This document shows positions 1 through 28,933 of a stretch of DNA of 28,933 bases, piece by piece. Position 1 is the stretch's first letter. Each line of letters starts with the position of its first letter. The stretch is from positions 1 through 28,933 of IMG/VR virus record IMGVR_UViG_3300042463_000365, one strand, 5' to 3'. A program made the translations under genes and the position numbers. Under the pieces are notes generated by a model, which did not search any database, was not told where the DNA came from, and saw only the letters and a list, made by a program, of their open reading frames with translations. The stretch comes from a virus.

Positions 1-155
1 CTTATGAAAAGACTAGCACACCAGCAAGACGATCACTATCTAAGACTGCTGGCATCGTAAAAGATTTGGCTAAGAATTCTAAGTCATCTAGCAAAGAGAA
101 AGCTGATACATTTCAAGCTGAACCTGAGCTTTCATCACAGATTATCAAAACATAA
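1..155 (+). CDS. C-terminal end of an upstream phage gene (partial)
   Basis: An open frame enters from the left edge (first full codon at base 3) and stops with TAA at 153-155, giving about 50 residues. The visible part is rich in Ser, Lys and Ala (for example SKSSSKEKAD) and ends in IIKT, so it looks like a flexible, charged tail. No domain can be recognised from this fragment. It lies 26 bases before a virion-type gene on the same strand, so it probably belongs to the same structural cluster, but that is inferred from position only. Confidence 0.6.
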   Translation, partial: YEKTSTPARRSLSKTAGIVKDLAKNSKSSSKEKADTFQAEPELSSQIIKT

Positions 156-158
156 ATA
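151..158 (+). promoter_or_regulatory. Possible T4-type late promoter, one mismatch
   Basis: CATAAATA differs from the T4 late consensus TATAAATA at its first base and lies 24 bases before the start of the virion-type gene at 182. It overlaps the preceding stop codon. Three exact matches elsewhere in the window make a T4-like late sigma plausible. One mismatch in an AT-rich gap could be chance. Confidence 0.3.
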
Positions 159-181
159 AACAATAACAAAAGGAGTCATAA

Positions 182-739
182 ATGGCACTATGGTCAAGAT
201 CAGATTCAAGCAACGCAGCACCAAAACATGCAGGCGTTGCAGCTACTAAAAATGCAACCGGAGCAACATTGTTCGGTAACACAACTATCGGTGTATTTAC
301 TGATAAGCAAGCTGTGGGTATCTTCGGTGTTGATACCACCGAACAGCGCGTTGCTGCAAATCCAAAAGGCGCACACGCTGGTTGGGTTGTTGTAAAGCAA
401 GGCACAGGTCCTGTTGCAACTATCTCAGCGAACGCAAGTTCATACTCACCTGATGGTAATTTGTACATCACATTCTCTGGTGGTGGTACAGGCAATACAT
501 CCGCTAACGCACAAATCGTTACAAACGGTGCAAAGTTGATCACTGGTATCACACTGACAACTGGCGGCAACTACTTGGCTGCACCGACAATTGGCGCAGT
601 GCCAAACTCTAACGTAGCAATCACAATCACCATGGGTGGTCGTGTTGGTCGTGAACACACTGAGACTCTTGTTGCTATGAGCAGCATCGGTACTGGTGGT
701 GTTGCAGACGCCGAAAACGCAGTATTTGCAAATAGCTAA
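182..739 (+). CDS. Conserved T4-like virion-type protein
   Basis: A 185-residue protein beginning MALWSRSD, rich in Gly, Ala, Thr and Asn, without charged helices, signal peptide or membrane segment. This is the usual look of a beta-rich phage structural protein. The MALW start, the GVFG(V)DTTE-like segment near residues 45-55, HAGWVVV near 65-71 and the GRxGREHxETLVAM segment near 155-170 resemble, from memory, a family of structural proteins in marine and freshwater T4-like myoviruses. Its exact place in the particle is unknown. A strong Shine-Dalgarno, AAAAGGAG, precedes the ATG. The stop TAA shares its last A with the ATG of the next gene, implying coupled translation. Mass spectrometry of particles would settle whether it is in the virion. 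Confidence 0.6.
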   Translation: MALWSRSDSSNAAPKHAGVAATKNATGATLFGNTTIGVFTDKQAVGIFGVDTTEQRVAANPKGAHAGWVVVKQGTGPVATISANASSYSPDGNLYITFSGGGTGNTSANAQIVTNGAKLITGITLTTGGNYLAAPTIGAVPNSNVAITITMGGRVGREHTETLVAMSSIGTGGVADAENAVFANS

Positions 740-1101
740 TGAATTTCAAAGAATTCATCACAGAGTCAATGGAAGGTGGAGATGAAGTCTCCATCGATCC
801 TGTGACACAGAATAACCTCAATCTGATGTTGATGGTTGAGCTAACTCAGCCTGTCTTGACACCAGAATCTGGTATCGCGAAGATTCGTAAAATACTTTAT
901 CTTGAGGGAATCGCATTTGAGTCCCTTTATGATTTGAACACTGAAGGTGAAGAATTAGCAACACACTTATCTGGCGATAGTTTTCTGTATATTCTGTATT
1001 ATCCAACGGATGATGGATACTATGATTTTTATGCTGAGATTATGGATGAAAGTGGTGTAGAGCAAGCAATGTCTGAACTGGAAGGGGAAGACGAAAGCTA
1101 A
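739..1101 (+). CDS. Hypothetical acidic protein
   Basis: 120 residues, strongly acidic (C-terminus MSELEGEDES), beginning MNFKEFITES. The short FKEF(I/L)xES/A start recurs in many T4-like phage proteins, but the rest has no motif I recognise. There is no signal peptide or membrane span. It starts on the last base of the preceding stop codon (TAATG), so translation is probably coupled to the virion-type gene. Position suggests a structural or assembly role. The sequence itself does not show one. Confidence 0.6.
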   Translation: MNFKEFITESMEGGDEVSIDPVTQNNLNLMLMVELTQPVLTPESGIAKIRKILYLEGIAFESLYDLNTEGEELATHLSGDSFLYILYYPTDDGYYDFYAEIMDESGVEQAMSELEGEDES

Positions 1102-1102
1102 A

Positions 1103-1495
1103 ATGTCTTTTGATGATTTGACTAGTGAGAACATCCTACTATATGCAGTCAAGGCTTATGATAAGCCTAATTGCATTATGAGTGAGTTCAAAGAAGACAT
1201 GAAGCGGTTCAATTATTTGAAGCGCCTGTTCTATCGTTATCGAAAAGAAGGCGAGATGCGTGAGCGTCTTGTCATCAATCACTTGATAGTGCTATACAAT
1301 GTTTTTGGTGTTGAAGTTGCTACTAGAATGTTGTTTTTCAAGGTACATAAAGAGGATTACCACACACTCAAAACATATCTGCTGTTTCTAAATTACATGC
1401 CGAGTGTTGTTATGGGTATTAGAGGCAATAACATCATATCGTCAGACATAGATGTTGACATGAAAGTTGCTGAGGTTCTTAGGGAAATAAAATGA
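1103..1495 (+). CDS. Conserved T4-like phage protein of unknown function
   Basis: 130 residues, mostly alpha-helical by composition. The segment from about residue 29 to 100 (FKEDMKRFNYLKRLFYRY, then LVINHLIVLYNVFG and FLNYMP) is, from memory, a conserved block in many cyanophage-like myoviruses, where it also sits among late genes. No enzymatic motif is visible. It begins one base after the previous stop, and its stop overlaps the start of the next gene (AAATGA), so it is embedded in one polycistron. A virion assembly role is likely from context only. Confidence 0.65.
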   Translation: MSFDDLTSENILLYAVKAYDKPNCIMSEFKEDMKRFNYLKRLFYRYRKEGEMRERLVINHLIVLYNVFGVEVATRMLFFKVHKEDYHTLKTYLLFLNYMPSVVMGIRGNNIISSDIDVDMKVAEVLREIK

Positions 1496-1824
1496 CAATA
1501 AAAGAAGATGCTCCAACAAACTCTGTAGGTGGTGGTAATGTAGCTGGTATCGGTGTGCCAAACCCTAATATTCCAAATCAAGCTGAACCAGGCATTAAAC
1601 GTAAGAAGTTTGCTGGTTCTACCGTATTCACTGTGCCATCCAAATCCTTTGTCATGGCTAAGATGCTGAAACGTAAGGGCGCCAGATTTGAATCCTATCT
1701 TGGTGATTCTGGTGTGTCCAAAGAGATTGCAGACTATGCTAATGCCAACTGGAAAGAAGGCATTGTGCTAGAAGATGAACAAACTGGTGCAATGGTATAC
1801 CTGAGATACGGCAGAGGCAACTAA
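1492..1824 (+). CDS. Conserved T4-like phage protein of unknown function
   Basis: 110 residues. The N-terminal third is a low-complexity linker (EDAPTNSVGGGNVAGIGVPN). The rest is a basic-then-mixed globular part containing FxVPSKSFVMAKMLKRKGARF and ending VYLRYGRGN. The DAPTNSVGGGN(V/I)AG start resembles short proteins that accompany the preceding gene in T4-like marine phages. No catalytic signature, signal peptide or membrane span. The ATG overlaps the previous TGA. Confidence 0.6.
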   Translation: MTIKEDAPTNSVGGGNVAGIGVPNPNIPNQAEPGIKRKKFAGSTVFTVPSKSFVMAKMLKRKGARFESYLGDSGVSKEIADYANANWKEGIVLEDEQTGAMVYLRYGRGN

Positions 1825-1825
1825 A

Positions 1826-2281
1826 ATGTGGATTTTGCAATGGCTTCCTAACTGGATTTTCTATGCTTGCTTTTTAGCTGGTGTATTAGGTCTTGCTGCA
1901 ACTTTTGTCATGAAGTTCATTCCGTTTGTATATGTCTATAAGACACCGATACAGATGGTGTCTATTATTTTGATAGCATTGGGCACTTACATGGCAGGTG
2001 CAATCAGTAACAACGAACAGTGGGAAGCAAGAGTTAAGGAACTTCAAATCAAAGTCGCTGAAGCGCAAGCCAAAGCTGCGGAAGAGAATGTCAAAATTGT
2101 TGAGAAAGTGGTCAACAATACAAAGATCGTTAAAGAGCGTGGTGAAGAAGTTATCAAGTATGTTGACAAAGAGGTTATCAAGTACGACACAAAATTTATC
2201 GCTGGCGGTGAGTGTGAAATACCTAAAGAATTCATAATTTCACTGAACAAAGCAGCAACACCGCCGGATGCAAAAAAATGA
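1826..2281 (+). CDS. Inner-membrane spanin subunit (Rz-like)
   Basis: 151 residues. Two hydrophobic helices at about 8-28 and 43-61 are followed by a long Lys/Glu/Ala-rich coiled coil (about 63-120). A C-terminal segment GGECEIPKEF with Cys130 resembles the end of many phage Rz proteins. A typical i-spanin has one N-terminal anchor, so the second helix is unusual. The next gene is an outer-membrane lipoprotein and the one after that an endolysin, which is the classic lysis order. Role: together with the lipoprotein it would fuse inner and outer membranes at the end of infection. The stop overlaps the next ATG (AAATGA). Confidence 0.7.
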   Translation: MWILQWLPNWIFYACFLAGVLGLAATFVMKFIPFVYVYKTPIQMVSIILIALGTYMAGAISNNEQWEARVKELQIKVAEAQAKAAEENVKIVEKVVNNTKIVKERGEEVIKYVDKEVIKYDTKFIAGGECEIPKEFIISLNKAATPPDAKK

Positions 2282-2544
2282 AATCAATCATAACATGCTT
2301 TATGGTATTTCTGTTGGTGGGTTGTTCAACAACTGTGCCCGTCACTATGAAATTTCCAGATGCTCCACTTATGCTGAAACAAAAATGTGCTCCACTGAAG
2401 CTGTTAGCTGAGGACGCAAAGTTGAGTGATATTGCAAAAAATGTTACCGAGAATTACAACATGTATTATAGCTGTGCAGTCAAAATGGATGCATGGATTG
2501 AGTGGCATGAAAAACAACAAAAAATATTTGAGGTGTTACAATAA
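2278..2544 (+). CDS. Outer-membrane spanin lipoprotein (Rz1-like)
   Basis: 88 residues. It has a clear lipoprotein signal: MKSIITCFMVFLLVGC with lipobox LVGC and acylated Cys16. Ser at +2 is compatible with transport to the outer membrane. The mature part begins with a short Pro-containing segment, followed by a helical stretch with two further Cys and an aromatic WIEWHEK motif near the end. Position directly between the coiled-coil membrane protein and the endolysin supports an o-spanin role. It is longer than lambda Rz1, so assignment rests on topology and neighbourhood rather than similarity. Confidence 0.7.
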   Translation: MKSIITCFMVFLLVGCSTTVPVTMKFPDAPLMLKQKCAPLKLLAEDAKLSDIAKNVTENYNMYYSCAVKMDAWIEWHEKQQKIFEVLQ

Positions 2545-3170
2545 TGGAACTAACTAAAGACCAACTAAGGAAACTTCTACCGAAGAATCCATACATCGAC
2601 AACTGGCATGCCGCGCTGTCACAATTGCTGCCTGATTATAACATCAATACACCACAGCGTATCGCAGCATTTGTTGCACAGTGTGCCCATGAGTCTGGTA
2701 ACTTCATGGTACTCAAAGAAAATCTGAATTATAAGGCTGTAACTCTACGCAAGATTTTTCCAAAGTATTTTCCAACTGATGCTATGGCAAACGAATATGC
2801 AAGTAAGCCAAACAAGCAGGAAGCTATTGCTAATCTGGTGTATGCTAATCGTATGGGCAATGGTGCACCAGAAACTGGTGACGGCTGGCGCTATGCTGGC
2901 AAGGGCTTGATTCAATTGACGGGCAAGAGCAACTACACATGGTTTGCAGAATCTCTACAAATTTCAGTAGAAGATGCGTCCGAATATCTGTTGACGTTTG
3001 AAGGTGCTGCACAATCAGCTTGCTGGTTCTGGGAAACAAACAATCTGAATCAGTGGGCTGACAAGGGTGATATTGTTACATTGACAAAGCGAATCAACGG
3101 CGGCACTATTGGTCTTGAGGATCGTATCAAGCATTATGAACATGCGCTCCATGTCTTGGGAGCACACTAA
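2544..3170 (+). CDS. Endolysin, glycoside hydrolase family 19 (chitinase-like)
   Basis: 208 residues. It matches phage GH19 endolysins: AQCAHESGNF around residue 46-54 carries the first catalytic Glu (E50), KEN carries the second (E59), and YANRMGNG plus GDGWRYAGKGLIQLTGKSNY (about 100-131) is the substrate-cleft hallmark. Predicted activity is hydrolysis of the beta-1,4 bond in peptidoglycan glycan chains. No signal peptide or separate binding domain is seen, so release into the periplasm should depend on a holin, for which small membrane proteins downstream are candidates. It starts at the previous stop (TAATGG). Confidence 0.9.
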   Translation: MELTKDQLRKLLPKNPYIDNWHAALSQLLPDYNINTPQRIAAFVAQCAHESGNFMVLKENLNYKAVTLRKIFPKYFPTDAMANEYASKPNKQEAIANLVYANRMGNGAPETGDGWRYAGKGLIQLTGKSNYTWFAESLQISVEDASEYLLTFEGAAQSACWFWETNNLNQWADKGDIVTLTKRINGGTIGLEDRIKHYEHALHVLGAH

Positions 3171-3463
3171 TGAACAGTGATGTGAAATTATTTAAGTGGC
3201 TAGGTGTATTAATTCTTTTACCTCTAGCACTAGCTATTTTTGGTGGTGATAGATTTCGCTATCCTTGCCAAAATCCAGAAAACTGGGATAAACCAGTTTG
3301 TCAAAAACCAGCATGTGATGTGACAAGAACTTGCCCTGAACATGTATTCAAAGGGCAGAGAGACCCTAGATTAGGACCACCAGATGAAAATAAAAATGTT
3401 TTGGGAGCAGTTGCGCCAGCGACTTGCCCAGCGCCAGCTAAAGGAGAAGCCTGTGCAAAATAA
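3170..3463 (+). CDS. Small membrane-anchored Cys-rich protein
   Basis: 97 residues. One hydrophobic helix at about 9-25 is followed by a mainly hydrophilic tail with six Cys residues (YPCQ, PVCQ, PACD, RTCP, ATCP, EACAK), as expected for a disulphide-bonded periplasmic segment. Conserved-looking pieces are CDVTRTCPEHVFKG and DPRLGPP. It sits directly after the endolysin gene (TAATG overlap), so a role in lysis or envelope modification is plausible. No known holin or antiholin motif is visible. Confidence 0.6.
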   Translation: MNSDVKLFKWLGVLILLPLALAIFGGDRFRYPCQNPENWDKPVCQKPACDVTRTCPEHVFKGQRDPRLGPPDENKNVLGAVAPATCPAPAKGEACAK

Positions 3464-3467
3464 TGTA

Positions 3468-3932
3468 ATGTACACCGAAGAGCAATTGATGGCCCGATTG
3501 AAGTTTTTCATCGGCGTATGTCTTGCATTGACTCTAACTGGTATCGTATTTGTTGTGTTGTACTCACTAATTTTTGTGACACAACCACTGAATGCTATCA
3601 GCCCAATTGATCAGAAATTCTTTGAGTTGATTGTGCCTATTGCCACTTTCTTGACTGGTACACTATCAGGCATTATGCTTGCTGGCGGCACTAAAGAAGA
3701 GAATGATGCAAAGATGGCTATGATGAAGCAAGCACAAGATAATGCTAATTCGGCCGCTAAGAATACTGTTGAGTTTGCAAGAGTACAAGCTGAGCCTGCT
3801 AAAGCATCTGTAGCACCTGTTATGAGAGCAGAGACATCTTTCAATGTTGAAGCACCTGCACCAGCTGGACAAGTTATCATGGGCTACGGCGGCAAGCCAG
3901 CACCTGCACCTGCACCACAGCCGGAGCTATAA
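3468..3932 (+). CDS. Membrane protein with two helices and an Ala/Pro-rich tail
   Basis: About 154 residues from ATG 3468. An earlier in-frame ATG at 3384 would lie deep inside the previous gene. The chosen start follows the AAAGGAG run at 3440-3445, though with long spacing, and gives the compact start MYTEEQLMARLKFF. Helices lie at about 12-34 and 48-66, followed by a Lys/Ala/Asn-rich region and a C-terminus of Ala-Pro repeats (PAPAPAPQP). Two helices with both ends likely on the same side suit a class II holin-type protein, but the long tail is atypical. It is part of the lysis/envelope block. Confidence 0.6.
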   Translation: MYTEEQLMARLKFFIGVCLALTLTGIVFVVLYSLIFVTQPLNAISPIDQKFFELIVPIATFLTGTLSGIMLAGGTKEENDAKMAMMKQAQDNANSAAKNTVEFARVQAEPAKASVAPVMRAETSFNVEAPAPAGQVIMGYGGKPAPAPAPQPEL

Positions 3933-4165
3933 TGCTAAACGGGATGCTAGACGACTCACATAACAATTCTCTTAGTAGTAAGAGAGTTGTGACTTTTCTA
4001 GCATTTGTGTTATGTGGTACAGCATTCATTGCTAATCTATTTTGGGACTACAAAGTGGAATCATACATGTTTGAGGGTATGATATATTTGACAATGGCTG
4101 GTCTTGGATTCACTGCATCTGAGAAATTCGCATCTATAAATAAGAAAACGGAGAAAAACTCATGA
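3932..4165 (+). CDS. Small two-helix membrane protein, holin candidate
   Basis: 77 residues. Hydrophobic helices at about 19-38 and 46-62 flank a short charged loop, and the C-terminus is Lys-rich (KKTEKNS). Size, topology and basic tail fit a class II holin. It lies in the lysis block 760 bases after the endolysin, and its start overlaps the previous stop. Holins share little sequence, so this is based on topology and context. The neighbouring membrane proteins at 3468 and 4353 are rival candidates. Confidence 0.6.
   Translation: MLNGMLDDSHNNSLSSKRVVTFLAFVLCGTAFIANLFWDYKVESYMFEGMIYLTMAGLGFTASEKFASINKKTEKNS
4135..4142 (+). promoter_or_regulatory. T4-type late promoter (TATAAATA)
   Basis: An exact match to the T4 late -10 octamer TATAAATA, placed 20 bases before the ATG at 4162 and followed by a GGAG ribosome site. 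It lies in the last codons of the preceding gene. T4 late promoters need no -35 box; they depend on the gp55 sigma and gp33/gp45. Function here is inferred from the match and from two further exact copies. Confidence 0.5.
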
Positions 4166-4353
4166 AAAAACTAATTGCATCACTTGTGTTGGCTTTTGCA
4201 CTGATTCCAGCATATGCAACGGACAAACAACCAGAAACTAAAAAAGTTTGCGTTGAAGAAAAAGACGCAAAATCTGGTAAAGTAAAAGAAGTCTGCAAGA
4301 CAATCAAGATTCATAAGAAACTTGAAGGCACTAAAGTTCCAGAGAAAAAATAA
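4162..4353 (+). CDS. Small exported protein
   Basis: 63 residues with a clean Sec signal peptide: MKKLIASLVLAFALIPAYA, probably cleaved after AYA. The mature part is about 43 residues, very Lys-rich, with two Cys (VCVEE and EVCKT) that could form one disulphide in the periplasm. No family is recognised. It overlaps both neighbours and has a likely late promoter of its own just upstream. An envelope role around lysis is the simplest guess. Confidence 0.6.
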   Translation: MKKLIASLVLAFALIPAYATDKQPETKKVCVEEKDAKSGKVKEVCKTIKIHKKLEGTKVPEKK

Positions 4354-4790
4354 TGTCTGACGAAAAAGAGTGTATCGATATGAAAGTGGATGTGGGTGTT
4401 CTAAAGACACAGGTTTCATCACTGACTGTGCTTTGTGATAAAATGGACAAAGTTATCGATAGACTCATGGACAATCATGATCGTGTCGTCAATCAAATCT
4501 ATAATGATATGGAAAAAAGAAAAAGTGACACGGTTGCAGACATAAAGGAGATGCATTCTCGCATCTCCACAGTTGACAGGAACCTATCAGATAAGATAGA
4601 ATTGACGGAACGCCGTATTATGGAGGAAATCAAGTCACTGAGGGCTGATATTTCCAAGCATAATAAGGAAGAAGATTCCGCGCTAAAAAAGATCCTTGAA
4701 TGGAAATGGTTTGTTACCGGTGGTGTAGTCATATTCGCATGGCTGGTAACAAATGTTAATCTAGCAACACTAGGTAAACTATTCAATTAG
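4353..4790 (+). CDS. Coiled-coil protein with C-terminal membrane anchor
   Basis: 145 residues. A long heptad-rich region (about 10-115, alternating hydrophobic and Lys/Glu/Asp) is followed by one hydrophobic helix at about 122-141 (FVTGGVVIFAWLVTNVNL). Tail-anchored coiled coils of this kind occur near lysis genes in several phages, but no function is fixed. It is the last gene of the late block: the next gene has its own promoter starting two bases after this stop. Confidence 0.55.
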   Translation: MSDEKECIDMKVDVGVLKTQVSSLTVLCDKMDKVIDRLMDNHDRVVNQIYNDMEKRKSDTVADIKEMHSRISTVDRNLSDKIELTERRIMEEIKSLRADISKHNKEEDSALKKILEWKWFVTGGVVIFAWLVTNVNLATLGKLFN

Positions 4791-4791
4791 C

Positions 4792-4819
4792 TTGACTTTT
4801 TGGTGGATGTGTATATAAT
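4792..4819 (+). promoter_or_regulatory. Sigma70-type promoter of the primase gene
   Basis: TTGACT (4792-4797), a 16-base spacer and TATAAT (4814-4819). The expected transcription start, 6-8 bases downstream, is about 4826, only two bases before the primase ATG at 4828. An in-frame TAA inside the -10 box excludes any longer protein start. It separates the late block from the nucleotide-metabolism block. Confidence 0.75.
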
Positions 4820-4827
4820 GTATAGCT

Positions 4828-5859
4828 ATGAGTCTGTCCACCGATCTATCATTCGTTCAACGAATCACACACCGTTTCAATAAGTATCAGCGCAAGTCTG
4901 ATTACCTATTCAACGTCCGTTGTCCTCTATGCGGGGACTCACACAAAAACAAGACCAAGATGCGTGGGTATATCTACCGGCGCGGAAATGGTCTTTTTTA
5001 CCTTTGCCACAACTGTGGTGAGAGTATGTCTCTTGGTAATTTTATCAAGCGACTTGATGGTACCATCCACAAAGAATATGTCCTAGAGAAATACAAGTCT
5101 GGTGAATACAATGGTGTATCAACTCGCCGAACATTGTTTGATGTTCCTGTGACCAGATTTGGTAAGGTAGAGAAAAAGATTTTCGATAATGCCGAACGAT
5201 GCGATAAGCTACCTGACCAACACTTCTGTGTTTCTTATTTGAAGAATCGTAAGATTCCACTAGAGCATTACAAGAATCTATACTTCACTGCAAACTACAA
5301 AAAGTTCTGTGATGAGGTATATCCTGACCATGGCAAAGATAAGATCACCGCTGATGCAAGACTGGTCATACCGTTCTATGATTCATATAACGCACTGATT
5401 GGTGTATCCGGTCGTGCGTTGGTGACTGCTGACTATAAGTTGCGCTATGTCACTATCAAGACAAATACCAGTGAGAACAAGTTAATCTATGGCCTAGACC
5501 GCATAGATATATCTCAACCCATAAAGATTGTCGAAGGACCGATTGACTCGTTGTTCTTGGACAATTGTGTTGGCTCTGGAGATTCCAGCTTGACCATCAC
5601 AGCAAAGCAATTGAATGCTGAAAAGACAGTCCTGATATATGACAATGAACCTAGAAATAGAGAAATCGTCAATCTCATGGGCGATGCAATCAAACATGGC
5701 CATAACATCGTTGTATGGCCCGACACCGTAGACGGCAAAGATATCAATGAAATGGTTATGAGTGGGATATCACCTGATGAAATAGAAGATATCATAAGTA
5801 ATAACACCTTCAAAGGTATCGAAGCACAAATTAATTTTAATTATTGGAAGAAAGTATAA
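4828..5859 (+). CDS. DNA primase, T4 gp61-like
   Basis: 343 residues, the same size as T4 gp61 primase (342). The N-terminal zinc ribbon has CPLCG (C32, C35) and CHNCG (C60, C63) flanking a basic GYIYRR strand. A TOPRIM core follows, with the glutamate in KIVEGPIDS (about residue 237) and an acidic YDNEP motif further on. It would synthesise RNA primers on the lagging strand with the phage helicase, which is not in this window. There is no Shine-Dalgarno, and the predicted transcript begins within about two bases of the ATG. The next gene starts one base after the stop. Confidence 0.85.
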   Translation: MSLSTDLSFVQRITHRFNKYQRKSDYLFNVRCPLCGDSHKNKTKMRGYIYRRGNGLFYLCHNCGESMSLGNFIKRLDGTIHKEYVLEKYKSGEYNGVSTRRTLFDVPVTRFGKVEKKIFDNAERCDKLPDQHFCVSYLKNRKIPLEHYKNLYFTANYKKFCDEVYPDHGKDKITADARLVIPFYDSYNALIGVSGRALVTADYKLRYVTIKTNTSENKLIYGLDRIDISQPIKIVEGPIDSLFLDNCVGSGDSSLTITAKQLNAEKTVLIYDNEPRNREIVNLMGDAIKHGHNIVVWPDTVDGKDINEMVMSGISPDEIEDIISNNTFKGIEAQINFNYWKKV

Positions 5860-5860
5860 C

Positions 5861-6544
5861 ATGAAAGCGCGACTGATTAGCTATAGTAAACCCTCCCGTG
5901 AGATTGCCAATGAAGGCTTATATGATATGCAAGAACTAATTGCATTTTGTGCAAGAGTATCAAATCCTGCAAACCAACTAAACACAGAAACATCCACAAA
6001 ACTGATCAATTACTTGGTCAAGAATAAGCACTGGAGTCCTCTGGAGATGGTGTCTGCATGTGTTGAAGTTGAAACTACCCGCGATATCGCCCGACAGATT
6101 CTACGCCACAGGTCATTCTCTTTTCAGGAGTTTAGCCAACGATATGCTGATCCAACTAAGGACCTAGATTTTGTGTTTCGTGAAGCGAGGCTGCAAGACA
6201 CCAAGAATCGTCAAAATTCAATTGAACTTGATATGAATAATGATAGTCATCGTCAGATTGCATATCAGTGGCAAAATTTACAGCGAGATTTAATTCAAAA
6301 ATCAAAGGAAGTCTATGCTTGGGCAATGGAAAAGGGTATTGCAAAAGAGCAAGCCAGAGCCATTCTACCCGAAGGAAATACCGTGTCACGCATGTACATC
6401 AATGGTACACTGCGTTCCTTCATTCACTACATAGAAGTCCGCTCTGAAAAAGCAACGCAAAAAGAACACAGGGAAATGGCAATTGAAATTGCCAAAGTGA
6501 TCGCTGAGGTATTTCCTTTGGCGCAAGAGTTCGTATCAAAATAA
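5861..6544 (+). CDS. thyX: Flavin-dependent thymidylate synthase ThyX
   Basis: 227 residues, normal for ThyX. The signature RHRx7S is present as RHRSFSFQEFSQRY at residues 82-95. The enzyme methylates dUMP to dTMP using methylene-tetrahydrofolate and NADPH via FAD, leaving tetrahydrofolate rather than dihydrofolate. Supporting segments are KHWSPLEM near 57-63 and the C-terminal SFIHYIEVR, typical of the dUMP-binding end. It lies between primase and ribonucleotide reductase genes, a common phage arrangement for dNTP supply. Confidence 0.95.
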   Translation: MKARLISYSKPSREIANEGLYDMQELIAFCARVSNPANQLNTETSTKLINYLVKNKHWSPLEMVSACVEVETTRDIARQILRHRSFSFQEFSQRYADPTKDLDFVFREARLQDTKNRQNSIELDMNNDSHRQIAYQWQNLQRDLIQKSKEVYAWAMEKGIAKEQARAILPEGNTVSRMYINGTLRSFIHYIEVRSEKATQKEHREMAIEIAKVIAEVFPLAQEFVSK

Positions 6545-6558
6545 TAACAGGAGACAAG

Positions 6559-8352
6559 ATGGAAAGTATCGTTCACGATATTAGAGTGGATTATTCTCGG
6601 GATAATCTATTCGATGATTTAGGTAGGAAGCGCCTTAAAGAAAGCTACATGAAAGATGAGGAACAATCACCACAGGAGAGATTCGCGTTTGTCAGCAAAA
6701 CTTTTGGATCTAATCAAGCACATGCTCAGAGGTTGTATGAATATTCTTCTAAGCATTGGCTCAGCTATTCTACACCTATCCTTTCTTTTGGTCGTAGCAG
6801 CCGGGGCCTACCTATTTCTTGCTTTCTACCATATCTCCACGATAGTGCAGAAGGTTTGGTGGATTGTCTCTCGGAGGTAAACTGGCTGAGTATGCTCGGC
6901 GGAGGTATTGGAATTGGATTCGCTATTCGTTCTGCTGATGACAAGTCTACTGGCATCATGCCTCATCTTAGGACTTATGATGCATCAAGCCTCGCCTATA
7001 GGCAGGGCCGTACTCGCCGCGGTTCTTATGCCGCTTATCTTGATATTAGCCATCCAGATATTCCTCTATTTTTGGATATGAGGAAGCCAACTGGTGATCC
7101 AAATATGCGGGCCTTGAACTTGCATCACGGTATCAATATCACCGATGACTTCATGCAATTGGTTGAGCAGGCTATGTTGGATCCAAATGCTGATGATAGT
7201 TGGCACTTCCGTGATCCACATGATAACACCATTCGTGATACAGTATCAGCTAAAGAGTTGTGGCAACAAGTCCTTGAAATGCGTATGTTGACAGGTGAGC
7301 CATACATCCACTTCATTGACACAAGCAATCGTGCAATGCCACAGTTTCAGAAAGACTTGGGCTTGAAGATTGCACAATCCAATCTGTGTTCTGAAATCAT
7401 TCTTCCAACAAACAAAGACCGCACCGCGGTGTGTTGCCTGTCTTCCGTGAATCTGGAGTACTATGATGAATGGAAAGATGATCCACTATTCATTCGTGAT
7501 ATCGCAGAGATGTTAGACAACGTTTTGCAATACTTCATCGACAATGCACCAGACACCATCGCAAGGGCTAAATTCTCTGCTATGCGTGAGCGAAGCATTG
7601 GTATCGGTGCACTGGGCTTCCATGCATTCTTGCAGAAAAAGGGAATTGCATTTGAAGGTGTGATGGCTAAGTCATACAACATCCAGATGTTCAAGAACAT
7701 CCATACAAAGGGCGCTGTTGCTAATCTTGAGTTGGGTAAAGAGCGAGGTGAGGCACCTGATGCTGTCGGCACAGGCCGCAGATTCAGCCACATGTGGGCT
7801 ATTGCACCAAATGCATCATCGTCCATCATCATGGGCAATACATCACCATCCATTGAACCATACCGCGCAAATGCTTATCGCCAAGACACACTGAGTGGTT
7901 CTTCACTGAACAAGAATCGTTGGTTGGACAAGATCATTCAGAAAGAAGCTGAGACTCATACAGATGGCTGGGCTGATGAAGTTTGGTCGTCAATCATTGC
8001 CAACGATGGCTCGGTGCAACACCTAACATGGATGAATGAAAATGATCGTGAAGTGTTCAAGACTTCTATGGAGATTGATCAGCGTTGGGTCATTGAACAC
8101 GCCGCAGATAGACAGCCATACATTGATCAAGCACAGAGTTTGAATCTATTCTTCCGTCCAGATGCACACATCAAGTATATCCATGCTTGCCATTTCCTAG
8201 CATGGAAACGTGGGTTGAAGACTTTGTACTATTGCCGCAGTGAGAAGTTGGCTAAAGCGGATAAGGTATCAAAGCGCATTGAGCGTGAAATCATCAAAGA
8301 ATTGGACTTGAGTGCAATCATTGGTGGTGATGAATGCCTAGCTTGCCAATAA
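6559..8352 (+). CDS. nrdA: Class I ribonucleotide reductase, alpha subunit
   Basis: 597 residues, shorter than E. coli NrdA (761). No N-terminal ATP-cone is visible, so the usual dATP activity switch seems absent. Catalytic residues are present: Cys88 in SCFL and Cys292 in the VCCLSSVNL segment (redox pair), the NLCSE motif N275/C277/E279 for the thiyl radical and substrate activation, and the tyrosine pair in LKTLYYCR for radical transfer. The C-terminus DECLACQ supplies a CxxC for re-reduction by thioredoxin, which is encoded two genes downstream. Start has a good GGAG site. Reaction: NDP to dNDP. Confidence 0.95.
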   Translation: MESIVHDIRVDYSRDNLFDDLGRKRLKESYMKDEEQSPQERFAFVSKTFGSNQAHAQRLYEYSSKHWLSYSTPILSFGRSSRGLPISCFLPYLHDSAEGLVDCLSEVNWLSMLGGGIGIGFAIRSADDKSTGIMPHLRTYDASSLAYRQGRTRRGSYAAYLDISHPDIPLFLDMRKPTGDPNMRALNLHHGINITDDFMQLVEQAMLDPNADDSWHFRDPHDNTIRDTVSAKELWQQVLEMRMLTGEPYIHFIDTSNRAMPQFQKDLGLKIAQSNLCSEIILPTNKDRTAVCCLSSVNLEYYDEWKDDPLFIRDIAEMLDNVLQYFIDNAPDTIARAKFSAMRERSIGIGALGFHAFLQKKGIAFEGVMAKSYNIQMFKNIHTKGAVANLELGKERGEAPDAVGTGRRFSHMWAIAPNASSSIIMGNTSPSIEPYRANAYRQDTLSGSSLNKNRWLDKIIQKEAETHTDGWADEVWSSIIANDGSVQHLTWMNENDREVFKTSMEIDQRWVIEHAADRQPYIDQAQSLNLFFRPDAHIKYIHACHFLAWKRGLKTLYYCRSEKLAKADKVSKRIEREIIKELDLSAIIGGDECLACQ

Positions 8353-8366
8353 CAAAAGGAATAAAA

Positions 8367-8804
8367 ATGAAAAAAATAATAATCGGTGCTATGATAGCAC
8401 TAACCGCAATCGCAAGTTTTGCACAAAAAGAAAAAGCTGGTGTTGCATATGATGCAGTATTGACCAGAGTAATTGATGGTGACACAGTGGCGTTTCAAGC
8501 TAACTGGTTGCCTGAGCCTCTGAAAAAGGAATTGAGTGTCCGTGTATTTGGTGTTGATACACCTGAGAAGGGTCATCGCGCAATGTGCCCAAGTGAAGAT
8601 GCACGTGGTCAAGCTGCAACTGCATTCACTAAGGCACAAATCAATGGGGCACAGAAACGCCAAGTTGTATTGATGGGTTGGGACAAATATGGTGGGCGTG
8701 TATTGGGTGATATTTTGCTTGACGGCAAGAGCCTGCGTCAAATGTTGATAACAAATGGTTTTGCCCGTGAGTACTACGGCGAAGCTAAAACATCATGGTG
8801 CTGA
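8367..8804 (+). CDS. Exported staphylococcal-type nuclease (SNase fold)
   Basis: 145 residues from ATG 8367, chosen because AAAAGGA precedes it and it exposes a clean signal peptide (MKKIIIGAMIALTAIASFA, cleavage before QK). The SNase core follows: VIDGDTV (about 35-41, metal ligands), VRVFGVDTPE (R59, D64, E67, matching SNase R35, D40, E43) and KYGGRVLGD (R111, matching R87). Predicted Ca-dependent cleavage of DNA and RNA in the periplasm or outside the cell. An exported nuclease between nrdA and trx/nrdB is unexpected for a dNTP operon. Confidence 0.85.
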   Translation: MKKIIIGAMIALTAIASFAQKEKAGVAYDAVLTRVIDGDTVAFQANWLPEPLKKELSVRVFGVDTPEKGHRAMCPSEDARGQAATAFTKAQINGAQKRQVVLMGWDKYGGRVLGDILLDGKSLRQMLITNGFAREYYGEAKTSWC

Positions 8805-8805
8805 T

Positions 8806-9051
8806 ATGAGAAAAGTATTGAGATTCACCGCATCATGGTGCCAACCATGCAAAGCTATGGCTAAATTGATAGATGGTGTTGACACCAACCTACCGATTGA
8901 AGTCATTGATATTGATGAACAGTCTGAATTGGCTGTTGATTATGGAATCAGATCGGTTCCTACACTGGTCATGCTTGATGAAAACATCGAAGTTCGTAGA
9001 ATGGTCGGCCTGGTGACAAAAGATAAATTAGAAAATTGGATAAAAGAATGA
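8806..9051 (+). CDS. Thioredoxin
   Basis: 81 residues from ATG 8806, one base after the previous stop. The active site is WCQPCK (C12, C15), with the cis-proline motif SVPTLV near 54-59 and the usual alpha/beta alternation; it is shorter than E. coli thioredoxin (about 108). It probably recycles the C-terminal CxxC of the phage NrdA, being encoded between nrdA and nrdB and overlapping the nrdB start (GAATGA). The QP in the active site differs from the common GP and could tune its redox potential. Confidence 0.9.
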   Translation: MRKVLRFTASWCQPCKAMAKLIDGVDTNLPIEVIDIDEQSELAVDYGIRSVPTLVMLDENIEVRRMVGLVTKDKLENWIKE

Positions 9052-10034
9052 CAAAGAAAAATGTAGAATCAAAACTGACTGATGAACGTAGTTCGTTCAA
9101 ACCATTTTCTTATCCTTGGGCCTACGATGCATGGTTGAAACACGAACAGAGTCACTGGTTGCATACAGAATGTCCGATGATGGAGGACGTCAAGGACTGG
9201 AAGAAAAGACTTACTGATGATGAAAAGAAGTTTCTGACAAACATCTTTAGATTCTTCACACAAGGTGACATTGACGTTGCTGGTGGTTATGTGAAGAACT
9301 ATCTTCCATACTTCCCACAGCCAGAAGTTCGTATGATGTTGTTGGGCTTCGCAGCACGGGAAGCATTGCATGTGGCTGCATATAGTCACTTGATTGAAAC
9401 TCTTGGTCTGCCTGAAACAACCTACAATGAATTTCTATCGTATCAGGAGATGAAGGACAAGCATGACTATGTGCTAGATATCTCAAACAAGAATGGCACT
9501 AAAGAAAACACAGCAAGGCACATTGCGGTGTTCAGTGCATTCACTGAAGGTATGCAATTGTTTAGCTCATTCATTATGTTGTTGAACTTCCCACGCCATG
9601 GTAAGATGAAAGGCATGGGTCAAATCGTTACCTGGTCTATCGTTGATGAAACGATGCATGCCGAGAACATGATGAAATTGTTCAAGACATACATCGGTGA
9701 GAATCCAGAAATCTGGAACGATGAACTCAAAGGCTCCATCTACACCATCGCTGAGAAAATGGTAGAATTGGAAGATAGATTCATTGATTTGGCTTTCGGT
9801 ATCGCAGAGGGAGAAGGTCTGACCAAGGATGAATTGAAGAAATACATCCGTTACATTGCTGACCGTAGACTGATTGGTTTGGGTATGAAAGGTATCTTTA
9901 AGGTCAAGAGGAATCCATTACCATGGGTGGAAGAAATGATCAATGCTCCTACACATACCAACTTCTTTGAGAATCGGAGCACAGACTATGCCAAAGGTGC
10001 CTTGTCTGGCACATGGGATGACGTTTGGGCATAA
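9048..10034 (+). CDS. nrdB: Class I ribonucleotide reductase, beta subunit
   Basis: 328 residues from ATG 9048. The four-helix ferritin-like core carries the metal site: an Asp in the TQGDIDVAGG helix (D74 or D76), E105 and H108 in EALHVAAYSH, a Glu in FTEGMQLF, and the DETMH pair. Tyr112 sits exactly four residues after H108, as Tyr122 does after H118 in E. coli, so a tyrosyl radical (Ia-like) is likely. It overlaps the thioredoxin gene by four bases and ends the operon, with a hairpin terminator following after 10 bases. Confidence 0.95.
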   Translation: MTKKNVESKLTDERSSFKPFSYPWAYDAWLKHEQSHWLHTECPMMEDVKDWKKRLTDDEKKFLTNIFRFFTQGDIDVAGGYVKNYLPYFPQPEVRMMLLGFAAREALHVAAYSHLIETLGLPETTYNEFLSYQEMKDKHDYVLDISNKNGTKENTARHIAVFSAFTEGMQLFSSFIMLLNFPRHGKMKGMGQIVTWSIVDETMHAENMMKLFKTYIGENPEIWNDELKGSIYTIAEKMVELEDRFIDLAFGIAEGEGLTKDELKKYIRYIADRRLIGLGMKGIFKVKRNPLPWVEEMINAPTHTNFFENRSTDYAKGALSGTWDDVWA

Positions 10035-10044
10035 GGTAAAAATG

Positions 10045-10072
10045 AACAGGGCAGCTTTACAACTGCTCTGTT
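10045..10072 (+). terminator. Hairpin terminator after nrdB
   Basis: The arms AACAGGGCAG (10045-10054) and CTGCTCTGTT (10063-10072) pair over 10 bp with one G-U. The 8-base loop is CTTTACAA, and a T-rich run follows. It closes the primase-nrdB block. The loop contains TTTACA, the -35 box of the next promoter. Confidence 0.75.
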
Positions 10073-10084
10073 TTGTATTATAAT
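10056..10084 (+). promoter_or_regulatory. Sigma70-type promoter embedded in the terminator
   Basis: TTTACA (10056-10061, in the terminator loop), a 17-base spacer and TATAAT (10079-10084). The predicted start at about 10091 is three bases before the ATG at 10094, so the GGAG at 10085-10088 would lie outside this transcript. Confidence 0.65.
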
Positions 10085-10093
10085 GGAGTCACT

Positions 10094-10366
10094 ATGACAT
10101 TAAACAAAAAACTTCAAGAACTAGCTAGAGATGCAGGCTTTGCATTCTGGGACAATGAACCATATGGTCCTGGTCCAGATAACATCGATTGGTCCTCACT
10201 GTATGATGAACAACTTCAAGGCCTATATGATAGGATGCTTGAGGAAGTTATCCAATCGGTTGAAGAGTCTTGCAAAAAGAAAACGTTTACCACATATGAT
10301 CATGGCATGATTGGTGGCATCAAGAAGCAAATTGTTGAGGACTTACTGAAAGAGTTTGGTAAATGA
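10094..10366 (+). CDS. Small hypothetical phage protein
   Basis: 90 residues from ATG 10094, the first ATG after the promoter; GGAG lies 5 bases upstream. The start TLNKKLQELARDAGF resembles the N-terminus of the MNERIKEL family on the minus strand of this window, and it also ends in a Lys/Glu helix, but it lacks the FAELIVxEC core, so it is at best a distant relative. The middle (WDNEPYGPGPDNIDW) is Pro/Asp-rich. No function recognised. It overlaps the next gene by four bases. Confidence 0.6.
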   Translation: MTLNKKLQELARDAGFAFWDNEPYGPGPDNIDWSSLYDEQLQGLYDRMLEEVIQSVEESCKKKTFTTYDHGMIGGIKKQIVEDLLKEFGK

Positions 10367-10596
10367 AGTTGATTGATTTAATTCACCAACTTGAAGACCT
10401 GTATTACTCTTACGATGCTGAATACCACTCCGTAATGGGTGAACCAGAAATTATGATTGATGCCTTTGATTTGGTTGGTGATCATAAGTTTGAGTATGCT
10501 GGCTTTGGACCAGAAATTTACATTGACAAAAGCGCCGATGGCGTGTATGATATAATTCGTGCATTCAAAACAAAGGAAGAAGAAAATGGCAACTGA
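10363..10596 (+). CDS. Small hypothetical acidic protein
   Basis: 77 residues, acidic and rich in Tyr and Asp. The start MKLIDLIHQLEDLYYSY resembles the many small phage proteins that begin with an (I/L)xELIxxLxxL helix and continue with a short beta region (GEPEIMIDAF). No catalytic motif, membrane span or signal. It overlaps both neighbours, so it is translated as part of the 10094-11200 polycistron. Confidence 0.55.
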   Translation: MKLIDLIHQLEDLYYSYDAEYHSVMGEPEIMIDAFDLVGDHKFEYAGFGPEIYIDKSADGVYDIIRAFKTKEEENGN

Positions 10597-10762
10597 AGCT
10601 AAACAAGAGAAAGTAAAAGAGTTGGATCGCAAAGCTATCCAAATCGCAACATCAACCACCGGCACAGGACAGATAATGCTGTTTGCATTGTGTGATGATG
10701 GCACAATTCACATGATACGACCAACAACTGATATTGGTTGGGCACAAGTCAAAAAACTATGA
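10586..10762 (+). CDS. Small hypothetical protein
   Basis: 58 residues from ATG 10586, preceded by AGGAAGAAG; the start overlaps the last codons of the previous gene. Lys/Glu/Ala-rich N-terminus, then a compact beta-like stretch (GQIMLFALCDDGTIHMI) ending IGWAQVKKL. No family recognised. The overlap with the next small membrane gene (CTATGA) supports its being translated. Confidence 0.5.
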   Translation: MATEAKQEKVKELDRKAIQIATSTTGTGQIMLFALCDDGTIHMIRPTTDIGWAQVKKL

Positions 10763-10911
10763 GTAAGACCATGCTCGGCGTTGCCGTACTGATATACAAT
10801 TTTGCAATTGTTGCAGGCACAGCATGGCTTGTTGCGGTGCATGACTGGTCTGGCTGGTGGTTCATGTTATCGCTTGCAATTATGATGAACATAAAGAACA
10901 AAGATGAATGA
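10759..10911 (+). CDS. Small two-helix membrane protein
   Basis: 50 residues: MSKTMLGVAVLIYNFAIVAG begins a hydrophobic helix, then HDWSGWW forms a turn, then a second helix (FMLSLAIMM) and a charged NIKNKDE end. It overlaps the preceding stop by four bases and the next start by eight, which fits a real gene in a tight polycistron. Membrane location is likely. Function unknown. Confidence 0.5.
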   Translation: MSKTMLGVAVLIYNFAIVAGTAWLVAVHDWSGWWFMLSLAIMMNIKNKDE

Positions 10912-11200
10912 TGTAACGTTCACTTCACATGACTATCCTATCGGTGGCAAAATGGTTGTTGGTTCATATATGGTGTCTGAGTTGGATGCAATTGATATGA
11001 TGAACAATGTTGTTGGCGGCAAAGAAGAGATAAAAAAGCGTTTACTAATGGAAATGCTGGAATACATGTTAGAAAACAAACTGGTAGAGTTTACTATGGT
11101 TGAGGATCATGCCCGTGCTACTCGCACCTTCCGTGTTCGTGCATATCTAGCACCAAATGATCAAGTGAAAATTCTACGTACTGCCTATAAGATTGATTAG
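10904..11200 (+). CDS. Small hypothetical protein
   Basis: 98 residues with a mixed alpha/beta composition. A central helical part contains SELDAIDMMNNVVGGKEEIKKR, and a C-terminal strand-rich part contains RATRTFRVRAYL. Conserved-looking but not recognised. It ends the 10094-11200 polycistron: a hairpin with a T-run and a new promoter follow within 25 bases. Confidence 0.55.
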   Translation: MNDVTFTSHDYPIGGKMVVGSYMVSELDAIDMMNNVVGGKEEIKKRLLMEMLEYMLENKLVEFTMVEDHARATRTFRVRAYLAPNDQVKILRTAYKID

Positions 11201-11221
11201 ACTCGGTACTCTAGTAAAATC

Positions 11222-11241
11222 ATGTTGCAATACAACATTTT
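11222..11241 (+). terminator. Hairpin terminator, weak
   Basis: ATGTTG (11222-11227), loop CAATA, CAACAT (11233-11238), then TTT. An upstream AAAA run could extend the stem across a two-base bulge. It is short, but sits correctly just after the stop at 11200 and overlaps the next -35 box, as two other terminators in this window do. Confidence 0.45.
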
Positions 11242-11253
11242 CTGATATATAAT
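11225..11253 (+). promoter_or_regulatory. Sigma70-type promoter overlapping a hairpin
   Basis: TTGCAA (11225-11230, spanning stem and loop of the hairpin), a 17-base spacer and a perfect TATAAT (11248-11253). Predicted start about 11260, inside the inverted repeat 11256-11286. It would drive the small genes from 11291. Confidence 0.6.
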
Positions 11254-11255
11254 TG

Positions 11256-11286
11256 TATGGTGTTGCTCACTAACGAGGACACCATA
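11256..11286 (+). promoter_or_regulatory. Inverted repeat at the transcription start, covering an SD
   Basis: TATGGTGT (11256-11263) pairs perfectly with ACACCATA (11279-11286). Inside, CTC (11266-11268) can pair with GAG (11275-11277). The GAGGA ribosome site lies in the right half. It could be an operator over the start site or an RNA hairpin that hides the ribosome site. Confidence 0.4.
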
Positions 11287-11290
11287 TAAC

Positions 11291-11365
11291 ATGCTAAAAA
11301 CAATTCTATCAACAATCGCTGAGATAAAACATCTATTCAGCAAAGCACCAATCGCTTTACAATAA
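11291..11365 (+). CDS. Very short leader-type peptide (24 aa)
   Basis: ATG 11291 to TAA 11365: MLKTILSTIAEIKHLFSKAP then IALQ. It is amphipathic, with a GAGGA site 11 bases upstream, and ends 9 bases before the next gene. At this length it may be a real small protein, a leader peptide linked to the upstream hairpin, or chance. Its position as the first ATG in the predicted transcript is the main support. Confidence 0.35.
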   Translation: MLKTILSTIAEIKHLFSKAPIALQ

Positions 11366-11374
11366 GGATACAAA

Positions 11375-11587
11375 ATGGACAATACTAAATTCAAAGAACT
11401 AGCACTGACTGCTATTCAAATCAATTCAACTGCTACACACTCAGGCATCGATGCATTGAAGAAATTTGCAGGTACTGAATATGCTACATACTTACATGGA
11501 CTAACCAATGTAGCGGACGAAATTACCAAGAATGCAAGAAAAATCATCGAGAGCACGGAACTTGCTTTTGCAGGAAATAAGAAGTAA
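11375..11587 (+). CDS. Small helical protein, phasin-like composition
   Basis: 70 residues, Ala/Thr/Lys-rich and almost entirely helical: KELALTAIQINSTATHSGID, then LTNVADEITKNARKIIE. The pattern is reminiscent of short phasin-type segments, but similarity is too weak for a name. AAGGATACAAAATG provides a ribosome site. It overlaps the next frame by 56 bases. Confidence 0.5.
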   Translation: MDNTKFKELALTAIQINSTATHSGIDALKKFAGTEYATYLHGLTNVADEITKNARKIIESTELAFAGNKK

Positions 11588-11783
11588 CACCTCATACTTC
11601 CAGCCTGCGCTAAAGAACGGATGGATTATAAAATTCTCCGTTCATAAAAATTCAGATGTTTTATTAATCATTGTGTCCAAGTACACAGGACAGACATTCT
11701 TGAGGTATTTCATTGATGAGGACGATGCCGTTAAATTCATCAACATGATAACAATGCTGGATCCCACTGTTTTGTCTGTATAA
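11532..11783 (+). CDS. Small hypothetical protein, start uncertain
   Basis: Up to 83 residues if started at ATG 11532, inside the preceding gene. A TTG near 11562 is an alternative start. The part after 11588 cannot belong to the previous gene and encodes a convincing alternating pattern (WIIKFSVHKNSDVLLIIVSK, then FLRYFIDEDDAVKFINMIT). No family recognised. The 3' end carries the late promoter of the following structural gene. Confidence 0.45.
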   Translation: MQEKSSRARNLLLQEIRSNTSYFQPALKNGWIIKFSVHKNSDVLLIIVSKYTGQTFLRYFIDEDDAVKFINMITMLDPTVLSV

Positions 11784-11786
11784 ATA
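11779..11786 (+). promoter_or_regulatory. T4-type late promoter (TATAAATA)
   Basis: Exact TATAAATA across the stop codon of the previous gene, 24 bases before ATG 11810, with a GAGGA ribosome site between. It precedes the fibre/adhesin genes, which is where a late promoter is expected, and is the best-placed of the three exact copies. Confidence 0.65.
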
Positions 11787-11809
11787 TAAGATCAATTGAG
11801 GATATACAG

Positions 11810-12142
11810 ATGGCAACTTATTTGGTAGCAACAGGCGTTAAATTTCCTGATGACACAATACGAACTTCAGCTAGAGAAATTATACAGGTAATCGGTACAA
11901 ACACTACAGCCGTGGCTTTCCGCACGTATGTGTTGACCGCATCATTGACACTAACTCTGCCCTCATCTCCCACCGCAGGAGATTGGGTGAAAATACAAAA
12001 CAGTAGCGGTACAACCACAGCCGTTATCGCAAGAAACGGTAGCAACATTATGTCATTGGCTGAGAACATGACACTTGACGCAAACTTTGTACCGTTACAG
12101 CTTGTTTACGCCGATGCAACACGCGGCTGGGTTTTTAATTAA
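11810..12142 (+). CDS. Tail-fibre-associated structural protein
   Basis: 110 residues, beta-rich and poor in charged residues. The N-terminus MATYLVATGVKFPDDTIRTS resembles the start of fibre domains seen in phage tail genes (x-F-x-D-G/D-T-x-Q/R). The C-terminal half (GDWVKIQNSSGTT, TAVIARNGSNIM, LQLVYADATRGWVFN) matches, from memory, a recurrent beta module of tail fibres that ends GWxxN. It is preceded by a late promoter and followed after 10 bases by a glycine-rich adhesin. Likely virion component. Confidence 0.65.
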   Translation: MATYLVATGVKFPDDTIRTSAREIIQVIGTNTTAVAFRTYVLTASLTLTLPSSPTAGDWVKIQNSSGTTTAVIARNGSNIMSLAENMTLDANFVPLQLVYADATRGWVFN

Positions 12143-12152
12143 GGAATAACAC

Positions 12153-12941
12153 ATGAGTACGATGAGTCAATTTTTTGCTGCTGGCGGAGTGCCAATTCAA
12201 TACAGCACAAATACCTCCGGCAGCTTTACTACACCAGTCTCAGGTAAGTATTTGATCACTGCAATCGGAGGTGGCGGTGGCGGTGGCGGCGGCGGTGCGT
12301 ACCGTGGAGGTGGTGGTGGAGGACTGGCACAGTCGCTTGTATCCCTTTCTTCCGGTGTCGTGCTGACACTGACTGTTGGTGCAGGCGGCGCAGGCGGATA
12401 TCCAGGCACAGCTGGTGGCACTACAACGGTATCAGGCTCAGGCATCACAACATTGACAGCAAACGGTGGTGCAATTTCCACAGGCACTGGTGGTGCTGGA
12501 GGCACTGCCTCTGGCGGAAATATTATGAATGTGACAGGTGGAAGCGCAGGAAATGGAGATTATTTTGGAGGAGGCGCTGTTGGAGTATATGGAACGACAC
12601 CCGCAGCATCGTCCGTCCAATATGCAGGAGCATCAGTGACTGGTGCTCTTGTGGGTGTAGAACATACTTCCGATGGCTTTCTTGGTGGAAGACTACTGCA
12701 ACCTCTCGGTGGAATTTATTACTACTGGTGGGGAGATTATGGCCGTCAAATTACTCCACATCCTGGACAGGGAGGCATGAGCGGCTCGGGCAATGGCTTT
12801 GCGGCGCAGGCTGGACTATTTGCGGGTGGCGGTTATAGCGGCGCAGCAGGAAAATTTGGTGGAGGAGGCTTCACCAACTACCAAGGCTACGCCGTTGCTG
12901 GTGGTGTTGGTGGTGTAATCATTGAATATTTTCTTGCATAA
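12153..12941 (+). CDS. Glycine-rich tail adhesin / fibre tip protein
   Basis: 262 residues, with many Gly runs: a ten-Gly block near residue 39-48, then GGGGGG, GAGGAGGYPG and several GGA/GGG clusters. The N-terminal 38 residues (GVPIQYSTNTSGSFTTPVSG) look like a beta domain common in fibres, with the ITAIGGGGGG transition typical of glycine-rich phage adhesins. Like T-even gp38 adhesins, such Gly-rich parts pack as polyglycine helices and expose variable loops for receptor contact. The loops around 160-215 are candidates for the specificity region. Follows a late promoter-driven structural gene. Confidence 0.7.
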   Translation: MSTMSQFFAAGGVPIQYSTNTSGSFTTPVSGKYLITAIGGGGGGGGGGAYRGGGGGGLAQSLVSLSSGVVLTLTVGAGGAGGYPGTAGGTTTVSGSGITTLTANGGAISTGTGGAGGTASGGNIMNVTGGSAGNGDYFGGGAVGVYGTTPAASSVQYAGASVTGALVGVEHTSDGFLGGRLLQPLGGIYYYWWGDYGRQITPHPGQGGMSGSGNGFAAQAGLFAGGGYSGAAGKFGGGGFTNYQGYAVAGGVGGVIIEYFLA

Positions 12942-12953
12942 CGGAGCAAACAT

Positions 12954-13103
12954 ATGATATATGAAATACTAAACGAAGATGGTGAAGTCACCAACAGGAT
13001 CGCAGCCGACATTGAATTTATGTTGTCTAACTATCCAGATGGTAATTACAATGAGTTGCCGGAACCTCCTGAGGTTCCGAATATTCTCACGGCACAACCA
13101 TAA
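12954..13103 (+). CDS. Small protein after the adhesin, possible fibre-assembly factor
   Basis: 49 residues: MIYEILNEDGEVTNRIAADI followed by an acidic, Pro-rich tail. The start (IYE(I/V)L(N/D)xDGxVxNxIxAD) resembles short proteins placed after fibre genes in T4-like phages, where some help fibre assembly. No enzymatic motif. CGGAG lies 8 bases upstream. A terminator follows after 25 bases, so it closes the fibre operon. Confidence 0.5.
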   Translation: MIYEILNEDGEVTNRIAADIEFMLSNYPDGNYNELPEPPEVPNILTAQP

Positions 13104-13128
13104 CAACCTAACCACCAGGTAAACAATC

Positions 13129-13151
13129 AATCCCGAGCTTGACTCGGGATT
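13129..13151 (+). terminator. Strong hairpin terminator after the fibre operon
   Basis: AATCCCGAG (13129-13137), loop CTTGA, CTCGGGATT (13143-13151), then TTCTTT. A perfect 9-bp GC-rich stem. The loop and first stem bases form TTGACT, the next promoter's -35 box. Confidence 0.85.
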
Positions 13152-13167
13152 TTCTTTGGAGTATAAT
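13139..13167 (+). promoter_or_regulatory. Sigma70-type promoter inside the terminator
   Basis: TTGACT (13139-13144), a 17-base spacer and TATAAT (13162-13167). Predicted start about 13174, coinciding with the A of the ATG of the next gene. It starts the accessory cluster 13174-17005. Confidence 0.75.
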
Positions 13168-13173
13168 AGACTC

Positions 13174-13434
13174 ATGAAATACACACAACAATTTGAATTA
13201 CATGAAAAAGAATTGCACTGGAACTATCGTATCAAGTGGTATGCCGCGCCCAATCCACACGACAATGATAAGTACTGGGAACATGAAGAAAACTGGTACA
13301 TCCTGATTGGGATAGGTGATAGGTTGTTTGACTATGAAGAATTTGAATATGATTACTACCAACAGACAACTATTACCATCCTAGGTATTGTATTCGGTAA
13401 GGGCTATTCATATCAAGATGAAAGAATATTATGA
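13174..13434 (+). CDS. Hypothetical acidic, aromatic-rich protein
   Basis: 86 residues from ATG 13174. A TTG at 13156 would lie upstream of the predicted transcript, so ATG is preferred; there is no later in-frame ATG. It is very rich in Tyr, Trp, Asp and Glu (KYWEHEENWYILIGIGDRLF, then DYEEFEYDYYQQTT), the look of a DNA-mimic-like or protein-binding phage protein, though composition alone proves neither. No known domain. It overlaps the next gene by four bases. Confidence 0.6.
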   Translation: MKYTQQFELHEKELHWNYRIKWYAAPNPHDNDKYWEHEENWYILIGIGDRLFDYEEFEYDYYQQTTITILGIVFGKGYSYQDERIL

Positions 13435-13625
13435 GAATTGATGATGAGGTCGATAGGATCAATGCATTGTTGTTGCCTCTGCTTGGCAACCAGCGGATGG
13501 TCAACCTGTGGTGGGACACACCAAATTATGCATTGGACATGAAGACACCTGCGGATGTGTGGGAGTATGACCAAAAGAGAGTCTTTGATTATATACGGAA
13601 ACAATACAGTGGTGATTATTCATGA
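13431..13625 (+). CDS. Small protein resembling the Xre/MbcA/ParS toxin-binding domain
   Basis: 64 residues. The core LLGNQRMVNLWWDTPNYALD (17-36), then KTPADVW and a final helix, fits the toxin-binding domain of Xre/MbcA/ParS antitoxins (pattern: LFGx(2-4)AxxWLxTPNxALGGxTPxELL). Antitoxins normally have a DNA-binding part before this domain; here almost the whole protein is the domain. It might bind a RES/MbcT-type toxin of the host, or be a phage family that has lost that role. Similarity is by eye. Four-base overlaps with both neighbours. Confidence 0.55.
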   Translation: MRIDDEVDRINALLLPLLGNQRMVNLWWDTPNYALDMKTPADVWEYDQKRVFDYIRKQYSGDYS

Positions 13626-14074
13626 AGACAATCATATGTGGTGGGCGTGGTTTTGAAGACTGGAAGTATTTCAGTGGATACATGAGTACAATACCACCAT
13701 GGGTTGAAATCACTGAGGTAGTATCCGGTCATGCAGCCGGTGCTGATACACTTGGTGAGCGTTGGGCCACAATGCATGGCAAGCAACTGAAATTATTTCC
13801 GGCTGATTGGGACACACATGGGCGCAAAGCAGGACCCATGAGGAATGTGGAAATGTCTAAGTATGCCGAACAGTGCATAGCATTTTGGAATGGCACATCA
13901 ACCGGCACGAAACATATGATAGATACATCAATCAAAGCCGGATTGTGGACATACGTGATTCGGACTGATATACCATGGTGCAAAGAATTCAAAACAATCG
14001 TGCATCTAAGTAAGACAATAAAAGAACCAATTTTGAACAACGTGGAAATATACAATGAAAACAGTAACGTGTGA
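13622..14074 (+). CDS. SLOG-superfamily protein (YspA-like)
   Basis: 150 residues. Rossmann-like SLOG signature: CGGRGFEDW at 6-14, VSGHAAGADTLGERWA at 34-49, KLFPADWDTHGRKAGPMRN at 57-75, then CIAFWNGTSTGTKHMID (85-101). These are nucleotide-binding loops of the YspA group. SLOG proteins bind or process nucleotide-derived ligands, and some are linked to conflict systems. Substrate unknown here. The extra C-terminal 30 residues are not part of the usual core. Start overlaps the previous stop by four bases. Confidence 0.8.
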   Translation: MKTIICGGRGFEDWKYFSGYMSTIPPWVEITEVVSGHAAGADTLGERWATMHGKQLKLFPADWDTHGRKAGPMRNVEMSKYAEQCIAFWNGTSTGTKHMIDTSIKAGLWTYVIRTDIPWCKEFKTIVHLSKTIKEPILNNVEIYNENSNV

Positions 14075-14354
14075 CGTTTGCGGCGATGGTCAGGCTGAGA
14101 TAAAACTGACCGACAACCTATTTTATTATGAGTGTGATACATGCCACTCAGATTATAGTGACCTTACATTATCACAGTGCAATATCCTAACACGGTATGA
14201 GTATCCAGAGTTTGACGATTGGTTCAATGAACTGCAAGGATTCAGCATGAGGTCAGAGTGGCTCCTGAGCCATTTCAGTGATGACCCACGCACCAAGCAG
14301 ATTGTTATTGATTATTTGAAAGCAGCATTTGTCTGCGGAAGGGCACGTAAATAA
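14055..14354 (+). CDS. Small zinc-ribbon protein
   Basis: 99 residues. The N-terminal CDVCG (C6, C9) and CDTCH (C27, C30) make a treble-clef or ribbon zinc site separated by a beta hairpin (EIKLTDNLFYYE). The C-terminal 60 residues are helical and end CGRARK. It starts inside the previous gene (20-base overlap) and its stop overlaps the next start. The fold resembles N-terminal zinc domains of MqsA-like or DNA-binding proteins, but no specific family can be claimed. Confidence 0.65.
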   Translation: MKTVTCDVCGDGQAEIKLTDNLFYYECDTCHSDYSDLTLSQCNILTRYEYPEFDDWFNELQGFSMRSEWLLSHFSDDPRTKQIVIDYLKAAFVCGRARK

Positions 14355-14944
14355 TGTTTATGTTTGATGTGGAGACGCTAGGTAAGCGATCCAATTCTGT
14401 TATTCTATCAATGGCTTGTACCTGGTTTGATCCTGAGTCCAAGCCAAGGCCCGAGACACTCCGAGCAAATACGTTCTTTGCCAAATTCAGTGTATCGGAT
14501 CAAATCCAACGCCTGAAACGTGAGAGCGACAAAAGCACCATTGAATGGTGGTCTAAACAATGTGACAATGTACGGATCAAGTCCTTCAAGCCATCCACCG
14601 CTGATGTACCATTTGAACAGGGCTATGAAAGGATGTGCAAGTGGGCCCGGTCCTTTGATGAACCGGACAGTTGGGTATGGGCCCGTGGTAATCTGGATCA
14701 ATTAGTCCTGGATGATATCGTAGAGCAATGCGAGTTGGAGCATATCTTTCCACACTACAGGTGGCGAGATGTCCGTACAGCGGTAGATTTTCTGTATGGT
14801 ACCAAGAATGGCTATGTGAAAGTGGACTATCCAAAGTGGGACTCCTTTCTTGAAATTACAAAGCACAACCCAGTGGACGATTGTATCCTGGATGTGATGC
14901 AAATCTTATATGGCGTAACAGGTGAAGAAGATGTTAGACGATGA
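14354..14944 (+). CDS. DexA-like 3'-5' exonuclease (DnaQ fold)
   Basis: 196 residues. DEDD-type motifs: MFDVETLG (D5, E7) for Exo I, WARGNLDQLVL (D115) for Exo II, and HNPVDDCILD (H171 with D175/D176) for Exo III. KSTIEWW near 60-66 is also present in T4 DexA, which has the same layout and is slightly longer. Predicted role: single-strand 3'-5' exonuclease or RNase in phage DNA turnover. The His in Exo III makes it DEDDh-type. Overlaps the zinc-ribbon gene by one base. Confidence 0.8.
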   Translation: MFMFDVETLGKRSNSVILSMACTWFDPESKPRPETLRANTFFAKFSVSDQIQRLKRESDKSTIEWWSKQCDNVRIKSFKPSTADVPFEQGYERMCKWARSFDEPDSWVWARGNLDQLVLDDIVEQCELEHIFPHYRWRDVRTAVDFLYGTKNGYVKVDYPKWDSFLEITKHNPVDDCILDVMQILYGVTGEEDVRR

Positions 14945-15311
14945 TGTAGTAGCAGCATGGGTATTACAGGCGTTGGTTTGGAATGAGAAGCGTAAGCCAA
15001 TCTATTGGGTGATAACAGGAAATCACCAAGAATATGTGGAATACATCCGCCATATTACAGACATTCATCCAGAAAGGTTGGAGCAATATGATTATCGGTA
15101 TGTCCGGCATGTTGATATAATCAGAGGTCAAAGAAACATGCGAGGCTCATTCATCGGCACCTGGTATAATAGAGAAGACGCAAGAATAATCTATGGAATC
15201 ATAAGTGCAAGCCACATCGGGTACGCCGAAAACACATACAATCCAGGACTATTCACCGCAAGAAAGGTCCTAGACCGATATGGTAAACCAGTAGGAGCAG
15301 TAGGTGCCTAG
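14931..15311 (+). CDS. Hypothetical protein, first of a tandem paralogue pair
   Basis: 126 residues from ATG 14931, with AGGTGA upstream; a GTG at 14922 is a weaker option. Core: YWVITGNHQEYVEYIRHITD, the segment HPERLEQYDYRYV and GSFIGTWYNREDA. The next gene repeats this order. Pattern (beta strand WVITG, helix, second strand YRYV, strand FIGT) suggests a small Rossmann-like fold, but no family is recognised. Contains a 39-base stretch identical to its neighbour (15144-15182). Confidence 0.6.
   Translation: MLDDDVVAAWVLQALVWNEKRKPIYWVITGNHQEYVEYIRHITDIHPERLEQYDYRYVRHVDIIRGQRNMRGSFIGTWYNREDARIIYGIISASHIGYAENTYNPGLFTARKVLDRYGKPVGAVGA
15144..15182 (+). repeat. 39-base direct repeat, copy 1
   Basis: Identical over 39 bases to 15469-15507, in the paralogous gene. 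The rest of the pair is clearly diverged. The segment encodes GSFIGTWYNREDA and includes ACCTGGTATAATAGAG, the same 16 bases as the -10 end of several early promoters. Confidence 0.9.
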
Positions 15312-15615
15312 AATTAATAAAACACAATATTGGATCATAGCCGGGTGTTGGCGGCAATATGGAGATTATGTCCGTGATATCGCAAAAAATCATCCGGAAA
15401 AATGGGAGCAATATCAATATCGGTACGTAACTGATCCATGTATGCTCCATGGCCTAAAAGAAATCCATGGCTCATTCATCGGCACCTGGTATAATAGAGA
15501 AGACGCATCCGAAATCTATAGAATCATCCGATCCAGTTATTCATTTGAATCTAATGCAACAGTCTTTTCAATGAACAAAGTAAAGCAAATTATTCTGGAG
15601 CACCACAACAAATGA
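15304..15615 (+). CDS. Hypothetical protein, second of the tandem pair
   Basis: 103 residues from GTG 15304, which overlaps the previous stop and has AGGAG about 8 bases upstream; no ATG is suitably placed. YWIIAGCWRQYGDYVRDIAK, HPEKWEQYQYRYV and GSFIGTWYNREDA align with residues of the preceding protein, so the pair arose by duplication. The C-terminal 30 residues differ completely. Function unknown. Confidence 0.6.
   Translation: MPRINKTQYWIIAGCWRQYGDYVRDIAKNHPEKWEQYQYRYVTDPCMLHGLKEIHGSFIGTWYNREDASEIYRIIRSSYSFESNATVFSMNKVKQIILEHHNK
15469..15507 (+). repeat. 39-base direct repeat, copy 2
   Basis: Second copy of the 39-base identity, at the same place in the second paralogue. See 15144-15182. 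Confidence 0.9.
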
Positions 15616-15812
15616 ATAAAATTATCCTCAGCAGACAAGAACTAATAGACATTCAGAAGTTTATAGATACATTTCCGAATGCACCAAGAGTAACAATAGA
15701 ATGTGATGATTCATCCGGTATAGGAACAATCCTCACAGCAAGCGTAGACGTACCAATAAGCAACTATGACACGACAGTAACAGTATCAATCACAGACGAA
15801 TCCGACTGGTAA
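15612..15812 (+). CDS. Small hypothetical protein
   Basis: 66 residues, acidic. A short N-terminal helix (SRQELIDIQKFIDTFPNA) is followed by a beta-rich part (RVTIECDDSSGIGTILTASV, then TTVTVSITDE). This helix-plus-strands plan is common in small phage proteins of unknown function. Overlaps the previous stop by four bases. Confidence 0.5.
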   Translation: MNKIILSRQELIDIQKFIDTFPNAPRVTIECDDSSGIGTILTASVDVPISNYDTTVTVSITDESDW

Positions 15813-15827
15813 ACAAAAGGAAAACCA

Positions 15828-16016
15828 ATGACAAATCAAGAAATCAATCAAAAGATCCAAGAGCTAATTCAATACTATATCAATGGTAAACAAGCAGAGT
15901 TTGAAGCATCCACCTATAGCAGTATCACATTCAAGACAAACAAGTACCAAGAGATGGTCAATGAGTATAAAGAACTAATGGAAATGGCTCAAAAGATAGC
16001 TCAATCATTGAAATAA
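15828..16016 (+). CDS. Small helical protein
   Basis: 62 residues, Gln/Glu/Lys/Asn-rich and probably two helices (INQKIQELIQYYINGKQAEF and YQEMVNEYKELMEMAQKIAQ) around a short polar loop. AAAGGAAAACC precedes the ATG. Could dimerise as a coiled coil. No family recognised. Confidence 0.5.
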   Translation: MTNQEINQKIQELIQYYINGKQAEFEASTYSSITFKTNKYQEMVNEYKELMEMAQKIAQSLK

Positions 16017-16125
16017 TAGCAATATCCTTTCAATAATGGTGTAATCCTAGCAATATCCTTGCTGAAACCACTGTATAAAAGCACAGTGCTACTCCACTAC
16101 TGACGTTTCCTATAAATATTGCATT
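16017..16125 (+). other. Intergenic region with a direct repeat and small hairpins
   Basis: TAGCAATATCCTT occurs twice (about 16017 and 16050). The second copy forms AGCAA-TATCC-TTGCT, a 5-bp hairpin, and AGCACAGTGCT about 16080 is a near-perfect palindrome. No T-run follows, so neither looks like a strong terminator. The region ends in the late promoter at 16111. Confidence 0.4.
16111..16118 (+). promoter_or_regulatory. T4-type late promoter (TATAAATA)
   Basis: Exact octamer, only 7 bases before ATG 16126. T4 late start sites lie about 5-6 bases after the octamer, so the mRNA would start within about two bases of the ATG. No ribosome site is visible between. Confidence 0.5.
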
Positions 16126-16443
16126 ATGAAAACATGCCCGGTATGTGGCGCCCAACATAAAAAGAGAGGGCGTTTTTGTGGTCAATCATGCGGCAATAGT
16201 CGCCCACAGTCCGATGAATTGAAGGCGCAGAAGTCCGCGAAACTATTGGCCTATCACGCGAGTCCTGAAGGAGCCGCCACCAGGTCCATCGCATCGGATT
16301 TTGCCAATCGCCTGAATAAGAATAGAGCCCTTGAGCGGTCCGGTGAATACGTCCTTGAGGATCCGGATTGGATGCTGGACATTCCGCTGACCACAGATAA
16401 CATGCATACATATCACGATGAGGACGATACCTCATGGTTATAA
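16126..16443 (+). CDS. Zinc-finger protein of unknown function
   Basis: 105 residues. The first 25 carry CPVCG (C4, C7) and CGQSC (C18, C22) with basic residues between, a zinc ribbon of the type seen in HNH or DNA-binding phage proteins. Because the first Cys is residue 4, the ATG at 16126 must be the start. The rest is polar, with SPEGAATRSIASDFANRLNK and an acidic end. No nuclease motif is seen. Probably expressed from the late promoter directly upstream. Confidence 0.65.
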   Translation: MKTCPVCGAQHKKRGRFCGQSCGNSRPQSDELKAQKSAKLLAYHASPEGAATRSIASDFANRLNKNRALERSGEYVLEDPDWMLDIPLTTDNMHTYHDEDDTSWL

Positions 16444-16458
16444 GAATAAAGGAAATGC

Positions 16459-16617
16459 ATGAATACAATAAAGCACGAATGCGAAAATTGTGACAACGCC
16501 TTCAAGATAGTATATGATGGAGACGAGTGCAACGCCGATCCAATTCATTGTCCTTTCTGTGCAGAATATCTAATTGATACGCCGTCCGAGGAGTCCGATG
16601 ACAGCATGGACGATTGA
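16459..16617 (+). CDS. Tiny zinc-ribbon protein
   Basis: 52 residues: CENC (C8, C11) and CPFC (about C30, C33) separated by 18 residues, then a very acidic tail (TPSEESDDSMDD). AAAGGA precedes the ATG with normal spacing. It overlaps the next gene by 20 bases in another frame. Zinc ribbons of this form are frequent in T4-like phages; function unknown. Confidence 0.6.
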   Translation: MNTIKHECENCDNAFKIVYDGDECNADPIHCPFCAEYLIDTPSEESDDSMDD

Positions 16618-17005
16618 TAACGGTAAGCCAGTTACGGATGAAATGCTTGATGGGCACTGGGGTTTCATCTATGTTATAATGAACAAGGTGACCGGTCGCC
16701 GCTATGTTGGTAAGAAGTTCTTCACCAAAGCTGGCTATAGAACAGTAAAGGGTAAGAGGAAGAAGATCCGCCTTGCTAGTGATTGGCAAGATTACTATGG
16801 ATCCAATAAGACTTTGCTAGAGGATGTGGCTACACTTGGGGTAGATAACTTTGAGCGGTACATCATCCGCCTGTGTAAGACCCGCTCCGAGTGTACCTAT
16901 TATGAAACCCACTTTATATTTCAGTATGAGGCACTACTAAGCGACAGATGGTACAATGAGTGGTGTTCATGTAAAGTGATGAAGCGGAACTTGATCCAAC
17001 GGTAG
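16598..17005 (+). CDS. SegE-like GIY-YIG endonuclease
   Basis: 135 residues from ATG 16598, preceded by GAGGAG; upstream in-frame codons lie in the previous gene without a ribosome site. The N-terminal GFIYVIMNKVTGRRYVGKKFF is a GIY-YIG motif, followed by SDWQDYYGSNKTLLEDVATL and the catalytic-type Glu in YYETHFIFQY. This layout matches SegE-like proteins of T4-like phages, which may be homing endonucleases or domesticated relatives. No separate DNA-binding module is seen. Last + strand gene before the convergent junction. Confidence 0.75.
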   Translation: MTAWTIDNGKPVTDEMLDGHWGFIYVIMNKVTGRRYVGKKFFTKAGYRTVKGKRKKIRLASDWQDYYGSNKTLLEDVATLGVDNFERYIIRLCKTRSECTYYETHFIFQYEALLSDRWYNEWCSCKVMKRNLIQR

Positions 17006-17222
17006 CCCACTCCCACCGTCCACCCTGCCTTTTGCTTCGATCTGATACAATTATACCACAGGTGGATCTGGTGTCAAGTCAGTGGAAAGTATGCATAAAT
17101 GCCTGGATTGGTACTACCATACTATCCACGCAATAACCATCAATAGAATCGGATATCCGAAATCCGGGCTCTTGGAACCCGCATGCCTATTGACTTGGAG
17201 AAGACCGTTTTAAAATCAATGA
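17006..17222. other. Convergent intergenic region
   Basis: 217 bases between the ends of + and - genes. No gene is supported. It holds a - strand early-type promoter (17050-17077), a perfect 12-base palindrome TCGGATATCCGA near 17144, and a small CGGG...CCCG inverted repeat. I see no tRNA and no terminator with a clear T-run in either direction. Confidence 0.5.
17050..17077 (-). promoter_or_regulatory. Early-type promoter pointing into the convergent junction
   Basis: On the - strand: TTGACA, 16-base spacer CCAGATCCACCTGTGG, TATAAT, preceded by ACTTTCCACTGAC as in the other copies. Its spacer has CCACCTGTGG instead of the usual inverted repeat. No - strand gene lies downstream; a transcript would be antisense to the SegE-like gene. 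Confidence 0.7.
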
Positions 17223-17660
17223 TTATGAGGCCACTTGAACCTCAACGATAACGAAAGGAACAGGCTTCACATGAACCAGGGCTAACTCATCCAGAAGTTT
17301 ACTCAGTTCCTCGCGATTCTTAGCAATACAATTCGTTACACGATTAACCTGCCTTTTCATGGCACCGGCTCGACCTCTTTGATCATGCATGATAGCAGTT
17401 AGGAGCTCATTTTTATACCACGCCAATCTATGAGTGTTATATTCAATTTGTCTATCTGTAAAATCAATATCATAATCTAAAGTTAGAGCATACATTCGCA
17501 AAAGGTTATCGAGAGCCTTTTCTGCGTTTCTATGTAAAATGAATGTGTGATCAATACCATAATGTTGTTGGGCGCAGTGCGCGGCTCGGGATATCCGATT
17601 TCCACACATCACGGTATCAATGCTATCTCCGGTGTATACAACAGCGTATTTGATTTTCAT
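17223..17660 (-). CDS. Hypothetical early protein
   Basis: 145 residues from ATG 17660; a longer frame exists but would overlap the upstream gene, which ends at 17663. N-terminal beta strand MKIKYAVVYTGD, then CGNRISRAAHCAQQHYGID, and a long basic helical C-terminal half (KRQVNRVTNCIAKNREELSK). No recognised domain. Second gene of the operon started by the promoter at 17905-17932 and last gene before the junction. Confidence 0.6.
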   Translation of the reverse strand: MKIKYAVVYTGDSIDTVMCGNRISRAAHCAQQHYGIDHTFILHRNAEKALDNLLRMYALTLDYDIDFTDRQIEYNTHRLAWYKNELLTAIMHDQRGRAGAMKRQVNRVTNCIAKNREELSKLLDELALVHVKPVPFVIVEVQVAS

Positions 17661-17662
17661 AA

Positions 17663-17878
17663 TTACAGAATATAGGTTTTGGCTGATTTGCTCAACTCGG
17701 CATAAACACATTCACGGACTTCCGTATCCAGCGCCTCAGCATAACGTGAGTCATAGGACAATGCAGTCAACATAGCATCAACTGTAGTCCAGGACAATTT
17801 AGCAGCTTTAGCCGCTAAGGTGATGTTACGGACAGCAGCATCTCCGGCTGGAGTAAACATGGCGTAGGTCTTTTTCAT
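17663..17878 (-). CDS. Small early protein
   Basis: 71 residues from ATG 17878, the first ATG after the promoter. MKKTYAMFTPAGDAAVRNIT followed by Ala-rich helices. The A/G-rich leader GGAAGAAAGCGAG supplies a ribosome site. No family recognised. It is followed two bases later by the 17660 gene, so the two are probably co-translated. Confidence 0.6.
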   Translation of the reverse strand: MKKTYAMFTPAGDAAVRNITLAAKAAKLSWTTVDAMLTALSYDSRYAEALDTEVRECVYAELSKSAKTYIL

Positions 17879-17904
17879 AATCAATTCTCGCTTTCTTCCA
17901 TACA

Positions 17905-17932
17905 ATTATACCAGGATTCCGGTAATTGTCAA
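17905..17932 (-). promoter_or_regulatory. Early promoter, operator type
   Basis: TTGACA, spacer ATTACCGGAATCCTGG (16), TATAAT on the - strand, upstream element ACTTTCCACTGAC. Inverted repeat TACC-GGAATCCT-GGTA spans spacer and -10. Drives 17878 and 17660. Confidence 0.85.
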
Positions 17933-17951
17933 GTCAGTGGAAAGTTCTCTT

Positions 17952-18338
17952 TTACCACAAGGCGTGGTTATCGCGCCATTCCCGTATGTGAGCACCGCGG
18001 TCCCTCATTGAATCGAAGGTTTCAGCCGGTTCCTTATCCAGACGGTCTACAATATATTTGAATTCAGCATAGGATAATTTGAACCATTCGCCTCTGATTA
18101 GTCTCTTGGAGTAATTCTTATGTAAATACAATTCAACGTCATATGGTTCTGGAATTTGAGGTGAGATATATTCTATGCCCAACTGCAACCAGTTTCCGGT
18201 ATTCAAAGTTGACAGGCGTTTGGCTACACCTTTATTGCTTTTGGAAACACCAATTTTGAATGGCCATGTTCCAGTTCCACTAGTCCAACCTTTGTGGGGT
18301 TTGATGGGTCCAATTAAGTATACATGTCCAATGGCCAT
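17952..18338 (-). CDS. GIY-YIG-related protein (T5orf172/MUG113 type)
   Basis: 128 residues. GHVYLIGPIKPHKGW, then WPFKIGVSKSNKGVAKRLST, a helix with NTGNW, and ELYLHKNYSKRLIRGEWFKL match the T5orf172/MUG113 branch of the GIY-YIG nuclease fold (strand VYLIG, strand KIG, Arg in RLSTLNT, Glu in VELYLH). Members occur in many phages, but substrates are mostly unknown. Starts one base after the preceding small gene's stop (TAATATG). Last gene of the operon from the promoter at 18526. Confidence 0.7.
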   Translation of the reverse strand: MAIGHVYLIGPIKPHKGWTSGTGTWPFKIGVSKSNKGVAKRLSTLNTGNWLQLGIEYISPQIPEPYDVELYLHKNYSKRLIRGEWFKLSYAEFKYIVDRLDKEPAETFDSMRDRGAHIREWRDNHALW

Positions 18339-18339
18339 A

Positions 18340-18504
18340 TTACTCTCCGATTACAATGGTATCACCCCAAACATGGATGTCCGAGGCGAAAACTGGGCTT
18401 TGATACTCTTGGTTCATGGCCATCTCAACGCTGGCATCCTGGTCTGGCAATGCTTGCAAAATACGGATCAATTCTGCTACAGTCAATTGGGTTTGCATGG
18501 TCAT
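18340..18504 (-). CDS. Small early protein
   Basis: 54 residues: MTMQTQLTVAELIRILQALP, then DQDASVEMAMNQE and a final strand DTIVIGE. The TVxELIxxLxxLPxDxxV start is typical of a large group of small phage proteins of unknown role. First gene after its promoter, with a leader of about 15 bases (ACGAAAG acts as ribosome site). A second ATG two codons later is an alternative. Confidence 0.6.
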   Translation of the reverse strand: MTMQTQLTVAELIRILQALPDQDASVEMAMNQEYQSPVFASDIHVWGDTIVIGE

Positions 18505-18525
18505 CTTTCGTCTTAGTATGGTTCT

Positions 18526-18553
18526 ATTATAACAGGATTCCAGTAATTGTCAA
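18526..18553 (-). promoter_or_regulatory. Early promoter, degenerate inverted repeat
   Basis: TTGACA, spacer ATTACTGGAATCCTGT (16), TATAAT on the - strand. The usual TACC/GGTA ends are changed to TACT/GTTA, so the presumed operator is weakened. Drives 18504 and 18338. Leader starts AGAACCATAC as in other copies. Confidence 0.8.
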
Positions 18554-18567
18554 GTCAGAAGAAAGTA

Positions 18568-18708
18568 TTACATAATGGCTAGGTGGAGAATCACCGCCAA
18601 TGTATTCAGTGCCAAAGCCACGGCATGGAGTATAATGGAGGGTTTGTTCTCAGATACGGACAAAAAGTATGCACTGGTCACAACAAATAGTAGGTTAATA
18701 TAAATCAT
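18568..18708 (-). CDS. Small two-helix membrane protein
   Basis: 46 residues: MIYINLLFVVTSAYFLSVSE, a short polar turn with ENKPS, then IILHAVALALNTLAVILHLA. Two hydrophobic helices fill the protein. Its ATG overlaps the preceding TGA (GAATGA), which supports coupled translation. Last gene of the long operon from the promoter at 20143. Function unknown. Confidence 0.5.
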   Translation of the reverse strand: MIYINLLFVVTSAYFLSVSENKPSIILHAVALALNTLAVILHLAIM

Positions 18709-18932
18709 TCTTCAACTCCGAAATGTTCTTTAATGATTTCATCGGCAAATAAATCGTGTATGCCTTTACCAGTGGAACACCGTTTGGTAAGTTCCATACA
18801 TTTTTTCACAATCAACTCGGCGAACTTTTCACTATATTGATACACCCACATCCCACTTCGGTCTGAACTTCCGGTATTTTTATCAGCATACCTACCAGCC
18901 TCAAACATTAGTTCTTCAATTCGTTCGTTCAT
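18705..18932 (-). CDS. MNERI-family small early protein (copy 1)
   Basis: 75 residues from ATG 18932; the longer frame lies inside the previous gene. Architecture shared by five proteins here: MNERIEELMFEAG, a variable middle, then EKFAELIVKKCMEL and the end IIKEHFGVEE. The variable middle (YADKNTGSSDRSGMWVYQY) is unique. Probably helical; no known activity. The family is common in early regions of phages of Gram-negative bacteria, usually in several copies. Confidence 0.7.
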   Translation of the reverse strand: MNERIEELMFEAGRYADKNTGSSDRSGMWVYQYSEKFAELIVKKCMELTKRCSTGKGIHDLFADEIIKEHFGVEE

Positions 18933-19177
18933 ACAATCTCCATAATATGCCAAACAAATGACCCCTCGAGACAGGTCCCAATGTAGAACATATTCTCGTC
19001 CAGTTCCCATCCAGTCCCTACAACCTCAAAGGTTCGAGGTTCTATTTGAGCATCAGTGTCTACCAGTGCCCACATACAGAAATCTTTTCCCTGCATATTG
19101 CAATGGAGTATACGGGCACCAACCGGCATTTCTGTGTCGGAGCGACCGGTTACTGTGTATTTGTAAATTGTTTTCAT
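18929..19177 (-). CDS. Conserved small phage protein (DUF7352-like)
   Basis: 82 residues: MKTIYKYTVTGRSDTEMPVG, then ARILHCNMQGKDFCMWALVD, RTFEVVGTGWEL and a final FVWHIMEI strand. This beta-barrel-like order (IYKY, EMPxGAxIL, WALVD, GTG) is the pattern of a widespread phage/prophage family I know as DUF7352. Function unknown. Overlaps both neighbours by four bases. Confidence 0.7.
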   Translation of the reverse strand: MKTIYKYTVTGRSDTEMPVGARILHCNMQGKDFCMWALVDTDAQIEPRTFEVVGTGWELDENMFYIGTCLEGSFVWHIMEIV

Positions 19178-19407
19178 TCTTGGACTCCATAGCGTGTACG
19201 AATGTCGTGAGCGTAACCACCGAGTTCGGGCATGATGTATGAATCTTCGTCCAACATCTTAGCACAATCTTCGGCGATCAATTGGGCGAACTTTTCTCCC
19301 CAGCCACTGACTAATTCAACAGCTTTTTCTCTAGACACTGGCGTAACTGGATCACCGTAGTGACTCTGAAAAGCCTCAATCATAAGTTCTTTAATTCGTT
19401 CGTTCAT
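19174..19407 (-). CDS. MNERI-family small early protein (copy 2)
   Basis: 77 residues: MNERIKELMIEAF, a middle with GDPVTPVSREKAVELVSGWG, then EKFAQLIAEDCAKML and the divergent end RTRYGVQE. The C-terminal half departs from the other copies (RYGVQE in place of HFGVEE). Overlaps both neighbours. Confidence 0.7.
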   Translation of the reverse strand: MNERIKELMIEAFQSHYGDPVTPVSREKAVELVSGWGEKFAQLIAEDCAKMLDEDSYIMPELGGYAHDIRTRYGVQE

Positions 19408-19553
19408 AATATAATCTTGATAATGTAATCGTGCTTGATGTTGGCTTCCAGAAACATTCTCCGTGCTTCTGCTTTATTAGCAGCATCAACCTCAAAGTGT
19501 TCTAGCCCAGGTCTTTGGTAGGACTTATAGACCACAAAGTAATGCTTGGTCAT
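19404..19553 (-). CDS. Small early protein
   Basis: 49 residues from ATG 19553: MTKHYFVVYKSYQRPGLEHF, then EVDAANKAEARRMFLEANIK and an isoleucine-rich end. It looks like a small alpha/beta protein (strand, helix, strand) seen often in phage early regions. ATG directly follows the preceding TGA; its stop overlaps the next ATG. Confidence 0.55.
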   Translation of the reverse strand: MTKHYFVVYKSYQRPGLEHFEVDAANKAEARRMFLEANIKHDYIIKIIL

Positions 19554-19554
19554 G

Positions 19555-19719
19555 TCACTCCGACCAGCTGGAGATATACTCCTCAATGTTTTCAATCTCC
19601 GTACGGAGTGCATCTGGAGCAACCTTCTCCAATAGCTTTAGGATATCCACCAGAGCATCCTCAGGGACCATATCATACTGGTCCACCATATCCATGTATT
19701 GTTGGGCTAGGGTTTTCAT
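19555..19719 (-). CDS. Small acidic helical protein
   Basis: 54 residues: MKTLAQQYMDMVDQYDMVPE, DALVDILKLLEKVAPDA and IENIEEYISSWSE. Acidic and helical, no motif recognised. The ATG overlaps the stop of the previous gene (GGATGA). Member of the eight-gene operon from 20143. Confidence 0.5.
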   Translation of the reverse strand: MKTLAQQYMDMVDQYDMVPEDALVDILKLLEKVAPDALRTEIENIEEYISSWSE

Positions 19720-19922
19720 CCGATTACATCAATTACTTCGTTCTTATCCACCAGAAGAAAACTGGTAGGCTCTGAGCGCCAAGGCAACTGGACAGGTTCG
19801 TCCAGCTCTACTGAGTATTGGACACTGCCACCATACTTCACGCGACTGGAGACAACTCGACCAGTGACGGCTGTGCCAAGGTAGCAAGCCGAGATTTTTT
19901 GTCCATCTAATATCCACGACAT
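19716..19922 (-). CDS. Small conserved-looking beta-rich protein
   Basis: 68 residues: MSWILDGQKISACYLG, then TGRVVSSRVKYGGSVQYSVE and LDEPVQLPWRSEPTSFLLVD. The alternating pattern suggests a small beta barrel of SH3-like size (GRVVxSR...YxVxLDEP...). Ligand unknown. AAGGAAATACC precedes the ATG. Confidence 0.6.
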   Translation of the reverse strand: MSWILDGQKISACYLGTAVTGRVVSSRVKYGGSVQYSVELDEPVQLPWRSEPTSFLLVDKNEVIDVIG

Positions 19923-19935
19923 GGTATTTCCTTAT

Positions 19936-20115
19936 TCAAGCCAGAAGTTTAGCGGCGCGTTCGCAGGCAGTGTCCAATGCAGCCTGAGCATGGCACCATT
20001 CTTCATAGGCGCGGAGAACATGACTCCGATCTTCTTGGTCGCTGTTTTTTGCTTCGTGAAATGCCACCAGCTTTTCGGCGTATTGGAGGGCGAGTTCTTG
20101 GACAGTATATTTCAT
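19936..20115 (-). CDS. Small helical early protein
   Basis: 59 residues: MKYTVQELALQYAEKLVAFH, EAKNSDQEDRSHVLRAYEEW and an Ala-rich end AALDTACERAAKLLA. Likely two or three helices. First gene after the promoter at 20143. The leader AAGACGAAAGATACCA contains the ribosome site. Confidence 0.55.
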   Translation of the reverse strand: MKYTVQELALQYAEKLVAFHEAKNSDQEDRSHVLRAYEEWCHAQAALDTACERAAKLLA

Positions 20116-20142
20116 TGGTATCTTTCGTCTTGGTATGGTTCT

Positions 20143-20170
20143 ATTATACCAGGATTCTGGTAATTGTCAA
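20143..20170 (-). promoter_or_regulatory. Early promoter with perfect inverted repeat
   Basis: TTGACA, spacer ATTACCAGAATCCTGG (16), TATAAT on the - strand. TACCAG-AATC-CTGGTA is a perfect 6+6 inverted repeat joining spacer and -10. Drives eight genes from 20115 to 18568. Confidence 0.9.
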
Positions 20171-20185
20171 GTACATCAAAAGTAC

Positions 20186-20518
20186 TCACTTGGACATATA
20201 CTCAATCCACTCCAATAGAATGGCCTTTGCATCCACGTACGGTACACCAAACTCCCGTTCAATATAGGGTGTAGCTCCCCACATGTTGGTGGCACCAGAA
20301 TCCCTCAGTTGGATTAGGTAGTCGTGGTGCTCTTGTGTGAGGACTTTACCTAGTAGGGTTTTTTCCCTGGGCTCTACTCGTTCCGGAAGACCATCCATGC
20401 ATTCGTCACACCAGTTGGCGCCACTACCCACATAGACACTACCGTCTTCGGTATGGATTTCTGTTACGGTTTGTTCATGGCCGCAATCGGTGCAGCGGTA
20501 CAATGCTTTAACGTTCAT
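20186..20518 (-). CDS. Zinc-ribbon early protein
   Basis: 110 residues. CTDCG (C9, C12) and WCDEC (C37, C40) form a zinc ribbon at the N-terminus. The C-terminal half is helical with LTQEHHDYLIQLRDSGATNM, then IEREFGVPYVDAKAILLEW, a helix-turn-helix-like pattern (helix, EFGV turn, helix). It could be a small nucleic-acid-binding regulator, which is inferred from layout. Last gene of the operon from 21142. Confidence 0.6.
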   Translation of the reverse strand: MNVKALYRCTDCGHEQTVTEIHTEDGSVYVGSGANWCDECMDGLPERVEPREKTLLGKVLTQEHHDYLIQLRDSGATNMWGATPYIEREFGVPYVDAKAILLEWIEYMSK

Positions 20519-20727
20519 TCTTCAACTCCGAAATGTTTTGTAATCTTATTGAAGACCTCAAAGTTACCAGTTGCTTGTCCATCAGTAAGTGCAATCTCGG
20601 CACATTCTGCCACAATCAACTGGGCGAACTTTTCTTTATCAAAATCTTCAATCATTACCTGAGTTGTGGCATTCCAGTATTTGCTTCTAGTAGCCTGTTC
20701 AGCAAGTTCTTTTATTCGTTCACTCAC
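20515..20727 (-). CDS. MNERI-family small early protein (copy 3)
   Basis: 70 residues: MSERIKELAEQATRSKYWNA, TTQVMIEDFDKEKFAQLIVA and the end FNKITKHFGVEE. Carries the full family core (KFAQLIVAECAEI) and the usual terminal HFGVEE. Overlaps neighbours by four bases on both sides. Confidence 0.75.
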   Translation of the reverse strand: MSERIKELAEQATRSKYWNATTQVMIEDFDKEKFAQLIVAECAEIALTDGQATGNFEVFNKITKHFGVEE

Positions 20728-20867
20728 ATACTTCCCTTCAAATCAATCATTGCGACTAGAGCCATAATCGCTATGAATTCAATGGGCTTTTCAATCACAT
20801 TGATACCCAAAAGACCCAGCACTAGGCCAAGGACGGCATACAAAATCAAACTAATCATTAACATCAT
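20724..20867 (-). CDS. Small two-helix membrane protein
   Basis: 47 residues: MMLMISLILYAVLGLVLGLL and FIAIMALVAMIDLKGSM, two hydrophobic helices joined by INVIEKPIE. It has a near-ideal ribosome site, AGGAGAAAATG, and its stop overlaps the next ATG, both strong signs of a real gene. Function unknown. Confidence 0.55.
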   Translation of the reverse strand: MMLMISLILYAVLGLVLGLLGINVIEKPIEFIAIMALVAMIDLKGSM

Positions 20868-20876
20868 TTTCTCCTA

Positions 20877-21113
20877 TTAAGTCTTATAGTGGTTAGCATA
20901 GCGGTTGAACAGACTGGCCAGGTACTCACCTTTTGTGAACCAAAATGCTAAGTCATAGCATTCATCCACCATTTTCAATGCTTTCTTTGGCAACCAAAAG
21001 GTAGCTTTTTCATTATCTGCTACTACAAATTTGATAGCTGCTGGTGACTCTTGGAGCACCTTTACTGTCAGTGCAGCACGGACATTGCGGCCTGACCAAA
21101 TTGTTGTGTACAT
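20877..21113 (-). CDS. Small early protein
   Basis: 78 residues: MYTTIWSGRNVRAALTVKVL, then AAIKFVVADNEKATFWLPKK and a C-terminal LAFWFTKGEYLASLF. Beta-rich N-terminal half, then helical. No family recognised. First gene after the promoter at 21142, with AGAAGGAAAG as ribosome site. Confidence 0.6.
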   Translation of the reverse strand: MYTTIWSGRNVRAALTVKVLQESPAAIKFVVADNEKATFWLPKKALKMVDECYDLAFWFTKGEYLASLFNRYANHYKT

Positions 21114-21141
21114 GTTCTTTCCTTCTCTGGTGTATGGCTCT

Positions 21142-21169
21142 ATTATACCAGGTTTCTGGTAATTGTCAA
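21142..21169 (-). promoter_or_regulatory. Early promoter, operator type
   Basis: TTGACA, spacer ATTACCAGAAACCTGG (16), TATAAT on the - strand, with AGTACTTTAGTCTGAC upstream. Inverted repeat TACCAG-AAAC-CTGGTA is perfect. Drives 21113, 20867, 20727 and 20518. Confidence 0.9.
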
Positions 21170-21175
21170 GTCAGA

Positions 21176-21292
21176 CTAAAGTACTAATTTCACTAGGTGG
21201 TAGATTCCAGGTATGACGGCTAACATCACCCATAAAGATAGGATCAGGAAAATCAAAATGGCCTGTATCAAGGCTAGTATAAAGTCAAACAT
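21176..21292 (-). CDS. Small membrane protein
   Basis: 38 residues from ATG 21292: MFDFILALIQAILIFLILSL followed by WVMLAVIPGIYHLVKLVL, almost wholly hydrophobic. A longer frame to 21397 is possible, but the ATG at 21292 overlaps the stop of the shifted C-terminal frame at 21285-21287, which fits an original gene order. Function unknown. Confidence 0.5.
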   Translation of the reverse strand: MFDFILALIQAILIFLILSLWVMLAVIPGIYHLVKLVL

Positions 21293-21415
21293 GGTTCTGG
21301 GGTGGGGTGGTGTAGAGGGGTTCGATTTCTTTGTCTTCCTCGGGAGTCGGTGAATATCCATAAAGTTTCCAATCACCAATTCGTTTAGCCATACCATCCG
21401 TGCCGTAGTGGAATC
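21285..21415 (-). pseudogene. Out-of-frame C-terminal remnant of the 21416-21796 gene
   Basis: In the frame shifted by the (GGCGT)3 repeat there is a clean continuation: VRFHYGTDGMAKRIGDWKLY, then GYSPTPEEDKEIEPLYTTPP and QNHV before TGA. The EPVAW ... PLYTTPP combination is a familiar C-terminal pattern of phage and prophage proteins. With two repeat copies instead of three, EPVAWR runs directly into VRFHYG. As it stands the segment is not translated from the upstream start. Confidence 0.7.
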
Positions 21416-21796
21416 TCACACGCCACGCCACGCCACAGGCTCCTGCACAGGTGCTGCGGTTTTGAGTCGGTCTATTGCAAGATACGGGTTGTCACCCCAC
21501 TTGCAGCCGAGGGCATCATGCAAATCTAAGCAGACCTGAGCCATCGCATAGGCTTGCGCTACGTTAATCGGCTCTTGCTGTGCTGGCTGTGCTGCGGGTT
21601 CCATCACGCATTCAACGCACGAACAATAGCCCGTTCCACAGTTGGGTGGGCGTTTCTGCACAGGTGCTTCAAGGGCTTGCTTGATGGCGGTGATGGCTTT
21701 ACTCGCCATTGATGTGCCGTGACCTTGCGATGGTAGATAGTCCATGTTCCACTCCAACGCCTCCAGCGCCAGCTTCAATGCTTCTTTGTCATTCAT
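21416..21796 (-). CDS. Frameshifted phage protein of the KEALKLALEALE family
   Basis: 126 residues as read. MNDKEALKLALEALEWNM, AITAIKQALEAP, a Cys cluster CGTGYCSCVEC, Gln/Ala/Pro linkers (PAAQPAQQEP) and a helical segment with ALGCKWGDN. It ends early at PVAWRGV because of a 5-base repeat (21420-21434). The family is widespread in phages and prophages, to my knowledge often betaproteobacterial; no function known. Two sampled 60-base lines here are about 60% G+C by count, against 40% for a neighbouring line, hinting at a different origin. Confidence 0.7.
   Translation of the reverse strand: MNDKEALKLALEALEWNMDYLPSQGHGTSMASKAITAIKQALEAPVQKRPPNCGTGYCSCVECVMEPAAQPAQQEPINVAQAYAMAQVCLDLHDALGCKWGDNPYLAIDRLKTAAPVQEPVAWRGV
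21420..21434 (-). repeat. (GGCGT)3 tandem repeat causing the frameshift
   Basis: Three tandem GGCGT units on the - strand. Removing one unit restores a single frame from MNDKEAL through to PLYTTPPQNHV. Tandem short repeats in coding DNA change copy number by polymerase slippage. Confidence 0.8.
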
Positions 21797-21808
21797 GGTA
21801 GGTTTCCT

Positions 21809-21964
21809 TCAATCAATAAAAACGGGTGTATCAGCCAACACGATAGCCACATCATAGGACTTACGTGCCTTGAACACGGCTGCGGCTTTCAACTGCGCCT
21901 CATATGAGGTGGATGCAGTTACGGTGATAACGCGGTTTTTGTAGAATGCTTGGTAAGTTCTCAT
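21809..21964 (-). CDS. Small conserved phage protein
   Basis: 51 residues: MRTYQAFYKNRVITVTASTS, YEAQLKAAAVFKARKSYDVA and IVLADTPVFID. The YQAFYKxxxITVxAxTSYxAQxKAAxxFKAxKxYxVxVxLA pattern is, from memory, a frequent small protein of phages and prophages. Likely a beta-alpha-beta fold. First gene after the promoter at 21992. Confidence 0.65.
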   Translation of the reverse strand: MRTYQAFYKNRVITVTASTSYEAQLKAAAVFKARKSYDVAIVLADTPVFID

Positions 21965-21991
21965 TGGTGTCTTTCTATCTGGTATGGTTCT

Positions 21992-22019
21992 ATTATACCA
22001 GGTTTCTGGTAATTGTCAA
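21992..22019 (-). promoter_or_regulatory. Early promoter, operator type
   Basis: TTGACA, spacer ATTACCAGAAACCTGG (16), TATAAT on the - strand. Same perfect inverted repeat and AGAACCATACCAGA leader as neighbours. Drives 21964, 21796 and 21292. Confidence 0.9.
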
Positions 22020-22034
22020 GTACAGTAAAAGTAC

Positions 22035-22241
22035 TCAATTATCAAATTCACACAATTGGTGGTGGTACAGGTCCCACTCTTCGCCCACGTTCATCCAGTC
22101 CGCCACTTTCATAGCTTCGTCCTCGGAATCAAACCGTTTCAGGTCTTCACCTGAGCGAATACCTGGGCTAATGGTTGTCCATCGCACCAGACGGAAGTCC
22201 ATAGTCTTGTCATGGAACTCTACAGTGTATACTTTTGTCAT
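22035..22241 (-). CDS. Small early protein
   Basis: 68 residues: MTKVYTVEFHDKTMDFRLVR, then a helical part SEDEAMKVADWMNVGEEW and end YHHQLCEFDN. Strand-rich N-terminus with a helix, no known domain. Overlaps the previous stop by four bases. Confidence 0.55.
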   Translation of the reverse strand: MTKVYTVEFHDKTMDFRLVRWTTISPGIRSGEDLKRFDSEDEAMKVADWMNVGEEWDLYHHQLCEFDN

Positions 22242-22462
22242 ACAAACAGGTCTCCGTACATTTCTTCGTAAGCGGCATCAAAATCCTCACGGATCCACTC
22301 AATGGTATATCCGTTCAGTGCGTAGTTATCAGCCATGGCTTGCAAGCGGCGCAGGGCCTGTTCAGCAGTCAGACCCATGCTTGCCATGATACTCAGATTG
22401 CTCCAGTGAGCAAAGTTATTGCTATCTTTGTGGGCACTGACTTGGACGAATTGTTTGGTCAT
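22238..22462 (-). CDS. Small early protein
   Basis: 74 residues: MTKQFVQVSAHKDSNNFAHW, then MGLTAEQALRRLQAMADNYA and an acidic end AYEEMYGDLFV. The GLTAEQAL-RRL helix and following TIEWI strand resemble other small early proteins, but no function is known. First gene after the promoter at 22488. Confidence 0.55.
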   Translation of the reverse strand: MTKQFVQVSAHKDSNNFAHWSNLSIMASMGLTAEQALRRLQAMADNYALNGYTIEWIREDFDAAYEEMYGDLFV

Positions 22463-22487
22463 TTGGAATCTTTCTGTCTATGGCTCT

Positions 22488-22515
22488 ATTATACCAGGTT
22501 ATAGGTAATTGTCAA
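22488..22515 (-). promoter_or_regulatory. Early promoter, short inverted repeat
   Basis: TTGACA, spacer ATTACCTATAACCTGG (16), TATAAT on the - strand. Only TACC/GGTA of the inverted repeat remains; the inner CAG/CTG pairs are lost. Drives 22462 and 22241. Confidence 0.85.
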
Positions 22516-22530
22516 GTCAGTGAAAAGTAC

Positions 22531-22734
22531 TCAATTTCCTGCATAGATGGAAACATACTCTTCACCTTCGTCTAGGTCAAATGGACCACAATCACCATCT
22601 ACTTCATCGGTAATGAATGCTGAGGACAATGGACCACAATCACCTGAGGCGCCGTGCCGATAGAAAACTTCCTTATCGCCATGACCCTCGGTTTGGAGTT
22701 TTTGCAATTGTTCAATAAATTTATTCAGTTTCAT
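22531..22734 (-). CDS. Conserved small phage protein
   Basis: 67 residues: MKLNKFIEQLQKLQTEGHGD, KEVFYRHGASGDCGPLSSAF, then DEVDGDCGPFDLDEGEEYVS. The GHGDKEVFYRHGASGDCGP pattern and the GPFDLxEGEEYVSIYAGN end are familiar from phage genomes. GDCGP occurs twice, once in each half. Its ribosome site (AGGA) lies in the duplicated end of another gene (22740-22774). Confidence 0.65.
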   Translation of the reverse strand: MKLNKFIEQLQKLQTEGHGDKEVFYRHGASGDCGPLSSAFITDEVDGDCGPFDLDEGEEYVSIYAGN

Positions 22735-22739
22735 AATAT

Positions 22740-22774
22740 CATCCTACGAATTCGTCAATGGTACGGATCAAGTC
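22740..22774 (-). pseudogene. Duplicated 3' end of the 23437-23733 gene
   Basis: These 35 bases match 23438-23472 with one mismatch and encode IRTIDEFVG-stop plus the AGGA ribosome site of the following gene. They join directly to the upstream element of an early promoter (AGTACTTTCCACTGAC), whose -35 half and -10 box are missing. This looks like a deletion joint formed within CTTGA. Confidence 0.8.
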
Positions 22775-22793
22775 AGTGGAAAGTACTCAGTAT

Positions 22794-23171
22794 TTACAAG
22801 TTCAACAATTCACGCTCTTCCGCAGTCAACAATTCATTGACCTTACGCAATGCCTCTGCCTTTACTTCGGCCAGGCGCTTACGTTCAGCAAGTTCCGCTT
22901 CATGGCGATCCAGATCATATTCCAACGATTCTAATTGTTCTTGGCTATCGGGAGAATGTGCGTAAGCCAAAGAGAAATAATCATAACGGTCGTTACGGTT
23001 AGTAAGTTGGAACTTGTTGTTGTTACTTACAGTGAGTTCAAAGTATGCTTTTGTAGCACGTGCCAGAGCAAGCATGAGGCGCTGTGGATATTCATCCACT
23101 TGCTTTGCGAGGTATGTTTCACGCTCTTGGGCGTATCGTGCATTACGTTGTGCTACTGTTTCACGTGCCAT
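22794..23171 (-). CDS. Coiled-coil early protein
   Basis: 125 residues from ATG 23171, with CAGGAG six bases upstream. It is highly charged and helical: ETVAQRNARYAQERETYLAK, then a middle LTVSNNNKFQLTNRNDRYDY, and a long Glu/Lys/Ala coiled coil (LESLEYDLDRHEAELAERKR). May form dimers. No recognised domain. First gene after the promoter at 23205. Confidence 0.6.
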   Translation of the reverse strand: MARETVAQRNARYAQERETYLAKQVDEYPQRLMLALARATKAYFELTVSNNNKFQLTNRNDRYDYFSLAYAHSPDSQEQLESLEYDLDRHEAELAERKRLAEVKAEALRKVNELLTAEERELLNL

Positions 23172-23204
23172 TTCCAACTCCTGTTTCTTTCTATCTAAGT
23201 CTCT

Positions 23205-23232
23205 ATTATACCAGGTTATAGGTAATTGTCAA
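23205..23232 (-). promoter_or_regulatory. Early promoter, short inverted repeat
   Basis: TTGACA, spacer ATTACCTATAACCTGG (16), TATAAT on the - strand, identical spacer to 22488-22515. Drives 23171 and, because the intervening promoter is broken, probably also 22734. Confidence 0.85.
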
Positions 23233-23233
23233 G

Positions 23234-23431
23234 TCAGTCGGAAGTACTCTTTTTATTGGGTGTGAATAGTTCCAACGCCTTAGCTGGATAAATCTGGACT
23301 GAACCCACCTCTGTGAAACTTTCCACAGCATAGCCTTCTGGTGTAAGTTTGGTGCTATAAGTTCCCACAATGGTGCCATGCCACTGTGAGCCAGACACTT
23401 TTCTAACGGTGTCACCTAGTTTGAATTTCAT
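23234..23431 (-). CDS. R67/DfrB-type dihydrofolate reductase
   Basis: 65 residues from ATG 23431, eight bases after AGGA (a second ATG at 23440 overlaps the previous stop). It aligns without gaps, by memory of R67 [31 protein letters not shown] and [12 protein letters not shown] correspond to R67 residues about 31-75. Key positions are kept: Lys32, Trp38, Tyr46, Ser65 and the Gln67-Ile68-Tyr69 active-site strand. R67 is an SH3-like tetramer that reduces dihydrofolate with NADPH and is insensitive to trimethoprim. Here the protein lacks R67's disordered N-terminal 16 residues and has a short Lys/Ser tail. Confidence 0.85.
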
Positions 23432-23436
23432 TTGGA

Positions 23437-23733
23437 TCATCCTACGAATTCGTCAATGGTACGAATCAAGTCCTCAGCATATACGTCCACCACTATCTTG
23501 CGGACTTTCACTGTAGGAACGCCTTTGACCTTACGGACTTGCATAAATGTGATGTTATACAGGTCAGGGCAAGGCTTGTATTGGATATACACCAAACCTT
23601 TGAATGGTGTCATACCAGTTGTTTTAAATTGTAAGCCATCACCCATATCAGTGAGGTCTACTGCACCCCAAGCATACATAGCCCATGGGTCTAGATATCC
23701 AATTTGATCAAGAATAGTCCGAGCGATTTTCAT
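23437..23733 (-). CDS. Conserved early phage protein
   Basis: 98 residues: [38 protein letters not shown], then [20 protein letters not shown] and [19 protein letters not shown]. It resembles a widespread phage/plasmid family (ILQQLGGxxFxAMTGA...GLxFxL...GINxVxIxLxxxDxYxVxF...GVYxDxLxxxF) in strand and motif order. Function unknown. Its stop codon overlaps an ATG, and its last 35 bases are copied at 22740. Confidence 0.65.
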
Positions 23734-23752
23734 GATAACTCCAATGAAAGGA

Positions 23753-23836
23753 TTAACCTAAGGTCTCAACGGAGCCACTAACAGTGCCACCAACCAAGAC
23801 CAACACAACACAAACAACGACTAAAAATTCAAACAT
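23753..23836 (-). CDS. Tiny membrane protein (27 aa)
   Basis: MFEFLVVVCVVLVLVGGTVS, then GSVETLG. One hydrophobic helix. A GGAG ribosome site lies just before the ATG. It fills the gap between 23733 and 23848 neatly, which supports a real gene. Function unknown. Confidence 0.45.
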   Translation of the reverse strand: MFEFLVVVCVVLVLVGGTVSGSVETLG

Positions 23837-23847
23837 AAAAACTCCAA

Positions 23848-24036
23848 TCAAACAAAGTCAAAAGCAAATTGATCACCAACAGGAGAGACAATCACGCCGT
23901 AAGCGGGATTTTCCAAAATCGTTTGGATTTTAGCGGCCTCACGTGGAGTGCATGTCACGAAAAGAGTACCGCTGGTGAATTCAGCATCGGTGGTGACTTT
24001 AGCAACAAGGGAGAGGATTTTTGATTCGAAGGCCAT
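23848..24036 (-). CDS. Small early protein
   Basis: 62 residues: MAFESKILSLVAKVTTDAEF, TSGTLFVTCTPREAAKIQTI and ENPAYGVIVSPVGDQFAFDF. Alpha/beta composition, no domain recognised. First gene after the promoter at 24066, leader with AAGAAAGAC. Confidence 0.55.
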   Translation of the reverse strand: MAFESKILSLVAKVTTDAEFTSGTLFVTCTPREAAKIQTILENPAYGVIVSPVGDQFAFDFV

Positions 24037-24065
24037 GATTTGTCTTTCTTACTGTCTATGGCTCT

Positions 24066-24093
24066 ATTATACCAGGTTTCCGGTAAGTGTCAA
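24066..24093 (-). promoter_or_regulatory. Early promoter, operator type
   Basis: TTGACA, spacer CTTACCGGAAACCTGG (16), TATAAT on the - strand. The upstream AGTACTTT-CTGAC element is displaced here: AATACTTTAGTC sits about 24 bases further up. Drives 24036, 23836, 23733 and the DfrB-like gene. Confidence 0.85.
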
Positions 24094-24135
24094 CCAATAC
24101 CTGACTAAACTTGGTGTAAGACTAAAGTATTACTT

Positions 24136-24741
24136 TTAGTATATCCAAAATCCTAATCGTTCTGCTGAGGGCGATTCGTACCATGAAGAACCTGGTGGTT
24201 GCTCAATGGATTCGTTTTTCCAAACGGGTATTATAGTGTTGCATGAATGGTTGGTGAAGTCGTCATTGTACCTTGCATGGACTTCAATCGGATTACCACC
24301 AACATACTCTACATTGATCCATTCGTATTTTTCTGATAAGTGCTTTAGCGGAAGTGGTATTGGAATGTGCTTATCTATTTTAGTCCATCTGCAAAATCTA
24401 TCAAGCCTATCACTGTTTCTAAACCCTTGTACACAAATGTGTTGTTGACCATAATGATAGTCTACTGAGATATGGTCACCAGTGAAAAACTCACACCAAA
24501 AATAACCATCTGGAATTGCGTTAACATCATTGGGCGTTAGCCATTGCTTTGCTGCACCACGACTCATCATGCGGAGATTGGTTATAGGGCGAACAATGTA
24601 CCAATTAGGGCTATCAACTGGAACACCTGCGGGCGCGGCTTTATATCCAAGTTTCTTGGCTAGGATTAGCTTATCATAAATCCAAAGATCGTCAGCATCT
24701 AATGTATGCCAAACATCTTTGTCATCTATCAGGAAAGTCAA
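24136..24741 (-). CDS. Conserved phage protein of unknown function, possibly ATP-grasp-like
   Basis: 201 residues. Strongly patterned: DLWIYDKLILAKKLGYKAAP, GVPVDSPNWYIVRPITNLRM, PDGYFWCEFFTGDHISVDYH, then YEWINVEYVGGNPIEVHARY and HSCNTIIPVW. From memory this order (DKL...G...WYIVRPI.N...PGYFWCEFF.G.HxSVDY...WxNxExxGGxxIEVHxRxNxDF) is conserved in many phages. The RPI/CEFF/EVH series recalls the substrate loops of ATP-grasp-type enzymes, but I cannot confirm this. Last gene of the long right-hand operon. Confidence 0.6.
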   Translation of the reverse strand: MTFLIDDKDVWHTLDADDLWIYDKLILAKKLGYKAAPAGVPVDSPNWYIVRPITNLRMMSRGAAKQWLTPNDVNAIPDGYFWCEFFTGDHISVDYHYGQQHICVQGFRNSDRLDRFCRWTKIDKHIPIPLPLKHLSEKYEWINVEYVGGNPIEVHARYNDDFTNHSCNTIIPVWKNESIEQPPGSSWYESPSAERLGFWIY

Positions 24742-24916
24742 TCGGTTTACCTGAGTTGGTATAGTGGCGTTCTTTGATACCTTCTTTTTTGGCTAGTGCT
24801 ATGGCTTCGTTTCGGAGCTTTACAAACTCCTCATATGCTTCCTGAGTGCCTATTCTATAACCACCATCACCTGCGTTCATATCTGCGCCAGCTTTGATAT
24901 TGTCTTTATCGTTCAT
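24722..24916 (-). CDS. Small early protein
   Basis: 64 residues: MNDKDNIKAGADMNAGDGGY, RIGTQEAYEEFVKLRNEAIA and HYTNSGKPIDFPDR. Disordered N-terminus then a helix. It overlaps the next gene by 20 bases and the previous one by four. No family recognised. Confidence 0.5.
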   Translation of the reverse strand: MNDKDNIKAGADMNAGDGGYRIGTQEAYEEFVKLRNEAIALAKKEGIKERHYTNSGKPIDFPDR

Positions 24917-25131
24917 ACCATCATGTCTATAATGTTTTGTTGATTGTGTTTGGTCACGACTGCATTTTTATCATACACTTCAATGGTATCATGATAGCTT
25001 CTGGTGACTACTGAGCCATTGGGATACGTGGTTTGTTCCCAGACTGTTTTGTTTATAACGCCTTTACCCACGGCTGAGGTGGGTAATACACCTGTGAAAC
25101 TGGTGTTATAAAATGTTATGGGTTGATTCAC
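24913..25131 (-). CDS. Small early protein
   Basis: 72 residues, beta-rich: MNQPITFYNTSFTGVLPTSA, TVWEQTTYPNGSVVTRSYHD and TIEVYDKNAVVTKHNQQNII. No recognised domain. Overlaps both neighbours by four bases. Confidence 0.5.
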   Translation of the reverse strand: MNQPITFYNTSFTGVLPTSAVGKGVINKTVWEQTTYPNGSVVTRSYHDTIEVYDKNAVVTKHNQQNIIDMMV

Positions 25132-25349
25132 TCTGGTACCTCGATAAGTTGGAATATCTTATACTCGCGCTTTTCCTTACCTCTGTTATCTGGGCGTGAC
25201 TGACAGTATGCTTGGAAGTTCTTGGCTTCTTCCATTGTGCCATAAAAGACTTCGCTACCAGATGCATACAGACCTACGTGACCGCTATCGCCTTCCCAAT
25301 AGAAGCCTACGCCATACATAAACTTCTTTGCTTCTTTCTTTTTAGTCAT
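25128..25349 (-). CDS. Small early protein
   Basis: 73 residues: a basic start MTKKKEAKKF, then FYWEGDSGHVGLYASGSEVF, a helix MEEAKNFQAYCQSRP and the end YKIFQLIEVPE. A strand-helix-strand plan common among small phage proteins. Function unknown. Overlaps the previous stop. Confidence 0.55.
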   Translation of the reverse strand: MTKKKEAKKFMYGVGFYWEGDSGHVGLYASGSEVFYGTMEEAKNFQAYCQSRPDNRGKEKREYKIFQLIEVPE

Positions 25350-25498
25350 TCCGGCACTCTTCCAAACAAACAGTATATTTCAAACCACTTTGTGGGTGCA
25401 TTCTCTATAAAATAGGGATTCACTCTCCATGACATACCATCAGGACCCCACTGCCAGTGTCTGGTACCAAATCTAATATTGAACCAAAGGTTGCTCAT
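25346..25498 (-). CDS. Tiny Trp-rich protein
   Basis: 50 residues: MSNLWFNIRFGTRHWQWGPD, GMSWRVNPYFIENAPTKWFE and IYCLFGRVPE. Five Trp in 50 residues is unusual. No hydrophobic helix. It begins just after the previous stop (TAATATG) and its stop overlaps the next ATG, supporting expression. Confidence 0.5.
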   Translation of the reverse strand: MSNLWFNIRFGTRHWQWGPDGMSWRVNPYFIENAPTKWFEIYCLFGRVPE

Positions 25499-25499
25499 A

Positions 25500-25664
25500 T
25501 TACACACCATCAGTCAAATAGATGAACACCCTGAAACCGGCTACAATTGTTCCAAGTACAATACCCGCTGGCGGAAATACTATAATGGCAACAGTCAAAA
25601 GTCCGATTAGGAATCCGATTGATAACTGCACAGACAACGGCAATGATTTAAATTTATTCCACAT
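25500..25664 (-). CDS. Small two-helix membrane protein
   Basis: 54 residues: MWNKFKSLPLSVQLSIGFLI then GLLTVAIIVF and, after PPAG, IVLGTIVAGFRVFIYL. Two hydrophobic helices with a PP turn. ATG overlaps the previous stop (TAATG). Function unknown. Confidence 0.55.
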   Translation of the reverse strand: MWNKFKSLPLSVQLSIGFLIGLLTVAIIVFPPAGIVLGTIVAGFRVFIYLTDGV

Positions 25665-25942
25665 TACTTAACTCCAAAATGATTTACAATTTCACGACCA
25701 GCTTCACTAGCAGCCATATCCCATGTATGTCCGAACGTTTTTCTAACTTCAACATCAGTATCTGGAAAAGGTGTTGCTCTGGCAATTCTAGCACATTCCT
25801 GAACAATTAGCTCGGCAAACTTTTCTAATGTGATCCACTCGTCTGTACTGTCAGTTTCAACAGTTTTGATTTCATGTGTTTCAGTTAGATCATAAAGGTA
25901 ATAGCCGGCTTCTCTTGCAAGGTCTTTAATTCGTTCGTTCAT
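25664..25942 (-). CDS. MNERI-family small early protein (copy 4)
   Basis: 92 residues, the longest copy: MNERIKDLAREAGYYLYDLT, a long middle, then LEKFAELIVQECARIARAT, an insert DTDVEVRKTFGHTWDMAASE and the end EIVNHFGVK. Shares the family core; the extra insert between core and end is particular to this copy. Confidence 0.75.
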   Translation of the reverse strand: MNERIKDLAREAGYYLYDLTETHEIKTVETDSTDEWITLEKFAELIVQECARIARATPFPDTDVEVRKTFGHTWDMAASEAGREIVNHFGVK

Positions 25943-26384
25943 ACGTAGCCTTTCCTAACTTGGCATCTACCATACGGTGTCGCTCAATGTCTTCTATAAA
26001 CTTTTCATTAGGTCGGTTGATAACATAAGCCGGTCTACCACCAAAGTACACTGCAAAGCCACCAACCAAGTCGCTTTCAATGATACAAACATATGCACTG
26101 GTAATAGCTTGACCACCAATCCCACCGAAGCCTAGTGCTGTGCTACTCCAGGTCTGTGGAAACATATTGTACACAGTCAAGTCATATAATGAATGCTTGC
26201 GAGACTTCTCAACAAAACAATCGGCTGGTGCTACCGCTGTTTTCATTTCTTCTCGCGTCAGCGTAGCTCGCCACTTATCATGTTTGGCCCAGTCGCGGTC
26301 TTGATACTTGTATTCAGGAAACGCCACATATGCGGCATGAGCCATACAGCCAGCTAGGGTTTCAATAGGGTTAGTTGCGTTCAT
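25926..26384 (-). CDS. Hypothetical early protein
   Basis: 152 residues: IETLAGCMAHAAYVAFPEYK, then helices and a strand-rich middle with QTWSSTALGFGGIGGQAITS and AYVCIIESDLVGGFAVYFGG. The last part (YVINRPNEKFIEDIERHRMV) is helical. No recognised domain, signal or membrane span. Overlaps the next gene by 17 bases. Confidence 0.6.
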   Translation of the reverse strand: MNATNPIETLAGCMAHAAYVAFPEYKYQDRDWAKHDKWRATLTREEMKTAVAPADCFVEKSRKHSLYDLTVYNMFPQTWSSTALGFGGIGGQAITSAYVCIIESDLVGGFAVYFGGRPAYVINRPNEKFIEDIERHRMVDAKLGKATYERTN

Positions 26385-26623
26385 TCTTCAATTCCGAAAT
26401 GTTCTTTTATCTTTTCACTGATAAGATGTGTATATTCACACTCCTCGGTATCGGGAGTGTTCATCTGAGCAACTTCGGCACATTCCTTCACAATCAACTC
26501 AGCAAACTTTTCATGGTCAAAGAATTCACGGTAATGTGTAATACCTGTATCAGGATTATACACATCAGTCGTCACTGTTGCTTCCAGAATAAATTCTTGG
26601 ATTCGCGTATTAGTCGTGGTCAT
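26381..26623 (-). CDS. MNERI-family small early protein (copy 5)
   Basis: 80 residues from ATG 26623: MTTTNTRIQEFILEATVTTD, HEKFAELIVKECAEVAQMNT and ISEKIKEHFGIEE. The start differs (TNTRIQEF for NERIKEL), but core and end match the family. Overlaps the upstream gene by 14 bases. Confidence 0.75.
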   Translation of the reverse strand: MTTTNTRIQEFILEATVTTDVYNPDTGITHYREFFDHEKFAELIVKECAEVAQMNTPDTEECEYTHLISEKIKEHFGIEE

Positions 26624-27092
26624 ATTCTTGAACATCAAAACCTTCACGGGTCGCAAACACCTTGCAGTGATCGCCGAACATGTCAAGGAACACATCATCC
26701 GAAATCTTAGAAAGCAATTTGCGCAATGCTTCACTATTCGCAGAAACGGAATCAGGAATCAATTCTTCATTGTGATCACCATAGTCGGGATCATTGATCC
26801 AAACAGTTTCATCATCACCTTCATATTCACCATACCGGACACTATCATAGTCCACTGCATTGGAAACAAATGCGTATGATGCATAGCAATTGAATGTACA
26901 TGCATCTCCATCATTGAAGTATGGAGTGTATTGACGCCAGCCGACAACCTTTACCTCAGGATTTGCATCAAAGAATTCTTTGAATGCAAGTTTGAAAATT
27001 TCTTGGCCGCGTTTCTGGTATGTCGCTTTCAGTTCTTCCATTTCGGCGTTCATTTGGTCGAACAATGCTTCGATTTCGTTGATTTGTTTCAT
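26610..27092 (-). CDS. Conserved-looking early protein
   Basis: 160 residues. An N-terminal coiled coil (EIEALFDQMNAEMEELKATY) precedes a mixed acidic domain: VVGWRQYTPYFNDGDACTF, NCYASYAFVSN, and a very acidic loop DYGDHNEELIPD. The end LRKLLSKISDDVFLDMFGDH is helical. It looks like a globular phage protein seen in early regions, but no name is possible. AAACAAATC precedes the ATG without a strong ribosome site. Confidence 0.6.
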   Translation of the reverse strand: MKQINEIEALFDQMNAEMEELKATYQKRGQEIFKLAFKEFFDANPEVKVVGWRQYTPYFNDGDACTFNCYASYAFVSNAVDYDSVRYGEYEGDDETVWINDPDYGDHNEELIPDSVSANSEALRKLLSKISDDVFLDMFGDHCKVFATREGFDVQEYDHD

Positions 27093-27094
27093 GA

Positions 27095-27508
27095 TTAAAC
27101 TCCAAATTTAGTTGATACGTCTTCAATAATAATTTCTTGTGGAACGAACTCGACCACAATAGATTCTGCTACACGGGTGTAGAACCCATCACCACCATAA
27201 CCAGTGTACTCGCCGATAATGTCCATTGCAATATCTAGAGGTTCATAGATGCTATCTGGCCGTGAATGTTTCAGAAAAACTCTAATAACAGCTTCCTGAA
27301 ATGCTTCAAGTTCACTATCCCTAGGATTATACATGTTACCGAATACTGTTTTGTCGTTGCTGTTACTACCCACAATCAACTTCAAAAGATCAATATGAAA
27401 ATTAACTTCATCTTCATTCAAACCCTCGACAGTTTTGGTATTGTAATTGTCTGCGTCATTTTCCCAAGAGGTGACGGTAATACGATATCCAGCTTTAATT
27501 ATTGACAT
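27095..27508 (-). CDS. Early protein of unknown function
   Basis: 137 residues from ATG 27508, preceded by AGGACTAAC; an upstream in-frame start is weaker. MSIIKAGYRITVTSWENDAD, VEGLNEDEVNFHIDLLKLIV, then ELEAFQEAVIRVFLKHSRPD and the end EIIIEDVSTKFGV. Alpha/beta composition with an acidic surface. No recognised domain. Confidence 0.6.
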   Translation of the reverse strand: MSIIKAGYRITVTSWENDADNYNTKTVEGLNEDEVNFHIDLLKLIVGSNSNDKTVFGNMYNPRDSELEAFQEAVIRVFLKHSRPDSIYEPLDIAMDIIGEYTGYGGDGFYTRVAESIVVEFVPQEIIIEDVSTKFGV

Positions 27509-27509
27509 G

Positions 27510-27866
27510 TTAGTCCTCAAGTTTGATAAATTTACTACGGTTGGTTTTCATTGTGCCTGACATCCAAGGTTGGAGCGTCATGTTGTTTAGATACATTTCC
27601 ATGGTAGGAATGAAGCCTAGGTCTTGCTGAATGTGGTCTTCGGCAATGTCTCTTGGGCTGTACTCTTTGCCATCTGAATTAATTCTGGTTCTACCGAACA
27701 TTTGTTCAACGACAAAACAGCCAAAAGCAGAGTGTAGTACGGCTCGGTGCCGCACATCTGCAACCGATGCTTTAGAGCTGTCAATGAAGTCGTCAATGTC
27801 TGCGTAGTCATCGGCGACTCCTCCATATTTTTTAGCGTGGATTTTTCCATGCAGATAGGCTTTCAT
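27510..27866 (-). CDS. Conserved phage protein (DUF6915-like)
   Basis: 118 residues: MKAYLHGKIHAKKYGG, YADIDDFIDSSKASVADVRH, RAVLHSAFGCFVVEQMFG, then DGKEYSPRDIAEDHIQQDLG and MTLQPWMSG. The His-rich helices (AYLHG, KIHAKK, DVRHRAVLHSAFG, AEDHI) match a family I know as DUF6915 and could form a metal site. Role unknown. CGGAG precedes the start, 18 bases after the SPFH gene. Confidence 0.75.
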   Translation of the reverse strand: MKAYLHGKIHAKKYGGVADDYADIDDFIDSSKASVADVRHRAVLHSAFGCFVVEQMFGRTRINSDGKEYSPRDIAEDHIQQDLGFIPTMEMYLNNMTLQPWMSGTMKTNRSKFIKLED

Positions 27867-27883
27867 TCACCACTCCGAAATGT

Positions 27884-28681
27884 TTACTTACCCATCATCA
27901 AAGCATTGAAGTTGGATGGCACAACGATTGTCTGCACCTTGCCGTTCTTGATACCTTCTGAGATATTCAACATAGCTTGTGCTTGCATGAATGCAATGGA
28001 ACTGCCTGAGTTGTTAGCCAATGCAGCCATACGACGGCTTTCGGCCTCAGCAGTTTTCACTTCCACTTCCTTTTGCTTCAATTCGTTTTTGCTACGAACC
28101 AATGCGTTAGCGGATTCTACCACTGTATCACTTGGCAATACGTTACGGATCATGACCTGGGAGATAGTGATACTACCGTCAAGTTTTTCCTCAGCAAGGT
28201 TTCGCTGAATTTCATCCTTGATATAGTTTTCCATATCCGTGCGGTTATCAGCCATGTCCAATGCTTCATACTTTCGTGCGGCTTTGTAGATGGCATTCCG
28301 TGCGTTTTGCACCACATAGTTATACATCACATATGTGTCACCTTTGAATTCTGCGTGGAACGATTTGTTCTTTGCGGAGTATAGTTCAGCAACGGTTTGT
28401 GGATTGATGTTGTAAACAACCACAGCGTCCAAGTCTTTCATGGTGCTGTTGTCTTTTGCAACGGGTGTCATATTCTCCAGGACTACGTTAACGTCCTTGA
28501 CTGGGAAAGTCAAAATAGTGCCAACGATAGTTTGGTTGAATGATCCAGGCAGCAACTCACCAGACTGCACCTGTTTATCAAAGCCGACACGAACACCGAC
28601 CTCACCAGTTTCAATACGAGTACATGCGGAAGTCAAAGCAACGGCTGCGGCGATAGCGCCAAGTTTCAGGTAACGATTCAT
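27884..28681 (-). CDS. SPFH/prohibitin-type lipoprotein
   Basis: 265 residues from ATG 28681. The N-terminus MNRYLKLGAIAAAVALTSAC has a lipobox ending at Cys20, with Thr at +2, which favours the outer membrane. The SPFH (Band 7) domain follows: ETGEVGVRVGFDKQVQSGEL, then TFPVKDVNVVLENM, DLDAVVVYNINPQTV and EKLDGSITISQVMIRNVLP. An Ala/Glu-rich coiled coil (about 205-235) and a short C-terminal tail end the protein. SPFH proteins assemble into ring scaffolds on membranes. Most bacterial ones use an inner-membrane helix, so lipid anchoring is unusual. Confidence 0.85.
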   Translation of the reverse strand: MNRYLKLGAIAAAVALTSACTRIETGEVGVRVGFDKQVQSGELLPGSFNQTIVGTILTFPVKDVNVVLENMTPVAKDNSTMKDLDAVVVYNINPQTVAELYSAKNKSFHAEFKGDTYVMYNYVVQNARNAIYKAARKYEALDMADNRTDMENYIKDEIQRNLAEEKLDGSITISQVMIRNVLPSDTVVESANALVRSKNELKQKEVEVKTAEAESRRMAALANNSGSSIAFMQAQAMLNISEGIKNGKVQTIVVPSNFNALMMGK

Positions 28682-28682
28682 A

Positions 28683-28769
28683 TTAAAGAACTCCAAAAGA
28701 AAAAAGAACAAAACAAACAAGGAAGCCCAGGATGAAATACAAGGGCCTTAGCAAAAGGTCACTGAACAT
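28683..28769 (-). CDS. Tiny membrane protein (28 aa)
   Basis: MFSDLLLRPLYFILGFLVCF then VLFSFGVL: a single long hydrophobic helix. An ideal AAGGAG site lies seven bases before the ATG, and the gene ends one base before the SPFH start, so it is probably co-translated and may be a partner of that protein. Confidence 0.5.
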   Translation of the reverse strand: MFSDLLLRPLYFILGFLVCFVLFSFGVL

Positions 28770-28778
28770 GATAACTCC

Positions 28779-28933
28779 TTAAAAGAGGACAACAATACCA
28801 ACAAGGATTGCTACTGCGATAAGAGAACACATTGTAGCATAGCCAACAACTTTTGTCAACTGCCATTTTTGTTTACCAGACAAACTTCGGAACATGGTAA
28901 TCAAGAATGCAATGAGGGCGCTTAGGATCGCCC
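28779..28933 (-). CDS. Membrane protein, 5' part outside the window
   Basis: An open frame enters from the right edge and stops at TAA 28779-28781. The visible 50 residues hold two hydrophobic helices (ILSALIAFLITMF and TMCSLIAVAILVGIVVLF) joined by a basic loop RSLSGKQKWQLTK. An ATG at the visible MFRSL could be an internal start. It contains the promoter at 28831-28859. Function unknown. Confidence 0.55.
   Translation of the reverse strand, partial: AILSALIAFLITMFRSLSGKQKWQLTKVVGYATMCSLIAVAILVGIVVLF
28831..28859 (-). promoter_or_regulatory. Sigma70-type promoter of the SPFH operon
   Basis: TTGACA, a 17-base spacer and TACAAT on the - strand, inside the preceding coding sequence. It lacks the TACC/GGTA inverted repeat and the 16-base spacer of the other early promoters, so it is probably controlled differently. 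Drives 28769, SPFH and possibly genes through 24136. Confidence 0.65.

What the first reader, a model, noticed from the sequence alone, without database searches (positions are those of the whole stretch)
23234..23431. Phage-encoded R67/DfrB-type dihydrofolate reductase
The protein aligns gap-free with R67 DHFR over about 45 residues and keeps Lys32, Trp38, Tyr46, Ser65 and the VQIY active-site strand. DfrB enzymes are best known from trimethoprim-resistance cassettes and their natural reservoir is unclear. A native-looking copy inside a phage early operon, under the phage's own promoter and without any integron sequence, suggests phages as a source. It is odd alongside ThyX, which regenerates tetrahydrofolate directly, so the phage may need DHFR for other folate flux or to boost a weak host enzyme.
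Basis: partly seen in the sequence, partly recalled or inferred. Interest (0 to 1): 0.8.

Follow-up and report, generated by a model that had tools for sequence, protein, structure and literature searches.

The report
Optional phage R67-type dihydrofolate reductase gene
A virus of bacteria carries a tiny enzyme gene of the same family as a well-known trimethoprim-resistance enzyme, and its closest viral relatives often sit next to genes that make modified DNA bases, which hints at what this enzyme family may do in nature.

Summary
The gene is real. On the minus strand (23431..23234) it encodes 65 residues that pass the Pfam R67 DHFR model (78 bits, cut-off 25), align gap-free to R67 over 53 residues, are modelled within 1.0 A of R67, and keep K32, W38, Y46 and VQIY. 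Phage-borne dfrB is already in print, so this is a new member of a known kind.

Found here: (1) it is an optional 698-base module between 37-base direct repeats, absent from a relative (flanks 91-93% identical) that holds one repeat copy; thyX is in 18 of 18 primase-related records, dfrB in 0 of 18. (2) Its viral relatives evolve under strong purifying selection (median dN/dS 0.03). (3) In 25 of 32 dfrB-bearing viral records folE and/or queD is present, in 21 within 1 kb; the window lacks them. (4) One contig fuses DfrB to ThyA. Classical DfrB genes fall in a separate clade with bacterial copies, so a phage source for them is not shown. Activity is inferred, not measured; I favour an R67-type reductase acting on dihydrofolate.

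The parts
23234..23431 (-). dfrB-like gene, 65 aa (alternative ATG at 23440, 68 aa)
   Evidence: PF06442 E 3.6e-22; PDB R67 gap-free 3-55; model rmsd 1.0 A to R67 entries over 55 columns
22767..23464 (.). 698-base optional module holding dfrB, a promoter repeat and gene B (edges can slide within the repeat)
   Evidence: exact 698-base gap against the relative G033/L353
22738..22774 (.). 37-base direct repeat, copy 2 (lies before gene C)
   Evidence: the repeat finder family D13, 97% identity
23436..23472 (.). 37-base direct repeat, copy 1 (3' end and stop of gene A plus the AGGA before dfrB)
   Evidence: the repeat finder family D13; single copy in L353 1138-1174
22794..23177 (-). gene B, up to 127 aa, unknown function, second gene of the module
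   Evidence: ORF; no Pfam match over cut-off; among the loci held seen only in window-lineage loci
23205..23232 (-). exact TTGACA-16-TATAAT promoter repeat inside the module, just after dfrB, reading into gene B
24066..24093 (-). exact TTGACA-16-TATAAT promoter repeat, the nearest exact one upstream of dfrB
23848..24036 (-). first listed ORF behind that promoter, 62 aa, unknown
   Evidence: no Pfam or PHROGs match
23437..23733 (-). gene A, 98 aa, unknown; ends 5 bases before dfrB
   Evidence: PHROG 9437 (unknown function) E 1.4e-4; spacing
22531..22734 (-). gene C, 67 aa, unknown; next gene after the module, directly after gene A in the relative
5861..6544 (+). thyX, flavin-dependent thymidylate synthase
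   Evidence: PF02511 E 4.1e-42, TIGR02170 over cut-off

Best explanation
The gene encodes an R67/DfrB-type reductase. One chain folds as a five-stranded SH3-like barrel (predicted). Four chains are inferred to assemble into the R67 tetramer, whose single central pore, lined by four copies of VQIY with K32 near its mouth, holds NADPH and a dihydropterin-ringed substrate, so that hydride passes to the 7,8-dihydropterin. The expected substrate in this phage is host dihydrofolate, giving extra tetrahydrofolate during infection. The gene is optional cargo: it came into this phage lineage, or was lost from relatives, as a 698-base module by recombination at a 37-base repeat that carries a stop codon and a ribosome-binding site, in a region of repeated promoters. 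Its nearest kin are genes of viral contigs in which dfrB often abuts folE or queD, so the gene pool from which the window copy came probably used it for pterin or folate flux. Shown: membership, modelled fold, site conservation, purifying selection in kin, module structure, genomic linkage in kin. Inferred: tetramer, activity, substrate, direction of transfer.
For: PF06442 match; R67 alignment; model (mean pLDDT 90.7) whose 7 PDB hits at E<=0.001 are all R67 entries, incl. the NADP/dihydrofolate complex 2rk1. Among 125 distinct viral relatives K32 is kept in 124, W38, Y46 and V66 in 125, Q67 in 123, I68 in 120, Y69 in 122. 39 distinct viral genes: mean pS 0.74, pN 0.07; median dN/dS 0.03 in the 282 of 741 pairs for which it was computed. 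Published relatives with the same site act as DHFR or give trimethoprim resistance; for the Vibrio phage protein DfrB-H4 resistance was seen, but no activity was detected in lysate. A DfrB-ThyA fusion on one viral contig (L056, ATG 9998 to stop 10996, one open frame; PF06442 E 2.5e-18 and PF00303 E 1.2e-107), an R67-type counterpart of protozoan DHFR-TS. Module. Kin linkage.
Against: No activity was measured. ThyX does not make dihydrofolate (established knowledge), so the phage's own thymidylate synthesis gives DfrB no substrate. ThyA-type genes are in only 4 of 32 and 3 of 50 dfrB-bearing records, and ThyX in 2 of 32 plus the window, so a general tie to thymidylate synthesis is weak (the records are fragments). 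The phage protein DfrB-H3 was not visibly expressed and gave no resistance. Interface residues differ from R67: W45 is T, H62 is E (E in 107 of 125 viral relatives). Conservation counts lean upward because relatives were fetched with patterns that include part of the site. Many viral copies lie in longer open frames of unknown function. In the fusion record one search reports a TGA within its profile match; it lies at L056 9968-9970, upstream of the fusion's ATG. Only one such contig was found.
Confidence: 0.65

Rival explanations
1. Dihydropterin reductase of 7-deazaguanine DNA modification: in the folE/queD-bearing phages DfrB acts beside FolE, QueD and QueE on unconjugated pterins, for instance returning autoxidised 6-carboxy-dihydropterin to the tetrahydro form that QueE uses. 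The window copy would be an orphan of that system.
For: folE in 23 and queD in 23 of 32 dfrB-bearing records, either in 25, within 1 kb and on the same strand in 21; 10 of 10 such records of at least 60 kb within 1 kb, against a mean of 0.55 and 0 of 20,000 random placements. Three placements recur: after queD, after folE, and after a large unannotated gene. PHROGs call the neighbours QueD-like, QueE-like and GTP cyclohydrolase. Around a second type of queD 15 of 80 loci have dfrB, all 15 within 400 b of folE (14 of the 15 contigs had already come up in the dfrB scans). Control records of the window lineage: folE 0 of 18, queD 0 of 18.
Against: Most queD loci do without it: of the 80 closest to L014's queD only the seed itself has dfrB, and 65 of 80 lack it around the second type. 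FolE is in 0 of 50 records with more distant dfrB genes and in none of the window-lineage records. The records share ancestry, so the odds against random placement overstate the case. A published simulation found that the bare dihydropterin core binds R67 poorly without the rest of folate (PMC9220120, passages read). A nucleotidyltransferase/sugar-isomerase gene is as common a neighbour (15 of 30) as folE. The large unannotated gene was not confirmed as a transglycosylase.
Confidence: 0.15
2. Non-catalytic SH3-like module: in phages the domain mainly binds a partner or nucleotide and helps proteins oligomerise; DHFR activity is a by-product of its pore.
For: DfrB domains lie in open frames that extend up to 515 codons upstream and 290 downstream (frames, not proven proteins), mostly without other Pfam matches, one with a DUF3850/ASCH domain. 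The 2023 study argues that the catalytic activity emerged from a non-catalytic fold (abstract start).
Against: K32, Q67, I68, Y69 and W38 are kept almost without exception and selection is strong; a mere scaffold need not keep the catalytic strand. The window gene is stand-alone. A DfrB-ThyA fusion exists.
Confidence: 0.1
3. Drug-resistance cargo: a trimethoprim-resistance gene picked up from a bacterial integron.
For: R67-like sequence; integron dfrB genes exist at 67-76% identity (40 of 98 plasmid records listed).
Against: No integron integrase match; none of the four neighbouring ORFs tested has a Pfam match over cut-off; tree neighbours are viral; below NCBI's resistance-model cut-off; dfrB GC 0.44 against 0.43 for the window.
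Confidence: 0.03

Closest known systems
R67 DHFR / DfrB1 (PF06442)
   Same: 53 residues gap-free, K32, W38, Y46, VQIY, fold within 1.0 A by model
   Different: 65 aa without the N-terminal tail of about 20 residues; W45 to T, H62 to E; phage gene run instead of integron cassette
Phage DfrB homologues DfrB-H3 (Pseudomonas phage) and DfrB-H4 (Vibrio phage), PMC9835603 (passages, and parts 2 and 3 of 8, read)
   Same: Same SH3 domain and active site, phage-encoded
   Different: Those are longer multidomain proteins; the window gene is a stand-alone domain in an optional module
DfrB2-like ORFs on four freshwater viral contigs, PMC7265639 (passages read)
   Same: Viral DfrB at 67.31% identity to DfrB2; the window protein is 69.2% to DfrB2
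   Different: Authors left them out of functional analysis
Environmental DfrB12-21, PMC9774602 (passages read)
   Same: Family members away from antibiotic use
   Different: Assigned to bacteria; words beginning with phage or virus count 0 in its main text
7-deazaguanine phage genes (folE, queD, queE), PMC6884629 (search listing only)
   Same: The gene set that flanks dfrB in many of the window gene's viral kin
   Different: 'dihydrofolate reductase' counts 0 in that paper; the window has neither folE nor queD

Membership tests
R67 dihydrofolate reductase family (PF06442, DfrB) | Sequence match over the curated Pfam cut-off | tested here: met
   78.4 bits against 25
R67 dihydrofolate reductase family (PF06442, DfrB) | Active-site VQIY strand, K32, and the tetramer-interface W38 | tested here: met
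   All present; roles of these residues from PMC9774602 and PMC9835603
R67 dihydrofolate reductase family (PF06442, DfrB) | SH3-like barrel | tested here: met
   AlphaFold2 model, mean pLDDT 90.7, rmsd 1.0 A to R67
R67 dihydrofolate reductase family (PF06442, DfrB) | Homotetramer with one shared pore | not testable with these tools
   The tool predicts single chains; W38 kept, H62 and W45 not
R67 dihydrofolate reductase family (PF06442, DfrB) | NADPH-dependent dihydrofolate reduction insensitive to trimethoprim | not testable with these tools
   No assay possible
Named DfrB resistance proteins (NCBIfam NF000331) | Score over 137 bits | tested here: not met
   88.6 bits; so a homologue, not a catalogued resistance allele
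Named DfrB resistance proteins (NCBIfam NF000331) | Integron cassette context | tested here: not met
   No IntI1 match in the window; flanked by small ORFs of unknown function and promoter repeats; attC sites not scored
7-deazaguanine pathway gene cluster | folE and queD near the gene | tested here: not met
   Neither in the window or its lineage records; folE and/or queD present in 25 of 32 viral kin records

The most novel reading that the evidence does not exclude
Phage DfrB proteins are native dihydropterin reductases that serve the FolE-QueD-QueE route to 7-deazaguanine-modified phage DNA (or the folate pool that it drains). This would be the first natural function of the DfrB family, phages would be a major natural reservoir of it, and clinical dfrB would be one small offshoot of the family.
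Probability: 0.2. Interest if true: 0.85.

Novelty: new member of a known kind. Interest (0 to 1): 0.6.

Why it matters
DfrB enzymes are studied as drug-resistance proteins without a known natural role: the 2023 study says that the native function and origin of its homologues are unknown. The linkage of many viral relatives to folE/queD and the DfrB-ThyA fusion point to two concrete, testable native roles. The presence/absence module in closely related phages shows that the gene comes and goes as a unit.

Tried and rejected
Phage as source of clinical dfrB: tested by tree; classical DfrB genes fall with bacterial copies, 14 of those 23 from Burkholderiales by record title. Some bacterial copies are themselves in integrons: IntI1 matches at 99-100% in L167 and L188 and 61% in L192, 3 of 32 loci. 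By eye, 5 of the 9 bacterial loci printed (L170, L174, L176, L178, L184) have no obvious phage neighbours and L163 (a Polynucleobacter MAG contig) looks phage-like; these labels were not tested by profile. General tie to thymidylate synthesis: weak. FolA-type DHFR alongside: 0 of 51 records.

DfrB-ThyA fusion in cultured Rhizobium phages (RHEph10, N1_10): the in-frame stretch before ThyA there is a different SH3-like sequence (LHIYS) with no PF06442 match in the one tested, L349, so I do not count these as DfrB fusions. Only L056 is counted; it is one metagenomic contig and no reads were checked.

Large gene before dfrB in L007, L010, L016, L025, L049: looked like a tRNA/DNA-guanine transglycosylase by eye (DSGGFQ), but Pfam and PHROGs and PDB sequences gave nothing and the model was poor (mean pLDDT 46.8); left unnamed. 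QueE: no Pfam match, PHROGs QueE-like E 6.4e-51.

Rows dropped before counts: and its sister calls used 32 of the 36 dfrB records of at least 20 kb (L026, L031, L038, L051 left out as near-duplicates; 22 shorter ones not given; near-duplicates such as L019/L023 and L046/L048/L050 remain) and 18 records, 22-214 kb, picked by hand from the 80 (primase identity 42-95%). Searches used 30 of 58 loci. Searches used 50 hand-picked records of at least 25 kb reached through L250-L348; others of that size (L344-L348 among them) were not given. dN/dS used 52 of 58 loci (L053-L058 left out), 39 distinct, and 282 of 741 pairs for the ratio. One search left out L002, L057, L058, L273, L278, L296, L301, L347, the repeats L193-L249, and L148, L150, L152, L160; its 'viral_7dz' label was set by hand. 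One search counts distinct aligned rows. Several loci are cut short by contig ends, so dfrB may be out of view there.

Full report
The observation. The finding's coordinates hold a 65-codon ORF on the minus strand. It passes the Pfam R67 DHFR model at 78 bits against a cut-off of 25, matches a PHROG of unknown function (31682) and aligns gap-free with R67 over residues 3-55. NCBI's model for catalogued DfrB resistance proteins also matches, below its cut-off (88.6 of 137 bits). The predicted structure (mean pLDDT 90.7) superposes on R67 at 1.0 A, and all seven PDB hits at E<=0.001 are R67 entries.

Is it under selection? In 39 distinct viral genes of the nearest clade synonymous sites are close to saturation (mean pS 0.74) while amino acids hardly change (pN 0.07); where the ratio was computed (282 of 741 pairs) its median is 0.03 and its maximum 0.14. 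Over 125 distinct viral relatives K32 is kept in 124, W38 in 125, Y46 in 125, Q67 in 123 and Y69 in 122; E stands in place of H62 in 107. The retrieval patterns favoured parts of these motifs, so the counts lean upward; K32 lay outside the patterns.

Where it sits. The minus-strand end of the window is a run of small genes with nine exact copies of a TTGACA-16-TATAAT promoter (10 matches in the window with at most one mismatch, against 0.21 expected), most of them inside a longer repeat (7 copies of 80 bases, 8 of 47). dfrB is the third listed ORF behind the copy at 24093, 5 bases after gene A. The record is a 28,933-base virus fragment. A relative (G033) matches window 21816-22774 (93%) and 23436-24137 (91%) as one continuous stretch, overlapping in the repeat: exactly 698 bases with dfrB, a promoter repeat and gene B are missing, and a single copy of the 37-base repeat stands there. 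Elsewhere the two records are 72-94% identical in the pieces that align. The repeat carries gene A's stop and the AGGA that precedes dfrB. So dfrB is an optional module in this lineage. Gain or loss cannot be told from one comparison, but of 18 records with a related primase (G033 among them; six over 150 kb) none has dfrB, while all 18 have thyX; gain is the simpler reading. The two near-identical records G001 and G002 share the module.

Who else has it. 26 of 50,697 phage records, 98 of 72,556 plasmid records, 58 IMG/VR loci with the window protein as query, 262 with an alignment (80 kept), 76 with a distant alignment, and 32 loci in the genome collection (one peptide pattern only, so not comparable as a rate). 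On a tree of 199 rows and only 57 columns the window falls in a clade of 86 rows (SH-aLRT 96): 78 IMG/VR rows, 2 phage isolates, 4 bacterial rows, one plasmid row and the window. DfrB1, 2, 3, 4, 6, 10 and a DfrB9-like gene fall in another clade (96) with 23 bacterial rows and 2 viral ones. The plasmid row of the phage-rich clade is an unnumbered gene in or beside class 1 integrons of Pseudomonas plasmids (70-76% to the window), the only hint here of a phage-to-integron transfer.

What surrounds its kin. In 30 loci the commonest neighbours within 5 kb are QueD-like (17 of 30), FolE-like (15), a nucleotidyltransferase/sugar-isomerase gene (15) and QueE-like (13) genes; Pfam confirms FolE and QueD and PHROGs FolE, QueD and QueE, on one representative each. 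In 32 dfrB-bearing records folE is in 23 and queD in 23; either is in 25 and within 1 kb of dfrB in 21, on the same strand in every case; in all 10 such records of at least 60 kb dfrB is within 1 kb, against a mean of 0.55 for random placement. The placements differ (after queD, after folE, or after a large unnamed gene). Against this: of the 80 loci nearest to one queD only the seed has dfrB; around a second type of queD 15 of 80 do, all within 400 b of folE, but 14 of these 15 contigs had already been found by dfrB itself; folE is in 0 of 50 records with more distant dfrB genes; the window lineage has neither gene. On a queD tree the dfrB label needs three changes on the best tree, of which well-supported branches force only one. 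The pathway therefore does not need dfrB, but in these phages dfrB, when present, mostly sits beside it.

How it works. The chemistry of R67, hydride from NADPH to a 7,8-dihydropterin ring, fits dihydrofolate and could fit the unconjugated dihydropterins that FolE makes and QueD handles (established pathway knowledge); a published simulation found, however, that the bare dihydropterin core is held poorly by R67 (PMC9220120, passages read). A viral contig with DfrB fused directly to ThyA fits dihydrofolate. The folE/queD neighbourhoods fit pterin or folate flux. For the window phage, without folE/queD in its fragment and with ThyX, host dihydrofolate is the likeliest substrate. Published work shows that such proteins, incl. 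one from a Vibrio phage, can give trimethoprim resistance in E. coli, while a Pseudomonas phage one was not visibly expressed and gave none (PMC9835603, parts 2 and 3 of 8 read).

What is known. Phage dfrB is in print: four freshwater viral contigs (PMC7265639), a wastewater phage bin (PMC10580818), eight candidates among 1,961 dfr genes of lytic phages (PMC12466917; passages read in each), and the two tested homologues (PMC9835603). Searches for dfrB with 7-deazaguanine found one paper, unrelated on reading its passages; dfrB with GTP cyclohydrolase and phage found none; a search for DfrB-thymidylate synthase fusions showed no dfrB in the 10 papers listed of 221. The library holds open-licence PubMed Central papers only.

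Verdict. The gene is a genuine phage R67-type DHFR homologue, a new member of a known kind. The linkage of its kin to folE/queD, the DfrB-ThyA fusion and the clean 698-base module are the parts for which I found no report in the searches above.

Noticed in passing
L056 9998-10996: Single ORF joining a DfrB domain to a ThyA domain on a 71-kb viral contig; an R67-type counterpart of bifunctional DHFR-TS. One contig, no reads checked.
   Followed up: partly
window 17050-24093, minus strand: Nine exact TTGACA-16-TATAAT promoters, most within a longer repeat, each before small unknown genes; reminiscent of mobile promoter cassettes of T4-type phages (recalled).
   Followed up: partly
window 14922-15311 and 15304-15615: Two adjacent ORFs that match one and the same stretch of the relative L352 (12463-12753), i.e. 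a likely tandem duplication in the window.
   Followed up: no
L151 5001-5192, L152 4001-4174, L160 3001-3174: Unnumbered DfrB-like gene in or beside class 1 integrons of Pseudomonas plasmids, 70-76% to the phage protein; no gene listed there in two of the three records opened (L151, L160), though the plasmid gene tables are incomplete.
   Followed up: partly
L349 3983-4153 and L350 3983-4153: In cultured Rhizobium phages RHEph10 and N1_10 an SH3-like stretch (LHIYS in place of VQIYP) runs in frame into the annotated ThyA; no PF06442 match in L349. Possibly a distant relative of DfrB.
   Followed up: partly
L270 510-1193: DfrB domain in one open frame with a DUF3850/ASCH domain in a viral contig.
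   Followed up: no
L025 8256-10001 and kin in L007, L010, L016, L036, L046, L049: Large unannotated phage gene, directly before dfrB in five of these seven loci; relatives at 32% in jumbo Pseudomonas phages such as PA5oct; DSGGFQ motif resembles tRNA/DNA-guanine transglycosylases (by eye, unconfirmed).
   Followed up: partly
window 27884-28720, minus strand: ORF that looks like an SPFH/prohibitin-family protein by eye; a prohibitin-family gene is also annotated in Rhizobium phage N1_10.
   Followed up: no
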